Shown: in pieces, positions 1 to 55,916 of the stretch
Numbering within the stretch: position 1 is the first letter of the stretch
Layout: each line of letters begins with the position of its first letter
Origin: Pontibacillus marinus BH030004 = DSM 16465
GTDB lineage: Bacteria > Bacillota > Bacilli > Bacillales > BH030062
Direction: 5' to 3'
NCBI RefSeq assembly: GCF_000425225.1
Contig: NZ_AULJ01000039.1
Location: forward strand, 1-55,916
Length of the DNA: 55,916 bases
Made by a program: the position numbers and the translations under genes
Notes under the pieces: generated by a model
Told to the model about the DNA's origin: nothing
The model's input: only the letters and a program-made list of their open reading frames with translations
Database searches by the model: none

Positions 1-90
1 TCTTCCGCAGGAGTATTGCCGTTTCACCGATCCCCTTACTCTCGCAAAAGCAACGGACCTCCACCACAATATATCTCGATTTCAAGTCTT
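1..90. repeat. Truncated copy of palindromic repeat (copy C)
   Basis: Bases 1-62 are almost exactly the reverse complement of 9771-9835, and the similarity continues through the flank (about 62-90, matching roughly 9740-9762). The copy is cut by the window edge. It ends in AACGGACC at 52-59, the same terminus as copy A at 9.8 kb. No gene lies in this segment. Confidence 0.75.
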
Positions 91-124
91 CCAGATAAGG
101 GGGCTTTAACAGAAGAAGAATTCT

Positions 125-161
125 AAAAAAGCATGACATCGATGTAAAGATGTCATGCTTA
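125..161 (-). terminator. Rho-independent terminator of the VOC gene
   Basis: An inverted repeat, GCATGACATC with GATGTCATGC separated by a short loop, is followed on the minus strand by a run of T. It lies just past the stop codon of the VOC gene. Confidence 0.8.
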
Positions 162-168
162 GAAAGAG

Positions 169-858
169 TTAAATATTGATATTACCAAACTTCGCATTAA
201 TGCCTTCTCCTTTTGAAAGAGAAAGGGTGCCATTTCCAAGCTTCCAATCATAAGAAGGATTGCCGGCTAAATCAGTAGAAGGTGTTGGTTCTCCAAGTTG
301 ATAAAGGTGCATCCATTCTTCCTTCGCTTTCTCGAGTTCATCTACACCAACATGAATCGTATTGAAAGGAATAGAGTTGGTGTCTTCTGGGTTGTCAGCA
401 GAGTTGATACCATCTGCCCATTCAATTACAAATGGTAACACTTTTGATTCAAAATCAAATTTTGGAAAGAGCATTCGCCAAGATAAAGTAGAGCCGCTTG
501 GTTTTGTACGACTTCCTTCGAAGGGGCCTTCGTAATCGATACGCTCCTCATCCCAATATTCAATAAGCGAGTCCATATCAGATGTTCTTAAAGCAAAGGT
601 GATAGGACCTTCCACGTCTTGTTCATGATTGTGCATAAGATGTTGAATAAGTGGGTTACCTGAATTTAATGCCGTGTCATAATCTTGGACACCTAGCCAT
701 TCAATGTAAGCCTGGTTATTGAAGAAAGCTAAATGGTTATATGTGCCCCAAGCATTATGCTCTCCACCTTTTACACCGACAACACCATGCTTCATATTCA
801 TATCCTTTTTTGCCTGCTCAGGTAATTTAGCAGCAACAACTAGATGATCAAAATCCAT
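169..858 (-). CDS. VOC/glyoxalase-like domain protein
   Basis: A 229-aa cytosolic protein opening with DFDHLVVAAKLPEQA and a G-GEH-AWGTYNHLAFF segment, typical of the Glyoxalase_3-like branch of the vicinal-oxygen-chelate fold. Two beta-alpha-beta halves can be traced (about 1-145 and 165-229). The substrate is unknown; relatives bind a metal and small carbonyl or aromatic compounds. The start is set at 858 because AAAGGAGG lies 7 nt upstream; an ATG ten codons further upstream has no ribosome-binding site. A sigma-B-type promoter sits at 897-922, so it is probably a general stress gene. It is monocistronic with its own terminator. Confidence 0.75.
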   Translation of the reverse strand: MDFDHLVVAAKLPEQAKKDMNMKHGVVGVKGGEHNAWGTYNHLAFFNNQAYIEWLGVQDYDTALNSGNPLIQHLMHNHEQDVEGPITFALRTSDMDSLIEYWDEERIDYEGPFEGSRTKPSGSTLSWRMLFPKFDFESKVLPFVIEWADGINSADNPEDTNSIPFNTIHVGVDELEKAKEEWMHLYQLGEPTPSTDLAGNPSYDWKLGNGTLSLSKGEGINAKFGNINI

Positions 859-896
859 AAGAAAGCCTCCTTTGGCTTTTGAATCCATTGTTCAAT

Positions 897-922
897 ATAC
901 CCTTATTATTAAAGTAGAAAAC
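897..922 (-). promoter_or_regulatory. Sigma-B-type promoter of the VOC gene
   Basis: Reading the minus strand, GTTTTC (922-917) is followed after exactly 14 nt by GGGTAT (902-897), close to the Bacillus sigma-B consensus GTTTAA-N12-15-GGGTAT. Transcription would start near 888, about 30 nt before the VOC start codon. Confidence 0.65.
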
Positions 923-948
923 GAAGTGAAAACAATGATTCACTTTCA

Positions 949-1299
949 TTATTCTCCCACAGGCTTCGCACACTTCGGACAAACAATCCACGTTTCATGT
1001 AAAGGCTGGTCACAGCGATTGCAAGTTTCCATTTGGTTTGCTCCACACTTGGGACAGTAGAGGTCATCATGATTGATATTGTTTTGACACTGATGGCAAA
1101 CCTTTTTTGAGGAGGTTTGCGTACGTACGATGAAGTACATGATCACACCAAAGAAATTCGGAACGACCAAGGTTAATACGGTCCAAAGCTTTGTATTGAG
1201 TCCGCGTTTTTTTGCATCTCTATAAACAAATATAGCCAGTATAATATGAATCAAAAAAATACTAGAGAACGTAATTGTCATAATTTGAGCATCAGTCAT
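949..1299 (-). CDS. Membrane protein with PLDc_N-like segment and zinc ribbons
   Basis: A 116-aa protein. The first 60 residues form two membrane segments with the signature YRDAKKRGLN..LW, typical of phospholipase_D-nuclease N-terminal (PLDc_N) domains such as B. subtilis YxlE. The tail holds four CxxC pairs (CHQC, CPKC, CNRC, CPKC), that is, two zinc ribbons. The start at 1299 follows AAAGGAGG embedded in the end of the upstream gene, with 1 nt between stop and start, so the genes are translationally coupled. It is the third gene of the ECF sigma operon and probably modulates the sigma factor at the membrane, by analogy with yxlDE. Function is inferred from position. Confidence 0.65.
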   Translation of the reverse strand: MTDAQIMTITFSSIFLIHIILAIFVYRDAKKRGLNTKLWTVLTLVVPNFFGVIMYFIVRTQTSSKKVCHQCQNNINHDDLYCPKCGANQMETCNRCDQPLHETWIVCPKCAKPVGE

Positions 1300-1300
1300 G

Positions 1301-1627
1301 TTATACCTCCTTTTCATTTATAAACATTTGGTATAGGTTTTCTTGCTTGATTAAAACGATGAAGAACATCACCACAGCTGATATGAGGTTACTGCCTATA
1401 AGTGCAATGCCTACGATAAGCCAAGACCAATCTTGAATGATCCAATAAGCAACTTCGAAACATAATAGAAATGAAGCTACAAAAAGCAGTATTCCGAATA
1501 ATATCATGGAGCGATCCAATGGTTTTGTTTGTTTAACTTCTCGAATGGTTTCCTCAACGACGACTTCTCTCGGGTTTCCGCTTTGTATAGCATTTCGCAT
1601 TTTTTGATCAAACTGTTCTTCTGTCAT
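1301..1627 (-). CDS. Probable anti-sigma factor (YxlC-like membrane protein)
   Basis: A 108-aa protein with a charged cytoplasmic N-terminus (about residues 1-38, MTEEQFDQKMRNAIQSG) and two hydrophobic helices (about 40-62 and 68-92). Its start overlaps the sigma gene by 20 nt, the usual coupling between an ECF sigma factor and its anti-sigma factor. The size and layout resemble B. subtilis YxlC, which restrains SigY. No zinc-binding anti-sigma HxxxCxxC motif is present, so it would not be a ZAS-type factor. The role is inferred from operon position and topology. Confidence 0.6.
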   Translation of the reverse strand: MTEEQFDQKMRNAIQSGNPREVVVEETIREVKQTKPLDRSMILFGILLFVASFLLCFEVAYWIIQDWSWLIVGIALIGSNLISAVVMFFIVLIKQENLYQMFINEKEV

Positions 1628-2195
1628 CGTCTTCCACCTCTTTCCATGTTTCTTTTAACTTCTTTTTTCCATTAGATAACCGCGACCTTACTGTTCCAAC
1701 AGGAATATCTAATACATCCGCCATCTCCTCATATGAAAAAGATTGAAAGTAGAAAAGGATTAAAGGGACACGGTATTTATCGGGGAGGGCATTAAGCGTT
1801 TCTAAAAGCTGTTCATCTGACTCTTGCTTCATCGTGAGGTCTTCTGGTGTGGCTGAATGTGAAGGTAAACGAGCCAGTTGGATGTCTTTATCCTCATTTG
1901 AGAAGAAATCCTTAACAACATTAAGCCAACGTTTCTTCTTTGTATATTCATCGCGATATAAGTTCATACAAATGGTACATAACCATGTTTGGAAGGGGCG
2001 ATCCCCGTCATAACGGTTTAATGATCGAAAAACACGGACCCAAGTTTCTTGGAAGAGGTCATCTGCTTCGACTTGTGACTTTGTGAGTCGTAATGAAAAT
2101 CGATACAACATGGTTTGATGCTTATGTATGAGCATATCGGCAGCGTATTCATTTCCATTTTGATAAGCGTTAATTAATGACTTCTCATCTTCCAT
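1608..2195 (-). CDS. ECF-family RNA polymerase sigma factor, SigY-like
   Basis: A 195-aa sigma-70 family protein of the extracytoplasmic-function group. Region 2 is visible at about residues 10-80 (ADDLFQETWVRVFRSL, core RNAP and -10 recognition) and region 4 at about 130-185 (YEEMADVLDIPVGTVRSRL, a helix-turn-helix for the -35). The gene order sigma / small two-helix membrane protein / PLDc_N protein matches the B. subtilis sigY-yxlC-yxlDE operon. ATG 2195 follows AAAGGGGG at 9-nt spacing. It is probably autoregulated, because an ECF-type promoter lies 29 nt upstream. The signal is unknown. Confidence 0.85.
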   Translation of the reverse strand: MEDEKSLINAYQNGNEYAADMLIHKHQTMLYRFSLRLTKSQVEADDLFQETWVRVFRSLNRYDGDRPFQTWLCTICMNLYRDEYTKKKRWLNVVKDFFSNEDKDIQLARLPSHSATPEDLTMKQESDEQLLETLNALPDKYRVPLILFYFQSFSYEEMADVLDIPVGTVRSRLSNGKKKLKETWKEVEDDDRRTV

Positions 2196-2223
2196 CTGTC
2201 CATGCCCCCTTTCATTCTCTTTT

Positions 2224-2248
2224 TACGGTTGGTTATGGAAAAAGTTCA
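2224..2248 (-). promoter_or_regulatory. ECF-type (probably autoregulatory) promoter
   Basis: On the minus strand TGAAC (2248-2244) and CGTA (2227-2224) are separated by exactly 16 nt. The AAC core at -35 and CGT at -10 are hallmarks of ECF promoters, and the published SigY consensus is of the TGAAC-N16-CGTC type. It lies just upstream of the sigma gene. Confidence 0.7.
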
Positions 2249-2270
2249 AGGGAATATAAAATTTTTTGAA

Positions 2271-2304
2271 ATAAAAAAAAAGCAGCCCTTAATGAGAGCT
2301 GCTT
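2271..2304 (-). terminator. Terminator of the DinB-like gene
   Basis: AAGCAGC and GCTGCTT pair around a 10-11 nt loop and are followed on the minus strand by a run of nine T. It separates the DinB-like gene from the sigma operon promoter. Confidence 0.85.
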
Positions 2305-2311
2305 AATTACA

Positions 2312-2794
2312 TTATAGAACTTCTTTTATTTCTTTCATCTGTTCAAGGTGACGAAGTTCGTGCCATCCAATAAATTCAGCCCATTGTTCTAAGTTCATAT
2401 CGCCAAATGCAGGGTGGGGCATAACTCTGTTTTGGAGGAGTTCTTGGTCTTTATTATGAATAAGGAAAAGCGTTTGCTCACGGGATTTTTCTAAGTGATC
2501 TTTAGCATCTTGAATAGATTTGAATTGACCTTTTGGCTGTAAATATTCTGGGGCTTCAACTTTATAGTCTCGTCCTTGAGTACGGTTGATTGGTTTTAAT
2601 TCTGCTTGTTGGTCGGACCCTTTTTCAAGAGCTTTCTCCATTTGTTGGACAACAAAGCCCTCAATTAAATATAAATGCTCAATGACTTCAAGGATACTCC
2701 AACTTTCTTCTGATGGTTTAGTGCGAGCTTGCTCATCAGTAAGACTTTGTAAAAATTCTAAAATTTGATTCCTTTTTTCTTCTAATCCGTACAT
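2312..2794 (-). CDS. DinB-like metal-binding protein (YfiT/DUF664 type)
   Basis: A 160-aa four-helix-bundle protein of the DinB/YfiT superfamily. Three separated histidines match the expected metal site: EHLYLIEG near residue 41, HPAFGD near 127, and WHELRHLEQ near the C-terminus. The W-I-E-HL pattern at the N-terminal helix is typical. Members act as metal-dependent hydrolases or bacillithiol transferases; which applies here cannot be told from sequence alone. Length fits the family. It is transcribed alone, with its own terminator. No conspicuous regulatory site was seen upstream. Confidence 0.75.
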   Translation of the reverse strand: MYGLEEKRNQILEFLQSLTDEQARTKPSEESWSILEVIEHLYLIEGFVVQQMEKALEKGSDQQAELKPINRTQGRDYKVEAPEYLQPKGQFKSIQDAKDHLEKSREQTLFLIHNKDQELLQNRVMPHPAFGDMNLEQWAEFIGWHELRHLEQMKEIKEVL

Positions 2795-2903
2795 ATCAAA
2801 CCGTCCTTTATAAATGATTTTAATGTAAGTCTATCATGGTGGAGGTATGGATACCTATTGAACTGTTTGAGGATCAATTAGATTTTGATTATAGGAGTAC
2901 TCA

Positions 2904-2938
2904 TAAAAAACGTGCTGCTATCTTCCTAGTGCAGCACG
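2904..2938 (-). terminator. Terminator of cypC
   Basis: CGTGCTGC and GCAGCACG form an 8-bp stem with a 12-nt loop, followed on the minus strand by six T. It lies about 10 nt past the P450 stop codon. Confidence 0.85.
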
Positions 2939-2947
2939 GGAGTCTAT

Positions 2948-4198
2948 TCATTTGTTAGTCATTTGTACTTTCCTCATAATGAATCCGCTCTTAGGAAGCG
3001 CTGGGATTTTGCGTAAGCTATAGCTATAATCTTGCTTGGGAACTTGGTACTTCAAATGAGCAGATAGAAATGTAAAACTGGCCTTTAATACTTCAATGGT
3101 AGGCCATTCACCTGGACAACGATGTCCTGTATGATAATCTCCACCACCTTGAGGAATAAGGTCAAATAAACCACCCTTCCAATCTTGGAAGCGATCCGGA
3201 TTAAATTGTTCAGGGTTATTCCAAAGGCGTGGGTCATGATTCGTTCCATAAAGGTCAAGGAGCACTAATTGATCCTTTTGGAAAGGGTACTGCTGCCAAG
3301 TGAATTCGTCTTTTACAAGTGCCCCAAGGAAAGGGAAGAATGGAAAATAGCGACGAACTTCTTGTGTGAATCGAAGCAAATGATCTTCACTTTGCATCAC
3401 TTGATCCTTCGTTTCGGGGAACTCTTGAAAAGCTACTGCTCCAAAAACGATATATCGCGAGATCGCTACAAGAGGGCGAATAACATTTAGTAATTCTACC
3501 GCAGCGATGCGAGCATTTAAAAGTTCTCCGTTTTCCTGGTGAGTTGCGACGGTATATAGCGTACTGTCTTGCGGTACAATAATTTCTCCATTTCGTACTT
3601 TTTGGATGATGTTCTCAATCCATTGCTCTGAACGTTTACGAGCTGCACGCCCTTCGACATGACGTGGTCCGACTTTACTAGCGCCTTCAATCATTTTATT
3701 CATATCATCTGCGCGTTTTTTGACTTCTTTTTGGCCAAGAGGTACTCCTGTCCAATCACAAGCTGTACGAAGGAGAAGTTCTAAGACTTCATCAAAAAGG
3801 ACAACTTTCTTTTTCTTCTCCCAAGTTTGTGCGTATGCTTCCCAATGGCTTGTGGTAATCGCGTGCAAATCACGTAGTGCTTCAGGCGTCATGATCGACA
3901 TAAATAGATGCTTACGTTCAACATGTGCTTTCCCATCCATCGTCTGAACGCCGCCTTCACCAAATAAGGTTTTTAATACAGGAGTAGGCATTGCGCCATT
4001 TCGTTTCATTCGATGGGTATCATAAAATACCTTGGCGCCTTCCTCACCACTAAGTAATGCAACTTTCTGACCTAACAGTCGAGTTTCATAGACATCTAGG
4101 TGATGATTCTGGACTCGCTTAGAAATAAACTCATATCCATCTTTAAAAATCCCTAGTGTTCGATCTAATCCTTTATCTTTTGGTACCTGAACAGACAT
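2948..4198 (-). CDS. cypC: CYP152 fatty acid peroxygenase (P450BS-beta-like)
   Basis: A 416-aa cytochrome P450 of the H2O2-using CYP152 family; B. subtilis CypC/YbdT has 417 aa. The N-terminus GLDRTLGIFKDGYEFIS and the heme-ligand region YHTGHRCPGEW (Cys about 361) are diagnostic, as is the I-helix R-P-(LV)-A-I motif (VIRPLVAISRY), whose Arg binds the fatty acid carboxylate in place of the usual acid-alcohol pair. It hydroxylates long-chain fatty acids at alpha/beta positions using peroxide, with no reductase needed. ATG 4198 follows GAAGGAGAG; an upstream ATG 15 codons earlier lacks a ribosome-binding site. Expected to be cytosolic. Confidence 0.92.
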   Translation of the reverse strand: MSVQVPKDKGLDRTLGIFKDGYEFISKRVQNHHLDVYETRLLGQKVALLSGEEGAKVFYDTHRMKRNGAMPTPVLKTLFGEGGVQTMDGKAHVERKHLFMSIMTPEALRDLHAITTSHWEAYAQTWEKKKKVVLFDEVLELLLRTACDWTGVPLGQKEVKKRADDMNKMIEGASKVGPRHVEGRAARKRSEQWIENIIQKVRNGEIIVPQDSTLYTVATHQENGELLNARIAAVELLNVIRPLVAISRYIVFGAVAFQEFPETKDQVMQSEDHLLRFTQEVRRYFPFFPFLGALVKDEFTWQQYPFQKDQLVLLDLYGTNHDPRLWNNPEQFNPDRFQDWKGGLFDLIPQGGGDYHTGHRCPGEWPTIEVLKASFTFLSAHLKYQVPKQDYSYSLRKIPALPKSGFIMRKVQMTNK

Positions 4199-4286
4199 GT
4201 CTTTTCTCTCCTTCTTCCCAGTATTTTTAGATATTGATATCATTCCTTTTTCTATTAAAAAATAAACAGTAAGGAGAGGAGATGGA

Positions 4287-4320
4287 CGAAAAAAGAAAGC
4301 CCGAGTTTTTATACTCAGGC
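4287..4320 (-). terminator. Terminator of the LLM-class monooxygenase gene
   Basis: GCCCGAGT (4299-4306) pairs with ACTCAGGC (4313-4320), overlapping the stop codon, and is followed on the minus strand by a T-rich tract. Confidence 0.7.
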
Positions 4321-5340
4321 TTCATATGATCGTGTATCTAATTCAAATTCTTTAGCCAATAATTCATAAGATTTTAATCGTTCTTCAAATGGACTCACAA
4401 TTGTGTTCACGATTACTTCATTGACATTATAGGCGCGAGCAAGATGTTCTATTTTCTCTTTTACTTGTTTAGGATCGCCTACAACCATTCGACTTCTATT
4501 TTCACGCACACGCTCTTTTTCAAAAATGGAATAAGGGTATTGGCTCGCCTCATCCGGAGTTGGGAAGCCATCGCGGTTACCACCTTGTTCAATTTTTAAA
4601 ATAGCTAAATCTAAGCTTGATGCAAGATATTCAGCTTTTTCTTCTGTTTCACTGCATACCACAAAAATCGAAACATTCCCCTGAGGTTTCTCTTGTTGCA
4701 TAGAGGGTTGGAAGTGATCCTGATAGCGGCTCATTGCACGGGTTCCACCGTAACCATTAATAAAATGCGCAAATGAATAGGAAGCACCAACATCTGCTGC
4801 AAGACGTGCACTAGTACCGCTTGAACCGAGCATCCAAATCGATGGTGTGGTCTCAGCCAGTGGTGTTGCATAGACATTCATGTCATAAGGATCATGTCCA
4901 TGCAGATAAGCCATTAGCTCTTTTACTTGCTGTGGGTAATGTTCAACATTAGGTGCACCCCCATCATTAAGAGCTCGATTCACATTTGGCATACCTCCAG
5001 GAGCACGTCCAACTCCAAGGTCAATGCGTCCGGGGTAAAGTGTGTCGAGAACTCGGAACGATTCTGCTACTTTATAAGCACTGTAATGGGGGAGGAGCAC
5101 ACCTCCTGTGCCAACACGTATAGATTTTGTATGTGCTGCTAAATGTGCGGTTAATATTTCAGGCGCAGATCCAGCCAGGCTTTTTGTACTGTGGTGTTCA
5201 GAAACCCAGTAACGATGGTAACCAAGGAGGTCTACATGTTGAACAAGCTCAGTCGTTTGTTGAAAAGCATCTATGGGAGACATCCCCGTTAAAATAGGAG
5301 ATTGATCTAATACACTTAGTTTAATGGTCAATTCGTTCAC
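4315..5340 (-). CDS. LLM class flavin-dependent oxidoreductase
   Basis: A protein of about 340 aa from the bacterial luciferase-like monooxygenase family. Visible marks are SVLDQSPI at the N-terminus, HRYWVSEHHS near residue 42, the RVGTGGVLLPHYSAYKVAE strand-helix, and RIDLGVGRAPGG, characteristic of the single-subunit YvbT/MsnO8 subgroup (TIM barrel, FMNH2-dependent). The substrate is unknown. The reading frame can start at GTG 5340 or at TTG 5331; the only Shine-Dalgarno-like bases (GGGTGA) overlap the GTG and favour the TTG. It is divergent from the DoxX gene and shares the MhqR-like operator region, so it may belong to the quinone/electrophile response. Confidence 0.82.
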   Translation of the reverse strand: MNELTIKLSVLDQSPILTGMSPIDAFQQTTELVQHVDLLGYHRYWVSEHHSTKSLAGSAPEILTAHLAAHTKSIRVGTGGVLLPHYSAYKVAESFRVLDTLYPGRIDLGVGRAPGGMPNVNRALNDGGAPNVEHYPQQVKELMAYLHGHDPYDMNVYATPLAETTPSIWMLGSSGTSARLAADVGASYSFAHFINGYGGTRAMSRYQDHFQPSMQQEKPQGNVSIFVVCSETEEKAEYLASSLDLAILKIEQGGNRDGFPTPDEASQYPYSIFEKERVRENRSRMVVGDPKQVKEKIEHLARAYNVNEVIVNTIVSPFEERLKSYELLAKEFELDTRSYEA

Positions 5341-5364
5341 CCTAACATTAAAATTCTTTCTCCA

Positions 5365-5393
5365 TTATTAGAATAGGCATAAGCACATTGCAA
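5365..5393 (-). promoter_or_regulatory. Possible sigma-A promoter for the LLM gene
   Basis: On the minus strand TTGCAA (5393-5388) and TAATAA (5370-5365) are 17 nt apart, about 25-35 nt upstream of the LLM start. The fit is moderate. Operator O1 (5408-5427) lies just upstream of its -35 box. Confidence 0.4.
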
Positions 5394-5407
5394 AAAACAT
5401 GCTTAAA

Positions 5408-5507
5408 TTATCTTGACATCGAGATAAATAGCACATATAATAAATCTCGAATTCGAAATAATTGTATCGGATTTATTTTTTGGTTATATATCTCGAATTC
5501 AAAATAA
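5408..5507. promoter_or_regulatory. Three MhqR-like operators
   Basis: Three imperfect palindromes resemble the B. subtilis MhqR operator (TATCTCGAATTCGAGATA): O1 5408-5427 (TTATCT...AGATAA arms around the -35 box), O2 5444-5459 (ATCTCGAATTCGAAAT, directly after the -10 box) and O3 5490-5505 (ATCTCGAATTCAAAAT). Their positions would block RNA polymerase at the DoxX promoter. The MarR protein encoded at 23.8 kb is the obvious candidate ligand-responsive repressor. Confidence 0.75.
5413..5441 (+). promoter_or_regulatory. Consensus sigma-A promoter of the DoxX gene
   Basis: TTGACA (5413-5418) and TATAAT (5436-5441) are separated by exactly 17 nt, a perfect vegetative promoter. It is overlapped by operator-like palindromes on both sides, so it is expected to be strong but repressed. 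The 5' leader is about 85 nt. Confidence 0.85.
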
Positions 5508-5533
5508 AATAATATTCAAAGGAGAAGATAATC

Positions 5534-5932
5534 ATGATGAGTTTAGGTTTGTTAATTATTCGTTTAGCGGTAGGTGTAACGTTTATAGGGCATGGTGCTC
5601 AAAAGTTGTTTGGAATGTTTGGGGGACATGGATTAAAAGGTACAGGTGGCTTTTTTGACTCTATTGGTATTAAGCCTGGATACACCATGGCTTTATTAGC
5701 AGGGTTATCTGAGCTTGTTGGTGGAGGTCTATTTGCTTTAGGGCTGCTAACACCACTAGGGGCAATATTAATTGTAATCACTATGCTTGGGGCAATTGTT
5801 AAAGTTCATGGGCCAAATGGTTTTTGGAATACTGCTCAAGGTTACGAGTATAATTTCATTCTTATTGTGATCGCTGTTGGTGTAGCTTTAATTGGAGCAG
5901 GCACTTACTCACTAGATTCCATTTTATTTTAA
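5534..5932 (+). CDS. DoxX family membrane protein, MhqP-like
   Basis: A 132-aa integral membrane protein with four hydrophobic helices (about 3-20, 48-68, 72-92, 105-127). The signature (L)[20 protein letters not shown] and the [21 protein letters not shown] loop place it in DoxX. B. subtilis members include CatD and MhqP, which respond to catechol or methylhydroquinone. The three MhqR-type operators upstream favour an MhqP-like assignment. ATG 5534 follows AAAGGAGA at 9-nt spacing. It stands alone and ends in a structured terminator. Biochemical function of DoxX proteins is still poorly defined. Confidence 0.85.
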
Positions 5933-5949
5933 AAAAATAGATTAATATA

Positions 5950-6019
5950 AGTACCGTTTTACTCCGGATTTGGTTGAACATGCTTCGACTTTATTCGAGG
6001 GGGAAACGGTACTTTTTTT
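5950..6019 (+). terminator. Nested long terminator, copy 1
   Basis: Outer stem AGTACCGTTT (5950-5959) pairs with AAACGGTACT (6004-6013) and leads into a T run. The 44-nt interior folds again (GTTGAA with TTCGAC). The interior is homologous to those at 18.0 and 19.7 kb although the outer stem sequence differs. Confidence 0.8.
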
Positions 6020-6036
6020 CATTCTCTCTTCCAATT

Positions 6037-6065
6037 TTGACAATGTACGCTTAAATGTCTATGTT
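6037..6065 (+). promoter_or_regulatory. Possible sigma-A promoter of the BTAD regulator gene
   Basis: TTGACA (6037-6042), a 17-nt spacer and TATGTT (6060-6065) lie 44 nt before the regulator start. No copy of the TGTAACT repeat is present, so there is no sign of autoregulation through that motif. Confidence 0.5.
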
Positions 6066-6108
6066 AAAATGATAGAAAAGTCCGAAAAATATCAAGGAGT
6101 GTGAGAGG

Positions 6109-9100
6109 GTGGAAAGAATCCCCGTCATTCAGACACAGTTACGACCTCCTGTTGTAAAAGATCGTTTTGTTCGTCGTGCAAAGTTACATAAAAAGCTGTC
6201 CTCTATGACTCACTATCCTCTTGTCTTATTACATTCGGGAGCGGGTTATGGGAAAAGTACAGCTCTTACTTTATTTATTCAGGATTCAGGGTTGCAGGCT
6301 TGCTGGTATTCTATTTCATCCAATGATGATGACCTAGGTCCTTTTTTAACAAAGCTCATTCATGCTATTCGGATTCAGCATGCTGATTTTGGTGAGGCCA
6401 TTCTTCAAGAACTTGAGACCATCCAACAATATGTACAAGACCAGGAAATATGGTCGCTTGTTTCCATGATGGTGAATGAAATCGAACAGCTAGAAAATGA
6501 ATTGTATGTTGTCCTTGATGACTTTCATCATATAGAACATTCTTTGCCAATTGAACAATGGATGATTCATTTTATGGAGCATATCCCGGAGAATTGTCAT
6601 GTTGTTATTTCTAGCCGTAATAGGCCACATTGGAATGTTCTAACCTCGTTAAAGGTGAAAGGGAACCTGCTAGAAATCTCTCAAGAAGATGTGACCTTTT
6701 CTCAAGAAGAAATGGAGCATTTGTTGATCGATCTATATGAATTTGACCTTTCAGATTCAGCTCTAGAGAAGCTTCATCAGTTAACTGAAGGATGGGCGAT
6801 TGCTTTTGAGATGGTTATTCAGCAGCTTCAAGCTGGAATTGATGTGGAGAGTGTTGTCCAAAACCGTACGAATACGCTTCAAGACCTTTTTGATTATTTA
6901 GCTTTAGAGGTGTTATCGAAACAATCTCTAATGGTGCAACAATTTCTAATGCAAACTAGTATTTTGGAGGTGCTTTCTCCCAAACTATGTGATTACGTCT
7001 TGGGTATGACAGGATCTGGCTCCATGCTTGAGCAGTTAGCAGATCAACAACTCTTTCTTCAGAGAGTAAGTGAGGATCACTATCGCTATCACGCTTTGTT
7101 TAAAGCTTTTTTGGAAAACCGAATGAAAAAAGAACAGCCAAAGGAGTACCAACAACTACACCAAAAAGCAGCCCGCTACCATGAACAAAACGGAGATATG
7201 GAGACGGCTCTTTCCCACCTTGCAAATATGGGAGATCATGGTCGTTTGTCGCAATTACTTCAAGAGTTTGGTCAAGAGATGCTCAAAAATGGAAAGCTCC
7301 AGAGTCTCTACGATCGACTGATTGCGATTCCTTCACAGGAAAAACGTCATTTCCCAATTTTATGGTACTACCAGGGTGAGATTTTACGTTATTGGTCTTC
7401 TTATAAAGAAGCGGAATCATGTTATGACCGTGCAGAATCTATTGCACATGACCGAGATGATGCTTATTTAGTTAGCCTGTCACTAGAAGGGAAAGCGCAA
7501 ATCTACCTGGATACGATTCAGCCTGATCAAGCTGAACGTATATTACAAAAAGCAATTGATATTCGGGAAAAAACGAATGCAACCAAAGAAGAGATGGCAA
7601 GACTCTATCATCGTTTAGCTGAAAATCTATTAAATGCGGGCAATGCTGTGAAAGCAGAGGCTTGGTTTGAACGTGCAAAAGAACTAAAACTGCCTTTATT
7701 AGATGGGAATTTAGAAGCCCGTTTGTATTTAAGAACAGGAAGACTGGAGCAAGCAGAAAAAGTGCTTCTAGAACGAAAAAAAGCACAACCATTTGATGAA
7801 TCACAGCATTTGCCTCAGTCCTTTCGAGAAACAGACATATTATTATCGATTATTTCATCGTTTATGGGTAAAAGTGATGAAAGTAAGAAATATGCTGAAC
7901 AAGGAATACATCAGGGGATTCAAGTGCAGTCACCCTTTGTAGAAGCTTGCGGATGGATGAGAATTGGGCATGCCGTCCAACTAATCAATCGCTATGAGCC
8001 TCACCTAGCTGAAAAGTGCTATCAAACCTCATTGGAAATGATGGAGAAAATGAATGTTTCAAGAGGGAAGGCAGAGCCGTATATGGGACTTAGCGTATTA
8101 TATGGTGTTCAAGGTGAATATGAAAAGGCTATGGCCGCAGGTGAAAAAGGTCTTCATGAAACAGAACAGGTGAAAGATCTCTGGTTATCCTCTCTCATTC
8201 AACTATGTATGGGGATTACCGCCTTATATTGTAAGAAATATGAGGAAGCGAATTCAGTTTTTATGACAGTAGAACAACAAATGGGTCATTGTGGTGATGA
8301 ATACGGAATAATGCTGACTTCATTTTGGAAGGCTTACGCTGCTCGTGAGACAGAAGAGGAAGAAGTTTTTGAAAGAGAAATGAGGGCCTTTCTGCAGCGT
8401 ATACAGACAGGAGGTTACGAATTTTTCTTGAAAGAAAGAACAACCTTCGGGCCGATGGATGTTCAAAATATCATTCCCTTGTTGTTTAAAGCGCAGAAAC
8501 TTAAAATTCATGAGCCTTTTGTATCTAAAATGATTCACGAACTTGGGTATGATGAGATGAAAAACCATCCAGGATATACGCTTCGGATTCAAACCTTAGG
8601 ACAACTCAAGGTATGGTTGGGGAATCAACTTGTTGAGGAGAAGGATTGGCAGCGCGGGAAAGCAAAGGAACTATTTGAGTTTTTCGTTACAAAGCGCCAT
8701 CAACAAGTTTCAAAAGAAGAAATCTACCAAGCATTATGGCCCGATCAAGATGAATCTGGTGCCAATCGTAGCTTTAAAGTGGCCCTGAACGCTCTTTTGA
8801 AAACCCTAGAGCCAGGAAGGAAAGCGCGAGCAGAATCCTTTTTTATAAAAAAAGATGGACAAACATATGGACTGAACCCTCAAGCTGGTTATGAGCTCGA
8901 TATTGCTTCTTTTGAAGAATGGATCGAAGCGGGACTAGAAGAGAAAGATGCGAACCGATCCAAAGACTTGCTTGAGAGAGGTTTAAAGCGGTATGAGGGA
9001 AACTATTTGGAGGACCGTCGCTTAGCAGATTGGTGTTTGAATGAACGTGAGCGTGTTCAAGTATTATTCTTGCGAGGGGCCGAAAAGTTAGCACAGGTAT

Positions 9101-9354
9101 CGGTTCGTCTTCAGGATTTTGACACTTGTATTCAATGGTGTGAAGCGATTTTACGAATAGATCGCTCGTGGGAGGAAGCTTATCGGTTAATGATGTATAG
9201 TTACTATCAAAAAAATAACCGACCTCAAGCGATTAAATGGTATCAGAAATGTTACCGAGTATTAGAAGACGAGCTAGGTGTGGAACCGATGAAGCCCACG
9301 AAAGAAATGTTTGAGATCATCAAAAGTGATAAGGGTGTTGAAGTTTTTGCTTAA
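6109..9354 (+). CDS. MalT-like STAND ATPase regulator with C-terminal BTAD
   Basis: A 1081-aa cytosolic transcription regulator. Residues about 25-340 form a STAND/NB-ARC-type ATPase (P-loop GAGYGKST at 44-51; Walker B YVVLDDFHHIE near 132; a SSRNRPHW sensor segment). About 350-800 is a helical TPR array. From about 825 a winged-helix OmpR-like domain (LRIQTLGQLKVWLG...GKAKELFEFF) is followed by a bacterial transcriptional activator domain (about 928-1065), as in SARP regulators, rather than the LuxR-type HTH of MalT. It is therefore predicted to bind direct repeats when ATP and an inducer are bound. GTG 6109 follows AAGGAG at 9 nt. It lies upstream of the liv/KAS operon, whose promoter carries such a repeat. 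The inducer is unknown. Confidence 0.85.
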   Translation: MERIPVIQTQLRPPVVKDRFVRRAKLHKKLSSMTHYPLVLLHSGAGYGKSTALTLFIQDSGLQACWYSISSNDDDLGPFLTKLIHAIRIQHADFGEAILQELETIQQYVQDQEIWSLVSMMVNEIEQLENELYVVLDDFHHIEHSLPIEQWMIHFMEHIPENCHVVISSRNRPHWNVLTSLKVKGNLLEISQEDVTFSQEEMEHLLIDLYEFDLSDSALEKLHQLTEGWAIAFEMVIQQLQAGIDVESVVQNRTNTLQDLFDYLALEVLSKQSLMVQQFLMQTSILEVLSPKLCDYVLGMTGSGSMLEQLADQQLFLQRVSEDHYRYHALFKAFLENRMKKEQPKEYQQLHQKAARYHEQNGDMETALSHLANMGDHGRLSQLLQEFGQEMLKNGKLQSLYDRLIAIPSQEKRHFPILWYYQGEILRYWSSYKEAESCYDRAESIAHDRDDAYLVSLSLEGKAQIYLDTIQPDQAERILQKAIDIREKTNATKEEMARLYHRLAENLLNAGNAVKAEAWFERAKELKLPLLDGNLEARLYLRTGRLEQAEKVLLERKKAQPFDESQHLPQSFRETDILLSIISSFMGKSDESKKYAEQGIHQGIQVQSPFVEACGWMRIGHAVQLINRYEPHLAEKCYQTSLEMMEKMNVSRGKAEPYMGLSVLYGVQGEYEKAMAAGEKGLHETEQVKDLWLSSLIQLCMGITALYCKKYEEANSVFMTVEQQMGHCGDEYGIMLTSFWKAYAARETEEEEVFEREMRAFLQRIQTGGYEFFLKERTTFGPMDVQNIIPLLFKAQKLKIHEPFVSKMIHELGYDEMKNHPGYTLRIQTLGQLKVWLGNQLVEEKDWQRGKAKELFEFFVTKRHQQVSKEEIYQALWPDQDESGANRSFKVALNALLKTLEPGRKARAESFFIKKDGQTYGLNPQAGYELDIASFEEWIEAGLEEKDANRSKDLLERGLKRYEGNYLEDRRLADWCLNERERVQVLFLRGAEKLAQVSVRLQDFDTCIQWCEAILRIDRSWEEAYRLMMYSYYQKNNRPQAIKWYQKCYRVLEDELGVEPMKPTKEMFEIIKSDKGVEVFA

Positions 9355-9375
9355 TTATAGATGGAGGGTGATCTG

Positions 9376-9654
9376 ATGGAAGATAAAATCGCATGTATGC
9401 ACCCAGAAGGAAAAGAAGCCCCGAGAATCGATCGAGATAAGTATGAAACCATTAAAAGGTGTATATTGAACACGATTCAAGAGCATGAAATCATTTCGTT
9501 TAAACAATTGCGTGTAGAGGTCACTCATCAGTTGAAGGGGAACTTTAATGGTTCGATATCTTGGTATTTAACGACAGTGAAATTAGATTTAGAAGCAAGG
9601 GGTTATATTAAGCGTTCGAAGCGGAATAACCTGCAACATTTAGAATTAGCATAA
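9376..9654 (+). CDS. Small winged-helix-like protein (possibly DUF6958)
   Basis: A 92-aa protein with CMHPEGKEAPRIDRDKY at the N-terminus and GSISWYLTTVKLDLEARGYIKR at the C-terminus, a pattern I associate with the small DUF6958 family; the DUF number is from memory and unverified. The helical spacing and the final basic strand suggest a winged-helix fold, possibly nucleic-acid binding. The start is placed at ATG 9376, which has GGAGG 8 nt upstream, rather than ATG 9361, which has none. It follows the BTAD regulator by 21 nt and probably shares its transcript. Function is unknown. Confidence 0.6.
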   Translation: MEDKIACMHPEGKEAPRIDRDKYETIKRCILNTIQEHEIISFKQLRVEVTHQLKGNFNGSISWYLTTVKLDLEARGYIKRSKRNNLQHLELA

Positions 9655-9666
9655 ATGTATCTAGAG

Positions 9667-9698
9667 AAGAGCTTGGAATTTGTCCCAAGCTCTTTTTT
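9667..9698 (+). terminator. Terminator after the regulator transcript
   Basis: AAGAGCTTGG and CCAAGCTCTT form a 10-bp stem with a 7-8-nt loop and a run of T. It closes the regulator/small-protein transcript. Confidence 0.9.
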
Positions 9699-9724
9699 AT
9701 ACTCTTTTACTTGTGAGTTATTCC

Positions 9725-9943
9725 AGAAAAGTCCCCGTTTGTTGAAGACTTGGATTCGAGATAAAGGGCGGTGGTGGTCCGTTGCTTTTGTGAGAGTAAG
9801 GGGATCGGTGAAACGGCAATACTCCTGCGGAAGACCGGCCGAGCTTCCTCGTTCGCAAGCTCTCTGCGGGATCTCGTCCGCCCTTTCTGCCGCGGGAGTT
9901 TGCCGTTTCCCTCACCCCTTCGCTGTTATGGAGGTTAACGGAC
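9725..9943. repeat. Palindromic interspersed repeat, copy A
   Basis: Termini GTCCGTT (9777-9783) and AACGGAC (9937-9943) are inverted. Inside, GAAACGGCAA...CTCC...GCGG pairs with CCGC...GGGAG...TTGCCGTTTC. The core from about 9833 to 9890 is the reverse complement of the core of copy B at 10.1 kb with few differences. Similarity to copy C at the window start extends left of the terminus to about 9725. Short frames across it look like chance translations of a palindrome. Confidence 0.75.
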
Positions 9944-10086
9944 CCAGGGTGAGATCATTTATTTTCATCCTTAAGGAAACTGTATTTTAGATCCTAAAAA
10001 CCCTCTACATATAAGGCCTTAGATCACCTGGGAGGGATATATGATTTAACTCGTTATTTAAAACCAGAAAACCTAACGATAGCTGC

Positions 10087-10256
10087 GGTTCCGTTATTCA
10101 CCATTCGGCTAAGGTGGGCTGTGGAACGGGTTGACTCCTCCGGTAGAAAGGGCGAGCGAGATCCCGCAGGAACGAAGTGACGAGGAAGCTCGATCGGTCT
10201 TCCGGGGAAAGCAACCCGTTCCACAGCCCACCGCACTCCACAAAAGCAACGGAACC
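10087..10256. repeat. Palindromic interspersed repeat, copy B (inverted)
   Basis: Termini GGTTCCGTT (10087-10095) and AACGGAACC (10248-10256) are inverted. An inner arm of about 20 bp, GGTGGGCTGTGGAACGGGTT, is almost perfectly matched by its complement at 10212-10232. The core is the inverted copy of the core of A, while the arms are unrelated in sequence. Together with copy A it fills most of the 720-bp non-coding gap between the regulator and the liv operon; between the copies I see nothing else. Confidence 0.75.
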
Positions 10257-10334
10257 ACCCCGCACCAGCTTATTCAAGATTACTGCCATTTAATTAATAA
10301 ATAATGCGCTTCAAGTATTTATGATAACTTCATT

Positions 10335-10367
10335 TGTAACTCCCGTGTAACTCTTCTTTCGTACGAT
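10335..10367 (+). promoter_or_regulatory. BTAD-type activator site and promoter of the liv/KAS operon
   Basis: Direct repeat TGTAACT (10335-10341) and TGTAACT (10346-10352) with a 4-nt gap, an 11-bp period, lies 9 nt before TACGAT (10362-10367, the -10). No -35 box is present. The same layout recurs at 18092-18124. SARP/BTAD activators bind 7-bp direct repeats of 11-bp period just upstream of the -10, so the 1081-aa regulator is the likely binder. Confidence 0.7.
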
Positions 10368-10422
10368 AAGGTCAAAGCAGTAGACGCTTGGATGAACTTA
10401 AATTTAAAGGGGGAGTTTTTCA

Positions 10423-11697
10423 ATGTCATGGAAACGAATTATAGGTAGTTTGTTCATGGTGATGCTTCTAAGTATTTTCACAGTAGCTTGTTCAGGCGAT
10501 AACGAAGCTTCATCAGAAAATGGTGGAAGTGAGACAGAAACGGAAGAGCAGAGTAACTCGAATAATGGAGATAGTGGTGAATCAGCAGATAAGAGTCCCA
10601 TTAAAATTGGGGTGCTAGCTTCTCTATCTGGTCCACTAGAAGCTTATGGAACACAAACGAAGCGAGGATTTGAACTTGGTTTAGAGTATGCAACTGATGG
10701 AACGATGGAAGTTGAAGGCCGAAAGGTTGAAGTGGTCTATGAAGATACAGAAACAGATCCGAAAGTAGCTCGTCAGAAGGCGATAGGTCTTTTAGAAGAA
10801 GAGCAAGTAGACTTCTTAGTTGGTTCATCTAGCTCAGGAGATACAAAAGCTGTTCTTCCATTAGCTGAAGAATACAAAAAGATTATGGTTGTTGAGCCAG
10901 CAGTAGCGGACAGTATTACTGGAGCTGACTGGAACAAGTACATTTTCCGTACAGCTCGTAACTCATCTCAGGATGCTGCAGCAGGCGCGGCAGCGATTGC
11001 AGACGAGGGGGTTAAAATAGCAACACTCGCTCCAGACTATTCATTTGGTCGCGATGGTGTAGCTGCATTTAAAACAGCGGCAGAAGATCTAGGGGCAGAA
11101 ATTATTCATGAAGAATATGCGGATCCAAGTGCGACGGACTTCACAGCAAATATTCAAAAGGTCATTGAAGCAGATCCTGATTACCTGTTCGTTATTTGGG
11201 CAGGGGCGAACACGCCTTGGAATCAGATTAATGATATGAAACTGCAAGAAAAAGGCATTAAGATCTCAACAGGTGCACCTGACATTGCAGCTTTAAAAAC
11301 CATGAAACCTCTTGTAGGTATGGAAGGTTTCACAGTTTATTATCATGATCTTCCTGATAATGAGGTGAATGATTGGTTAGTAGAAAAACATAAAGAAAAA
11401 TATGATGGTGAGGTACCAGACTTATTCACTCCAGGTGGTATGAGTGCAGCGATTTCCATTGTTAAAGCTATTAAAGACAATAATGGTAGTGCCAATGCGG
11501 ATGAGTTGATCTCCGTAATGGAAGGTATGAGTTTTAATACACCTAAGGGTGAAATGACCTTCCGTAAAGAAGACCATCAGGCATTACAGTCATTGTATAA
11601 GATCAAACTTAAGGAAAAAGAGGGATATGACTATCCGGTACCAGTATTAGAGCGTGTCCTAACACCAGAGGAAACAGCTCCTCCAATCCAAAACTAA
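10423..11697 (+). CDS. Branched-chain-amino-acid-type ABC transporter lipoprotein
   Basis: A 424-aa substrate-binding lipoprotein (Peripla_BP_6, LivK type). A signal peptide ends in the lipobox TVAC (Cys about 23), followed by a Ser/Glu/Asn-rich linker to about residue 60, then IKIGVLASLSGPLEAYGTQTK and further family motifs (SSGDTKAVLPLAEEY, APDYSFGRDGVAAF). It would be anchored outside the membrane and deliver the substrate to the permeases encoded downstream. The family binds branched-chain amino acids but also aromatic acids, amides and urea, so the ligand is open. It is first gene of the operon, expressed from the direct-repeat promoter. ATG 10423 follows AAAGGGGGAG. Confidence 0.9.
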   Translation: MSWKRIIGSLFMVMLLSIFTVACSGDNEASSENGGSETETEEQSNSNNGDSGESADKSPIKIGVLASLSGPLEAYGTQTKRGFELGLEYATDGTMEVEGRKVEVVYEDTETDPKVARQKAIGLLEEEQVDFLVGSSSSGDTKAVLPLAEEYKKIMVVEPAVADSITGADWNKYIFRTARNSSQDAAAGAAAIADEGVKIATLAPDYSFGRDGVAAFKTAAEDLGAEIIHEEYADPSATDFTANIQKVIEADPDYLFVIWAGANTPWNQINDMKLQEKGIKISTGAPDIAALKTMKPLVGMEGFTVYYHDLPDNEVNDWLVEKHKEKYDGEVPDLFTPGGMSAAISIVKAIKDNNGSANADELISVMEGMSFNTPKGEMTFRKEDHQALQSLYKIKLKEKEGYDYPVPVLERVLTPEETAPPIQN

Positions 11698-11705
11698 GTA
11701 GATAC

Positions 11706-11740
11706 CAATGAACTTCGGCGCTCCTTGCCGGAGTTCATTG
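11706..11740 (+). other. Intercistronic hairpin between binding protein and ATPase genes
   Basis: A 14-bp stem (CAATGAACTTCGGC with GCCGGAGTTCATTG, one G-T pair) has a 7-nt loop. Only TTT follows, so it is a weak terminator at best. Such hairpins after binding-protein genes usually protect the upstream mRNA or partially attenuate, giving more binding protein than membrane components. Confidence 0.7.
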
Positions 11741-11768
11741 TTTCATAACGTCAGAGGGAGGTAGAAAC

Positions 11769-12536
11769 ATGGATACTATTCTTGAAACAAAAGACATTAC
11801 GATCGCTTTTGGCGGTCATGTTGCGGTTGATGAGGTGAGCGTTCAAATACCTGAAAAACAATTTACATCTGTGATCGGACCCAATGGTGCTGGGAAAACA
11901 ACTTTTTTTAATCTTTTAAGTGGGCAGCTTCGTCCTACAAAGGGTGATATTTACTTTAAAGGAGAGTCTATAACAAAACTCTCGCCAACTAAACGAACAC
12001 GTAAAGGAATTGGTAGATCTTTTCAAATAACCAATGTGTTCCCAAACTTAACAGTATTGGAGAATGTACGGTTAGCTGTACAATCCAAAAAACAGGTGCG
12101 CTTTCAGATGCTGAAACATTTTAAGTCCTATAAAGATCAAGAAGAGAAAGCTCTAGAGTTGTTGGGTGAAGTTTTATTAAAAGATAAGGCAAACTCTTTA
12201 GCTAGTAATCTAGCGCATGGTGAAAAAAGAAAGTTAGAGATAGCTATGCTTTTAGCGCTAGAAACAGAAATACTCTTATTAGATGAACCGACCGCTGGTA
12301 TGTCTCTTGAAGAGGTTCCTGCGATTCTAGAGGTCATTCACAACATTAAGAGACAAGGTGATCGAACAATCGTGTTAATCGAGCACAAAATGGATATGAT
12401 TCTGGACTTGTCTGATCAAGTGCTGGTGTTATTTAATGGGCAACTTCTTGCTCAAGGTACACCAGAAGACATTATGGACAATGAAACAGTTCAGTCAGCA
12501 TATTTAGGAGGACTGTATGATGACAACTCTGCTTAA
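11769..12536 (+). CDS. ABC transporter ATP-binding protein, LivG type
   Basis: A 255-aa cytoplasmic ATPase. Walker A is GPNGAGKTT near residues 37-45, the signature is the LivG-variant LAHGEKRKLEIAMLL, and Walker B is ILLLDEPTAGMS, followed by the IEHKMD switch region. It energises import of the ligand bound by the lipoprotein upstream. The start follows GAGGGAGGT at 7-nt spacing. Its 3' end overlaps the next ATPase gene by 20 nt, so the two subunits are translationally coupled. Confidence 0.9.
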   Translation: MDTILETKDITIAFGGHVAVDEVSVQIPEKQFTSVIGPNGAGKTTFFNLLSGQLRPTKGDIYFKGESITKLSPTKRTRKGIGRSFQITNVFPNLTVLENVRLAVQSKKQVRFQMLKHFKSYKDQEEKALELLGEVLLKDKANSLASNLAHGEKRKLEIAMLLALETEILLLDEPTAGMSLEEVPAILEVIHNIKRQGDRTIVLIEHKMDMILDLSDQVLVLFNGQLLAQGTPEDIMDNETVQSAYLGGLYDDNSA

Positions 12537-13227
12537 GTTAGAAGGAATCGAAACCTATATTGATCAATTTCACATCCTTCATGACGTGGGATTTGAAGTG
12601 CCAAAAGGGGAAGTGACGGTTTTGTTAGGGCGAAATGGTGCCGGGAAAACGACCACGCTTCGTACCATTATGGGGCTGAATCCAGCCACGCAAGGGAGTG
12701 TGACATTTAACGGAAAGGACATTACCAAACTCCCCCCTTACAAAGTCGCAAAGGAAGGTATTGGTTATGTTCCTGAAGATCAAGGAATTTTTGGCGATTT
12801 GACGGTGGGTGAAAACATGCGGGTAGCCATGCAAAAAGAAGATGATTCCACGCATGAACGAATGGAATGGGTGCTGAACCTTTTCCCTGATTTAAAAACG
12901 TTTTGGAACAAGCCTGGAGGACAACTAAGTGGGGGTCAAAAGCAGATGCTTGCTATTGCCAGAGCTTATATGAATGAGAGTGAACTTTTACTTATAGATG
13001 AACCAAGTAAGGGTTTGGCACCGATTGTGGTCGAAAAAGTGATGGAATCCATTCAGGAAATGAAAGAAAAAACGACGATCGTTCTAGTGGAACAAAATTT
13101 CTTAATGGCAAGTCGAATTGGGGATCGTTTCTATATATTGGATGACGGTCAAACGGTTCATCAAGGACAGATGAATGAGCTCGAAAAAGATGAATCATTG
13201 AAGAAGAAATATCTCGGAATTGCGTAG
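12517..13227 (+). CDS. ABC transporter ATP-binding protein, LivF type
   Basis: A 236-aa ATPase. Walker A is GRNGAGKTTT near residues 38-47, the Q-loop/VPEDQGIFGDLTVGEN segment is typical of LivF, the signature is LSGGQKQMLAIARA, and Walker B is LLLIDEPSKGLAP. It is the partner of the LivG-type ATPase. Two adjacent ATG codons (12517, 12520) follow AGGAGG within the end of the upstream gene; either could serve. The start lies inside the LivG reading frame and the permease genes follow 16 nt after its stop. Confidence 0.9.
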   Translation: MMTTLLKLEGIETYIDQFHILHDVGFEVPKGEVTVLLGRNGAGKTTTLRTIMGLNPATQGSVTFNGKDITKLPPYKVAKEGIGYVPEDQGIFGDLTVGENMRVAMQKEDDSTHERMEWVLNLFPDLKTFWNKPGGQLSGGQKQMLAIARAYMNESELLLIDEPSKGLAPIVVEKVMESIQEMKEKTTIVLVEQNFLMASRIGDRFYILDDGQTVHQGQMNELEKDESLKKKYLGIA

Positions 13228-13243
13228 GGAGGGGGACTAGCCA

Positions 13244-14110
13244 ATGGATTTGTTTTTTAACTTAGCCATTAATGGGCTTGCTACAGGCATGCTCATATTC
13301 TTACTAGCTTCGGGGCTTACGCTCATTTTTGGTCTGATGGACGTATTGAACTTTGCCCATGGTGGCTTATTTGCATGGGGAGCTTTTAGTGGAGTGTGGG
13401 TGTATGACCTTACAGGAAGCTTTACGATTGGTGTTCTTGGAGCTATTGTAACGGGCTTGTTACTTGGTGTTTTGACAGAATGGCTCATTATTAAGCCAGT
13501 TTACGGGAATCACGTACAACAGATTTTGATCACGTTAGGGTTTATGTTGGTTTTATCTGAAATGCTTAAAGTTGTCTTTGGTCCGAACCCAATTGCTGCT
13601 GAACCTCCTGCAGGCCTAGAAGGAAGCTTTCAACTTGGTGATGTCATATTAATAAAGTATCGTCTGTTTATCATTTTAATTGGTGCGCTCGTTTATGCCA
13701 TTACCTTCTTTATTTTGAAGAAGACAAGAGTAGGGTTGATTGTTCGAGCGGGTGTTATGGATAAAGAGATGGTCCAGTCTCTTGGGATTAACATTCGATT
13801 TGTTTTTATGCTTGTATTTATGGCTGGATCGGCGCTTGCTGCATTAGGTGGTATCCTGCTTGCTCCTTATTCTGGTGTAATCTATGCAGAGATGGGAATG
13901 GAGTTTGCGATTTTAGCTTTTATTGTGGTTGTCATTGGCGGCATGGGAAGCTTTACTGGCTCCTTGTTCGCTGCAATTCTTGTGGGACTTGCGCAAGCTT
14001 TTATGGCCTACTACGTTCCGTCGTTATCTCTCGCTGTAAACATGCTTTTAATGGCAGCTGTACTCATATTTCGTCCACAAGGGTTATTTTCACTTAAGGG
14101 GGGAGCGTAA
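13244..14110 (+). CDS. ABC transporter permease, LivH type
   Basis: A 288-aa integral membrane permease with about eight hydrophobic helices. Family marks are GLTLIFGLMDVLNFAHGGLFAWGAF at the N-terminus (the conserved NFAHG motif) and FAILAFIVVVIGGMGSFTGSL, the cytoplasmic coupling loop that contacts the ATPase. ATG 13244 follows GGAGGGGG. It ends in TAATG, which also starts the LivM-type gene, a 1-nt overlap. Confidence 0.9.
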   Translation: MDLFFNLAINGLATGMLIFLLASGLTLIFGLMDVLNFAHGGLFAWGAFSGVWVYDLTGSFTIGVLGAIVTGLLLGVLTEWLIIKPVYGNHVQQILITLGFMLVLSEMLKVVFGPNPIAAEPPAGLEGSFQLGDVILIKYRLFIILIGALVYAITFFILKKTRVGLIVRAGVMDKEMVQSLGINIRFVFMLVFMAGSALAALGGILLAPYSGVIYAEMGMEFAILAFIVVVIGGMGSFTGSLFAAILVGLAQAFMAYYVPSLSLAVNMLLMAAVLIFRPQGLFSLKGGA

Positions 14111-15117
14111 TGACAAACCTTCAAATGAACAAAAGTACAATGGCCTACACTTTGTGTGCTATCGCACTTCTCGCGCTTCCTTTTGGGTATGATAACAGAA
14201 CGATTCTATTTCTGATCACTCAAGTGTTTATCTTTGGAATTTTTGCAATGAGCTATGACTTGTTGCTTGGGTTCACAGGTATCGTTTCATTTGGGCATGC
14301 CATGTTTTTTGGTATTGGTGCTTATAGTGTTTCGATTATTTTAGACCGAAATGAACCAACGATGTTTTATTTAGTGATTGGAGCCATTGTGGCTATGGCT
14401 ATAGCTGGACTCGTTAGTTTTATTGCAGGTATTTTGACCCTTCGGTTAAAGAGTCACTTTTACGCCATGCTTACTCTTGCATTAGCGGGCTTGTTTTTAG
14501 TTGCTGCAGAAAAATGGCGTTCCCTCACGAAAGGTAACGATGGTTTTGTATTACAGATACCAGAGTTATTCCGTGATCGAACAAATTTATACTTAACCTG
14601 TCTGATTTCATTGATTGTTTTGTTCTTTTTAGTAAGACGTTTTACACAGTCCCCGCTTGGACGTATTTTAATGGCGATTCGAGAAAATGAACAGCGTGTG
14701 GAGTCCATTGGCTTTGACATTATGCATTACAAAGTCATTGCTAGTGTCGTGTCGGGGGTTGTGGCAAGTTTCGCAGGTGTCTTGTACATTCTTTCACTTC
14801 GATTTGTAGATACCAGCGTTTTTGCAACAGAAGTAACACTCGACGCACTTCTAATGACGATCATTGGTGGGGTCGGAACATTAATAGGTCCGATTATAGG
14901 AGCAGGAATTATTGAATTTGCTCACCATTGGCTTTCAGAGCTGTCTGATGTGCATTGGATTTTTGAACGGTGGATCATTCTGTTTGGCATTATCTATATC
15001 TTGGCTGTGATTTTCTTTCCTCGTGGTATTGTGGGAAGTCTTATGCACATGTGGGGTAAGAAACGATACAAAAAGCACAATCAAACGAAAAATGAACAAA
15101 AGAAAGTTGCTAGTTAA
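14110..15117 (+). CDS. ABC transporter permease, LivM type
   Basis: A 335-aa integral membrane permease. Marks are MSYDLLLGFTGIVSFGHAMFFGIGAYSV (LivM N-terminal motif) and TLDALLMTIIGGVGTLIGPIIGAG (coupling loop). The C-terminus is strongly basic and cytoplasmic (KKRYKKHNQTKNEQKK). It forms the translocation pore with the LivH-type protein. It overlaps that gene by 1 nt and is followed after 15 nt by the 62-aa small protein, so the transporter and the enzyme genes form one operon. Confidence 0.9.
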   Translation: MTNLQMNKSTMAYTLCAIALLALPFGYDNRTILFLITQVFIFGIFAMSYDLLLGFTGIVSFGHAMFFGIGAYSVSIILDRNEPTMFYLVIGAIVAMAIAGLVSFIAGILTLRLKSHFYAMLTLALAGLFLVAAEKWRSLTKGNDGFVLQIPELFRDRTNLYLTCLISLIVLFFLVRRFTQSPLGRILMAIRENEQRVESIGFDIMHYKVIASVVSGVVASFAGVLYILSLRFVDTSVFATEVTLDALLMTIIGGVGTLIGPIIGAGIIEFAHHWLSELSDVHWIFERWIILFGIIYILAVIFFPRGIVGSLMHMWGKKRYKKHNQTKNEQKKVAS

Positions 15118-15132
15118 AAAGGGGGAAGTGGT

Positions 15133-15321
15133 GTGAGTCAACCAATTGCATCATTTGTCGTTCGCTTTCATGCATCGTTAGAAGAAGGGGAAGAGGATCA
15201 ACGATATCGGATTAAAGTAACCCATGTTCAAAATGAAGTAGAAATGACATTTGAGAGCTTTGATCAAGCGATGAATTATATGAAGAATTCCCTTGATGGA
15301 GTGGAGATAAAGGAGTTATGA
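15133..15321 (+). CDS. Small protein of unknown function in the liv/KAS operon
   Basis: A 62-aa acidic protein starting at GTG after AAGGGGGAAG. It reads as a beta-alpha-beta unit: FVVRFHASL, then RYRIKVTHVQNEVEMTFESFDQAMNYM, ending DGVEIKEL. There is no signal peptide, cysteine or membrane segment. I do not recognise a family. Its position between permease and KAS III-like enzyme, with a 4-nt overlap of stop and the next possible start, shows it is a genuine translated member of the operon. A role as a small accessory or ligand-binding subunit is guesswork. Confidence 0.65.
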   Translation: MSQPIASFVVRFHASLEEGEEDQRYRIKVTHVQNEVEMTFESFDQAMNYMKNSLDGVEIKEL

Positions 15322-15323
15322 CC

Positions 15324-16340
15324 ATGGAATCAGTCGGAATTGTATCCACAGGCGTTTATATACCTGAAGACGTGATGACGTCTCAAGAGATTGCAGAACA
15401 GGCAGGATTGCCGATTGAAGTTGTCGAACAGAAAATGGGTATTAAACAAAAGCCTGTGCCAGGAGAGGAAGACCATACGTGTGAGATGGGGATACGTGCA
15501 GCGAAGAAGGCTTTGGAAAAAGGGGGCATAGACCCTGGTGACATCGATCTTGTCATCTATATAGGGGAGGAATACAAAGAGTATCCTCTATGGACTGCTG
15601 GAATTAAACTTCAAGAAGCGGTTGGAGCTGCAAATGCATGGGCCTTTGATGTGGCTATGCGATGTGGGACTACAATTATGGCGATGAAAGTTGCGCGTAA
15701 TATGATGATAGCTGATCCAGACATTCAAACGGTTTTATTAGCTGGTGGGTACAGAAATGGAGATTTTATTCGATTTGATAATCCTCGAACACGTTTTATG
15801 TACAATTTGAGTGCTGGTGGAGGCGCGATGATCTTACAGCGTGGTCATGAAAAGAATCGAGTTTTGGATAGCTCATTAATAAGCGATGGATCGTTTTCAG
15901 AGGATGTTGTCGTTGTTGCGGGTGGTACGAAGGTTCCTCTTACACCTGATAACTTCGACCAATACCAGTTAGATGTGTTGGACCCAGAAGGGATGAAGAA
16001 GCGACTTGAAGAAAAGTCGATGAGCAACTTTTTACATGTCATTCGTGAAGCTTTGCAAAAAAGCGGTTATACCCAAGAAGATGTTTCATATGTAGCCATG
16101 CTTCATATGAAACGATCAGCTCATGAATATGTATTGAAGGAGCTTGGATTGGACCTAAGTCAATCCATCTATTTAGAGAATTACGGTCATATTGGCCAGA
16201 TGGATCAAATCCTTTCTCTTGAGCTAGCTGAACAAGAGGGGAAGTTGACTGATGGAGACATTGTTGTACTTGTTAGTGCCGGAATTGGCTATGCATGGGG
16301 CGCAACAGCGATTAAGTGGGGAAATCATAAGAGAGGGTGA
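15324..16340 (+). CDS. KAS III-like thiolase-fold enzyme with altered triad
   Basis: A 338-aa protein of the FabH/3-oxoacyl-ACP synthase III superfamily: YIPEDVMTSQEIAEQ at the N-terminus, nucleophile Cys114 in DVAMRCGTT, His261 in AMLHMKRSAHE, and a C-terminal GIGYAWGATAIKWG strand. The expected Asn of the Cys-His-Asn triad falls at ENYGHIGQ, where the sequence has His289. It is probably a specialised acyl condensing, transferring or cleaving enzyme rather than housekeeping FabH, given its operon with a transporter. Start ATG 15324 has AAGGAG at 8 nt; ATG 15318 is too close. The next gene starts at its stop codon. Confidence 0.8.
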   Translation: MESVGIVSTGVYIPEDVMTSQEIAEQAGLPIEVVEQKMGIKQKPVPGEEDHTCEMGIRAAKKALEKGGIDPGDIDLVIYIGEEYKEYPLWTAGIKLQEAVGAANAWAFDVAMRCGTTIMAMKVARNMMIADPDIQTVLLAGGYRNGDFIRFDNPRTRFMYNLSAGGGAMILQRGHEKNRVLDSSLISDGSFSEDVVVVAGGTKVPLTPDNFDQYQLDVLDPEGMKKRLEEKSMSNFLHVIREALQKSGYTQEDVSYVAMLHMKRSAHEYVLKELGLDLSQSIYLENYGHIGQMDQILSLELAEQEGKLTDGDIVVLVSAGIGYAWGATAIKWGNHKRG

Positions 16341-16345
16341 TGAGT

Positions 16346-17260
16346 ATGATGGACGTTTCTCTGAAAAAAGTACAACTCCCAAATGGTGAATCACTAGGAT
16401 ACCGAGAACGTGAAGGTGGGGAAGATGTCGTTGTTTTGGTCCATGGAAATATGACGTCTTCAAAGCATTGGGATCTTGTTTTAGAAAATATGAATTCCAA
16501 GTATAAAGTATACGCCATTGATTTGAGAGGGTTTGGTGTTTCTACATATCTAGAGCCTATTTCATCTATTAAAGATTTTTCAGATGATCTGAAATCTTTT
16601 TTAGATGCATTAGACTTGGATGATGTCGCACTTGTCGGTTGGTCTATGGGTGGAGCCGTTTGTCAGCAATTCTGTGTAGATTATCCGAGTTATTGTAATC
16701 GCTTACTCTTATTAGCTTCAGGGTCCACACGTGGTTATCCTTTTTATGCAACGGGTGAGAATGGTTTGCCTGATACGAATCACCGTCTGAAAACGTATGA
16801 AGAGGTCAAAGCTGATCCAGGTAAAACACTTGCTGTGCAGAAAGCTTATGACACAGAGGATCGTGAGTTTTTAAAGTCGATGTGGAACATGCTGATTTAT
16901 GTGAATAATAAGCCTGATGAGGAAAAGTGTGAGGAATATGTAGATGATATTTTAACGCAACGAAATCTTGCTGAAGTCTATCAGGCTTTGAATCAATTTA
17001 ATATTAGTGCAGTTGATAACGAAGTAGCCCAAGGGACGGGGCAGGCACAGGATATAAATATCCCTGTTTTGGTTATGCGCGGCGATATGGACTACGTAAT
17101 AACAGAAAAGATGACAAATGAGATCTTAGAAGATATAGGAGAGAATACAACTTTTGTATCTTTACCAGGATGTGGTCACTCTCCTTTAGTGGATGATTTA
17201 TCGTCATTGATACAAACGCTGGAACAATTTTTAGAAGAAAAGGAGCATCATAAACAGTGA
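16346..17260 (+). CDS. Alpha/beta hydrolase
   Basis: A protein of about 304 aa with the alpha/beta hydrolase fold: oxyanion-hole LVHGNMTSSKHWD, nucleophile elbow GWSMGGAVCQQ (Ser), acid in VMRGDMDYVI, and His in LPGCGHSPLV, a complete Ser-Asp-His triad. The C-terminal lid helices are acidic. The substrate is unknown; in this operon an ester, thioester or C-C bond of an acyl intermediate is likely. Start candidates are GTG 16337, ATG 16340, 16346 and 16349; 16346 has the best spacing from AGAGGGTGA. The stop overlaps the SDR start by 4 nt. Confidence 0.82.
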   Translation: MMDVSLKKVQLPNGESLGYREREGGEDVVVLVHGNMTSSKHWDLVLENMNSKYKVYAIDLRGFGVSTYLEPISSIKDFSDDLKSFLDALDLDDVALVGWSMGGAVCQQFCVDYPSYCNRLLLLASGSTRGYPFYATGENGLPDTNHRLKTYEEVKADPGKTLAVQKAYDTEDREFLKSMWNMLIYVNNKPDEEKCEEYVDDILTQRNLAEVYQALNQFNISAVDNEVAQGTGQAQDINIPVLVMRGDMDYVITEKMTNEILEDIGENTTFVSLPGCGHSPLVDDLSSLIQTLEQFLEEKEHHKQ

Positions 17261-17997
17261 GATTACAAGATAAAGTAGCGATTATAACAGGTGGAGCAAA
17301 TGGCATTGGATTTGAAGCGGCAAGGCTATTTGCTAGTGAAGGTGCGAAAGTAGCGATTGCGGATTTCAATCGAGAGGTTGGAGAGCAACGAGCCATTGAG
17401 TTAAAAAGTGAAGGATTTGATGTGAGTTTTGTGGAGGTAAACGTAGCAGAACGAGAGAGTGTTGATGCGATGGTTGAAAGTGTAGCTTCTCAATTTGGGG
17501 GCATTGATATACTCGTAAACAATGCTGGCATTACACGTGATGCGATGTTGTCTAAAATGACATCCGAACAATTTCAACAGGTGATCAATGTTAACCTAAC
17601 AGGAGCGTTCCATTGTGCGCAGGCCGTGTTACCTTATTTAGTTGAAAAAGGAAAAGGGAAGATAATTAACACGTCCTCTGTATCAGGTGCGTTTGGAAAT
17701 GTTGGTCAGTCTAACTATGCGGCGGCTAAATCTGGGTTACTCGGTTTAACGAAAACATGGGCTAAAGAGCTTGGAAGAAAAGGGATCAATGTAAATGCTG
17801 TAGCTCCAGGATTCACGGAGACTGCTATGGTAGAAGAAGTTCCTGAAAAAGTAATCGATCAAATGATAGAACAAGTTCCTATGGGACGCTTAGGACGTAC
17901 TACAGACATTGCTCAGGCTTATCTATACTTAGCTTCAGATGAATCAAATTATGTGAATGGTCATACTCTTCATGTTGATGGCGGCATCATGATGTGA
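17257..17997 (+). CDS. SDR family oxidoreductase, FabG-like
   Basis: A 246-aa classical short-chain dehydrogenase/reductase. The nucleotide site is TGGANGIGFEAARLF (residues about 10-24), followed by NNAGIT and the catalytic Ser-Tyr-Lys in NTSSVSGAFGNVGQSNYAAAK. The C-terminus YVNGHTLHVDGGIMM is typical of 3-oxoacyl-(ACP/CoA) reductases. Asp at the end of beta-2 (IADFNRE) suggests NAD(H) rather than NADP(H). GTG 17257 overlaps the hydrolase stop. It is the last gene of the operon, followed directly by a nested terminator. It probably interconverts a 3-oxo and 3-hydroxy acyl group. Confidence 0.85.
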   Translation: MRLQDKVAIITGGANGIGFEAARLFASEGAKVAIADFNREVGEQRAIELKSEGFDVSFVEVNVAERESVDAMVESVASQFGGIDILVNNAGITRDAMLSKMTSEQFQQVINVNLTGAFHCAQAVLPYLVEKGKGKIINTSSVSGAFGNVGQSNYAAAKSGLLGLTKTWAKELGRKGINVNAVAPGFTETAMVEEVPEKVIDQMIEQVPMGRLGRTTDIAQAYLYLASDESNYVNGHTLHVDGGIMM

Positions 17998-18005
17998 TTT
18001 CCTCT

Positions 18006-18073
18006 ATACCGTGCTTAACTCAAGATTGTCGACAAGTATTTCGACAAACCTTTGAGGGAGCACGGTATTTTTT
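18006..18073 (+). terminator. Nested long terminator, copy 2
   Basis: Outer stem ATACCGTGCT (18006-18015) pairs with AGCACGGTAT (18059-18068) before a T run. The 43-nt interior contains a perfect 7-bp hairpin (TTGTCGA with TCGACAA) inside a second stem (CTCAAG with CTTTGAG). It shares architecture and interior with copies 1 and 3. Confidence 0.9.
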
Positions 18074-18091
18074 ATAAGGATGGTTTCCCTT

Positions 18092-18124
18092 TGTAACTAC
18101 CTTGTAACTCCGATTTTGTAGCAT
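18092..18124 (+). promoter_or_regulatory. BTAD-type activator site and promoter of the ligase gene
   Basis: TGTAACT (18092-18098), 4-nt gap, TGTAACT (18103-18109), then 9 nt and TAGCAT (18119-18124) as -10. This reproduces the 10335-10367 site base for base in spacing, with conserved flanking CTTTGTAACT and ATAAGGT-like bases. It indicates co-regulation with the liv/KAS operon. Confidence 0.7.
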
Positions 18125-18157
18125 AAAGGTAGCTTACAAGAACGGGGAGAGATGATT

Positions 18158-19654
18158 GTGAGATGTGAATTAGATTGGATCAAGGGACGTGCTCGTCTTT
18201 TTCCCGAGCAAGTTGCTGTTATTGATGATGATCAGGGTAAGTCTTTTACATATGAAGAACTTAATGAACGTGCAATCAATCTAGCGAACTATTTTTTATC
18301 TCAAGGGATTCAAAAAGGAGATCGAATTGCACTAATTGCACCCAACCATGTCAGCTACTTTGACTTCTTATTCTCCTGTGCCAAAATTGGTGCCATTTTT
18401 GTCCCATTAAACTGGAGACTATCAAAGGGTGAACAGGAGTATGTACTAGGGGATTCAAAGCCTAAGTTGATCGGTGTGCACCAACATTTCGCAGGGGATT
18501 GTGAATGGGTGAAGTTCGAGTACTCTGTGTTAGATATTCATGACAATGAGTATATTCGTAAGCTTCCTATTCTTGGTCTGAATTCTGAAAGCATGCCGCA
18601 ATCATTAGATGAGCCACTGGCGATGATGTACACAGGAGGAACAACAGGTAAGCCAAAGGGTGTTGTTTTATCTCATAACTCAATTATATGGAACGCCTTA
18701 AATACGATTGTGAGTTGGAATTTGACCAATGAAGATACAACCCTTACAACATTACCTATGTTCCATGCCGGAGGACTAAATGCATTGAGTGTCCCTCTAC
18801 TAATGTGTGGTGGAAAAGTCATATTGTCTTCTACATTCGATCCAGAAAAGGCTGTAGAGGATTTACTTCATTATCAATGTACGATCGTGTTATTTGTTCC
18901 AACAATGTATCATATGATTGTACGTACAAAGAGCTTTGCTGAAGCATCTTTCGAAAATATGAAAGTATTTCTTTCAGGAGGAGCCCCATGCCCTAAAGCG
19001 GTGTATGAAGCTTTTGCTGGAAAAGGTCTTTTATTCAAAGAGGGATATGGATTAACGGAAGCAGGTCCAAACAATTTTTATATCGACCCTTATGAGGCAA
19101 AAGAAAAACAAGGTTCTGTTGGGAAGGCCATGATGTTTAATGAGGTTCGAGTTGTAGATGATGAGGGGAAAGATGTTCAAGTAAACGAAGTAGGCGAGCT
19201 ATTGCTAAAAGGGAACCATACATTTGAATACTACTGGAATAAACCTAAAGCTACCTCTGAATCGATTGAAAATGGTTGGTTTCACACGGGTGATTTAGCC
19301 CGTCGGGATGATGATGGATATGTTTATATCGTTGGACGGAAAAAAGAGATGATCATTACGGGGGGAGAGAATGTTTACCCTCTAGAGGTTGAGCATTGGT
19401 TAGAAGCTCATGAAGGCATTAGTGAAGTCGCTGTTGTGGGCATTCCGGATGAGAAGTGGGGGGAAATCGTAACAGCTTTTATATCCTTGAATCAGGGCTT
19501 TTCATTAACGAAGGAAGAGCTCCAAGAGTACAGTAGAAAAAAACTTACACGTTACAAAAACCCGAAACATTTTCACTTTTTAGAGGAACTCCCTAAAACA
19601 CACGTAGGAAAAATAGATAAGCAAGCTCTTAAGAAAAATTTTATTAATCAGTAA
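18158..19654 (+). CDS. AMP-forming acyl-CoA synthetase
   Basis: A 498-aa class I adenylate-forming enzyme. The ATP-binding motif MYTGGTTGKPKGVVLSH lies near residue 155, motif A5 GYGLTEAG follows, A7 is FHTGDLARRDDDGYVYIVGRKK, and the catalytic lysine is in PKTHVGKIDKQAL near the C-terminus. It activates a carboxylic acid to acyl-AMP and then acyl-CoA; length and motifs fit fatty-acid/aryl-CoA ligases, and the exact acid is unknown. GTG 18158 is preferred because GGGGAG lies 8 nt upstream; ATG 18152 is only 2 nt from it. It is transcribed alone from a promoter with the same direct repeat as the liv operon. Confidence 0.87.
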   Translation: MRCELDWIKGRARLFPEQVAVIDDDQGKSFTYEELNERAINLANYFLSQGIQKGDRIALIAPNHVSYFDFLFSCAKIGAIFVPLNWRLSKGEQEYVLGDSKPKLIGVHQHFAGDCEWVKFEYSVLDIHDNEYIRKLPILGLNSESMPQSLDEPLAMMYTGGTTGKPKGVVLSHNSIIWNALNTIVSWNLTNEDTTLTTLPMFHAGGLNALSVPLLMCGGKVILSSTFDPEKAVEDLLHYQCTIVLFVPTMYHMIVRTKSFAEASFENMKVFLSGGAPCPKAVYEAFAGKGLLFKEGYGLTEAGPNNFYIDPYEAKEKQGSVGKAMMFNEVRVVDDEGKDVQVNEVGELLLKGNHTFEYYWNKPKATSESIENGWFHTGDLARRDDDGYVYIVGRKKEMIITGGENVYPLEVEHWLEAHEGISEVAVVGIPDEKWGEIVTAFISLNQGFSLTKEELQEYSRKKLTRYKNPKHFHFLEELPKTHVGKIDKQALKKNFINQ

Positions 19655-19659
19655 CGGCG

Positions 19660-19727
19660 ATACCAAGTATCATCCGAAGTTTGTCAGACTTCTTTAGACA
19701 ACCTTTGATCACTACTTGGTATTTTTT
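19660..19727 (+). terminator. Nested long terminator, copy 3
   Basis: Outer stem ATACCAAGTA (19660-19669) pairs with TACTTGGTAT (19713-19722), then a T run. The 43-nt interior (TTGTC with GACAA; CCTTTGAT) is homologous to copies 1 and 2. Confidence 0.9.
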
Positions 19728-19728
19728 C

Positions 19729-19755
19729 GTTTAGATAAACACCTGACTAGGGTAT
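19729..19755 (+). promoter_or_regulatory. Sigma-B-type promoter of the DUF4396 gene
   Basis: GTTTAG (19729-19734) and GGGTAT (19750-19755) are 15 nt apart, with a perfect sigma-B -10. Transcription would begin about 25 nt before the DUF4396 start codon. Confidence 0.65.
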
Positions 19756-19789
19756 GTAAATTCTAAACTTAAAATTGAGGTGATAATGA

Positions 19790-20452
19790 ATGGATACATT
19801 ACAAATCGTAGCTTGGTTAGCACTTGCTATTGGACTTTTATCCTCCTTAATTATTTTAATAGATGTAATTCGCCATCCACAAATGATGACGATCATGAAT
19901 GTGGTTTGGCCTATTAATGGCTGGTTTATGGGCCCTGTTGCTCTTTGGACATATTTCAAATGGGGGCGTATTAAAGCAAAAGATCTTAATAAAGATGACA
20001 ACCGTAAACGCCCAGCTAAGACCTTTGTTTCCACAACTCACTGTTCAGCGGGTTGTACACTTGGGGATGCCATAGGTGTTCCAATTGTATTCTTTGCTGG
20101 AATGGCAATTTTAGGTTCTAAACTTTTAGCACATTACACTGTTGAATTTATTGCAGCTTATGCCTTTGGTTTGTTATTCCAAGTACTAGCGATTTACCCT
20201 ATGAATAAAGATAAAGGTATATTTGGTTCTTTTAAATCCGCTGTTAAAGCAGACACATGGTCATTAATCGCATTTGAAGTTGGTATGTTTGGGTGGATGG
20301 CTATTGTTCACTTTATTCTGTTTACACACCCGCCGAAGCCAAATGAAATAACGTATTGGTTCATGATGCAAATTGCGATGATACTAGGATTTATCACAAG
20401 TTACCCAGCAAACTGGTGGCTTGTTAAAAAAGGAATTAAGGATGCAATGTAA
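19790..20452 (+). CDS. DUF4396 membrane protein
   Basis: A 220-aa integral membrane protein with about six helices. The conserved THCSAGCTLGDAIGVP motif near residue 83 (His, two Cys, Asp) and WPINGWFMGPVALW in the first third identify DUF4396. The clustered His/Cys/Asp residues look suited to metal or heme ligation at the membrane, which is speculation; no function is established. ATG 19790 follows GAGGTGAT at 6 nt. It is a single gene with its own sigma-B-type promoter and terminator, suggesting stress expression. Confidence 0.8.
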   Translation: MDTLQIVAWLALAIGLLSSLIILIDVIRHPQMMTIMNVVWPINGWFMGPVALWTYFKWGRIKAKDLNKDDNRKRPAKTFVSTTHCSAGCTLGDAIGVPIVFFAGMAILGSKLLAHYTVEFIAAYAFGLLFQVLAIYPMNKDKGIFGSFKSAVKADTWSLIAFEVGMFGWMAIVHFILFTHPPKPNEITYWFMMQIAMILGFITSYPANWWLVKKGIKDAM

Positions 20453-20458
20453 AGGATG

Positions 20459-20490
20459 CTCCTTTTGCTATATAGCAGAAGGAGTTTTTC
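20459..20490 (+). terminator. Terminator of the DUF4396 gene
   Basis: CTCCTTTTGCTA pairs with TAGCAGAAGGAG (one mismatch) followed by five T. Confidence 0.85.
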
Positions 20491-20588
20491 GTTAATAATT
20501 GATGTGAAACGGGGTTATTTTAAGGTGGAGAACTCATAATGTTTTTTTTATCTTTTATGTGGTTACAAACGACTGTGTAAATGGAGGA

Positions 20589-20822
20589 TTAAACTAAAAC
20601 TTCTCCATATATTTGATCTGTTTCTTCTTTCTGAAGGGCTACAGATTTTTCACCAATCTGTACAGCTATCATTCGACCGGCATTAATTTTATGAAGTAGT
20701 ACTAAAGTAATGTTTGTGTCGATCCCTAATCGATATAATCTTTGTTTATCCTTACCTGTTGCTTCAATATGTTTAATGTAAAAATGATTTCCATTATATG
20801 CTTCGGAAAGTGTGATAAGCAT
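20589..20822 (-). CDS. FeoA-like domain protein
   Basis: A 77-aa SH3-like protein with the FeoA core: GKDKQRLYRLGIDTNITLVLLHK, then RMIAVQIGEKSVALQKEETDQIYGEVLV. FeoA proteins assist the FeoB ferrous iron GTPase transporter or form regulatory domains. No feoB lies in the window, so this is an orphan copy. ATG 20822 follows GGGAGG at 9 nt. The RLG turn that normally reads LRELG is preserved as LYRLG. No clear Fur box was seen upstream. Confidence 0.7.
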   Translation of the reverse strand: MLITLSEAYNGNHFYIKHIEATGKDKQRLYRLGIDTNITLVLLHKINAGRMIAVQIGEKSVALQKEETDQIYGEVLV

Positions 20823-21026
20823 TTGTTCTTGCCTCCCTTATCAAACAAAAATACGTATATAGGAAATAAGTTCCATATAATAATATATTCCTAATACATA
20901 ACTTAGTCAAACGAAAGTATGCAAAAAGTTCTAGGAAAATGGTGTGAGGTTTCACTTATATCCATAACGGAAATGGTACTATGATATAAATTCGAACTTG
21001 GACGGAAAATTTAGGGGGTATGGAAG

Positions 21027-21923
21027 GTGTCACAGTATCAAACGGGTGCTTTTTTATATAATGGTAGTGCAGGGCCTGATCAGTTAAACGATAAATTAGC
21101 TGCAGCATTACCTGTTCTTTCACAAAATGTTGAAAAACTTTCTGTGGTGCAAACGACAAGCCGTGATGACCTTATTGAGAAAGTAAGACATTATGGAGAA
21201 GGCGTTGAAGTCCTCTACATACTTGGGGGAGATGGGACTGTTCACGATTGTATAAATGCGGTTGCAGATGTCGAGAACCAACCCGTATTGGGGATATTAC
21301 CTGGTGGGACCTGTAATGATTTCACTAGAATGTTAGGAATTCCTCAAAATGTGGGTCAAGCTGCTCATGCATTAGTGAATGGGCGCGTGGCTCCAGTAGA
21401 TCTGGGACAGGTTGGAGATAGATATTTCTTAAACTTCTGGGGTATTGGCCTTGTTACAGAGACCTCTATTAACATTGATCCCGATCAAAAGAATCGATTT
21501 GGGGTGTTAAGTTACTTTATTAGTGCGTTTAAAACAATGAATGAAGCCAATACTTTTAGATATAAATTGAGGGTAGATGGAGTGGAGTATGAAGAAGAAG
21601 GGGTTATGATTCTCGTGCTTAATGGAAGGTTCATTGGCACAAGACAAATACCTGTTCCGTCACTTTATGTAAATGACGGTAATTTAGATGTTTTAGTTAT
21701 AAAGAATTCGAATTTAAAAACATTTAGGGAGCTTCTTTCTCTTAATCAGCCTAGGACCGATTCTGAATCGTTTCAGGAGTTGTTCCACACACAAGGTAAA
21801 GAAATTGAGATTGAAACAGATGAAGAAATGGATGTCGATACCGATGGAGAAATTTATTTGAAGACTCCTGGGAGCATTAAGGTTTTACCAAACTATCTTC
21901 GTATGATCATGCAAGATTTCTAA
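21027..21923 (+). CDS. Diacylglycerol kinase family lipid kinase (YegS/BmrU type)
   Basis: A 298-aa cytosolic lipid kinase. The catalytic-domain signature LGGDGTVHDCINAV lies near residue 72, followed by LGILPGGTCNDFTRMLG, which binds nucleotide and substrate. The C-terminal beta sandwich (about 125-290) ends in the typical EMDVDTDGEIY segment. It phosphorylates diacylglycerol or a related lipid at the inner membrane face. GTG 21027 follows a GGAAGG/GGGGG tract. It stands alone between the FeoA-like and lipoprotein genes. Confidence 0.85.
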   Translation: MSQYQTGAFLYNGSAGPDQLNDKLAAALPVLSQNVEKLSVVQTTSRDDLIEKVRHYGEGVEVLYILGGDGTVHDCINAVADVENQPVLGILPGGTCNDFTRMLGIPQNVGQAAHALVNGRVAPVDLGQVGDRYFLNFWGIGLVTETSINIDPDQKNRFGVLSYFISAFKTMNEANTFRYKLRVDGVEYEEEGVMILVLNGRFIGTRQIPVPSLYVNDGNLDVLVIKNSNLKTFRELLSLNQPRTDSESFQELFHTQGKEIEIETDEEMDVDTDGEIYLKTPGSIKVLPNYLRMIMQDF

Positions 21924-22022
21924 ATAGTCTTCATGAAATTGTCATGGTTACGAGGGTTATATAAAAACCTTTCATGATAATATGACACTAAATAAGAGAT
22001 TAAAGAACAAGGAGAATAAAAG

Positions 22023-22799
22023 ATGAGAAAACTAGGATTTCTATTACTTATCTCAACTATTTTTGTAGTATTATCAGCATGTGGATCTGAAGAGGGAAAT
22101 AATGCCAGCAATAACGATGACCAACAGAATTCAGAAGAAAACCAAGAACTACAAGCTATTGAGGTGAAGATTAAAACGGTTCCTGAAACGTTAAAACCAG
22201 AAGAGGTTACAACGATTCAGGCTAAAGTTACACAAGGTTCTGAGAATGTAAATGATGCTCAAGAGGTAGAATTTGAGATATGGAAAAAAGGTTCCGAAGA
22301 CCATGAAAAGATGATGGCAGAAAAACAGGGAAAAGGTCTTTATTCCATTCAGCACACATTTGATGAAAAAGGCATTTATTATGTAATAGCTCACGTAACG
22401 GCTCGCGATATGCATAACATGCCTCAAAAGAAATTGAATGTTGGAAATGTATCTGAAAGTGACGAAAAGTCAGAGGGTCATGATCATAATGGAAGTGAGA
22501 ATAAAGAAGAACATAGTCATGGAGATCGTTCAGATGGTGTAGCCGTCCACCTTATGAAGAAAGAGGGCAAATTAATGGTGCACCTTCAAAAAGGAGAAAA
22601 GCCTTTAGCAGAGGCAAAAGTTCGATTTGAAGTGTGGAAAAATGATGGAAAGCACAAGTATATTGATGCTAAAGAAGGTAAGCAAGGTGAGTATGCTGCT
22701 GAATTCAAGGCTGATTCCACAGGAACATACAAGGTAAATGTTCATTATGAAAAAGGTGAGCTTCATGGCCATCAGAAAAAAGAGATTGAAATAAAATAA
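22023..22799 (+). CDS. YtkA/FixH-like lipoprotein, two domains, His-rich linker
   Basis: A 258-aa lipoprotein with lipobox LSAC (Cys about 20), an acidic Asn/Glu linker, and two repeats of a beta-sandwich YtkA-like domain (about 45-140: EVEFEIWKKGSEDHEK...GKGLYSIQHTF; and about 175-258: KVRFEVWKNDGKHKY...GEYAAEFKADSTG). Between them lies a His/Glu/Asp-rich stretch (EGHDHNGSENKEEHSHGD) that could bind metal ions. It would be displayed outside the membrane. Relatives occur near copper and cytochrome oxidase genes, but nothing of that sort is adjacent here. ATG 22023 follows AAGGAGAA. Confidence 0.8.
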   Translation: MRKLGFLLLISTIFVVLSACGSEEGNNASNNDDQQNSEENQELQAIEVKIKTVPETLKPEEVTTIQAKVTQGSENVNDAQEVEFEIWKKGSEDHEKMMAEKQGKGLYSIQHTFDEKGIYYVIAHVTARDMHNMPQKKLNVGNVSESDEKSEGHDHNGSENKEEHSHGDRSDGVAVHLMKKEGKLMVHLQKGEKPLAEAKVRFEVWKNDGKHKYIDAKEGKQGEYAAEFKADSTGTYKVNVHYEKGELHGHQKKEIEIK

Positions 22800-22807
22800 T
22801 AGCTTGC

Positions 22808-22842
22808 AAAAAAGCCACTCTCAAAGAAATGAGGTGGCTTTT
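22808..22842. terminator. Bidirectional terminator between convergent genes
   Basis: AAAAAAGCCAC and GTGGCTTTT flank an imperfect stem. T or A runs on both sides allow termination from both the lipoprotein and the methyltransferase gene. Confidence 0.8.
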
Positions 22843-22845
22843 CAA

Positions 22846-23457
22846 TCACTTTTTACAAACTGCTATGCCTAATGGATAATGCACACCATCCCTTGGAGGC
22901 TCGATTAAAACACCTTTTTGATAATAAAATTCGGAGGCTGAATAATTACGAAAAAGCTCTTTAAATTCTTCTGGTGTAATTTGATGTACGTGGAAAGGGG
23001 AACCACACTCAATTCCTCGTCCTTGGCCAAATGGAGTTGAAACAATTAACATGCCTCCAGGTTTTAATAATTCATAATAGTTGTTAAGTAGTTGTTGTTC
23101 ATTTTCAATATGTTCATAGGTTTCAAAGCTAATAATCGTATCAAAAGTTCCGAGTTTTTCTGGTAGGATTGGATCAACGGCATTTTCCTGTTGGAAAAAG
23201 GATTTAGGATGATAATAGTGAGCTTTTGCATAGTTGATGATATCTTGATCAATATCCACACCCATTACTTCATCTATTTCATCTTTTCGGTTTTTAGCCA
23301 TCATATGCGTCCCGTATCCAGAACCGCAAGAAAGATCAAGTACTCGACCTGTTACGTAAGGAAGAGCAAATTGATAGCGAGCCATATGCTCCAACAATAA
23401 TCCATTTGATGGCTTCATATATTCGGGTATCACACGTTCTCCAGTATCTTCTACCAA
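22846..23457 (-). CDS. Class I SAM-dependent methyltransferase
   Basis: A methyltransferase of about 203 aa. Motif I is VLDLSCGSGYGTHMMA, the acidic loop is VMGVDIDQDIINYA, and post-motif IV FDTIISFETYEHIENEQQLL and LLKPGGMLIVSTPFG fit the Methyltransf_11/23 group. The N-terminus TGERVIPEYMKPSNGLLLEHMARY recurs in relatives that start near this point. The frame extends upstream to 23553, but the only Shine-Dalgarno (GGTGGAG) precedes TTG 23457, which I chose; ATG 23481 has none. The target is unknown. Confidence 0.75.
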   Translation of the reverse strand: MVEDTGERVIPEYMKPSNGLLLEHMARYQFALPYVTGRVLDLSCGSGYGTHMMAKNRKDEIDEVMGVDIDQDIINYAKAHYYHPKSFFQQENAVDPILPEKLGTFDTIISFETYEHIENEQQLLNNYYELLKPGGMLIVSTPFGQGRGIECGSPFHVHQITPEEFKELFRNYSASEFYYQKGVLIEPPRDGVHYPLGIAVCKK

Positions 23458-23701
23458 GTTCTCTCCACCGCTTTCTTTCATTTGTGTTATAGTACTGTTA
23501 ATAGACCATAAAACTACAGAAGAATACATGCCTAGATTAAAAAGATTTTGCAAGCGCTTTTCATTATATTATGCCATACTATAAGATCTTTCAAAAGAAG
23601 GGTGTACCTTTCCTCTTGTAATACGATGAACGTTTGCTGTAGATTTATCTATAGGGACTCATAAACTTTCCAAGAGGACGTGTTAACGGAGTGAAACCCG
23701 T

Positions 23702-23731
23702 TTGACAATAAATTGAAACGGTAGCTATACT
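23702..23731 (+). promoter_or_regulatory. Sigma-A promoter of the MarR gene
   Basis: TTGACA (23702-23707), an 18-nt spacer and TATACT (23726-23731). Transcription starting near 23738 rules out the TTG at 23736 as a start codon. No MhqR-type palindrome is seen here. Confidence 0.6.
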
Positions 23732-23762
23732 CTAATTGAATAGAATAGAAAGGCTGATTAAT

Positions 23763-24224
23763 ATGGATCAAGATCAACATTATCAACAAAAGAAAGAAGA
23801 TCCATCCTTAAGATTATTTGTTGTGTTATCCAAAGCTTATCGTTCCATCACAGATCAAGTGAAAAGAGATATACAAGAGCAAGGACTTAACCCAACTGAA
23901 TTTGGTGTCCTTGAAATGCTTTATCATCAAGGAGAACAACCTCTACAAAAAATCGGGGATAAAATTCTTTTAGCAAGTGGAAGCATTACCTATGTGGTGG
24001 ACAAGCTTCAACAGAAAGGTTTGCTTGAGCGAAAGCCATGTCCGAATGACCGTCGTATTACTTATGCTGCTATTTCAGACGAAGGGTGTAAGCTATTACA
24101 ATCCATTTTTCCGGATCATTGGAAGAAAATCGAAGAGATTACAGGTGGTCTTTCTAATGAGGAAAAAGAGGAGCTTATTCCTTTACTCAAAAAGCTTGGA
24201 CAGTATGCCGATCAATTGGGTTAA
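23763..24224 (+). CDS. mhqR: MarR family regulator, MhqR-like
   Basis: A 153-aa winged-helix dimer of the MarR family: LFVVLSKAYRSITDQVKRDI, then NPTEFGVLEMLYHQGEQPLQKIG, recognition helix region ILLASGSITYVVDKLQQKGLLERK, and wing PCPNDRRITYAAIS. The wording of these segments closely recalls B. subtilis MhqR (YkvE), the repressor of quinone and diamide detoxification genes. MhqR-like operators exist in this window at 5.4 kb. Only one Cys lies in the wing and none near the N-terminus, consistent with ligand rather than thiol sensing. ATG 23763 is chosen because the promoter excludes the upstream TTG. Confidence 0.8.
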   Translation: MDQDQHYQQKKEDPSLRLFVVLSKAYRSITDQVKRDIQEQGLNPTEFGVLEMLYHQGEQPLQKIGDKILLASGSITYVVDKLQQKGLLERKPCPNDRRITYAAISDEGCKLLQSIFPDHWKKIEEITGGLSNEEKEELIPLLKKLGQYADQLG

Positions 24225-24297
24225 TCTTGCAGCCTAAGTGCGTATTATGATAATCTATAAGAAATTACACGTTATGAAAAAGGAGGTGGAAAAAGAG

Positions 24298-24408
24298 ATG
24301 CTACACACAGATAAGCGCATGATTGTTAGTAAATCACTATATTTTTACCGTGCGCAAACTCATGAATTTGTTGCTAACGGGACACGTATGCCCAATTTTA
24401 GCAACTAA
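24298..24408 (+). CDS. Leader peptide of the ABC-F gene (36 aa)
   Basis: A 36-codon frame beginning MLHTDKRMIV and ending TRMPNFSN, with the strongest Shine-Dalgarno of the neighbourhood (AAAGGAGGTGG, 8 nt upstream). Codons 3-5 contain CACACAG, attenuator segment 1, and the stop lies 7 nt before segment 2. It has no similarity I recognise and is probably a regulatory leader whose translation senses ribosome-targeting drugs. The likely promoter is TTGCAG (24227-24232), 16 nt, GATAAT (24249-24254), immediately after the MarR stop. Confidence 0.65.
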   Translation: MLHTDKRMIVSKSLYFYRAQTHEFVANGTRMPNFSN

Positions 24409-24501
24409 ATCATGACTGTGTGGATCTCTTATTCCATCTTAAAGTGCAAGGAAGAATAGCGACATTTGTCCCCACACATCTCAATACATGTGTGGTTTTT
24501 T
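24304..24501 (+). promoter_or_regulatory. Four-segment transcription attenuator of the ABC-F gene
   Basis: Segment 1 CACACAG (24304-24310, inside the leader), segment 2 CTGTGTGG (24416-24423), segment 3 CCACACAT (24472-24479) and segment 4 ATGTGTGG (24488-24495) are mutually complementary. Pairs 1:2 plus 3:4 give a terminator followed by six T; pairing 2:3 gives an antiterminator. A ribosome stalled early on the leader would cover segment 1 and favour read-through. Confidence 0.7.
24472..24501 (+). terminator. Attenuator terminator (first)
   Basis: CCACACAT (24472-24479) and ATGTGTGG (24488-24495) form an 8-bp stem with an 8-nt loop and are followed by TTTTTT. It lies in the 5' leader of the ABC-F gene. 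Confidence 0.85.
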
Positions 24502-24527
24502 ATTGGGGTGTTGTGTTCTTCCTTTTG

Positions 24528-24564
24528 AAGCCTGAGAAATCTAAGAGATTCTCAGGCTTTTTTT
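24528..24564 (+). terminator. Second leader terminator of the ABC-F gene
   Basis: AGCCTGAGAA and TTCTCAGGCT form a 10-bp stem with a 10-nt loop and seven T. I found no obvious antiterminator partner upstream. Tandem terminators would lower basal read-through. Confidence 0.85.
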
Positions 24565-24619
24565 ATGAACTAGGAAATTATGGAATTTGTGCCTTGTGTA
24601 TAGCTTTTTAATAAGCGTG

Positions 24620-24775
24620 GGGCCAAGTCCAGCTCCAGCGCCCAGCAACTAGTATGCTTCCCTCACCTCCGTAAGATAAGTCAACATCGAATCGCTTTGC
24701 TCTTCGTGTTTCCTTTATCTTACTGCGGCTCAGTCCAGCATATACGTTGCTACCCGGGCGCTTCCGCTTTAGTTT
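24620..24775. repeat. Interspersed palindromic repeat of the CCAGCTCCAGCGCC type
   Basis: A nested inverted repeat: AGCGCCCAGCAAC near the left end matches GTTGCTACCCGGGCGCT at the right end, and GTAAGATAA matches TTATCTTAC inside. The ends AGTCCAGCTCCAGCGCC and GGGCGCTTCCGCTTT recur, in my recollection, in many Bacillaceae intergenic regions. Here it occupies the 5' untranslated leader between the attenuator and the ABC-F ribosome-binding site, so it is transcribed. Confidence 0.75.
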
Positions 24776-24798
24776 TTTCATAACGGAGGTAACGATAT

Positions 24799-26670
24799 AT
24801 GTTAATTACATTAAAAGATATAAAGAAAATACTTGGTGGCGATCTATTATTTGAAAATCTAAATTTTGAAATACAACCTGGTGAGAAAATCGGATTGGTA
24901 GGTAGAAACGGTAGTGGAAAAACAACGATATTCAAGCTCATTAATCAAATTGAAACCCCTGACGATGGACAAGTATTTATAAAGAAGCAGGCCAACGTAG
25001 GATATTTAAGCCAAATTCCAGAAGGCGTTGCCGGAACTGTGCATGATTATCTGAAATCGGGTTTTTCAAGCTTAATGACCATTCAGGAAAAAATGAAAAG
25101 ATTAGAAACAGATATGCAGGATGAAAACAAAATGGAGCGTGCTATAGAGGAGTATGGGAAGCTTCAAGATGAGTTTATGCGACTTGGAGGATATGAAATT
25201 GAGTCACAAATCGAAAAAGTAGCTCATGGACTTCATTTAGAAGGTCTTCTTTTCTCTCCTTTTCAAAATTTAAGTGGCGGAGAAAAAACGAAAGCAGGCC
25301 TTGCAAGAATTTTATTAGAACAACCTGATGTATTGCTTTTGGATGAGCCAACGAACCATTTAGATTTACATGCTATTGAATGGTTAGAGAGTTATATTCA
25401 ACAATACGATGGAGCCGTTTGCATTATTTCCCATGATCGTCAGTTTCTCGATCAAACTGTTGAAAAAATTTATGACTTGGACCAAGGAGAAATTAATGTC
25501 TATATAGGTAATTTCACTTCGTATGTTAAAGAGAAAGAAGAGAGGTTGCTTGCTGAATTTAAGGCTTATCAAGAACAACAAAAAAAGATCAAGAAAATGA
25601 AAGAAGCCATCAAGCGCCTTAAAATATGGGCAAATCAGGCAAATCCACCAAGCGAAAAGCTGCATAAACGTGCCAGAAACATGGAAAGAGCACTAGAACG
25701 AATGGAAAAGCTTGATAAACCGAATCTTGATCCTCAAAAAATGGGGTTATCTTTTGATGCTGAAGATCGTACAGGGAAAGATGTCATCGTAGCAGAAAAT
25801 GTTACAAAATCTTATGGTGATACTCCTGTCTTACAAGGGCTTGAACTTCATCTTCGTTATCAAGAGAGACTTGCCATTGTTGGTAGAAATGGGAGCGGGA
25901 AATCAACCTTTCTTAAACTCATTATTGGCAGTGAACAGCCAGATGGTGGAGAAATATCTCTTGGAGCGCAGGTGTCTATCGGTTATCTTCCCCAAGAACC
26001 CTTGAAGCACGAAGACCCGGACATGCAAATGATTGAATACTTCCGAGAACATGTACGAGTAACAGAAGGTCAAGCAAGACAGATACTAGCTCGATTTATG
26101 TTTTTTGGATATGCTGTTTTTCAAAGAATCGGAATGCTTAGTGGTGGTGAACAAATGCGCCTGAAACTAGCGGTCTTTATGCATCAGAATATAAATCTAC
26201 TGATTCTTGATGAACCAACCAATCACTTAGATATTGATTCCCAGGAAGTCTTAGAGGAAGCGATTGAAAACTTTAATGGGACTGTGTTAGGGGTATCCCA
26301 CGACCGTTACTTCCTTAATAGTTGCTTTACAGAAACAGCCTTTTTGCATGAGGGAGTGCTACATCGCTACCCAAGAAGATATGAAGAAGCTCGTCTAAAA
26401 TGGCAAGATCAGTTAGATGCCATGAAAACGAAAGAAGAACATGTAATGAAATCTAAAAAGCCGGTGAGCAACATATCACAATCAAATAAGGGCAATGTTC
26501 ACTTAGAAAAAGAGATTGAAGAAAAAGAACAACAGTTACAAAAGATAGAGGAGGAAATGGAAAAAGCCGATACTACAGAGGAGTTAATAGAGCTTCAACA
26601 AGCAAAGGAGAAAGCAGAAGCGGAACTTGAAAGTTATTATGATGCATGGATTGCAGAAAAGGATGAATAA
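24799..26670 (+). CDS. ABC-F family ATPase, putative ribosome-protection protein
   Basis: A 623-aa soluble protein with two ABC cassettes and no membrane domain. Cassette 1: GLVGRNGSGKTT near residue 32, signature NLSGGEKTKAGLARI, Walker B LLLDEPTNHLDLHA. Cassette 2: VGRNGSGKSTF, signature MLSGGEQMRLKLAVF, LILDEPTNHLDID. The interdomain linker (about 235-310) is long, helical and basic (RLKIWANQANPPSEKLHKRARN), as in ribosome-binding ABC-F proteins. A coiled-coil tail (about 545-623) resembles Uup/YfmR-type extensions. The leader peptide and attenuator favour a drug-inducible resistance factor over a housekeeping translation factor. GGAGGTAA precedes ATG 24799. Confidence 0.87.
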   Translation: MLITLKDIKKILGGDLLFENLNFEIQPGEKIGLVGRNGSGKTTIFKLINQIETPDDGQVFIKKQANVGYLSQIPEGVAGTVHDYLKSGFSSLMTIQEKMKRLETDMQDENKMERAIEEYGKLQDEFMRLGGYEIESQIEKVAHGLHLEGLLFSPFQNLSGGEKTKAGLARILLEQPDVLLLDEPTNHLDLHAIEWLESYIQQYDGAVCIISHDRQFLDQTVEKIYDLDQGEINVYIGNFTSYVKEKEERLLAEFKAYQEQQKKIKKMKEAIKRLKIWANQANPPSEKLHKRARNMERALERMEKLDKPNLDPQKMGLSFDAEDRTGKDVIVAENVTKSYGDTPVLQGLELHLRYQERLAIVGRNGSGKSTFLKLIIGSEQPDGGEISLGAQVSIGYLPQEPLKHEDPDMQMIEYFREHVRVTEGQARQILARFMFFGYAVFQRIGMLSGGEQMRLKLAVFMHQNINLLILDEPTNHLDIDSQEVLEEAIENFNGTVLGVSHDRYFLNSCFTETAFLHEGVLHRYPRRYEEARLKWQDQLDAMKTKEEHVMKSKKPVSNISQSNKGNVHLEKEIEEKEQQLQKIEEEMEKADTTEELIELQQAKEKAEAELESYYDAWIAEKDE

Positions 26671-26681
26671 GTGTCATTTGC

Positions 26682-26714
26682 AAAAGGCTGCCCAACAAAA
26701 GGCAGCCTTTTTTA
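26682..26714 (+). terminator. Terminator of the ABC-F gene
   Basis: AAAAGGCTGCC pairs with GGCAGCCTTTT, with an 8-nt loop and a T run. It also has an A run on the left and could serve the convergent gene. Confidence 0.9.
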
Positions 26715-26721
26715 ATAAATT

Positions 26722-27819
26722 TTAAGAAATCGTAACCTTCTTATCCTCATCATGCTTATGCGATCTATAGAAATGAATGAGTTGTGGAATCACTGTTTCA
26801 AAATCAGGGCATTCAATTTCGGTGCCTCTTAATGCACTTGTAGCTAGACTGGTATCATAGTGAGAATTATATATGAAGTATGGGATCGTTTGTTTTTGGA
26901 TATTTAACCATCTTCGAACTGGAAGAAGGTTTAAAGGAAGTTTAGCTGCATGGAGAGGGATTCTGTAAGAAGGTGTTTTCCCTAACAATGCTTCCATTAA
27001 CATACGATAGACTTCATGACTTTGATACGGGTTAGGGTCAGTCAGATGATAAGTTTGTCCAATGGAATTCGTGTGATGACTCAAAAAGACAGATGCGCGA
27101 ATGACATAATCAACTGGAACAAAGTTTGCTTCTGCATACCCTTTGCCGAAGTAAGGGATAGTGGGTAGAAAATGTAGGCGATCAAATAGATTCAATATAA
27201 AATAGGGTCCATCAAACTTCGATGTTTTCCCAGTTTGGGAATCCCCTACCACGATGCCAGGTCGGATAATTGTAACTGGTAATTTTCCTTTAAGGTCATG
27301 AACTAGAAGCTCAGCTTTGTATTTTGTTGACTCATAATGGTTTTTAAATCCTTGGCCATGTTTCAAGTCTGTTTCTTTAATGGTTCCAGTACGTTTTCCT
27401 GATACATACGCCGTACTAAAGTACGTATATCGTTCTAAATACTTAGCCTTCAATAGCCATTCATTTACATGTTTTGTTCCAAGGACATTAACGTTGTATG
27501 CAGGTTCATATGGTACGGAAAGGTCATAGATTGCAGCTAAATGATAGGCGTGTGTAATGGAATTTAGCAATGTTTCAGAAGTCGAATCCGCTAAGTTTAA
27601 GTTTTCCTTAGTGATATCACCTTCAATGAGCTCAAATAGGTGGTTTGAAATATCGAGTTCTTCACATAGTTCATGGATCTTACATTGGGCCATTGTGCGG
27701 GTGGATGGAAGGATGAATAAATAAATTTTTTCTATTGGAAATTCTTCATGAACAATTTGCTTGATTAGGTGACTTGTTAAAAATCCAGGGAATCCAGTAA
27801 AAAAGTAAACATGACTCAT
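26722..27819 (-). CDS. Extended SDR, thioester-reductase/NAD_binding_4-like
   Basis: A 365-aa Rossmann-fold protein of the extended SDR group. TGFPGFLTSHLIKQI is the nucleotide loop (TGFxGF), ITHAYHLAAIYDL follows beta-4, the catalytic pair is HYESTKYKAE (Tyr-Lys), and TIIRPGIVVGDSQTGKT and FVPVDYV fit the male-sterility/carboxylic-acid-reductase branch. It may reduce an acyl thioester or modify a lipid precursor; no carrier protein or ligase is adjacent. ATG 27819 follows AAAGGGG at 10 nt. It is divergent from the YhfK-like gene. Confidence 0.75.
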   Translation of the reverse strand: MSHVYFFTGFPGFLTSHLIKQIVHEEFPIEKIYLFILPSTRTMAQCKIHELCEELDISNHLFELIEGDITKENLNLADSTSETLLNSITHAYHLAAIYDLSVPYEPAYNVNVLGTKHVNEWLLKAKYLERYTYFSTAYVSGKRTGTIKETDLKHGQGFKNHYESTKYKAELLVHDLKGKLPVTIIRPGIVVGDSQTGKTSKFDGPYFILNLFDRLHFLPTIPYFGKGYAEANFVPVDYVIRASVFLSHHTNSIGQTYHLTDPNPYQSHEVYRMLMEALLGKTPSYRIPLHAAKLPLNLLPVRRWLNIQKQTIPYFIYNSHYDTSLATSALRGTEIECPDFETVIPQLIHFYRSHKHDEDKKVTIS

Positions 27820-27927
27820 GTAAACGTAACCCCTTTGGAAGAATTCTTAATGTGTAGTTTTTCGCTACTTTTTTCCAGAATCCTTCTTTTAATAAAAGAA
27901 TTTTTAGTGGAACGAAATGTTTCTCTC

Positions 27928-27952
27928 GTTTAGGTATTGCTAAATCGGGAAC
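27928..27952 (+). promoter_or_regulatory. Possible sigma-B promoter of the YhfK-like gene
   Basis: GTTTAG (27928-27933), 13 nt, GGGAAC (27947-27952). The -10 deviates from GGGTAT, so this is weaker than the other sigma-B sites of the window. Confidence 0.4.
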
Positions 27953-27982
27953 AATGATTGCAATAAAGGAGGAATCTGGATA

Positions 27983-28609
27983 ATGAAAGTACTTGTTATT
28001 GGAGCAAATGGACAAGTTGGTAAACATGTCATTGATAAATTAATAGATAACAATCATGAAGCGATTGCGATGATTAGAAATACAGATCAAATTCCATATT
28101 TTGAAGAACGAGGTGCCAGTACGGTAATTGCTGATTTGGAAAAGGATTTTAAGCATGCTTTTTATGGAGTGGATGCTGTTATTTTCGCAGCCGGATCAGG
28201 TCCGCATACTAGTGCTGATAAAACCATTATGATCGACCAAGAGGGTGCTATCAAATCAATGAAAATTGCTGAGAACTTTGGTATTAAACGGTTTGTGATG
28301 CTTAGTTCAATGGCAGCTAACCGACCAGAAATTGGTCCAGAAACATTGAGGCATTATCTATATGCTAAGGGTAGAGCTGACGCATATCTACGTGGTACAA
28401 CACTTGATTATACAATCGTAAGACCTGGTGGTTTAACGAATGACAAAGGGACTGGAAATATTAAGATCAATGAACACTTAAATGAATTCGGTTCAATCCC
28501 TAGGGAAGATGTTGCACAAGTACTTGTCCAAACGTTACAATCACCCCAGACGGTTAAACAAAGCTATGATTTGGTAAGTGGAAGCACTAAAATTGATCAA
28601 GCTCTTTAA
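27983..28609 (+). CDS. NAD(P)-binding SDR-like protein, YhfK-like
   Basis: A 208-aa atypical SDR. The N-terminal VLVIGANGQVGKHVIDKL loop binds NAD(P); AVIFAAGSGPHTSADKT and RFVMLSSMAA follow, then the Tyr-Lys pair in HYLYAKGRAD and TIVRPGGLTND. This arrangement matches the NAD(P)H-binding family of B. subtilis YhfK. The substrate is unknown; such proteins often act in stress responses. ATG 27983 follows AAAGGAGGA. It is monocistronic, with a possible sigma-B promoter upstream. Confidence 0.8.
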   Translation: MKVLVIGANGQVGKHVIDKLIDNNHEAIAMIRNTDQIPYFEERGASTVIADLEKDFKHAFYGVDAVIFAAGSGPHTSADKTIMIDQEGAIKSMKIAENFGIKRFVMLSSMAANRPEIGPETLRHYLYAKGRADAYLRGTTLDYTIVRPGGLTNDKGTGNIKINEHLNEFGSIPREDVAQVLVQTLQSPQTVKQSYDLVSGSTKIDQAL

Positions 28610-28679
28610 AAGTAGCCGGTCGGATCTAGTTCTTTTTTCTCAACCCTTCTTAAGTTTTGAATAATTTTTAAAAGAATAT

Positions 28680-28705
28680 GTTTAACATGTATATTTCAAG
28701 GGTAA
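28680..28705 (+). promoter_or_regulatory. Sigma-B-type promoter of the glutaredoxin-like gene
   Basis: GTTTAA (28680-28685) and GGGTAA (28700-28705) are exactly 14 nt apart. The leader to the start codon is about 75 nt. Confidence 0.65.
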
Positions 28706-28785
28706 GAGAAAAATACATTTATGAACGTTTTTAGGATATGTGAAAATTTAAGGGTAAAGAACTAAAAAGTTTGGGGGATTCATCT

Positions 28786-29064
28786 ATGAGTAAACCAAAT
28801 GTAGTCGTGTACACAAGTGATGGATGCCATTATTGTGAACGTGTATTAAATCATCTAAATGAGTGGGACATTGACTATACAGAAAAAAATATCTCTCAGA
28901 ATGATGCTTATTACAAGGAAATGCGTGAAAATAGAGTTTATGGAACACCGGTAACCTTTATAGATGGTGAAAAGTTATTAGGGTTCCAGAAACGTAAGTT
29001 CAAAAAGTTATTAGGTATTGATGAAGTGTCAACTTATATTAGACAACGAAATTTAAGTTATTAG
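28786..29064 (+). CDS. Glutaredoxin-like thiol oxidoreductase
   Basis: A protein of about 92 aa with the thioredoxin fold. The active site is CHYC in VVVYTSDGCHYCERVL, the cis-proline lies in YGTPVTFIDG, and LLGFQKRKFKKLLG ends the fold. Dithiol glutaredoxins of low-G+C Gram-positives may act as bacilliredoxin-like or NrdH-like reductants. Start ATG 28786 follows GGGGGA at 7 nt; a TTG five codons upstream overlaps that site. A sigma-B-type promoter precedes it, consistent with oxidative or general stress induction. Confidence 0.82.
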   Translation: MSKPNVVVYTSDGCHYCERVLNHLNEWDIDYTEKNISQNDAYYKEMRENRVYGTPVTFIDGEKLLGFQKRKFKKLLGIDEVSTYIRQRNLSY

Positions 29065-29065
29065 T

Positions 29066-29095
29066 AAAAGGAGGAGGACAACCTCCTTTTTTTTT
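29066..29095 (+). terminator. Terminator of the glutaredoxin-like gene
   Basis: AAAGGAGG and CCTCCTTT form an 8-bp stem with a short loop followed by a run of T. Confidence 0.88.
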
Positions 29096-29110
29096 ATTGC
29101 TTCTTATTTC

Positions 29111-29138
29111 ACTTTCTCATACACATTTACATATTCTA
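29111..29138 (+). promoter_or_regulatory. Possible sigma-K-type sporulation promoter of yppG
   Basis: CATATTCTA (29130-29138) fits the sigma-K -10 pattern CATANNNTA, with AC 17 nt upstream. The motif is short and could be chance, but yppG-like genes are restricted to spore formers. Confidence 0.3.
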
Positions 29139-29172
29139 TAGGTAGATAACCATTAATCGCTAGGAGGTGCCT

Positions 29173-29583
29173 ATGGATATGTATAATCAATATCCGCAAC
29201 CACCGTTTGGGCCGCGGCCGATGCAAGCCACTTATCCAAATCAAAACCCATTTCCAGGATTTCAAAGTGTTCCAAACCAAATGAATATGATGCAACCTCA
29301 ACCTGCTGAACAACAAGATATGAAGCCACCGATCTTTCAAAGTCCCTATGAACAATTTGCAAAGCCCCCGCAGCCGAATCAATGGAACCCTTATTATTCA
29401 TTAGAACAGCAATTCCCTCAGTATGGACAAATGCAAGGCCCAAAAGGGTTTATGCACTACTTTCAGGATAAGAACGGTCAGTTAGATCTTGATAAAATGC
29501 TCTCTACTATGGGGCAAATGGCCAATACAGCTAACCAATTCAGTCCACTTGTGAAGAGTCTTGGATCTTTATTTACACGTTAA
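29173..29583 (+). CDS. YppG-like protein
   Basis: A 136-aa protein. The first two thirds are Pro/Gln/Asn/Tyr-rich and probably disordered (YPQPPFGPRP, QMNMMQPQPAEQQ). The conserved C-terminal block GPKGFMHYFQDKNGQLDLDKMLSTMGQMANTA is diagnostic of the YppG family of Bacillaceae. Low-complexity Pro/Gln-rich sequence suggests a spore coat or surface role, which is not proven. ATG 29173 has GGAGG 5 nt upstream, rather than GTG 29167, which overlaps it. It is a single gene followed by a possible structured RNA. Confidence 0.7.
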   Translation: MDMYNQYPQPPFGPRPMQATYPNQNPFPGFQSVPNQMNMMQPQPAEQQDMKPPIFQSPYEQFAKPPQPNQWNPYYSLEQQFPQYGQMQGPKGFMHYFQDKNGQLDLDKMLSTMGQMANTANQFSPLVKSLGSLFTR

Positions 29584-29640
29584 GAAGTATAAAATTTTAG
29601 CAATGGAGAAATTCGACGTAGTGAAAATTTTGAGAGAATG

Positions 29641-29773
29641 AAGTATAAGTGCAACTAAGCCTCTGTCTACGCCTTGGTTCGGGGGGGGGACCAAGAAATC
29701 CTTTGGGTCATGATTATATTCCCATTAATCGCCGCAGTATTTTAATTGCTATCACCTAAGCCGTCTTATACTG
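29641..29773 (+). ncRNA. Possible structured RNA (unidentified)
   Basis: AGTATAAG (29642-29649) pairs perfectly with CTTATACT (29765-29772), closing a 115-nt interior. Inside lies a hairpin CTTGGT / ACCAAG with a G-rich loop (about 29673-29694) and TTTGGG...TCCCA further on. No open frame with a ribosome-binding site covers it. The transcript would end at the terminator at 29786. I do not recognise the family; 6S RNA was considered but the length is short and no diagnostic match was seen. Confidence 0.35.
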
Positions 29774-29785
29774 CAAAATAGCACT

Positions 29786-29815
29786 AAAAAAGCTCAGACC
29801 TAGGTCTGAGCTTTT
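29786..29815. terminator. Bidirectional terminator
   Basis: AAAAGCTCAGACC and GGTCTGAGCTTTT form a 13-bp perfect palindrome with a 2-nt centre, flanked by A and T runs. It serves the region after yppG and the convergent degV-like gene. Confidence 0.88.
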
Positions 29816-29817
29816 GA

Positions 29818-30672
29818 TTAGTCTCTAAAGAACGAAATCACATAACCACCTTCGCCGGCGTGTGTTGCGATTAGTGGGCCCATTTCGGTTAAAATGGAAT
29901 CTTTAAAGGCATAACGATCTTTGATTTCATGGATGAAGCTTTTTGCTTTTTCTTCAGTAGTACTATAGGAAACCGCAATAACTTTGTCCTCGAAATTTTT
30001 CGTGTATTCACCGATCTGCTCTAAGAAACGGCGCAGTGCTTTTTTGTTTCCTCGAACTTTTTCAGCAACTTCAATTGTCCCAATATCACTCTTTTTCATC
30101 AGAATCTTAATGTTTAACGTCTTAGCAATAGTCCCTTTAAAACGATCAAGACGTCCACCTTTGATAAGGTTTTCAACCGTTCTTAAGAAAATAAGAGTTG
30201 CTGTTTGCTCGATGCGCTCTTCCATGTGATTAACAAGAGCATCAAACTCCATACCTTCTTCAACACATCTACCTGCTTCATTCACTAAGAGCGTCATACC
30301 AGAAGTAGCTGTCTTCGTATTTAGAACCACAATATTTCTTGATGGTTCTTCTTCTAGAAGCATATTCTTTCCAGCAACAGCATTATCATGAGTTGTACTT
30401 AGCTCTTGGGAAAGAGAAAGCATTAGAATAGGAACTTCTGGGTCCACTTCTTTATAAGCCTCGTAAAAGGCATATGGAGCTGGAGCGGATGTTGTAGGGA
30501 GCTCTTCAGAACCTTTCATTTTTTCGTAAAATGTAGGAATGTCGATATCCACACCGCTTTGAAATTGCTCGTCTCCGAAGTGAACATTTAAAGGAACAAT
30601 CTTAATATTATAGCGTTCGACAAGGTCTTTAGTAAGGTCAGCGCCACTGTCTGTCATGATTTTAATCTGCAT
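29818..30672 (-). CDS. DegV family fatty-acid-binding protein
   Basis: A 284-aa cytosolic protein of the DegV/FakB superfamily: IMTDSGADLTKDLVERYNIKIVPLNVHF at the N-terminus, TTSAPAP near residue 62, LSQELSTTHDNA, and GRLDRFKGTIAKTLNIKI. These proteins bind a single long-chain fatty acid, and FakB members present it to FakA kinase. Terminal TEMGPLIATHAGEGGYVISFF matches the family end. ATG 30672 follows AGGTGAT. It is transcribed alone on the minus strand. The ligand is not predictable. Confidence 0.88.
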   Translation of the reverse strand: MQIKIMTDSGADLTKDLVERYNIKIVPLNVHFGDEQFQSGVDIDIPTFYEKMKGSEELPTTSAPAPYAFYEAYKEVDPEVPILMLSLSQELSTTHDNAVAGKNMLLEEEPSRNIVVLNTKTATSGMTLLVNEAGRCVEEGMEFDALVNHMEERIEQTATLIFLRTVENLIKGGRLDRFKGTIAKTLNIKILMKKSDIGTIEVAEKVRGNKKALRRFLEQIGEYTKNFEDKVIAVSYSTTEEKAKSFIHEIKDRYAFKDSILTEMGPLIATHAGEGGYVISFFRD

Positions 30673-30720
30673 TGATCATCACCTGCTTTTTATTAAATTA
30701 GATAATAGCCTAAAGCTGCT

Positions 30721-31632
30721 TTACGTTTCAGTAGAATGCGTAATTTTAGGCTTTTGTTTTTTTGTAGTACTTATGATAAATAGGCTTAAACCTAATATAA
30801 CGATCGAGCCTCCGAGCCATTGGGACCAAGTAATCATTTCCCCTAAAACAAAATAGGCCAAGATAGAAGCTCCAACTGGCTCAAATACAATACTCATGGA
30901 TATGGTGGATGTACTTACCCATTTTAAGGCCCAGTTAAATAATGTATGTCCAAAAAATGTTGGTATGATGGCAAGTGCTAAAAATACCCACCAATGATCA
31001 GCTGGATACCCTATAAAAGGCTGTTGCAGAACGAGATTATACAATATTAATGTTAGGGAGCTGATCCCATAAACTACAAATGTATAAGTCATTAAATGGA
31101 GTCGTTTTCGAACATTTTGTCCCAATAAAAAATAACCTGTTACCATTATAGCACCGAATAGAGCTAAAATATCCCCCCATAAAGCTAACCCGCTTATTTG
31201 AAAGTCACCCCAACTGATGATGACACTTCCTGTTAAAGCGATTGTCATACTTAGTACGGCTCCAATTGTAAATTTCTCCTTAAAGAAAATAAATGTTCCT
31301 AGAAATGCGAAGATGGGTTGCAATGTAACTAAGACAACTGAGCTTGCGACAGATGTATAGTTTAGTGACTCGAACCACAAAATAAAGTGGAAGGCGAGAA
31401 AAACCCCTGATATTGAGGCGAGCATCCAGTCTCGCTTTGAAATGGACTTAAACTCATGCAAGTGTTTAGTCAGCACATAAGGAGCCATAATAAGAACAGC
31501 AAAAAGTAAACGATAATTTGCAATGATAGAGGCTGGTGCAGATTCGGCTAGTTTAACAAGTACGGCAGCAGTGGATACGGAAAGCACCCCAATAACTACA
31601 GCAACATAAGGGTTGAATGGCGGTTTTTCCAC
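30721..31632 (-). CDS. EamA/DMT family transporter
   Basis: A 303-aa integral membrane protein with ten predicted helices in two EamA halves (about 10-145 and 155-290). AESAPASIIANYRLLFAVLIMAP ends the first helix pair and EPVGASILAYFVLGEMITWSQWLGGSIVILGL the second half, as in drug/metabolite exporters (YdcZ/RhaT-like). The frame is open upstream to 31929, but those 99 codons are not transporter-like; GTG 31632 has TTTGGAG at about 10 nt and gives the usual family length. The substrate is unknown. It is divergent from cshA. Confidence 0.8.
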   Translation of the reverse strand: MEKPPFNPYVAVVIGVLSVSTAAVLVKLAESAPASIIANYRLLFAVLIMAPYVLTKHLHEFKSISKRDWMLASISGVFLAFHFILWFESLNYTSVASSVVLVTLQPIFAFLGTFIFFKEKFTIGAVLSMTIALTGSVIISWGDFQISGLALWGDILALFGAIMVTGYFLLGQNVRKRLHLMTYTFVVYGISSLTLILYNLVLQQPFIGYPADHWWVFLALAIIPTFFGHTLFNWALKWVSTSTISMSIVFEPVGASILAYFVLGEMITWSQWLGGSIVILGLSLFIISTTKKQKPKITHSTET

Positions 31633-31741
31633 TAGAGACCAACTCCAAACTTTAGCAAATTCTTCAATGATAAATGGTAATATAAGATCATTATATCCTC
31701 TATTTACCAAGGTGTAGACTACACTTTTTTTCATTTTATCA

Positions 31742-31770
31742 TTGATAGAAAAGAAAATGTACTTTAAACT
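31742..31770 (+). promoter_or_regulatory. Probable sigma-A promoter of cshA
   Basis: TTGATA (31742-31747), 17 nt, TAAACT (31765-31770). It implies a 5' leader of about 140 nt, which contains a terminator-like hairpin. Confidence 0.5.
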
Positions 31771-31830
31771 AGGGTGAATTGCCGAACTTACTATGATGTG
31801 GTAAGATGGTATTAAATCATTCTCGTACCG

Positions 31831-31864
31831 AAAGCCCTCTTCCAACTGTGAGGATGGCTTTTTT
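31831..31864 (+). terminator. Terminator-like hairpin in the cshA leader
   Basis: AAAGCC (31831-31836) pairs with GGCTTT (31856-31861), with an inner TCC/GGA or CTC/GAG pairing, followed by TTTTT. It lies between the cshA promoter and start codon, with another small stem (CTTAC/GTAAG) just upstream, so it may be an attenuator. Confidence 0.6.
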
Positions 31865-31916
31865 ACGTGGTTTTCTTTGGTTGTAAAGAAGACAATAAAG
31901 GAGTAGAAATAATAAA

Positions 31917-33446
31917 GTGACAACAACATTTAATCAATTAGGTTTATCCAAATCAGTTTTAAAGGCCGTCGAAGAGCTGGGTTTTGAAGAAACAACTCCA
32001 GTACAGGAACAAACGATTCCTCTTGCGATGGATGGAAGAGATGTCATAGGACAAGCCCAAACGGGAACTGGTAAAACAGCAGCCTTCGGGATTCCATTGA
32101 TTGAAAAAATCAATCATGATCTAAAGAAGACTCAAGGACTTGTGATTGCACCTACCCGCGAGCTTGCTATGCAAGTGGCTACAGAATTAAATCGATATGG
32201 TCGTTATAAAGGGATTCAGGTACTACCTGTTTATGGTGGTTCTGATATGGGACGCCAAATTCGTTCCTTGAAGCAAGGACCTCAAATTGTAGTAGCAACA
32301 CCTGGGCGTTTATTAGACCATATTCGTCGCAAAACGATTTCATTAAATAACATTCATACAACTGTTCTAGATGAAGCAGATGAAATGTTAAACATGGGCT
32401 TCATTGAAGACATTAAAGATATTTTGAAAGCTGTTCCTGAACAGCGTCAAACGCTATTGTTCTCTGCAACAATGCCGAAAGAAATTCATGAAATTGCAAC
32501 CAAAATGATGAAAAAACCAGAAACCGTTAAGCTAAAAGCGAAGCAAATGACGGTTGAGAAGATTGATCAATACTTTGTCGAAGTAAATGAAGCTAAGAAG
32601 TTCGATACACTAACACGTCTTCTTGACATTCATGTACCTGAACTTTCAATCGTGTTTGGGCGTACGAAAAAACGTGTAGACGAAGTTGCAGACGGATTGA
32701 ATGCTCGCGGATTCCGTGCTGAAGGTATTCATGGTGACTTAACTCAGAAGAAACGTATGGACGTACTGAAGAAATTCAAGAATGGAAAAATTGATGTTCT
32801 TGTTGCGACAGATGTGGCTGCACGTGGTCTTGATATCTCTGGCGTTACTCACGTATTTAACTTTGATATCCCTCAAGATCCAGAAAGCTATGTACACCGA
32901 ATCGGCCGTACAGGACGTGCCGGAAAAGAAGGGTATGCTGTTTCATTCATCACACCAAGAGAAATGGCTCACCTACACTTAATCGAAAAGACAACAGGAC
33001 GTAAAATTGAACGTCGCCCTATTCCTTCATATGACGAAGCGAATAAAGGACAGCAGCAAGTAACGATTGATAATTTAAGACAGACAATCGAATCTAATAA
33101 TTTAGAGACTTACCAATCAACTGCCGCTGAACTTCTTGAAGAGTATGATTCCGTTACAGTTCTTTCTGCAGCGTTGAAGATGCTTACAAAAGAAAGAAAA
33201 GATGTCCCTGTTAAGCTTACTTCCTTATCACCAATTAGCGTGAAGCAAGCTAAAAATGATAAGTATAAAGGTAAGGGTAAAGGACGTGGCCATCGTAACG
33301 ACCGAAACGGAAAAGGTGGTTATAAAGGAAAAGGTGGCTATAACAAAGGTGGAAATGGTTACAAAGGTAAAGGCGGATACAAAGGTAATGGCAACTACAA
33401 AGGTGGAGGCCGTAACCGTCGTCGTAATCAAGGACACGAATCTTAA
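31917..33446 (+). CDS. cshA: DEAD-box RNA helicase CshA
   Basis: A 509-aa RNA helicase. Q-motif [12 protein letters not shown], motif I AQTGTGKT, Ia PTRELA, motif II DEAD, motif III SAT, motif [12 protein letters not shown] and motif [13 protein letters not shown] are all present. The wording is close to B. subtilis CshA, a component of the RNA degradosome and ribosome assembly. The tail (about 440-509) is a Gly/Lys-rich repeat of GGYKGKGG-type units that binds RNA. It starts at GTG 31917; AAAGGAG lies 13 nt upstream, rather far, and no better start exists. The leader may attenuate expression. Confidence 0.93.
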
Positions 33447-33453
33447 AGGCAGT

Positions 33454-33487
33454 AAAAAAACGACTCTCATATCGAGAGTCGTTTTTC
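33454..33487 (+). terminator. Terminator of cshA
   Basis: ACGACTCTC and GAGAGTCGT form a 9-bp stem with a short loop and a T run. Confidence 0.9.
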
Positions 33488-33488
33488 T

Positions 33489-33800
33489 TATGGTGAATTT
33501 TTGTATTCATTTAGTAAGCTTGAATCACTTTTGTTTTTGACTAGATTTTGAGCTGTTCATAAAGAACGATGTGATCATCATTAAGGCAAGGAAGAGGATA
33601 ACAATACTGAATCCACCCTTTTGAAAAACGATAAAAATAAATGTAGACGTTTTAAAGTGAATAAAAAATTGGAAGTGTATTAGAAAGCATTTTAATGCAT
33701 TATTTAGGACACGGTTCATTTAAAATAATTAAAAAATAAAGGAATTTTTCGACAATTGTTGTTACAATGAAATAATGAGAAATAAGGGGGAAATTTACAT
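33489..33800. other. Intergenic stretch without a supported gene
   Basis: About 310 nt between cshA and the moxR-like gene. The minus strand carries a 64-codon hydrophobic frame (33525-33719) but with no Shine-Dalgarno before its ATG and no recognisable family, so I do not call it. The right end should hold the moxR-like promoter; no clear consensus was found. Confidence 0.5.
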
Positions 33801-34754
33801 ATGGTTCAACAAAACAAACAAATACAAGAGGGTATTGAAAACATAGGAAAAGTAATTTTAGGAAAAAGTGATGTCGTAGAATTATTGTTTACATCATTGC
33901 TAGCAAAGGGACAAGTTTTATTAGAGAGTGTACCTGGTTCTGGAAAAACAAAATTAGCAAAAAGTTTTGCTAAGGTCATTCACGGAGAGTTCCGCCGTAT
34001 TCAGTTCACTCCAGATGTTTTACCGAGCGATGTAACTGGAATCCAGTTCTTTAACCCGAAGACACAGGAGTTCGAATTGCGTATGGGTCCAGTTATGACC
34101 AATGTGTTATTAGCGGATGAGATTAACCGTGCAACACCAAAAACACAATCTTCGTTATTAGAGGTGATGGAAGAACATCAAACTACAATCGATGGGGAAA
34201 CGATTTCGATTAATCCACCGTTTTTCGTTATTGCAACACAAAACCCCGTCGAAAGTAACTATGGAACATTCCCACTTCCGGAAGCCCAACTTGACCGTTT
34301 CCTGTTTAAAGTGGACATGGGGTACCCAACGAGAGAAGAAGAGAAAAACATCCTTATAGAATATCAGATGAACGAACCATTAGATGAACTTCAAGCCACA
34401 TTAACTCCAGAGATGATTCTATCTATGCAGGAACAAGTGAAAGAGGTAAAGGTTTCTGAAGCTGTACACGATTACTTGTTAGCCCTTGTGACAGAGACAC
34501 GTAATAGTCCCGATATTGATTTAGGGATTAGTACTCGTGGGGCTTTAGCTTTAATGCGAGCTGCACAAGCGAGAGCTTATATCAGAGGGCGTCAGTATGT
34601 AACGCCTGAAGATGTAAAAGAGTTAGCTCCATATGTGTTCGAACATCGTCTAATTCTTTCTATGGAAGGTTCGATTAGAAAGAAACCTGAAGAGGTGGTA
34701 GAGGAGATCTTAAATTCCATTGAAGTTCCAGTGGAAGTAGGCGAAGGAAAGTGA
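33801..34754 (+). CDS. MoxR family AAA+ ATPase
   Basis: A 317-aa AAA+ ATPase. Walker A is VPGSGKTKLAK near residue 45, the MoxR insert RRIQFTPDVLPSDVTG follows, Walker B is LLADEINRATPKTQSSLLE, sensor 1 is FFVIATQNPVES, and the arginine region is LDRFLF. MoxR proteins work with DUF58/VWA proteins in maturation or envelope-stress tasks. ATG 33801 follows AAGGGGGAAA. It overlaps the DUF58 gene by 4 nt; the trio corresponds to B. subtilis yeaC-yeaD-yebA. Confidence 0.9.
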   Translation: MVQQNKQIQEGIENIGKVILGKSDVVELLFTSLLAKGQVLLESVPGSGKTKLAKSFAKVIHGEFRRIQFTPDVLPSDVTGIQFFNPKTQEFELRMGPVMTNVLLADEINRATPKTQSSLLEVMEEHQTTIDGETISINPPFFVIATQNPVESNYGTFPLPEAQLDRFLFKVDMGYPTREEEKNILIEYQMNEPLDELQATLTPEMILSMQEQVKEVKVSEAVHDYLLALVTETRNSPDIDLGISTRGALALMRAAQARAYIRGRQYVTPEDVKELAPYVFEHRLILSMEGSIRKKPEEVVEEILNSIEVPVEVGEGK

Positions 34755-35965
34755 GGCAGTGGAAGAAAGAATTTGGGGGGAATCTAGAAGCCACATATGA
34801 CATGCTCGTGACCCTTTGTGTGACGATAGCTGTATTAGCTCTTTTTACTAATAAACCAAATGTGTACTTGGTCGTAGGTGTTGTGTTTGCTTTTGTTTTC
34901 TTGAGTAAAATGTATGATAAGTATGTAGGGCATGGAATTACTCTCGTTAATAAAAGAACAACATATAGGTTGTTTCCTGGGGACGAAGTAGAAATGGATC
35001 TTCGATTACAAAACTCATCGAGACTTCCAATCATCAACGGGAAGTTCCAGTTTTACGCGAATAATGTTGTTCAAAATGAACGCTTTTTAACAGTTGGACA
35101 TAAGAAAACCAACTTATATGAAATTCCTTTATCTATTATTGATAAAGGTGATGCTGTTGTTTCGGTAAATATGAAAGCTCAAAAACGTGGTGTGACCAGG
35201 CTGAGTGATATAGAGTATCACTTTCCTCACTTAATGAGTTTCGAAAATATCACGTTGTTTTTTCGGGATTTTTATCGAACGGAATTTATCATTTATCCGA
35301 CACCAATACCTGTGAAAGGGTTAGAGGAACGTTTTCATGTAACGATTGGTTCACAAAGAACAACATTCTCTCCCTTTGAAGATCAGCTGAGCCCAATGGG
35401 AACTCGAGATTATTTGCCGTCTGATCCGTTCCACCGCATTAATTGGAAGGCATCAGCCAGAACACAGTCATTACAAACGAAGGTGTACGAACGTGTTCAT
35501 GATATCACATGGGTGTTTGTCGTAAACATCTCTGAATCAACTAGAATGCGAAACACATATGTTAGTCATAACATCGAAAATATTCTTTCCTATGTCACAT
35601 ATATGTGCCAGTTTGCTGCTGAAAAAGGCTATGCTTATGAAATCCATATTAATGCACGGAAAGCAGGGTCTCCTCCTTACTTTTATCTTCATGAAGGACT
35701 CGGGAATGAGCATTTACGCTATGCTCTTGAATTTTTAGCGAGGGTAAACACAGAAGAGTTAATTCTTCCTTATGAAAATCTGTTATATCATGTGGATAAA
35801 GACTTATATAAGCCGAAGACACTTTTCTTGTTTGGAGAAGTAACTCCAGAAGCTGAGATGTATGCAAGAACTTGGGAAAAGAAACGAATGAACGTTTATC
35901 ACATTAAGGAATATGAAGAAGGGGCTTATGTAGGAGACGTAGTGAAGGGGGTGGCTGCGCAATGA
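34751..35965 (+). CDS. DUF58 domain protein
   Basis: A 404-aa protein with two N-terminal membrane helices (about 14-30 and 36-52) and a C-terminal DUF58 domain, recognised by DQLSPMGTRDYLPSDPFHRINWKASART near residue 215. DUF58 precedes a VWA-like fold; ITWVFVVNISESTRM begins it. It is the usual partner of MoxR ATPases (B. subtilis YeaD). GTG 34751 overlaps the moxR stop and its own stop overlaps the next start, so the three genes are tightly coupled. Function is unsettled. Confidence 0.87.
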   Translation: MRQWKKEFGGNLEATYDMLVTLCVTIAVLALFTNKPNVYLVVGVVFAFVFLSKMYDKYVGHGITLVNKRTTYRLFPGDEVEMDLRLQNSSRLPIINGKFQFYANNVVQNERFLTVGHKKTNLYEIPLSIIDKGDAVVSVNMKAQKRGVTRLSDIEYHFPHLMSFENITLFFRDFYRTEFIIYPTPIPVKGLEERFHVTIGSQRTTFSPFEDQLSPMGTRDYLPSDPFHRINWKASARTQSLQTKVYERVHDITWVFVVNISESTRMRNTYVSHNIENILSYVTYMCQFAAEKGYAYEIHINARKAGSPPYFYLHEGLGNEHLRYALEFLARVNTEELILPYENLLYHVDKDLYKPKTLFLFGEVTPEAEMYARTWEKKRMNVYHIKEYEEGAYVGDVVKGVAAQ

Positions 35966-37200
35966 TCACAGCTAACCTCACGATCGTTCGAATCTATCAG
36001 TTCTTAGGAGAAGCATTTCTGTTTTATCTATTGTTAGTCCCTTTCTATTACTTTAGAGATCTTCCTTTACCAATGATGAGTTATATTATCGCTGTTGTGG
36101 GAACAACGATCATCTTGGTTTTATTCACCCGTGTTACGGACACGTACATACCATTTTTGATCTATGTACCAGTAGCGGTGATGTTATTTGTGGTCATGGG
36201 TTACTCATTGCTTATTGCGATTACGATGGCTGCATTCTTTAGTTGGCGTTTTATTCGCCATCTTCAAGAAGAAGGAATGGACCATGAATATCGTTTAATT
36301 ACGCTTGGTTTGTTTCTTGTCTTAATTGAGTCATTGCTCATTACAGATTTTGCGATGTATCTCATGGTAGGGTTGCAGGTTTCCGTTTTGATATTTGGTC
36401 ATATGCTCAGTCATGTTGTGAGTATTAAAATCTCAAACTCTAATCAAAAGCCATTCACTCAAATTGGAGTAATTGCGGGAGCCTTTCTCCTGATTACAGG
36501 AATCTCCTACTCAGCTTATAATGGGTTGGAAAGAATGTGGAGTGGTACGCTTACTTTACTAGCTAACATTTTTTCATATGGTATGTTGGGGATTGTGAAC
36601 TTTCTGGACTTTCTTGGCGTTGATCTCGCTGCAATAGGACAATTAGAAGAAAGAATAAAAGAAAGTCAACAAAGTGATGTGACTATGGAAAAGCTTGAAT
36701 CACCTTTTAAAGATCAGACAAAAAACACTGCCGGTGCTGAAAATGCAGGTGAAACCATTTATTGGAGTTTCTTATCGATCATTATAGTGGTCGCTATTAT
36801 TGTAGCGATTATCCTTATTCGCAAAAAAGTCTTGGAGAAAAGAAAAGATCCTGAGTCCGATGAGGCGAGTATGACATCGAAATGGACAACTCAGGAGAAA
36901 AGTTCCCTCAAGGACAAAATCTCTAAGTTCTTCGGCCGCAAGCCTGAAAATCCTATACGACAGCTGTTTTTTGATTTCGAACGCTTTGCTCAAAAGAAAG
37001 GTTTTGGAAGGAAAAACTATGAAACCATTGAGGATTGGTTCGAACGATTAGGTGTGAAAGATGCGAATGTAGAAGTCTATCAAAAAGTCCGTTATGGTGA
37101 TGAAACTACATTGACTGACCAAGAAGTAGAACGGTTTAAACATGACTTGCAGCAATTGAGAAAATCACTTTTAGCAAAAGGGAAGAATAAAGAGGAATAA
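35962..37200 (+). CDS. Multi-spanning membrane protein with DUF4129-like tail
   Basis: A 412-aa protein with six or seven N-terminal membrane helices (to about residue 220), a short extracytoplasmic segment, another helix (about 270-292) and a cytoplasmic tail RQLFFDFERFAQKKGFGRKNYETIEDWFERLG typical of DUF4129. Position three of a MoxR-DUF58 operon is normally taken by a TgpA/YebA-like protein carrying a transglutaminase domain between the helices; that domain is absent here, which makes the protein about 300 aa shorter. ATG 35962 overlaps the DUF58 stop and has GGGGGTGG upstream. Confidence 0.75.
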   Translation: MITANLTIVRIYQFLGEAFLFYLLLVPFYYFRDLPLPMMSYIIAVVGTTIILVLFTRVTDTYIPFLIYVPVAVMLFVVMGYSLLIAITMAAFFSWRFIRHLQEEGMDHEYRLITLGLFLVLIESLLITDFAMYLMVGLQVSVLIFGHMLSHVVSIKISNSNQKPFTQIGVIAGAFLLITGISYSAYNGLERMWSGTLTLLANIFSYGMLGIVNFLDFLGVDLAAIGQLEERIKESQQSDVTMEKLESPFKDQTKNTAGAENAGETIYWSFLSIIIVVAIIVAIILIRKKVLEKRKDPESDEASMTSKWTTQEKSSLKDKISKFFGRKPENPIRQLFFDFERFAQKKGFGRKNYETIEDWFERLGVKDANVEVYQKVRYGDETTLTDQEVERFKHDLQQLRKSLLAKGKNKEE

Positions 37201-37202
37201 CC

Positions 37203-37237
37203 AAAAGCGCGCACCGATTGCGGTGCGCGCTTGCTTT
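37203..37237. terminator. Terminator between convergent genes
   Basis: GCGCGCACCG (37207-37216) pairs with CGGTGCGCGC (37221-37230), a 10-bp G+C-rich stem, with short T/A runs either side. Confidence 0.8.
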
Positions 37238-38003
37238 ATAGAAATCTTGAAATTAATCCAAATACAACAAGCAGAATGAGGATCCCCCATAAAAGCTTCG
37301 GTAAAAACTTCTTCATAGGAAAGCGTCTTTTCTTCCAGCGGTTTGGATCAAAAGTAATGTCCCCATCTGAACCTTTCCGGCTGCGTCTTACATTTCGCCA
37401 TTGTGAAAATGGTTGAGCATTCCTTAAAACGAGTGGTGCGACCACTAGACCCCCAACAAGCCCAAAAATGTGGCCATAAATATTAATGTTTGAACGGAGG
37501 AATGTCATAACCAAGGCAATCACCGAGATGGTTAATATGATTTGAGTGTTCGCTTGGTCAATAAGCTCTCTACGTGCATAAATCATATATAAGTAGATCC
37601 CAAATAGTCCGAAGATAGCGCCTGATGCACCTACGGATACAACATGCATGGGTCCGAAGAAGAAAGAGCCAAGGTTTCCAATAATACCTGTTGCTAAGTA
37701 GGCAAAAATAAATTTTGGCTTACCAAGCATTTGCTCTAATGCAGGGCCAAATAATACAAGAGAAAAGGAATTAAACAAGGCGTGACCGAATCCATAGTGG
37801 AAGAATATTGGGGTTACGAGACGCCAGTATTCCCCGTTGGCAACATAATAGTTGTTTAATTCAGCTGAGTTTTCTAATGCTACAAAGGGTGAGAGCATTA
37901 AGAAATCAGTTGTTAACCATAAAAAGAAATGAAGTCCAACTAAAAAGGAAACAATAGGATAAAATCGAATAAAATCCTGAAATGATTCTGAACGACGAAA
38001 CAT
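37236..38003 (-). CDS. Rhomboid family intramembrane serine protease
   Basis: A 255-aa membrane protease with six helices. Catalytic Ser lies in SVGASGAIFGLFG and His in NINIYGHIFGLVGG; FFHYGFGHALFNSFSL is the conserved helix-2 region. It cleaves membrane segments of substrate proteins. The gene is next to acpS exactly as ydcA is in B. subtilis, on the opposite strand. ATG 38003 follows AAGGAGAA. The C-terminus is basic and cytoplasmic with one further helix at the very end, giving a possible seventh segment. Confidence 0.9.
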   Translation of the reverse strand: MFRRSESFQDFIRFYPIVSFLVGLHFFLWLTTDFLMLSPFVALENSAELNNYYVANGEYWRLVTPIFFHYGFGHALFNSFSLVLFGPALEQMLGKPKFIFAYLATGIIGNLGSFFFGPMHVVSVGASGAIFGLFGIYLYMIYARRELIDQANTQIILTISVIALVMTFLRSNINIYGHIFGLVGGLVVAPLVLRNAQPFSQWRNVRRSRKGSDGDITFDPNRWKKRRFPMKKFLPKLLWGILILLVVFGLISRFL

Positions 38004-38149
38004 AGTGAGTTCTCCTTACTTTAAGTAATAGTTCTCTTTAGTTCTTATTACTCTCATTATACAATGAAAAAAGCTTATTCATGTTATGAACCGCTCACAA
38101 AATTATAAACCTACATAAATACGAATAGTCATAGAAAGATGGTGGTACT

Positions 38150-38506
38150 GTGATTAAAGGAATTGGGATAGATTTAATAGAAATTGATCGGATTGAAAGG
38201 GGTATTCAGTCTAATCAAAAGTTTATTGAACGTATATTAACTGAAAATGAAAAAAACTTATATAACGCACTAAAAGCAGACCATAGAAAAGCTGAATTTG
38301 TGGCAGGGCGTTTTGCGGCTAAAGAAGCACTAGCTAAAGCGATGGGGACAGGAATAGGGAAAGAGTTTTCATTCCAAGATATTTCTATTACGAAATCAGA
38401 TAAAGGTTCCCCTATGATGAAGGTGGAGAATTGTCCTTACAAAGTATGGGTTTCAATCTCTCATAGTCAGTCTCATGCCATTGCGCAGGTTGTGTTAGAG
38501 GATTAG
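38150..38506 (+). CDS. acpS: Holo-[acyl-carrier-protein] synthase
   Basis: A 118-aa phosphopantetheinyl transferase that converts apo- to holo-ACP for fatty acid synthesis. GIGIDLIEIDRIERG at the N-terminus supplies the Mg-binding Asp, FAAKEALAKAMGTGIG the second acidic site, and VSISHSQSHAIAQVV the C-terminal strand. Length is standard. GTG 38150 follows a weak GATGGTGG. It is the first gene of the block acpS/nnrE-nnrD/ydcC/alr seen in B. subtilis relatives. Confidence 0.95.
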   Translation: MIKGIGIDLIEIDRIERGIQSNQKFIERILTENEKNLYNALKADHRKAEFVAGRFAAKEALAKAMGTGIGKEFSFQDISITKSDKGSPMMKVENCPYKVWVSISHSQSHAIAQVVLED

Positions 38507-38641
38507 TTTCTTATAAACAAGGTGATGAATTTTTTCTATGAGGATACAGGCAAAACGGACCTTATACTTTTCTTTCGAAGGCTAGTCTGCATAATCACAA
38601 AGTTTGTCTCATATATTCTAGTGCGGGTAGGAGGGAACAAG

Positions 38642-40150
38642 GTGTATATTGTCACCGCAAAAGAAATGTACGATTTAGACCGTTATGCCATGGATGAAAT
38701 AGGGCTAGACGGACGTTTGCTAATGGAAAATGCCGGACGGGCTGTTGCAGATCAGATTGAATCTGAGCTTTCTTTATCAGATGGGATTCTCGTTTTAATT
38801 GGTAAAGGAAATAACGGTGGTGATGGATTTGTTATTGCAAGAACGCTGTTGCAACGTGGGTACGATGTTACAGCGGTCCAGATGGTTCCTTCTTCAAAAA
38901 TTGAAGGGGATGCAGCCTATCACCGTAAGCTTCTTCTGAGCATGGGTTATTCTTTCGTTCAATATGATGGACAAGAATCCTTAGAAAAGCTTTGTGATCA
39001 GAATTCTATTATTGTTGATGCAATGCTTGGTATCGGTGTGAAAGGAGAAATTCGTTCTCCATATCGAGAAGCGATTCAGACAGTTAACGCATCACCAACC
39101 CATACAATTTCTGTTGATCTACCAAGTGGTGTCCCTGCTGATGAAGGAGTGGAAGTGAATCAAGCTGTTAAAGCCGATCGTACTGTGGTCATTCAATATC
39201 CGAAGCTTTCCGCCTATTTTCAATATACTGCTACTTTTTATGGGGAGTGGAAGACCGTGGATATCGGATTGCCAGCACCATCACAGCATAAGCGGTCCTT
39301 CTATGGAAAGGCGCAAGTCCAATCAACATTTCCGACACGCAACTCATTTTCTCATAAAGGAAAACATGGGAAAGGGCTCGTAATTGGTGGGGCTTCAACT
39401 ATGCCAGGATCTGTTGGTCTTACGTCTCGAGCAGCATTAAGAGGTGGAGCGGGGCTACTAACCTTAGCCACTGTACCTAGTGTCATCCAAGCTCTGGCTT
39501 CTTCAACTTTAGAAGCTACGTATATATCCCTCCAAGACCTGAATGGGTATATCTTGGATGTGAAAGGGTTGGACCTTTCCTATGATGGGATTGCGATTGG
39601 CATGGGTATGGGAAGGCATGAAGAAGCGGTTCAGGTGCTTCAAAAAGTTTTACAAAAAGCATCCTGCCCAGTTGTGATTGATGCGGATGGTTTATATGCC
39701 CTAGAAAAGGACACTTCAATATTGGATGATCGAGACGGTCCTAGCATCTTGACACCTCACCCAGGAGAGATGGCTCATTTATTAGGTGTTTCTATACCTG
39801 AACTCCTTTCTAAGCCTTTCGCATATACGAGAAGCTTTGCGGAAAAGCACCATGTTTTCATCGTGCTGAAAGGAGCTTTTACCATCATTACAAATCCTGA
39901 AGGTGAACAGTGGGTAACCGACACGGGTAACCCAGGGTTAGCCAAAGGCGGAAGTGGAGATGCTCTCTCTGGTATCTTGCTTGCATATATCATGCAAGAC
40001 CAAACGATTGGTGATGCGCTTTGTAACGGTACATGGATTCATGGGTACACGGCCGAGCTGTTAACAGCTGAACGTCACTCCGAACATGACCTTCTTGCTA
40101 ATGACATTATCGAAGGTCTTGCGCAAACGTATCGTACATTATCTTTATAG
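38642..40150 (+). CDS. nnr: NAD(P)H-hydrate epimerase / dehydratase
   Basis: A 502-aa bifunctional repair enzyme. Residues about 1-215 are the YjeF_N epimerase (LLMENAGRAVADQI, LIGKGNNGGDGFVIAR, VDAMLGIGVKGEI), and about 225-502 are the ribokinase-like ADP/ATP-dependent dehydratase (HKGKHGKGLVIGGA, LTPHPGEMAHLLG, NPGLAKGGSGDALSGIL). It repairs damaged NAD(P)HX. The frame opens at 38522, but GTG 38642 has AGGAGG and starts at the family's usual YIVTAKEM; the upstream 40 codons are unlike the family. Confidence 0.93.
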   Translation: MYIVTAKEMYDLDRYAMDEIGLDGRLLMENAGRAVADQIESELSLSDGILVLIGKGNNGGDGFVIARTLLQRGYDVTAVQMVPSSKIEGDAAYHRKLLLSMGYSFVQYDGQESLEKLCDQNSIIVDAMLGIGVKGEIRSPYREAIQTVNASPTHTISVDLPSGVPADEGVEVNQAVKADRTVVIQYPKLSAYFQYTATFYGEWKTVDIGLPAPSQHKRSFYGKAQVQSTFPTRNSFSHKGKHGKGLVIGGASTMPGSVGLTSRAALRGGAGLLTLATVPSVIQALASSTLEATYISLQDLNGYILDVKGLDLSYDGIAIGMGMGRHEEAVQVLQKVLQKASCPVVIDADGLYALEKDTSILDDRDGPSILTPHPGEMAHLLGVSIPELLSKPFAYTRSFAEKHHVFIVLKGAFTIITNPEGEQWVTDTGNPGLAKGGSGDALSGILLAYIMQDQTIGDALCNGTWIHGYTAELLTAERHSEHDLLANDIIEGLAQTYRTLSL

Positions 40151-40198
40151 GTGAAATGTTCCCTTTGTCCTTTGAAATGAGACAAAGGAGTTGTGATC

Positions 40199-41218
40199 AT
40201 GAAAAAATTAGCATGGCTTTGGATCCTAGCATCATTGGTCCTTGTTTTATCAGCCTGTGGAGAGAAATCTAAGGAAGATGTGGTTAGTGCACTTGAGAAA
40301 AAGCTTGAGCAGATGAATGGGTATAAAGCAAAAGCTACAATGACCTTGAAAACAGGGCAAGAACCTCAAAAGTATAATATTGATGTTTGGCACAAGAAGA
40401 AGGATTACTATCGTGTTCTTCTTAACAACGCTCAAGAAAAACAAGAAAGTCAAATCATTCTACGAAATGAGGAAGGTGTTTTTGTTTTAACACCTGCTTT
40501 AAATAAGAGTTTTAAGTTTCAAAGTGAATGGCCGCGTAATAGTAGTCAACCATACTTGTATGGTTCCCTTGTGATGGACGTTAAGAAAGATAAAGAGGCT
40601 AAGTTCACTTCAGAAGAAGATTATTATGTCTTTGAAACAAAAACAAACTATCAAAATAGTAAAAACCTACCGACTCAAGAAATCTATTTTAGTAAAAAAG
40701 ATCTTACACCTGTAATGGTGAAAGTGATGGATCAAGAACGAAATCCTTTAGTTGAAGTGAATTTCTCATCATTCGAATTAAATCCTCAATTTAGTGATGA
40801 TGCATTCACTACTGAGAAGAACATGTCTAGTGGCGTTTTAGGTGTTCCTGTGATGGCACAAGAGGACCAACCTAAGCCGTTCACTGTGTTATATCCTCAG
40901 TCATCTATTGGAAATGCAGAGCTTGAAGCTAAGAAGGAAGTGGACTTAGCAAACGGTAAACGAGTGATTATGACTTTCAAAGGTGACAAGTCCTATACGC
41001 TCATTCAAGAATCACTAAGTGCGGTACCAGCAAGTGCAACAGTCCCAGTTGAGGTTTCTGGTGAGCCTGTAAACCTTGGTTATACAATGGGAGCATGGTC
41101 GAATTCCACGCTAGAGTGGTCCCATAACGGAATGAATTTTTATTTAGCTAGTGACCAGTTAACTAAAGAAGAGATGATCCACATTGCACAATCGGTTCAA
41201 GGTACCGCAGTCAAATAG
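40199..41218 (+). CDS. YdcC-like outer-leaflet lipoprotein (LolA fold)
   Basis: A 339-aa lipoprotein. A signal peptide ends with lipobox LSAC (Cys about 20). The mature part has the LolA/LppX-like half-barrel described for B. subtilis YdcC, a lipoprotein linked to sporulation: LEQMNGYKAKATMTLKTG, IDVWHKKKDYYRV and a C-terminal ANGKRVIMTFKGDKSYTLIQE. It presumably binds a lipid or hydrophobic peptide at the membrane surface. ATG 40199 follows GGAG at 8 nt; GTG 40193 overlaps that spacing. Position between nnr and alr matches the B. subtilis order. Confidence 0.85.
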   Translation: MKKLAWLWILASLVLVLSACGEKSKEDVVSALEKKLEQMNGYKAKATMTLKTGQEPQKYNIDVWHKKKDYYRVLLNNAQEKQESQIILRNEEGVFVLTPALNKSFKFQSEWPRNSSQPYLYGSLVMDVKKDKEAKFTSEEDYYVFETKTNYQNSKNLPTQEIYFSKKDLTPVMVKVMDQERNPLVEVNFSSFELNPQFSDDAFTTEKNMSSGVLGVPVMAQEDQPKPFTVLYPQSSIGNAELEAKKEVDLANGKRVIMTFKGDKSYTLIQESLSAVPASATVPVEVSGEPVNLGYTMGAWSNSTLEWSHNGMNFYLASDQLTKEEMIHIAQSVQGTAVK

Positions 41219-41235
41219 TAGCCTGATATCATGCA

Positions 41236-41277
41236 GCAGACTCAGCACAATTTCTTTTTGAGTCTGCTTTTATTTTT
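41236..41277 (+). terminator. Terminator after the ydcC-like gene
   Basis: GCAGACTCA and TGAGTCTGC pair across a 14-nt loop, followed by TTTTATTTTT. Confidence 0.88.
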
Positions 41278-41376
41278 GTGATCTAAATCCCTGGTTATAG
41301 GTAAAAGATCATTTGACATGCTTTGCACCACAGTCAATAATGAGAACTATAAAAAGCATGTGAGAGGGGACCTTTG

Positions 41377-42543
41377 TTGTCTATTGAAACGTTTTACAGG
41401 GATTCATGGGTAGAAATTCGATTAGATGCGATAAAAGAAAATATGAAACAATTACAAAAGACTTTAGATGATAAAACGGGTATCTATGCAGTGGTTAAGG
41501 CTAATGCTTACGGGCATGGGGATGTTCAAGTAGCCCAAGCTGCTTTGGAGTCAGGTGCATATGGTTTAGCGGTCTCCTTGTTAGATGAAGCATTGATTCT
41601 ACGTGAAGCAGGAGTGGAGGCACCTATTCTAGTCATGGGTTGGGTGCGTCCGGAAGATGCTCCTGTAGCTGTGAAATACAATATAACACTAACAGCATTT
41701 CAAACTGAATGGGTTGAATCTGTGAAAAATCAATCCTATGAAGGTGCACTGTCCCTACATTTAAAATGGGATTCAGGCATGGGAAGAATAGGCGTACGTA
41801 CTAAAGAAGAGTTACATGAACTGCTTCTGTCATGCCAGGATGAGAAGATTCAAATAGATGGGATATTTACTCATTTTGCAACAGCAGATGAGCTGGACTT
41901 ATCTTATTTTCATAAACAGCAAGAACGTTTTGAGATACTACTCGAAGAATTCAACCGTCACTGGAATGAGGATGTCGAAATCCATACAGGGAATAGTGCT
42001 GCGAGTATGAGGTTTCCAGAAAAAATGCATCACGTTGTACGTTTTGGCATAAGTATGTATGGGTTGTATCCTTCAACAGATGTGAAAGCCTTAGAGCCCA
42101 TCCCTCTTCAGCCGGCATTCTCTTTGCACAGCAAACTTATTCATGTGAAGAAATTACCTAAAGGAGAGTCAATAAGTTACGGAGCAACCTATACGACGTC
42201 TTCTGAGGAATGGATTGGAACCGTTCCTCTAGGTTATGCTGACGGTTGGATACGAAAGTTGCAAGGTATGGAAGTGCTTGTAGAGGGGAAGCGTATGCCT
42301 ATTGTGGGTCGGATATGTATGGACCAATTTATGGTTCGTTTAGATCAACCTTACCCTGTCGGTACCAAAGTAACTTTAATAGGTAAGCAAATGGATCAAG
42401 AGATTACAATAGATGAGATAGCTGATTACCTTGATACCATCAACTACGAAATTCCATGCATGATCAGTTATCGCGTTCCACGTATCTATGTGAAAGATAA
42501 AAACATTATTGAAGTTGATAATTCTTTGTCGGTTGAGGACTGA
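41377..42543 (+). CDS. alr: Alanine racemase
   Basis: A 388-aa PLP enzyme making D-alanine for peptidoglycan. The PLP lysine lies in YAVVKANAYGHG near residue 38, the catalytic tyrosine in SISYGATYT, and the C-terminal barrel has GRICMDQFMV. Two consecutive TTG codons (41374, 41377) could start; the second is better spaced from GAGAGGGGA. TTG use suggests modest translation. It stands between ydcC-like and ndoAI as in B. subtilis. Confidence 0.94.
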   Translation: MSIETFYRDSWVEIRLDAIKENMKQLQKTLDDKTGIYAVVKANAYGHGDVQVAQAALESGAYGLAVSLLDEALILREAGVEAPILVMGWVRPEDAPVAVKYNITLTAFQTEWVESVKNQSYEGALSLHLKWDSGMGRIGVRTKEELHELLLSCQDEKIQIDGIFTHFATADELDLSYFHKQQERFEILLEEFNRHWNEDVEIHTGNSAASMRFPEKMHHVVRFGISMYGLYPSTDVKALEPIPLQPAFSLHSKLIHVKKLPKGESISYGATYTTSSEEWIGTVPLGYADGWIRKLQGMEVLVEGKRMPIVGRICMDQFMVRLDQPYPVGTKVTLIGKQMDQEITIDEIADYLDTINYEIPCMISYRVPRIYVKDKNIIEVDNSLSVED

Positions 42544-42632
42544 TTTTGTAGAAATATTGGAGAGTTTATCATACGAATCCCCTAATTTTGGAATAATAAA
42601 ACGAAAATTGGTATAAAATCTTGGAAGAACCT

Positions 42633-42661
42633 TTGCAATGACTTATTTTGAATGGTATTAT
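42633..42661 (+). promoter_or_regulatory. Sigma-A promoter of the ndoAI-ndoA operon
   Basis: TTGCAA (42633-42638), 17 nt, TATTAT (42656-42661), about 55 nt before the antitoxin start. Confidence 0.6.
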
Positions 42662-42717
42662 TGAATAAGAATTCGATCGATATTTAGGTGTATAGTCGAT
42701 GGTGGAGGTGCATGTTT

Positions 42718-42993
42718 GTGTCCGAAAATTCACAGGAGATCAAAATCAAATTGCCACAAAATTTATTAAATGAATTAGATGGCATGGTTGAGGAGGATAA
42801 CGTGGATCGGAACGACTTTATTTACCAGGCAACAAAAATGTATTTGCGTGAACGCAAAAAGCGTCACATTCGTGAATCCATGCGTGAAGGGTACATGGAA
42901 ATGGCGAAAATTAATCTAAACATTGCTTCAGAAGCTTTTCAAGCTGAAGAGGAGGCAGAAACTACCTGTGAACGTCTTGTGAGCGGGGTGTAA
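42718..42993 (+). CDS. ndoAI: Antitoxin EndoAI (MazE-like)
   Basis: A 91-aa ribbon-helix-helix antitoxin: [26 protein letters not shown] is the DNA-binding half, and [26 protein letters not shown] is the toxin-binding tail, nearly identical in wording to B. subtilis EndoAI. It neutralises NdoA and probably represses its own operon. GTG 42718 is chosen because GGAGG lies 9 nt upstream; ATG 42712 is too close. The toxin gene follows after 4 nt. Confidence 0.92.
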
Positions 42994-42997
42994 TCCT

Positions 42998-43348
42998 TTG
43001 ATCGTTAAAAGAGGCGACGTGTACTTTGCGGACCTTTCACCGGTCGTTGGTTCCGAGCAAGGAGGCGTACGCCCAGTTTTAATCCTTCAAAATGATATCG
43101 GTAACCGATTCAGTCCCACAGTTATTGTGGCAGCCATTACTGCGCAAATACAAAAAGCCAAACTACCTACACACGTTGAAATTGATGCCGAACGTTACGG
43201 CTTTGAACGAGATTCAGTTATTCTATTAGAGCAAATACGAACAATTGATAAACAACGACTAACAGATAAGATTACGAACTTGGATGACTCAATGATGACT
43301 AAAGTTGATGAAGCGTTGCAAATTAGTCTAGGTCTTATTGATTTTTAA
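42998..43348 (+). CDS. ndoA: Endoribonuclease toxin EndoA (MazF family)
   Basis: A 116-aa mRNA interferase. The sequence [29 protein letters not shown], then [35 protein letters not shown], is almost residue-for-residue that of B. subtilis EndoA, which cuts single-stranded RNA at UACAU. It starts at TTG after GGGGTG, giving lower toxin than antitoxin synthesis. It is directly upstream of the rsb module, as in B. subtilis, and terminated before it. Confidence 0.96.
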
Positions 43349-43351
43349 CCA

Positions 43352-43386
43352 AAAAGCTACCTTTTAAAGGTAGCTTTATTTTTTTA
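43352..43386 (+). terminator. Terminator of ndoAI-ndoA
   Basis: AAGCTACCTTT and AAAGGTAGCTT form an 11-bp stem with almost no loop, followed by TATTTTTTT. Confidence 0.9.
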
Positions 43387-43607
43387 CTGGGCATTTTATG
43401 AATTGAAGCTACTGATATTAAGGTGTAATAAAGTAGGAGAATATTGAAAGTAGCAGAAAATGTCGTTTGGTGTTAAGGTTAGTAAAACAACACTTTTCAA
43501 AAATAATTTTAGAGTTAGCAGATTATATGTTTGCTTAGCTTGTACAAAAGTGTGACAATGGACGTAATTCGAACGTTGTTTCGTGATCAGTAACAGGGGG
43601 GTTCGAT

Positions 43608-44477
43608 ATGGAAGCGAACTTGAAGGAAATCGTTCTTAACAATAGTAATGAAATCGTAAAAATGTGGTTAGAGGAAATAGAGAGAAATAGGAAACACGAC
43701 TATACATCAACTATTTCTGACGAGTTATTTGAGAGTACAAACCGTGAGTTTGTAAATGTCATTTTTTCAAGTCTTGAAAAGGAAGGGCTAACGAATGACA
43801 TAGAAGGATTTGCTGAACGTTTAATTAATCTAGGTTGGCCTTTGAGTTACTTAACGGACGGTATGCAAGCATTTCGAAGAGTGACGATCAATTATATCTT
43901 AAGCCAGTCTAACAAAGTTGATACAACGTATTTCTCCACCGTGTTGTCTAAAGTTGATGAATGGGTCGACCCCATAATTAACCAACTTGTAAACGAATAT
44001 TCTGGTAGTTGGGAAAATATTGTCTCCCTTCAGAAAGTGGCCCTCCAAGAATTATCAGCACCTCTGATTCCTGTTATGGAAAACATCACAGTGATGCCGC
44101 TCATAGGAACCATTGATACGGAACGCGCTAAACTAATTATGGAAAATCTCCTTGATGGTGTGATCAAACACCACGCTGAGGTTGTTCTAATTGATATTAC
44201 AGGTGTTCCGGTCGTAGACACAATGGTTGCTCATCATATTATACAAGCAGCTGAAGCCGTTCGCCTGGTTGGCTCTACTTGTATTCTTGTCGGTATTAGA
44301 CCTGAAATTGCCCAAACAATTGTGAATCTCGGAATTGATTTGAGTAAGTTCCCAACAAAGAGTTCACTGAAAAAAGGGTTCGAATCTGCACTTGAACTAA
44401 CCAATCGAAAAATTGTCGGAATTGAAAACACAAATAAAGATATAGAAGAGCTTGTAGACTCTTTGGATAGGGAGTGA
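43608..44477 (+). CDS. rsbR: Stressosome protein RsbRA
   Basis: A 289-aa stressosome subunit. The N-terminal half (about 1-150) is the heme-free globin-like sensor domain; the C-terminal STAS domain has the two threonines phosphorylated by RsbT in family members ([10 protein letters not shown] and [12 protein letters not shown]). It forms the stressosome core with RsbS. ATG 43608 follows ACAGGGGGG. It is the first gene of the eight-gene rsb-sigB cluster. It ends 3 nt inside the possible upstream start of rsbS. Confidence 0.94.
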
Positions 44478-44482
44478 AGCAA

Positions 44483-44839
44483 ATGAGAATACCAATTTTA
44501 AAACTTCATAACTACCTATTAATATCCATTCAAATTGACTTAGATGATCAAACCGCTATTCAGTTCCAAGAAGATTTATTAAATAAGATCCATGAGAGCG
44601 GTGCTACTGGAGTGGTGATCGATCTAACATCTGTAGATATTATTGACTCATTTATTGCTAAAGTATTAGGCGATGTTGTATCCATGTCAGATTTAATGGG
44701 TGCAAAAGTAGTTCTAACAGGCATACAGCCGGCTGTTGCAATGACATTAATTGACCTGGGAATCCACTTGCAGGAAGTCCCAACTGCACTAGACTTAGAA
44801 CAAGGGTTGATTAAGCTTCGACAGGAATTGGAGGAGTAG
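44483..44839 (+). CDS. rsbS: Stressosome protein RsbS
   Basis: A 118-aa single STAS domain protein. [23 protein letters not shown] and [22 protein letters not shown], with the phosphorylated Ser in IDSF, match B. subtilis RsbS closely. In unstressed cells it sequesters RsbT in the stressosome. ATG 44483 has AGGGAG upstream; GTG 44474 lies ahead of that site. It is co-transcribed with rsbR and rsbT, 4 nt before the latter. Confidence 0.95.
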
Positions 44840-44843
44840 GAAC

Positions 44844-45245
44844 ATGGACTTTCAATCCTGCGTAAATATCAAAAAGGAATGGGACATTGTAGGTGCAAGG
44901 CAACTTGGCAGGGACATAGCCAAGAAAGTAGGGTTTGGTAACGTAGACCAAGCTAGAATTGCTACAGCCATCTCAGAACTTGCCAGAAACATCTATTTGT
45001 ATGCCGGTAGTGGTAAAGTGTGCTTCGATGCCATTGATGAACTGAATGAAAAAGGTCTTCGAATTGTAGCGATTGATGAAGGACCTGGTATTCAAGATGT
45101 TAGTCAAGTTATGGAGGATGGATTCTCTACTTCAGGTGGATTAGGAGCCGGTCTTCCAGGAGTTAAACGTCTTATGGACGAATTTGATGTAATATCAAGG
45201 CAGGGGGAAGGGACCGAAATTAAAGTTGTGAAATGGCTCCGTTAA
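44844..45245 (+). CDS. rsbT: Serine/threonine kinase RsbT
   Basis: A 133-aa GHKL-type kinase. N-box ISELARNIYLYAG, G1 box IDEGPGIQD and G2 TSGGLGAGLPGVKRLMDEF are present. It phosphorylates RsbR and RsbS on stress, is released, and then activates RsbU phosphatase. ATG 44844 follows GGAGGAG. Length equals the B. subtilis protein. Confidence 0.95.
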   Translation: MDFQSCVNIKKEWDIVGARQLGRDIAKKVGFGNVDQARIATAISELARNIYLYAGSGKVCFDAIDELNEKGLRIVAIDEGPGIQDVSQVMEDGFSTSGGLGAGLPGVKRLMDEFDVISRQGEGTEIKVVKWLR

Positions 45246-45258
45246 AGGAGGAAGTCTT

Positions 45259-46269
45259 ATGAGTACCTTAAAGCTTGACTTACAAACTTATAAGGACTTA
45301 ATGAAACAGTATATTGAAACACAAAATGAACAAGCATTGTATAATGCTGAACAATTCAGTAAGCATTCTATACAACAAAATATTTCACCAGATGAAATTA
45401 TTAATGTTCATTTTCAAGCTTTAATGGAATTGTATCCGGATGTACCAGATGATATACGAAATTCTATGAACTTCCTATTGGAGACTATGATCTCTTATGG
45501 GCTGGCCTACCAGGAATATCAAGCTTTACGAGAGAAACAACTAGAACTTCAATCGGAATTATCTGTTGCAGCCAAGATGCAACAAACCCTTCTTTCGACC
45601 GTTAAGCCTGAATATAACCAATTAGATGTTGGGGCTACGAGTCATCCTGCCAAACAAATGAACGGGGATTATTATCACTTTGTTGAAGACCAAGAGGGAT
45701 CATTAGGCATAGCGATAGCTGATGTGATCGGTAAAGGTGTTCCTGCAGCTCTTTGTATGTCGATGATCAAGTACTCAATGGATAGTTTCCCTGAAAAACG
45801 TATGGAACCAAGCATCGTCTTAGAAGGTATGAATCGAGTTGTCGAAAGAAACGTGGATCCAAGCATGTTCATTACAATGTTCTATGGTCTTTATGACACA
45901 AAAGATAATCGTTTCTTCTATTCCTCAGCAGGTCATGAGCCAGGTTTTTATTATTCAGCTAAAGAAGATACATTTAAAGATATCGAGGCTGAAGGCTTAG
46001 TCTTAGGTGTGGATCGAGATACGAGTTACAAACAGTTTGAACAACAGGTGGATCCAGGTGACATGATCGTATTGCTTACAGATGGTGTTACAGAATGTCG
46101 TTCTGGTGACGACTTTATTGAACGTGAGGAAATCGCAGAAGTAATTAGACATTATAAACATTTACCTGCTCAGGAGATAACCGATCAAGTTTATTCACAT
46201 TTTGAACGGTTGCAGGATTTTCAACTTCGTGATGATTTTACCTTGGTTATTTTACGTCGAGAAGTTTAA
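45259..46269 (+). CDS. rsbU: PP2C-type phosphatase RsbU
   Basis: A 336-aa protein. The first 85 residues form the RsbT-binding four-helix domain; about 120-336 is the SpoIIE/PP2C domain with metal-binding aspartates in MNGDYYHF, IAIADVIGKGVPAAL, LLTDGVTECRSGDDF and LRDDFTLVIL. It dephosphorylates RsbV-P, so freeing sigma-B. ATG 45259 follows AAAGGAGGA. Its stop codon is part of the sigma-B -35 box (GTTTAA) of the rsbV promoter. Confidence 0.95.
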   Translation: MSTLKLDLQTYKDLMKQYIETQNEQALYNAEQFSKHSIQQNISPDEIINVHFQALMELYPDVPDDIRNSMNFLLETMISYGLAYQEYQALREKQLELQSELSVAAKMQQTLLSTVKPEYNQLDVGATSHPAKQMNGDYYHFVEDQEGSLGIAIADVIGKGVPAALCMSMIKYSMDSFPEKRMEPSIVLEGMNRVVERNVDPSMFITMFYGLYDTKDNRFFYSSAGHEPGFYYSAKEDTFKDIEAEGLVLGVDRDTSYKQFEQQVDPGDMIVLLTDGVTECRSGDDFIEREEIAEVIRHYKHLPAQEITDQVYSHFERLQDFQLRDDFTLVILRREV

Positions 46270-46289
46270 TAACTAAATAGATCGGGTAC
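46264..46289 (+). promoter_or_regulatory. Sigma-B promoter of rsbVW-sigB-rsbX
   Basis: GTTTAA (46264-46269) and GGGTAC (46284-46289) are separated by exactly 14 nt. The position upstream of rsbV equals the autoregulatory sigma-B promoter of B. subtilis. Confidence 0.85.
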
Positions 46290-46336
46290 TTTCATTATGA
46301 TGAGACTTAAATAAGATGAGCAGGAGGAGTGTTTTC

Positions 46337-46672
46337 ATGAATTTAACGATTGATGTTGAACATAATGGAGCAGAAAAAATTGTTTCATTATCAGGTGAAA
46401 TTGATGCTTATACAGCACCAAAATTAAAAGAGACTCTACTTCCTCTAACACAGGAAAGTGAAGCAACGGTCATTGTGGATTTACAACAAATCACTTACAT
46501 GGACAGTACAGGTTTAGGAGTATTTATTAGTGCTCTTAAGTCTACAAAAGAATATAACAACACATTGAAGTTAGTGAACCTTCAAGATCGAGTGTATCGA
46601 TTATTCAAAATCACAGGATTAACAGAAATCATTGCGATTGAAACTGATTCTACAGTTCGGGGTGGAATGTAA
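46337..46672 (+). CDS. rsbV: Anti-anti-sigma factor RsbV
   Basis: A 111-aa STAS protein with the phosphorylated Ser in LQQITYMDSTGLGVFISALK. Unphosphorylated RsbV binds RsbW and releases sigma-B. ATG 46337 follows AGGAGGAG; ATG 46316 lies ahead of that site and is not used. It ends in TAATG shared with rsbW. Confidence 0.95.
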   Translation: MNLTIDVEHNGAEKIVSLSGEIDAYTAPKLKETLLPLTQESEATVIVDLQQITYMDSTGLGVFISALKSTKEYNNTLKLVNLQDRVYRLFKITGLTEIIAIETDSTVRGGM

Positions 46673-47151
46673 TGTCAGAAACATTTGATTTTATAGAGGT
46701 AAAGGTACCTGCCAAACCAGAATATGTTGGTGTAGTTCGCCTAAGTACCTCTGGAATTGCTAATCGTATGGGCTTTGCGTATGACGATATTGAAGATCTG
46801 AAAGTTGCCATTTCTGAAGCGATAACGAACGCAGTTAAACATGCTTACAATGAAACTGGTGAAGGCGAGATCACAATTGGTTTTGGTGTTTATGAAAACC
46901 GTATTGAAGTGATGGTAGCCGACCACGGTGGTAGCTTTGATCTGAAGAAAGTTAAAGAAGATATTGGACCTTATCAAGAAGAAGATTCTGTGGAAGACTT
47001 ACGTGAAGGTGGTTTTGGACTCTTCTTAATCGATGCCCTGATGGACAAAGTCGAAATCAATAATAAATATGGTGTGATCGTTCTAATGACGAAATACCTC
47101 CATGAAAATGAGGTGGGGCTCAATGGCGACCAAATCTCAACCACACAATAA
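46672..47151 (+). CDS. rsbW: Anti-sigma-B factor, serine kinase RsbW
   Basis: A 159-aa GHKL kinase: N-box DLKVAISEAITNAVKHAY, G1 VADHGGSFDL, G2 LREGGFGLFLIDALMD. It binds sigma-B, or phosphorylates RsbV, depending on ATP and stress. It overlaps rsbV by 1 nt and sigB by 29 nt, which keeps anti-sigma and sigma levels balanced. Confidence 0.95.
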   Translation: MSETFDFIEVKVPAKPEYVGVVRLSTSGIANRMGFAYDDIEDLKVAISEAITNAVKHAYNETGEGEITIGFGVYENRIEVMVADHGGSFDLKKVKEDIGPYQEEDSVEDLREGGFGLFLIDALMDKVEINNKYGVIVLMTKYLHENEVGLNGDQISTTQ

Positions 47152-47911
47152 CCGTGAGGGTGAGGTTTACGAATGGATCAAACATCTTCAAGAAACTCCT
47201 GATGATGAGGTCGTTCAAGAGAAGATCGTTCATCAATATGAGGATCTCGTTCAATCCATTGCAAAAAAGTATTCCAAAAACAGTTCAATCCATGAAGATC
47301 TAGTACAAGTTGGGATGCTTGGGCTTTTAGCAGCGATTAGACGTTATGATCCTTCTTATGGAAAATCATTTGAATCGTTCGCTATTCCGACCATAATCGG
47401 TGAAATTAAACGATTTATACGAGATAAAACATGGAGTGTCCATGTGCCTCGACGCATTAAAGAACTTGGGCCTAAAATCAAAAAAGCTGCCGAAGAATTA
47501 ACAGTGGATATGCAACGGTCACCATCCGTTCAAGAGATTGCTGAGTATCTAAATGTATCTGAAGAAGATGTCTTAGAGACGATGGAAATGGGCAAAAGTT
47601 ATAAAGCGTTGTCTGTTGATCGTAAAATTGAGGCGGATTCAGATGGAAGTACTGTCACAATCTTAGATCTAATTGGGAATTCGGAAAAAGGCTATGACCA
47701 AATTGACCAGCAAATGCTATTGGAAAAAATATTACCAATCCTTTCAGAGAGAGAGCAGGAAATCCTTAAATGTACTTATTTTGAAAATATGAGTCAAAAG
47801 GATACTGGGGAACACTTAGGCATTTCACAAATGCATGTTTCTAGATTACAGCGCCGTGCTCTTCGTAAGTTGCGAGAAGCCTTACAATCGGATCAAACGG
47901 AGGCTTACTAG
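47123..47911 (+). CDS. sigB: RNA polymerase sigma-B factor
   Basis: A 262-aa general-stress sigma factor. Region 2 is KNSSIHEDLVQVGMLGLLAAIRRYDP with SFAIPTIIGEIKRFIRDKTW, region 3 is VPRRIKELGPKI, and region 4 is SEREQEILKCTYFENMSQKDTGEHLGISQMHVSRLQ. ATG 47123 has GAGGTGGGG upstream; the frame extends to 47102 without a site. Sigma-B-type promoters found in this window suggest several local targets. Confidence 0.96.
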   Translation: MATKSQPHNNREGEVYEWIKHLQETPDDEVVQEKIVHQYEDLVQSIAKKYSKNSSIHEDLVQVGMLGLLAAIRRYDPSYGKSFESFAIPTIIGEIKRFIRDKTWSVHVPRRIKELGPKIKKAAEELTVDMQRSPSVQEIAEYLNVSEEDVLETMEMGKSYKALSVDRKIEADSDGSTVTILDLIGNSEKGYDQIDQQMLLEKILPILSEREQEILKCTYFENMSQKDTGEHLGISQMHVSRLQRRALRKLREALQSDQTEAY

Positions 47912-48507
47912 TGGAAAGCGAAGGGAATAAGGTAGAGGTTTCAGTCTACCAGAAACCTAAAAAAGGGAACTATTATTGTGGTGACAGCTACTTTTACAAG
48001 GAAACAGACAAAGAGTTTGTCTGCGCACTTGCGGATGGTTTAGGTAGCGGTGAATTTGCCAAAGAATTCTCTCAGGCCGTCATGGATGTTATTGATGAAC
48101 ACGTTGATGAGCCAATTGAAAAGATCATTAAAGAGTGTAACAATACGTTATCCAATAAACGAGGAGCAGTATTAGGTCTTTTAAGAATTAATTTTCAAGA
48201 AGAATGGTATTCTTTCACTTCTATTGGTAATATCGGTATAATTGTAATCCCTCCTAAAGGTAAGCGTAAACGAAACATCCCCTCAGCTGGTTATTTAACG
48301 GGTTATCATAAACCTTACAGGGTGACTCGTGATGCATTATCCCACGGTATGCTATTTTTTATGTTTTCAGATGGAGTAAATGAACGAACGTTATCCTCAA
48401 AAACATTCGTATCACCAAACCTAAATCAAATAATGGAAGACTTTAAATTGCAGCAAGAAAAAGTAATTGATGATGATACAACATTTATAGCTATGCGATA
48501 CGGATAA
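47911..48507 (+). CDS. rsbX: Phosphoserine phosphatase RsbX
   Basis: A 198-aa PP2C-type phosphatase. Metal-binding motifs CALADGLGSGEFAKEF and FMFSDGVNERTLSS, and DDDTTFIAMRY at the end, are visible. It dephosphorylates RsbR and RsbS, resetting the stressosome. GTG 47911 overlaps the sigB TAG stop by 1 nt with GGAGG 7 nt upstream. It is the last gene of the cluster, followed by a terminator. Confidence 0.93.
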   Translation: MESEGNKVEVSVYQKPKKGNYYCGDSYFYKETDKEFVCALADGLGSGEFAKEFSQAVMDVIDEHVDEPIEKIIKECNNTLSNKRGAVLGLLRINFQEEWYSFTSIGNIGIIVIPPKGKRKRNIPSAGYLTGYHKPYRVTRDALSHGMLFFMFSDGVNERTLSSKTFVSPNLNQIMEDFKLQQEKVIDDDTTFIAMRYG

Positions 48508-48553
48508 GACCTTGGTTCTTTTAAATAAAAGGATCAAGGTCTAATTTATTTTA
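48508..48553 (+). terminator. Terminator of the sigB operon
   Basis: GACCTTG (48508-48514) pairs with CAAGGTC, with inner GGTTCTTTT / AAAAGGATC pairing, followed by TAATTTATTTT. Confidence 0.8.
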
Positions 48554-48660
48554 CTGAGACCCTTATGGTATATTAGCTCCCCTTTGTTATTTGTACCGAG
48601 TAGGATTTTTGTAGTCCTTTTGATAAAATAAGGACATGATGCAGATCAAGGAGGAACACT

Positions 48661-50829
48661 ATGACTGATGAAACGCAAATTGTTCAATGGGTAGCGAAGG
48701 AAACGGAAATCAAGTCCTCGCTTATCGATAAAGTTATTTCGTTGCTAGAGGAAGGAAACACAGTACCGTTCATCGCTCGTTACCGAAAGGAACAAACAGG
48801 TGGCTTAGATGAAGTTCAAATCAATACAATCCAAGAAAAATGGGAGTATGGCCAAAACCTATCCAAGCGTAAGGATGAGGTAATCCGTCTTATTGATGAA
48901 CAAGGTAAACTAACAGATGAGTTAAAACAAAACATATTAAAAGCTGAAAAACTGCAGAAGGTCGAGGATCTTTACCGTCCGTACAAGCAAAAACGTAGAA
49001 CAAGAGCGACGAAAGCAAAAGAAAAGGGTCTAGAGCCTTTGGCGCTTAAAGTCTGGAATCAAGAAGACTTTAATCTCCAGTCTGAAGCAGAACAGTACCT
49101 ATCAGAGGAACATGAGTTACATAACGTTGAAGATGTTTGGGCTGGAGTGACAGACATTCTAGCTGAGTGGATTTCCGATGACCCTGCTTATCGTGAAGAT
49201 ATTCGAAAGCAAACGATGCAAAAAGGTAGCATTCAATCAAAAGCTAAAGAGAAAGATCAAGAAAAAGATGAGAAAGCCATTTTTGAAATGTATTACGATT
49301 ACTCCGAAGCTGTTCGTTCTATTGCTTCCCATCGAGTACTTGCTTTAAACCGTGGTGAAAAAGAAGAGGTATTAAAGGTGTCTATTGAACCCCCAGTTGA
49401 ATTGGTGATGGATTACTTAAAGAAACATGTGATCTCTAACCAGTCCCATCCAACCTCAAGCATTCTAGTGGGAGCAATTGAGGATAGTTACAAGCGATTA
49501 ATTCAACCTTCTATTGAACGTGAAATTCGAAATTCTTTATCTGAAATTGCTGAAGACCAAGCCATTGATGTCTTTTCCAAGAACCTCCGAAACTTATTAT
49601 TACAGCCGCCTTTAAAAGGGAAGGTGGTTTTAGGGGTGGACCCGGCATATCGTACAGGGTGTAAATTATCTGTGATTGATGAGACGGGTAAGGTTCAAGA
49701 TATAAAAGTTGTGTATCCGACGCCACCTAAAAATGATAAACAAGGTGCAGAGAAAGTGATTCTGGAAATGACGAATAAGTTTCCGATTGAATTAGTAGCG
49801 ATCGGGAATGGGACAGCCTCTCGTGAGACAGAACAATTTATCGCTGATATGATCAAAAACCATCAGTTAGATATTGCATATATGATTGTAAATGAGGCGG
49901 GGGCGAGTGTTTATTCTGCGTCACCTTTGGCTCGTGAAGAGTTCCCTGACTTGCAAGTAGAAGAAAGAAGTGCGGTTTCGATTGCCAGACGTGTTCAGGA
50001 TCCACTAGCTGAACTTGTGAAGATTGATCCGAAATCTATTGGGGTTGGTCAATATCAACACGATGTGAGTCAAAAGAAACTAAACGAATCATTAACGTTT
50101 GTCGTAGAAACAGTTGTAAACCAAGTAGGGGTTAACGCAAATACTGCATCACCTTCATTGCTTCAATATGTATCTGGGCTCAGTAAGACTGTTGCGAATA
50201 ATATTGTGAAAACTCGTGAGGAGAATGGAAAGTTCACAGATCGCAAGCAATTAAAGAAGATTCCTCGTTTAGGAGCTAAAACATATGAACAAAGTATTGG
50301 CTTTCTACGAATTCAAGATGGGAAACAGCCTTTAGATCGTACTCCAATTCACCCAGAAAGCTATGATGTAGCTAAAAGTTTATTGGAAATGGCTGATTGT
50401 ACATCTGAAGATATTGGATCTGATCAGTTATCCCAACGTTTATCCGAGTTTGATAAATCAGCGGTAGCTGAACAATTGGATGTAGGACTCCCAACGTTAC
50501 AAGACATCATGAATGCACTTGCTCAACCTGGACGAGATCCTCGTGATGATCTGCCTAAACCTTTACTAAAACAAGATGTACTATCCATGGAGGACCTGAG
50601 ACAAGGGATGGAACTTCAAGGTACAGTGCGAAATGTTGTTGATTTTGGTGTGTTTGTAGATATTGGTGTAAAACAAGATGGTCTTGTTCATATTTCTAAA
50701 CTAGCCAAGCGATTTGTTAAGCATCCGCTTGATGTGGTTGCTGTGGGAGACATTGTAACAATATGGGTTGAAGAAGTAGACGTAAATAAAGAACGTATTG
50801 CTTTATCCATGTTAAATCCAGCTGAATAA
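48661..50829 (+). CDS. tex: Tex family RNA-binding protein (YdcI-like)
   Basis: A 722-aa Tex/Spt6-related protein. The N-terminal helical part (TVPFIARYRKEQTGGLDEVQI), the YqgF-like RNase H fold (GVDPAYRTGCKLSVID...VAIGNGTASRETE), helix-hairpin-helix regions (LSKTVANNIVKTREENGKF, IPRLGAKTYEQSIGFLRI) and a C-terminal S1 domain (about 645-718, GTVRNVVDFGVFVDIGVKQDG) are in the usual order. It acts in transcription and nucleic-acid handling. The gene follows rsbX as ydcI does in B. subtilis. ATG 48661 follows AAGGAGGA. Confidence 0.94.
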   Translation: MTDETQIVQWVAKETEIKSSLIDKVISLLEEGNTVPFIARYRKEQTGGLDEVQINTIQEKWEYGQNLSKRKDEVIRLIDEQGKLTDELKQNILKAEKLQKVEDLYRPYKQKRRTRATKAKEKGLEPLALKVWNQEDFNLQSEAEQYLSEEHELHNVEDVWAGVTDILAEWISDDPAYREDIRKQTMQKGSIQSKAKEKDQEKDEKAIFEMYYDYSEAVRSIASHRVLALNRGEKEEVLKVSIEPPVELVMDYLKKHVISNQSHPTSSILVGAIEDSYKRLIQPSIEREIRNSLSEIAEDQAIDVFSKNLRNLLLQPPLKGKVVLGVDPAYRTGCKLSVIDETGKVQDIKVVYPTPPKNDKQGAEKVILEMTNKFPIELVAIGNGTASRETEQFIADMIKNHQLDIAYMIVNEAGASVYSASPLAREEFPDLQVEERSAVSIARRVQDPLAELVKIDPKSIGVGQYQHDVSQKKLNESLTFVVETVVNQVGVNANTASPSLLQYVSGLSKTVANNIVKTREENGKFTDRKQLKKIPRLGAKTYEQSIGFLRIQDGKQPLDRTPIHPESYDVAKSLLEMADCTSEDIGSDQLSQRLSEFDKSAVAEQLDVGLPTLQDIMNALAQPGRDPRDDLPKPLLKQDVLSMEDLRQGMELQGTVRNVVDFGVFVDIGVKQDGLVHISKLAKRFVKHPLDVVAVGDIVTIWVEEVDVNKERIALSMLNPAE

Positions 50830-50842
50830 ATTTAGCTCATAT

Positions 50843-50888
50843 AAAAAGCCGTTTGATCGGAGTGCGAACTCCAGTCAAACGGCTTTTT
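50843..50888. terminator. Terminator between convergent tex and methyltransferase genes
   Basis: AAAAAGCCGTTTGA pairs with TCAAACGGCTTTTT, with a small inner hairpin GGAG/CTCC, flanked by A and T runs. It can act in both directions. Confidence 0.88.
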
Positions 50889-50909
50889 GGTTAACTTTTC
50901 ATAGGAAGT

Positions 50910-51965
50910 TTAGGCTTTATTACGATATTCTAGATTGTGCTGCTTTAATGATTCGTCATCTCCAAAAAGGAAATGCTTTTGCATGTCTGGAGAGTATTTA
51001 GAGTTAAGCGCTTTTTGTCCTACAGCTTCAGCCACCTCTCTTAGCATAGCAGGTGATGCACCGCAACATAAACCAAAGTAATTGACGCCAATATCTCTTG
51101 CTTCCTTAGCCCAACTTGCAATCTCATAACGATTACAGTAGAGAGGATCTAAGGATGTAGGGAATGTTGTCTCTGTTGGTAAGTGACAAGAGCATCCTCC
51201 GTCAGGCAAGTTGAAAAAGGTTGGGTGTTCTTCGGTTGTTCGATACGGAACAGGCAGGGCAGCTACATAGCCATCACAAGCTTCACGGATTTTCTCGACA
51301 AAGGGCTGCATTGTTTCAGGTCCGCGGAAGCAATTCATTCCGACAACCAATGCACCGTGTTCTTGTAAGAGTCTGCAAGCTTCTTCAACTGAATAACCAT
51401 CACGTAAAATGTTTTCTCCCATTAATCCAAGTGTAATAACGGCAGGGAGGTCTTGCTTTTGAATTTCCTCTAATGCAATTTTAGCTTCCTCATAATAATA
51501 GAAGGTCTCTCCGTTAACAAAGTCTACCCCTTCTTCTTTACACCAGCTCACCATTTCAGCAAACATTGTTCGAACCGTCTCTTTTGACTCTGGATCCTCT
51601 GGGTCAAAAATGTTTGTGTTGGAGATGTTTCCTGCAACTAGTGCTTCTTCGTCAGGATGTTCTTGAGCAACTTCTTTTGCTAAGCGAATAGCATTACGAT
51701 TTAAAGGCTCTAACAGATGTTCTTTTTCAATGATTCGCATTTTTTCACGGTGAGCGTTATAGGTGAAAGCTAATACGACATCAGAACCAGCATTCATAAA
51801 ATCTCTATAGGCTTGCTTTAAAGCTTCCGGATTTTCAAGTGCTACCTCAGGCACAAAAGTACCAGCTTGTAAGTAACCTCTACGCTCTAATTCAAATAAA
51901 TATCCCTCTCCACAAACTACGGGTCCATCTTGTAGGCGTTCTTGTAAACTTCTTTTCTTTGTCAT
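50910..51965 (-). CDS. Homocysteine S-methyltransferase family protein (BHMT-like)
   Basis: A 351-aa zinc enzyme of the betaine-homocysteine/S-methylmethionine methyltransferase family. Zinc ligands are expected from Cys in VVGMNCFRGP and the CC pair in YFGLCCGASPAMLREVA; GEGYLFELERRGYLQAG opens the barrel, and NGETFYYYEEAKIALEE is a BHMT-like segment. It would make methionine from homocysteine, probably with a betaine-type donor, which suits a halophile accumulating glycine betaine. It follows metY by about 100 nt on the same strand, so both may be read from the SAM riboswitch transcript. Confidence 0.82.
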   Translation of the reverse strand: MTKKRSLQERLQDGPVVCGEGYLFELERRGYLQAGTFVPEVALENPEALKQAYRDFMNAGSDVVLAFTYNAHREKMRIIEKEHLLEPLNRNAIRLAKEVAQEHPDEEALVAGNISNTNIFDPEDPESKETVRTMFAEMVSWCKEEGVDFVNGETFYYYEEAKIALEEIQKQDLPAVITLGLMGENILRDGYSVEEACRLLQEHGALVVGMNCFRGPETMQPFVEKIREACDGYVAALPVPYRTTEEHPTFFNLPDGGCSCHLPTETTFPTSLDPLYCNRYEIASWAKEARDIGVNYFGLCCGASPAMLREVAEAVGQKALNSKYSPDMQKHFLFGDDESLKQHNLEYRNKA

Positions 51966-52069
51966 TTTGCTCTCTCCTTTATTGTGAGTTCATAAATGTC
52001 TACGATCTATCTATCGTTTAAGGCTCAAATACACATTGGGAACGATTCCTTGTAAGTCACCTATGGGAA

Positions 52070-53731
52070 TTAGACTTCTTTTCGAAGACGTACTGCCTCC
52101 TGATAAAGGTCACCTATAACATTCGTCTTCGTTTTCAGACCTACGTTACTAGAACCCTGTCCCTCGGTGTAAAGGTAAATATTTGTCGGTTGTAGTCTTG
52201 CAACAGTTGTTGAATATTGTTCTAACTCTTCCTCACTAAAAGCGTATAATATATCAATTGGCTCTTGATTATCTAAACCTGCTGCTTGTATAACTTCAAA
52301 TCCTAATCGCCTTAATTTTGTAAGGTCAGGTAATGAATGTTGAGATGATTCAATAGTAGCGATTGTTTTGCGTCGAACACTTCCATCACTAGATCTATGG
52401 ATGGAAGAAGCGAGTGCTTGAGTTTCTTTCTTTGAATGATCCTGGCTCAATGTTCCGGTTGCTTGTGCGATGGCTTGGTCTAAATCAGAAATCAGGTCAT
52501 CGATGTCCTCTAGTCCAACTGATAGGCGAATTAATTGTTCTGAAACTCCTGCCCTTTGTAAGTCTTCAGCACTTAACTGTTGGTGCGTTGTAGTAGCGGG
52601 GTGTATGATTAGAGATTTTGCATCTCCTACATTTGCAACGTGTGACCATAGAGAGACATGATCAATCAGTTGTTTTCCTTCTTCTCGTCCGCCTTTTAGC
52701 CCGAAAACTATGATGGATCCAAATCCTTCTTTAAAATACTTTTGTGCTAAATGGTGTGTAGCGTGATCTTCTAACCCAGTGTATTGGACCCAATCAACCT
52801 GAGGGTGTTCATTCAAATGGCGTGCAATGGATTCAGCGTTTTCACTATGCTTTTTTATTCGAATAGGTAATGTTTCTAAGCCTTGTAAGAATAAAAAGGC
52901 ACTGTGTGGACTTAAACAAGCGCCCAGGTCACTTAAAAGTCTTGTTCGTAACCTTGTTGCGTACGCAACTGGTCCAAGATCTGCGAAGCGTAAGTTGTAC
53001 GTTTCATCTATGGTGGTAAATGAAGGAAACTTGGAGTTGTCCCAGTTAAAACGTCCACCATCTACAACTATTCCTCCAATTGTAGTGCCGTGTCCTCCGA
53101 TCCATTTAGTTGCTGAATGAATTACGATATCTGCTCCCCACCTGAGAGGCTGGCAAATAATAGGACTGGCAAATGTGTTATCAACGATGAGTGGTACTTG
53201 AAATTCATGTGCAATATCAGCAACGAGTTCAATGTCGAGGACCTGTAAGCTTGGATTACCAATGATCTCACTAAAGACTGCCTTTGTATTAGGGGTGATA
53301 GCTTCACGTAATTCACTAGCCTGGTTGGTGTCGACAAATTTAACTGAAATGCCATACTTAGGTAATGTGTGTCTGAAAAGATTGTAAGTACCACCGTATA
53401 AATCATTCGAGGTTATAATTTCGTCACCGGCCTCGGCCACGTTTAAAATAGCTAACAATATCGCAGACATACCTGATGATGTTGCTACTGCAGCAGCTCC
53501 ATCTTCTAAAAGTGAAACACGTTGTTCGAATGCAGCCACAGTTGGATTGCCTGTGCGCGAGTACGTATTACCAGGCTGCTCTAAAGCAAATACATCTTGA
53601 GCGTGTTGGGTGTTTTCAAATGCATAAGATGTTGTTTGGTAAATAGGAACAGCTAGCGCCCCGGTTGTAGGATCTGAGGTTTGGCCGCCATGTAGACTTA
53701 AAGTTTCATGGTTATATTGTTGAGTTGTCAT
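52070..53731 (-). CDS. metY: O-acetylhomoserine sulfhydrylase with C-terminal extension
   Basis: A 553-aa protein. Residues about 1-430 are a complete Cys/Met-metabolism PLP enzyme: TLSLHGGQTSDPTTGA, the YSRTGNPT loop, SDLYGGTYNLF, VDNTFASP, and the PLP lysine in VIHSATKWIGGHG. It makes homocysteine from O-acetylhomoserine and sulfide. An additional 110-120 residues (LPDLTKLRRLGFEVIQAAG...NVGLKTKTNVIGDLYQEAVRLRKEV) follow; I do not recognise this tail. Start ATG 53731 follows TAGGAGGTTT; the frame upstream to 53788 overlaps the riboswitch terminator region. It is controlled by the SAM riboswitch. Confidence 0.88.
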   Translation of the reverse strand: MTTQQYNHETLSLHGGQTSDPTTGALAVPIYQTTSYAFENTQHAQDVFALEQPGNTYSRTGNPTVAAFEQRVSLLEDGAAAVATSSGMSAILLAILNVAEAGDEIITSNDLYGGTYNLFRHTLPKYGISVKFVDTNQASELREAITPNTKAVFSEIIGNPSLQVLDIELVADIAHEFQVPLIVDNTFASPIICQPLRWGADIVIHSATKWIGGHGTTIGGIVVDGGRFNWDNSKFPSFTTIDETYNLRFADLGPVAYATRLRTRLLSDLGACLSPHSAFLFLQGLETLPIRIKKHSENAESIARHLNEHPQVDWVQYTGLEDHATHHLAQKYFKEGFGSIIVFGLKGGREEGKQLIDHVSLWSHVANVGDAKSLIIHPATTTHQQLSAEDLQRAGVSEQLIRLSVGLEDIDDLISDLDQAIAQATGTLSQDHSKKETQALASSIHRSSDGSVRRKTIATIESSQHSLPDLTKLRRLGFEVIQAAGLDNQEPIDILYAFSEEELEQYSTTVARLQPTNIYLYTEGQGSSNVGLKTKTNVIGDLYQEAVRLRKEV

Positions 53732-53790
53732 ACGAAACCTCCTATGAAAAATCGAATTAGTGAGAAGAGGATCAGAAATAATAGACATAG

Positions 53791-53960
53791 AAAAACCCTC
53801 TTCATAAGAAGAGGGTTCATTAAATGTATGAGTAGAGTCCTCTCCTTATCTCTCAGATCATTAAAGACCTGTAGGAATTGGCACCTTATTCAAACCGTTT
53901 CTGTTTGAATGGTTGCCGGGCGTCGTAGGGCCTAATCCCTCAGCCACTCTTGATAAGAAT
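53791..53960 (-). promoter_or_regulatory. SAM-I (S-box) riboswitch with terminator
   Basis: The minus strand reads CTTATCAAGAG, GGCTGAGGGA, GGCCCTACGACGCCCGGCAA, GGTGCCAATTCC, CAGG and TCTGAGAGATAAG, the canonical S-box core in order. A terminator (AACCCTCTTC / GAAGAGGGTT plus T run, 53791-53818) follows, about 60 nt before the metY start. High SAM should terminate transcription. Confidence 0.95.
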
Positions 53961-53995
53961 GTAAGAAAATATGTTTTTTTAAAAGCTTGTTTAGC

Positions 53996-54024
53996 ATTAT
54001 AAAGCGTTAATTAATTAGAGTCAA
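53996..54024 (-). promoter_or_regulatory. Sigma-A promoter of the metY riboswitch transcript
   Basis: On the minus strand TTGACT (54024-54019), a 17-nt spacer and TATAAT (54001-53996). Transcription starts about 30 nt before the S-box aptamer. Confidence 0.8.
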
Positions 54025-54365
54025 TAAATATTTAGAAAATTTCGTTTTATAAGAAAATACTTAAGGATTAAGAACAATGTTTTTTTCTATAGAAGTACCA
54101 ACATTGGTTTAGTATTCGGATTTGATATAAATCTTTATTTAAATAAGCTCGCATGAGTTGATTTTTTAACCAACTAGGCATTGGTTTAACCGCCTTTCTC
54201 TCTTAATGTAAAGAAGAAATCGTTAGACAATGACCTTGTATTAATCGTTATTAATCTATACATTATGGTGAGCTGACCTTTTGCTTGGGTGATATTGAAT
54301 TTGGATGGAATTAAAGTTAACTTAGAATATGCATGCAATAGCCTAGATGTGAATGAGGAGATATT
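54025..54365. other. A+T-rich intergenic stretch
   Basis: About 340 nt between the metY promoter and sprT. No supported gene is present. TTGGAT and TAGAAT 16 nt apart near 54302-54329 are a weak candidate sprT promoter. Confidence 0.4.
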
Positions 54366-54812
54366 ATGAATCAAACAGTGTTAAAAGAATGGGTAAATGA
54401 AATATCAGAGCATTGGTTTGGTAAGCCATATCCAGATGAAGTGGTGATGAATGCACGATTGCGTACAACAGGAGGGAGGTATATCCCCAAGTATAGACGG
54501 ATTGAGCTCAACCCTAAATATTTGGAAGAACAAGGCGAGGAGGAATTCATAGGCATTATTAAACATGAGTTGTGCCATTATCATTTGCATGTGGAAGGGA
54601 AGGGGTACCAGCATCGAGATCGTGAATTTAAGGAACTAATGCGAGAAACAAATTCGCCGAGACATTGTAAACCTCTCCCATCGAAAGCGCAGGATAGAAA
54701 GCATGAGTATCAATGTGAGTCTTGTTCTATGACTTATAAAAGGGTAAGGAGAGTGGATGTTAAACGCTATCGTTGTGGGAAGTGTAAGGGGAAATTAAAA
54801 AAGATTCATTAA
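54366..54812 (+). CDS. SprT family metallopeptidase-like protein
   Basis: A 148-aa SprT-like protein. The zinc motif HELCH (HExxH) lies in GIIKHELCHYHLH near residue 78, followed by HRDREFKELM, and a C-terminal zinc ribbon CESC...CGKC (about 115-142). It corresponds to B. subtilis YdcK, which also lies between tex and a tRNA cluster. The substrate is unknown; eukaryotic relatives process DNA-protein crosslinks. ATG 54366 follows GAGGAGA. Confidence 0.9.
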   Translation: MNQTVLKEWVNEISEHWFGKPYPDEVVMNARLRTTGGRYIPKYRRIELNPKYLEEQGEEEFIGIIKHELCHYHLHVEGKGYQHRDREFKELMRETNSPRHCKPLPSKAQDRKHEYQCESCSMTYKRVRRVDVKRYRCGKCKGKLKKIH

Positions 54813-54912
54813 CTTATTGACGGGACCCTCCGTCCGTGTTAAATTATATAAGCCGTCGAAAAAACGGACAAAACACAACAGTAATCGCGAATGATTTTTT
54901 ATTAAAAACCAT

Positions 54913-54941
54913 TTGACACAGCACGAAAGCTGTTGTAAGAT
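54913..54941 (+). promoter_or_regulatory. Strong promoter of the tRNA operon
   Basis: TTGACA (54913-54918), 17 nt, TAAGAT (54936-54941), preceded by an A/T-rich tract resembling an UP element. A boxA-like GCACATTGAAAC follows near 54977, as in rRNA-type leaders. Confidence 0.75.
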
Positions 54942-55094
54942 ATTTATCGTCGCAAGTTAAACAAGCGACAGCGAACAGCACATTGAAACAAAAAACTTAA
55001 ATCAATTCTTGCATTAAACAAGAAGAGATGTTAAAGTTATTAACTGTGCTTGATTGAAGGGGAAGCTTTTGAACAAGCAGGAAAAGGACCTTTA

Positions 55095-55310
55095 ACATTT
55101 AATATTATTCCAACGTAGCTCAGTGGTAGAGGATCCGTAAACAACGGTGTTCACACATCAACGTAGGATCTGCGAGGAGCAGCCCATCAACTAGTAGAGT
55201 AATCTTGGGTCGTAACGAGCACAAAAGGAATAACTTCGAGAGTAAGCACCTGAATCTCAAAAAAAGCTGGTGCACATTTAATATTATTCCAACGTAGCTC
55301 AGTGGTAGAG
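55095..55310. repeat. 37-bp direct repeat spanning the tRNA-Asn 5' end
   Basis: Bases 55095-55131 are repeated exactly at 55274-55310 (179-bp offset). Each copy contains 14 nt of leader plus the first 23 nt of tRNA-Asn. The 142-nt segment between the copies (55132-55273) is unique in the window, has potential stems (GATCC/GGATC; GCACC/GGTGC) and no gene I can support. Confidence 0.8.
55109..55131 (+). pseudogene. Truncated tRNA-Asn 5' fragment
   Basis: The first 23 nt of tRNA-Asn (acceptor strand, D-stem start and part of the D-loop) are present and then sequence diverges completely. No matching anticodon, T arm or 3' acceptor follows before the intact copy at 55288. Confidence 0.75.
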
Positions 55311-55362
55311 CTATCGGCTGTTAACCGATCGGTCGCAGGTTCGAATCCTGCCGTTGGAGCCA
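55288..55362 (+). tRNA. tRNA-Asn (GTT)
   Basis: A complete cloverleaf: acceptor TCCAACG/CGTTGGA, anticodon loop CTGTTAA, T loop GGTTCGAATCC, encoded CCA. First intact tRNA of the cluster. Confidence 0.97.
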
Positions 55363-55364
55363 AT

Positions 55365-55455
55365 GGAGAAGTACTCAAGTGGCTGAAGAGGCGCCCCTGC
55401 TAAGGGTGTAGGTCGCGTAAGCGGCGCGAGGGTTCAAATCCCTCCTTCTCCGCCA
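55365..55455 (+). tRNA. tRNA-Ser (GCT)
   Basis: Class II tRNA with a long variable arm, acceptor GGAGAAG/CTTCTCC, anticodon GCT in CCTGCTAAGGG, encoded CCA. Confidence 0.97.
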
Positions 55456-55461
55456 TTTCAT

Positions 55462-55536
55462 GGCCCGTTGGTCAAGTGGTTAAGACACCGCCCTTTCACG
55501 GCGGTAACACGGGTTCGAATCCCGTACGGGTCACCA
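55462..55536 (+). tRNA. tRNA-Glu (TTC)
   Basis: Acceptor GGCCCGT/ACGGGTC, anticodon TTC in CCCTTTCACGG, T loop GGGTTCGAATCCC, encoded CCA. Confidence 0.96.
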
Positions 55537-55541
55537 TGGAA

Positions 55542-55618
55542 GGTCCGGTAGTTCAGTTGGTTAGAATGCCTGCCTGTCACGCAGGAGGTCGCGGGTTCGA
55601 GTCCCGTCCGGACCGCCA
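55542..55618 (+). tRNA. tRNA-Asp (GTC)
   Basis: Acceptor GGTCCGG/CCGGACC, anticodon GTC in GCCTGTCACGC, T loop GGGTTCGAGTCCC, encoded CCA. Confidence 0.97.
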
Positions 55619-55625
55619 TCTTTTT

Positions 55626-55700
55626 TGGGCCATAGCCAAGCGGTAAGGCAACGGTTTTTGGTACCGTCATGCGCTGGTTCGAATCCAGCTGGCCCAGCCA
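55626..55700 (+). tRNA. tRNA-Gln (TTG)
   Basis: Acceptor TGGGCCA/TGGCCCA, anticodon TTG in GGTTTTTGGTACC, encoded CCA. Confidence 0.96.
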
Positions 55701-55741
55701 AGATTCATTATTATAGAACATTGATTTACACATTAAATTGT

Positions 55742-55817
55742 GAGCCATTAGCTCAGTTGGTAGAGCATCTGACTTTTAATCAGAGGGTCGGAGGTTCGAA
55801 TCCTCCATGGCTCACCA
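55742..55817 (+). tRNA. tRNA-Lys (TTT)
   Basis: Acceptor GAGCCAT/ATGGCTC, anticodon TTT in CTGACTTTTAATCAG, encoded CCA. Confidence 0.97.
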
Positions 55818-55830
55818 CTTTTCACACTAA

Positions 55831-55915
55831 GCGGGTGTGGCGGAATTGGCAGACGCGCTAGACTTAGGATCTAGTGTCTCTTGACGTGGGGGTTCAAGTC
55901 CCTCCACCCGCACCA
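55831..55915 (+). tRNA. tRNA-Leu (TAG)
   Basis: Class II tRNA, acceptor GCGGGTG/CACCCGC, anticodon TAG in CTAGACTTAGGATCTAG, long variable arm, encoded CCA. The cluster probably continues past the window. Confidence 0.96.
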
Positions 55916-55916
55916 T

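Follow-up and report, generated by a model that had tools for sequence, protein, structure and literature searches.

The window analysed here, the 55,916-nt contig NZ_AULJ01000039.1 of Pontibacillus marinus, a salt-loving Bacillus relative, probably carries a regulon, under a MalT-like, SARP-like activator, that lets the cell take up and oxidize 3-hydroxybutyrate (3HB) and 3HB oligomers released from extracellular PHB, the natural plastic of which 3HB is the monomer. The gene set, the operator, the pairing of regulator with operator, and the placement of the operator before secreted depolymerases were established by comparison; the substrate, the inducer, the order of steps, and the role of a KAS-like enzyme are what we infer. 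An earlier note on this DNA, which had read the locus as importing an unknown carboxylate or amide, was partly supported: import, CoA activation, and carbon-chain processing stood, and since secreted PHA depolymerase genes of relatives have the same operator before them, the substrate could be narrowed to 3HB or its oligomers derived from PHB.

A check of the open reading frames found the regulator gene, the nine-gene operon, and the separate ligase gene, all on the + strand, where the earlier note had placed them. The regulator (6109 to 9354, 1081 amino acids) has a MalT-like N-terminus, TPRs, and a C-terminal winged helix plus BTAD. The operon opens with the substrate-binding lipoprotein (SBP) of a liv/HAAT-type ABC importer (10423 to 11697; Peripla_BP_6, 214.9 bits; lipobox read by eye), followed by a livG-type ATPase (11769 to 12536; identified as an ORF in a conserved operon place), a livF-type ATPase (12517 to 13227; UrtE 236 bits and LivF 189 bits, both below cut-off), and livH-type and livM-type permeases (13244 to 14110 and 14110 to 15117; BPD_transp_2, 136 and 144 bits), so that an SBP, two ATPases, and two permeases of the liv/HAAT type lie in one operon. 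Downstream are an ORF for a 62-aa protein (15133 to 15321; 36-member alignment), a KAS III/HMG-CoA-synthase-like enzyme (15318 to 16340; NF005308 PRK06840, 531.8 bits against a cut-off of 315), an alpha/beta hydrolase of the intracellular short-chain PHA depolymerase family (16337 to 17260), and a FabG-like SDR (17257 to 17997; NF004198 FabG, 319 bits against 296). The genes overlap or nearly abut at their starts and stops, which, read from the DNA, is compatible with a single nine-gene operon and a putative common transcript. The AMP-forming acyl-CoA ligase is encoded separately (18152 to 19654; AMP-binding, 277 bits).

The earlier note had named a lack of conservation as a unit among the outcomes that would speak against it, and this outcome did not occur: of 17 relatives' loci, chosen by their KAS match, 13 had the same order SBP-livG-livF-livH-livM-KAS-hydrolase-SDR. 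A DUF6958 gene between regulator and operon (9361-9654) was rejected as a member, having 0 matches in those 17 loci. Among 80 named loci, also chosen by KAS, an SDR (at least 55% identity, operon strand) was not found in 12, which counts against the 3HB reading. A thiolase lay within the operon in 8 of these loci, and also in L035 (the copy that was scanned), L037, L038, and L042, which counts for it. Also against it is one genome (G060) in which the regulator, the operator, the importer, and the gene for the 62-aa protein are present but a KAS is missing and the hydrolase alongside is a distant one. The 62-aa protein had been put forward as a marker of the unit, and this we rejected: it is optional in the locus, since livM and KAS lie less than 100 bp apart, too close to accommodate it, in 25 of the 80 loci. 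It is predicted to fold as beta-beta-beta-alpha (AF2 pLDDT 83.6); at E 0.001 neither a Pfam search with the protein itself nor a PDB fold search with its model gave a match, and a Pfam search with 36 members gave a best E of 0.004 among the 25 families listed.

Operator 1, TGTAACT-N4-TGTAACT (10335 to 10352, + strand), precedes the nine-gene operon, with a predicted −10, TACGAT (10362 to 10367, + strand), 9 bp past the downstream repeat; a logo built from 158 distinct operators shows the element conserved at this place. Operator 2 (18092 to 18109, + strand) precedes the ligase, where the operator logo predicts the −10 as TAGCAT (18119 to 18124, + strand). As had been noticed before, the same repeat occurs at both promoters; the two 7-mers are identical, and the intervening and surrounding bases differ. 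The exact operator occurs at 2 sites in the window and at 0 sites in 100 shuffles, and there is no third exact site in the 4.28 Mb assembly. Two more sites with one mismatch occur in the P. marinus genome; these were dropped, since by eye TAnnnT was absent at the correct distance. According to PMC10936776, SARP targets are direct repeats with an 11-bp period whose 3′ repeat lies about 8 bp from the −10. The logo gives the same 11-bp period and 9 bp to TAnnnT, and we counted this match to the published rule in favor of the 3HB regulon. The earlier view of SARP-like direct repeats joining two promoters to one regulator was upheld.

For the promoter counts that follow, an operator match was defined as at least 12 of 14 bases, a threshold chosen after the scores were seen; no depolymerase promoter scored 11/14. 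The operator was found before the SBP gene in 15 of 16 loci and before the ligase gene in 12 of 14, the window included in both counts. The sole SBP miss was in a genome without a regulator match, and in the two ligase misses the ligase lay directly behind the SDR; promoters of other genes (REG, thiolase, TetR, LIG2, KAS2, etc.), left out of these two counts, gave none above 10/14. In the 80 named loci, the operator was present at 72 of 73 examinable SBP promoters and at 65 of 67 examinable ligase promoters. Across 397 genomes of the order, a regulator match was present in 98; both regulator and operator occurred in 83, the regulator only in 15, the operator only in 11, and neither in 288 (Fisher P 6e-57, for genomes that are related and hence not independent samples). 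In 10 of the 11 operator-only genomes, the gene after the exact operator, if there was one, matched none of the cluster proteins and no depolymerase; the eleventh had the operator and a depolymerase with no regulator match, which counts against the 3HB reading. From this co-occurrence the regulator appears to act through the TGTAACT repeats, a candidate pairing.

The substrate is suggested by secreted enzymes elsewhere in the order. In regulator-bearing genomes the operator precedes 16 of 19 genes for NF050058 secreted short-chain PHA depolymerases (the 3 of 19 without it count against the reading), and in other genomes 1 of 40, where the next best score was 10/14. Exact operators lie before known-type depolymerases at 8 sites, 7 of them in regulator-bearing genomes, and one further exact operator precedes a secreted hydrolase without an assigned family; in two genomes a depolymerase gene lies inside the cluster. 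This distribution, together with a PHB-depolymerase-type hydrolase in the operon, argues against import of some other specific carboxylate or amide, perhaps aromatic, as the earlier note had it. The SBP family includes urea and amino-acid binders, and aromatic-acid binders as well, but the scanned operon proteins included no ring-opening or hydroxylating enzyme, and we consider such a substrate highly unlikely. The nearest solved chains to the SBP were 3n0x and 3nnd, and a literature search on the PDB code 3N0X for its ligand found no paper. Somewhat more favors the alternative that 3HB is a minor substrate and that the operon takes up some other hydroxy acid or ester (3-hydroxyvalerate, longer 3-hydroxyalkanoates, or the oligomers of another polyester): broad specificity is common among FabG-like SDRs and AMP ligases, and the citrate synthase that the operator precedes in one relative, itself counted for the 3HB regulon, falls just short of the 2-methylcitrate/citrate synthase II model (415 bits against a cut-off of 421), which would also suit propionyl-CoA. 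However, the four secreted enzymes scanned all matched the short-chain-length type 1 model NF050058 (283-328 bits against 150), and the medium-chain model was seen in one of the four, at 32 bits, below its cut-off of 270, so we regard this alternative as improbable.

The enzymes of the operon are consistent with 3HB as the substrate. The hydrolase scores 452.6 bits against the curated cut-off of 300 for NF050089, named for intracellular short-chain PHA depolymerases, and its nearest solved structures are those of PHB depolymerase (8ynv/8ynw, E 9e-79); it differs from that family in being encoded with an importer, and we propose that it may act as a 3HB-oligomer hydrolase. Both of its likenesses would also suit a module that mobilizes the cell's own stored PHB, with the hydrolase a true granule depolymerase and the importer incidental. 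The P. marinus genome, however, has no match beyond E 3.8e-4 to PHA synthase (TIGR01836), and 12 of 17 regulator-bearing genomes (of 61) had no long PHA-synthase match; in the remainder, two, G060 among them, were over the cut-off and three had long matches under it. Endogenous PHB storage was thus disfavored as the purpose, and it seems very improbable given that the operon encodes an importer and the regulon includes secreted depolymerases, both of which point outward. P. marinus itself looks like a scavenger because its genome is without a recognized PHA synthase and secreted depolymerase: NF050058 depolymerases at E 1e-40 are absent from 80 of 98 regulator-bearing genomes, P. marinus among them, and its genome has no PF10503 match; these absences count against the 3HB reading. 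PMC7830162 reports neither growth on PHA nor clearing of it by strain NTK034, whose closest 16S match is B. oceanisediminis 2691; strain 2691 carries the module, and the result would fit scavenger behavior but lends the reading no support.

For the remaining steps, we propose that the SDR may be an (R)-3-hydroxybutyryl-CoA dehydrogenase and the ligase a 3-hydroxybutyrate (or acetoacetate) CoA ligase, although none of the models scanned assigns either to 3HB. The SDR scored under the cut-offs of both 3-hydroxybutyrate dehydrogenase models (205 against 307 and 223 against 258), and the best NCBIfam model for the ligase gave 562 bits, below its cut-off of 650, all 25 models listed being below theirs. 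The earlier note had found the locus unlike standard beta-oxidation, without an acyl-CoA dehydrogenase or hydratase; 3HB as the substrate would account for this, since a 3-hydroxyacyl-CoA joins beta-oxidation past those two steps, and 3-hydroxyacyl-CoA dehydrogenase (here the SDR) and thiolase suffice.

The KAS-like enzyme is not required by this simple pathway, which we counted against the 3HB reading. Its fold is that of FabH (TM 0.80-0.92 among the 50 matches listed). The catalytic triad of FabH is Cys-His-Asn; here C116 falls on the FabH Cys, but a His (H291) occupies the Asn column in 19 of 19 aligned sequences, and three KAS2 paralogues have Ser in the Cys column. HMG-CoA synthase uses Glu, Cys, and His for catalysis, and E84, C116, and H263 align with its TES Glu, its Cys, and its FH-x-P His (8-protein profile; hhalign probability 94, E 1e-7), yet the scores for the curated models fell far below their cut-offs (TIGR01835 26/360, TIGR00748 59/353, NF003274 73/244 bits). 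A bolder possibility, rather doubtful in our view, is that it represents a new catalyst, resembling HMG-CoA synthase or thiolase and having Glu-Cys-His and a second His, dedicated to PHB-derived acetoacetyl-CoA or 3-hydroxyacyl groups and sometimes helped by the 62-aa protein; 3HB catabolism in Bacillaceae would then include a non-textbook carbon-carbon step, under a regulator class not earlier tied to bioplastic use in the literature searched.

Taking 3HB as the substrate, we propose that the polymer would be cut outside the cell by secreted depolymerases, which some relatives make themselves and for which P. marinus would depend on neighbors; the SBP would catch 3HB and short oligomers for import by the liv-type transporter; and the hydrolase would split the oligomers. 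The ligase would then form (R)-3HB-CoA, the SDR would oxidize it to acetoacetyl-CoA, and acetyl-CoA would come from thiolase, which some relatives encode in the operon, possibly together with the KAS-like enzyme. The regulator would sense the supply, as MalT does its ligand, maltotriose, though the ligand here is one that we infer, and its C-terminal winged helix and BTAD would bind both TGTAACT repeats, one helical turn apart, upstream of the −10, and recruit RNA polymerase. If this is correct, Bacillaceae have, spread through the order, candidates for the regulator, operator, and importer that serve PHB-breakdown products; with the conserved 18-bp operator, more secreted polyesterases could be sought through regulon membership instead of sequence family; degraders, which secrete a depolymerase themselves, are set apart from scavengers like P. 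marinus; and a SARP-like module is apparently at work outside antibiotic control.

A search of literature mostly without subscription papers found, among the matches listed, none on this regulon (regulator, importer, SARP link). The nearest observation is on the use of extracellular PHA by Bacillaceae (Bacillus sp. NTK074B, PMC7830162): a strain with B. vietnamensis 151-6 as its nearest 16S match grew on PHA, forming clearing zones, and Rossellomorea vietnamensis, marisflavi, and aquimaris carry the module. The words transporter and SARP are absent from that text, which uses "regulator" a single time, in a reference.

The regulator is the sole BTAD match in the P. marinus genome (Pfam BTAD, 72.3 bits against 22.1; Trans_reg_C, 19.9 bits, below 26.2). 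MalT is a large one-protein sensor-activator of catabolic genes that ends in a LuxR-type HTH. Residues 7-409 of the regulator align with MalT (8bob, E 5e-41), but its score of 262.6 bits is below the MalT equivalog cut-off of 537, and a winged helix and BTAD replace the LuxR-type HTH. Streptomyces AfsR (PDB 8hvr, 8jke, 8k60; PMC10936776) likewise has NOD and TPR parts and a winged helix beside a BTAD. Residues 824-1073 of the regulator align with AfsR, and an alignment with 8hvr over 245 residues (E 5e-7) covers both domains. The repeats that AfsR and other SARPs bind are likewise direct, have an 11-bp period, and lie a short way upstream of the −10. The differences are that the NOD here is MalT-like, that the DNA-binding part is C-terminal rather than N-terminal, that the spacing to the −10 is 9 bp rather than 8 bp, and that the linked genes are carbon-source genes in Bacillaceae rather than antibiotic genes. 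So the regulator, judged by its domains, would work like a SARP, yet we do not file it as a classical one.

Gene calling, family scans and promoter reading bore out the genes and repeats that the earlier note had stated for the window, which lies within contig C24. The regulator (6109-9354) consists of a MalT-like N-terminus, TPRs, and a C-terminal winged helix plus BTAD; its C-terminal part aligns with AfsR, and its BTAD match was the only one in the whole 4.28 Mb assembly. Copies of the operator, TGTAACT-N4-TGTAACT, lie at 10335-10352 before the nine-gene operon (SBP, livG, livF, livH, livM, 62-aa protein, KAS III-like enzyme, hydrolase and SDR) and at 18092-18109 before the separate ligase gene (18152-19654). 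Directly 3' of the regulator gene is one for a DUF6958 protein (9361-9654, 86 bits) that had no match in the loci of 17 relatives; between it and the operon promoter lie two palindromic, GC-rich repeat elements that face opposite ways (9768-9945 and 10088-10263) and whose 24-base core occurred twice in the window versus not at all in 100 shuffles.

In a first set of 61 genomes (P. marinus and 60 relatives), 15 genomes besides that of P. marinus gave KAS matches with identities of 50% or more. Among 17 relatives' loci chosen by KAS matches of at least 39% identity, 13 kept the order SBP-livG-livF-livH-livM-KAS-hydrolase-SDR; in these 13 the 62-aa protein was detected in nine and the ligase in 12, the contig of L040 stopping before the ligase. 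Loci L045 and L046 have a different liv set, with a regulator match absent from their genomes, and L047 and L048 are without the window-type KAS. At set identity thresholds, 80 named loci, a biased and related sample selected by KAS similarity and in some cases cut by contig or flank ends, yielded the hydrolase in 79, the ligase in 79, the SDR in 68, the SBP in 76 and the regulator in 66; part of the SDR gaps reflect true absence from the usual place.

For operator counts in the first set we used the 17 loci minus L045 and L046, plus the window. A pair of TGTAACT boxes with an 11-bp period, matching at 12-14 of 14 bases, was present upstream of the SBP gene in 15 of 16, the exception being L048, from a genome without a regulator match and with stops in the hydrolase gene; the same paired boxes preceded the ligase in 12 of 14, and in the two exceptions (L043 and L044) the ligase is directly behind the SDR. 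Among the 80 named loci, 72 of the 73 SBP genes having upstream sequence had the operator before them (the miss is L087), as did 65 of 67 ligases; in the remaining two, SDR and ligase are separated by 15-16 bp. Sites with at least 12 of 14 matches over whole loci numbered 161 on the operon strand and 7 on the other; as controls at this threshold, a single mononucleotide shuffle gave 8 and the reversed motif gave 4. The logo of 158 distinct operators reads TGTAACT-N4-TGTAACT-N9-TAnnaT; a CA lying 6-7 bases past its final T is also conserved. For SARP proteins, the portion of PMC10936776 consulted gives a spacing of 11 or 22 bp for the direct repeats and 8 bp from the 3' repeat to the -10 element.

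Of 397 genomes of the order, 94 contained the operator, counted as an exact pattern, and 98 had a regulator match (four of these matches, in G078, G133, G205 and G264, being split or partial). Both were present in 83, the regulator only in 15, the operator only in 11 and neither in 288 (Fisher P 6e-57, indicative as the genomes are related). Regulator-bearing genomes held 130 of the 142 exact sites: 112 lay no more than 16 kb from the regulator, 7 stood upstream of depolymerase genes and 11 were of other kinds. Among the 11, those in G249, G334 (both), G235 and G007 (both) and one in G265 belong to cluster members on split contigs or just past 16 kb, and those in G016 and G383 look like chance. 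The site in the regulator-bearing G332 lies 37 bp upstream of a gene for citrate synthase (L201:3224-4394; 633 bits, cut-off 508). The other G265 site stands before the gene of an alpha/beta hydrolase (L205:4666-5985) that looks secreted and whose Pfam matches are all under cut-off, a candidate for a further type of secreted PHB depolymerase.

When five exact sites distant from the cluster were examined first, four (G035, G018 and two in G011) proved to lie upstream of genes for secreted short-chain PHA depolymerases of type 1 (model NF050058); the fifth, in G016, did not. We then surveyed all 59 depolymerase genes of this type that the 397 genomes contained at E 1e-40, scoring operators at 12 or more of 14 bases. 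The operator preceded 16 of 19 such genes in regulator-bearing genomes (all except those in G383, G060 and G205) versus 1 of 40 elsewhere, in G338 (Mann-Whitney P 7e-8), and in L217 and L218 the depolymerase gene is placed between SDR and ligase. Depolymerase genes were commoner with the regulator (18 of 98 genomes versus 21 of 299, P 0.003); at E 1e-40 type 1 enzymes were absent from 80 of the 98, P. marinus included. On this sequence evidence, we regard the assignment of the substrate to 3-hydroxybutyrate (3HB) or its oligomers from PHB as strong. A rival reading would be a role in storage of the cell's own PHB. Among the 17 regulator-bearing genomes of the 61, PHA synthase (TIGR01836) was over cut-off in G047 and G060, with long sub-cut-off matches in G018, G035 and G036; 12 of the 17 had neither, and with this model no synthase was found in the P. 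marinus genome (best E 3.8e-4). We consider a storage role improbable and favor uptake and oxidation of 3HB and oligomers from extracellular PHB.

The hydrolase scored over the cut-off of an intracellular short-chain PHA depolymerase model, and its nearest solved structures are PHB depolymerases. The SDR was over a FabG cut-off and under 3-hydroxybutyrate dehydrogenase cut-offs, which favors a CoA thioester as its substrate; the ligase reached no cut-off among the 25 family models listed. In four loci (L035, L037, L038 and L042) a thiolase gene was seen by eye between SDR and ligase, that of L035 scoring 475 bits against an acetyl-CoA acyltransferase cut-off of 241. The predicted KAS structure has a FabH fold (pLDDT 88.5; TM 0.80-0.92 among the matches listed), with low confidence at residues 88-91, adjoining E84. 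All of 16 sequences compared share G83, E84, C116, H263 and H291. A profile alignment with eight HMG-CoA synthases matches E84, C116 and H263 to the Glu, Cys and His that act in catalysis there; in the alignment with FabH, H291 falls at the Asn of its triad. Around H263 the FabH alignment is offset by one residue. For a paralogue, KAS2, three copies were aligned (L036, L047 and L048), and each carries Ser where the enzyme has its Cys. KAS2 forms part of a second, TetR-ligase-KAS2 block adjoining the SBP gene in some relatives (L036:5820-9096, L047:7882-11040, L048:9470-12993, L219:3879-7040), which in L048 also holds a MaoC-like hydratase gene. The 62-aa protein represents a small family, predicted to be beta-beta-beta-alpha. 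At E 0.001 neither Pfam, searched with the protein itself, nor the PDB yielded a match; 25 of the 80 named loci have no room for it.

Several loci depart from the common arrangement. In G060 the regulator, the operator, the importer and the 62-aa gene are present and KAS is missing. G037 has the regulator and an operator directly before the SDR alone (L053:15040-15861); the operon has no counterpart there and is present in the same-genus G235 (L232), apparently a natural deletion leaving the switch with one gene. The L048 hydrolase gene (3879-4710) is interrupted by several stops, in a same-genus genome without a regulator match whose SBP gene has no operator upstream, and the module looks to be decaying. 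In L045 and L046 a KAS-like enzyme of 50-53% identity accompanies another liv importer, a gene of CoA-transferase type (the L045 copy, the one scanned, fell short of the equivalog cut-off) and, by eye, a PAS-like regulator; L045 also has a MaoC-like gene. Two same-genus genomes carry a Na/Ca exchanger-type gene between SDR and ligase (L032:8773-9762, the copy with the Pfam match, and L033:8185-9174).

Among the papers listed by the literature searches, none describes this regulon. The sections of PMC7830162 consulted report growth on PHA and clearing zones for Bacillus sp. NTK074B (nearest 16S, B. vietnamensis 151-6), and neither for NTK034 (nearest 16S, B. oceanisediminis 2691). The module occurs in Rossellomorea vietnamensis (L089), marisflavi (L086) and aquimaris (L082), and in B. 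oceanisediminis strain 2691 itself (L064) despite its PHA-negative 16S neighbor.

The gene set, the operator, the regulator-operator pairing and the depolymerase link were established by comparison among genomes. We propose that 3HB or its oligomers would be imported, the oligomers hydrolyzed and CoA then ligated, followed by oxidation to acetoacetyl-CoA and thiolysis, with a 3HB-related inducer probably acting on the MalT-like part of the regulator. A 3-hydroxyacyl-CoA joins beta-oxidation downstream of the dehydrogenase and hydratase steps, and this entry point would explain why the module, as compared with that pathway, has no acyl-CoA dehydrogenase or hydratase genes.
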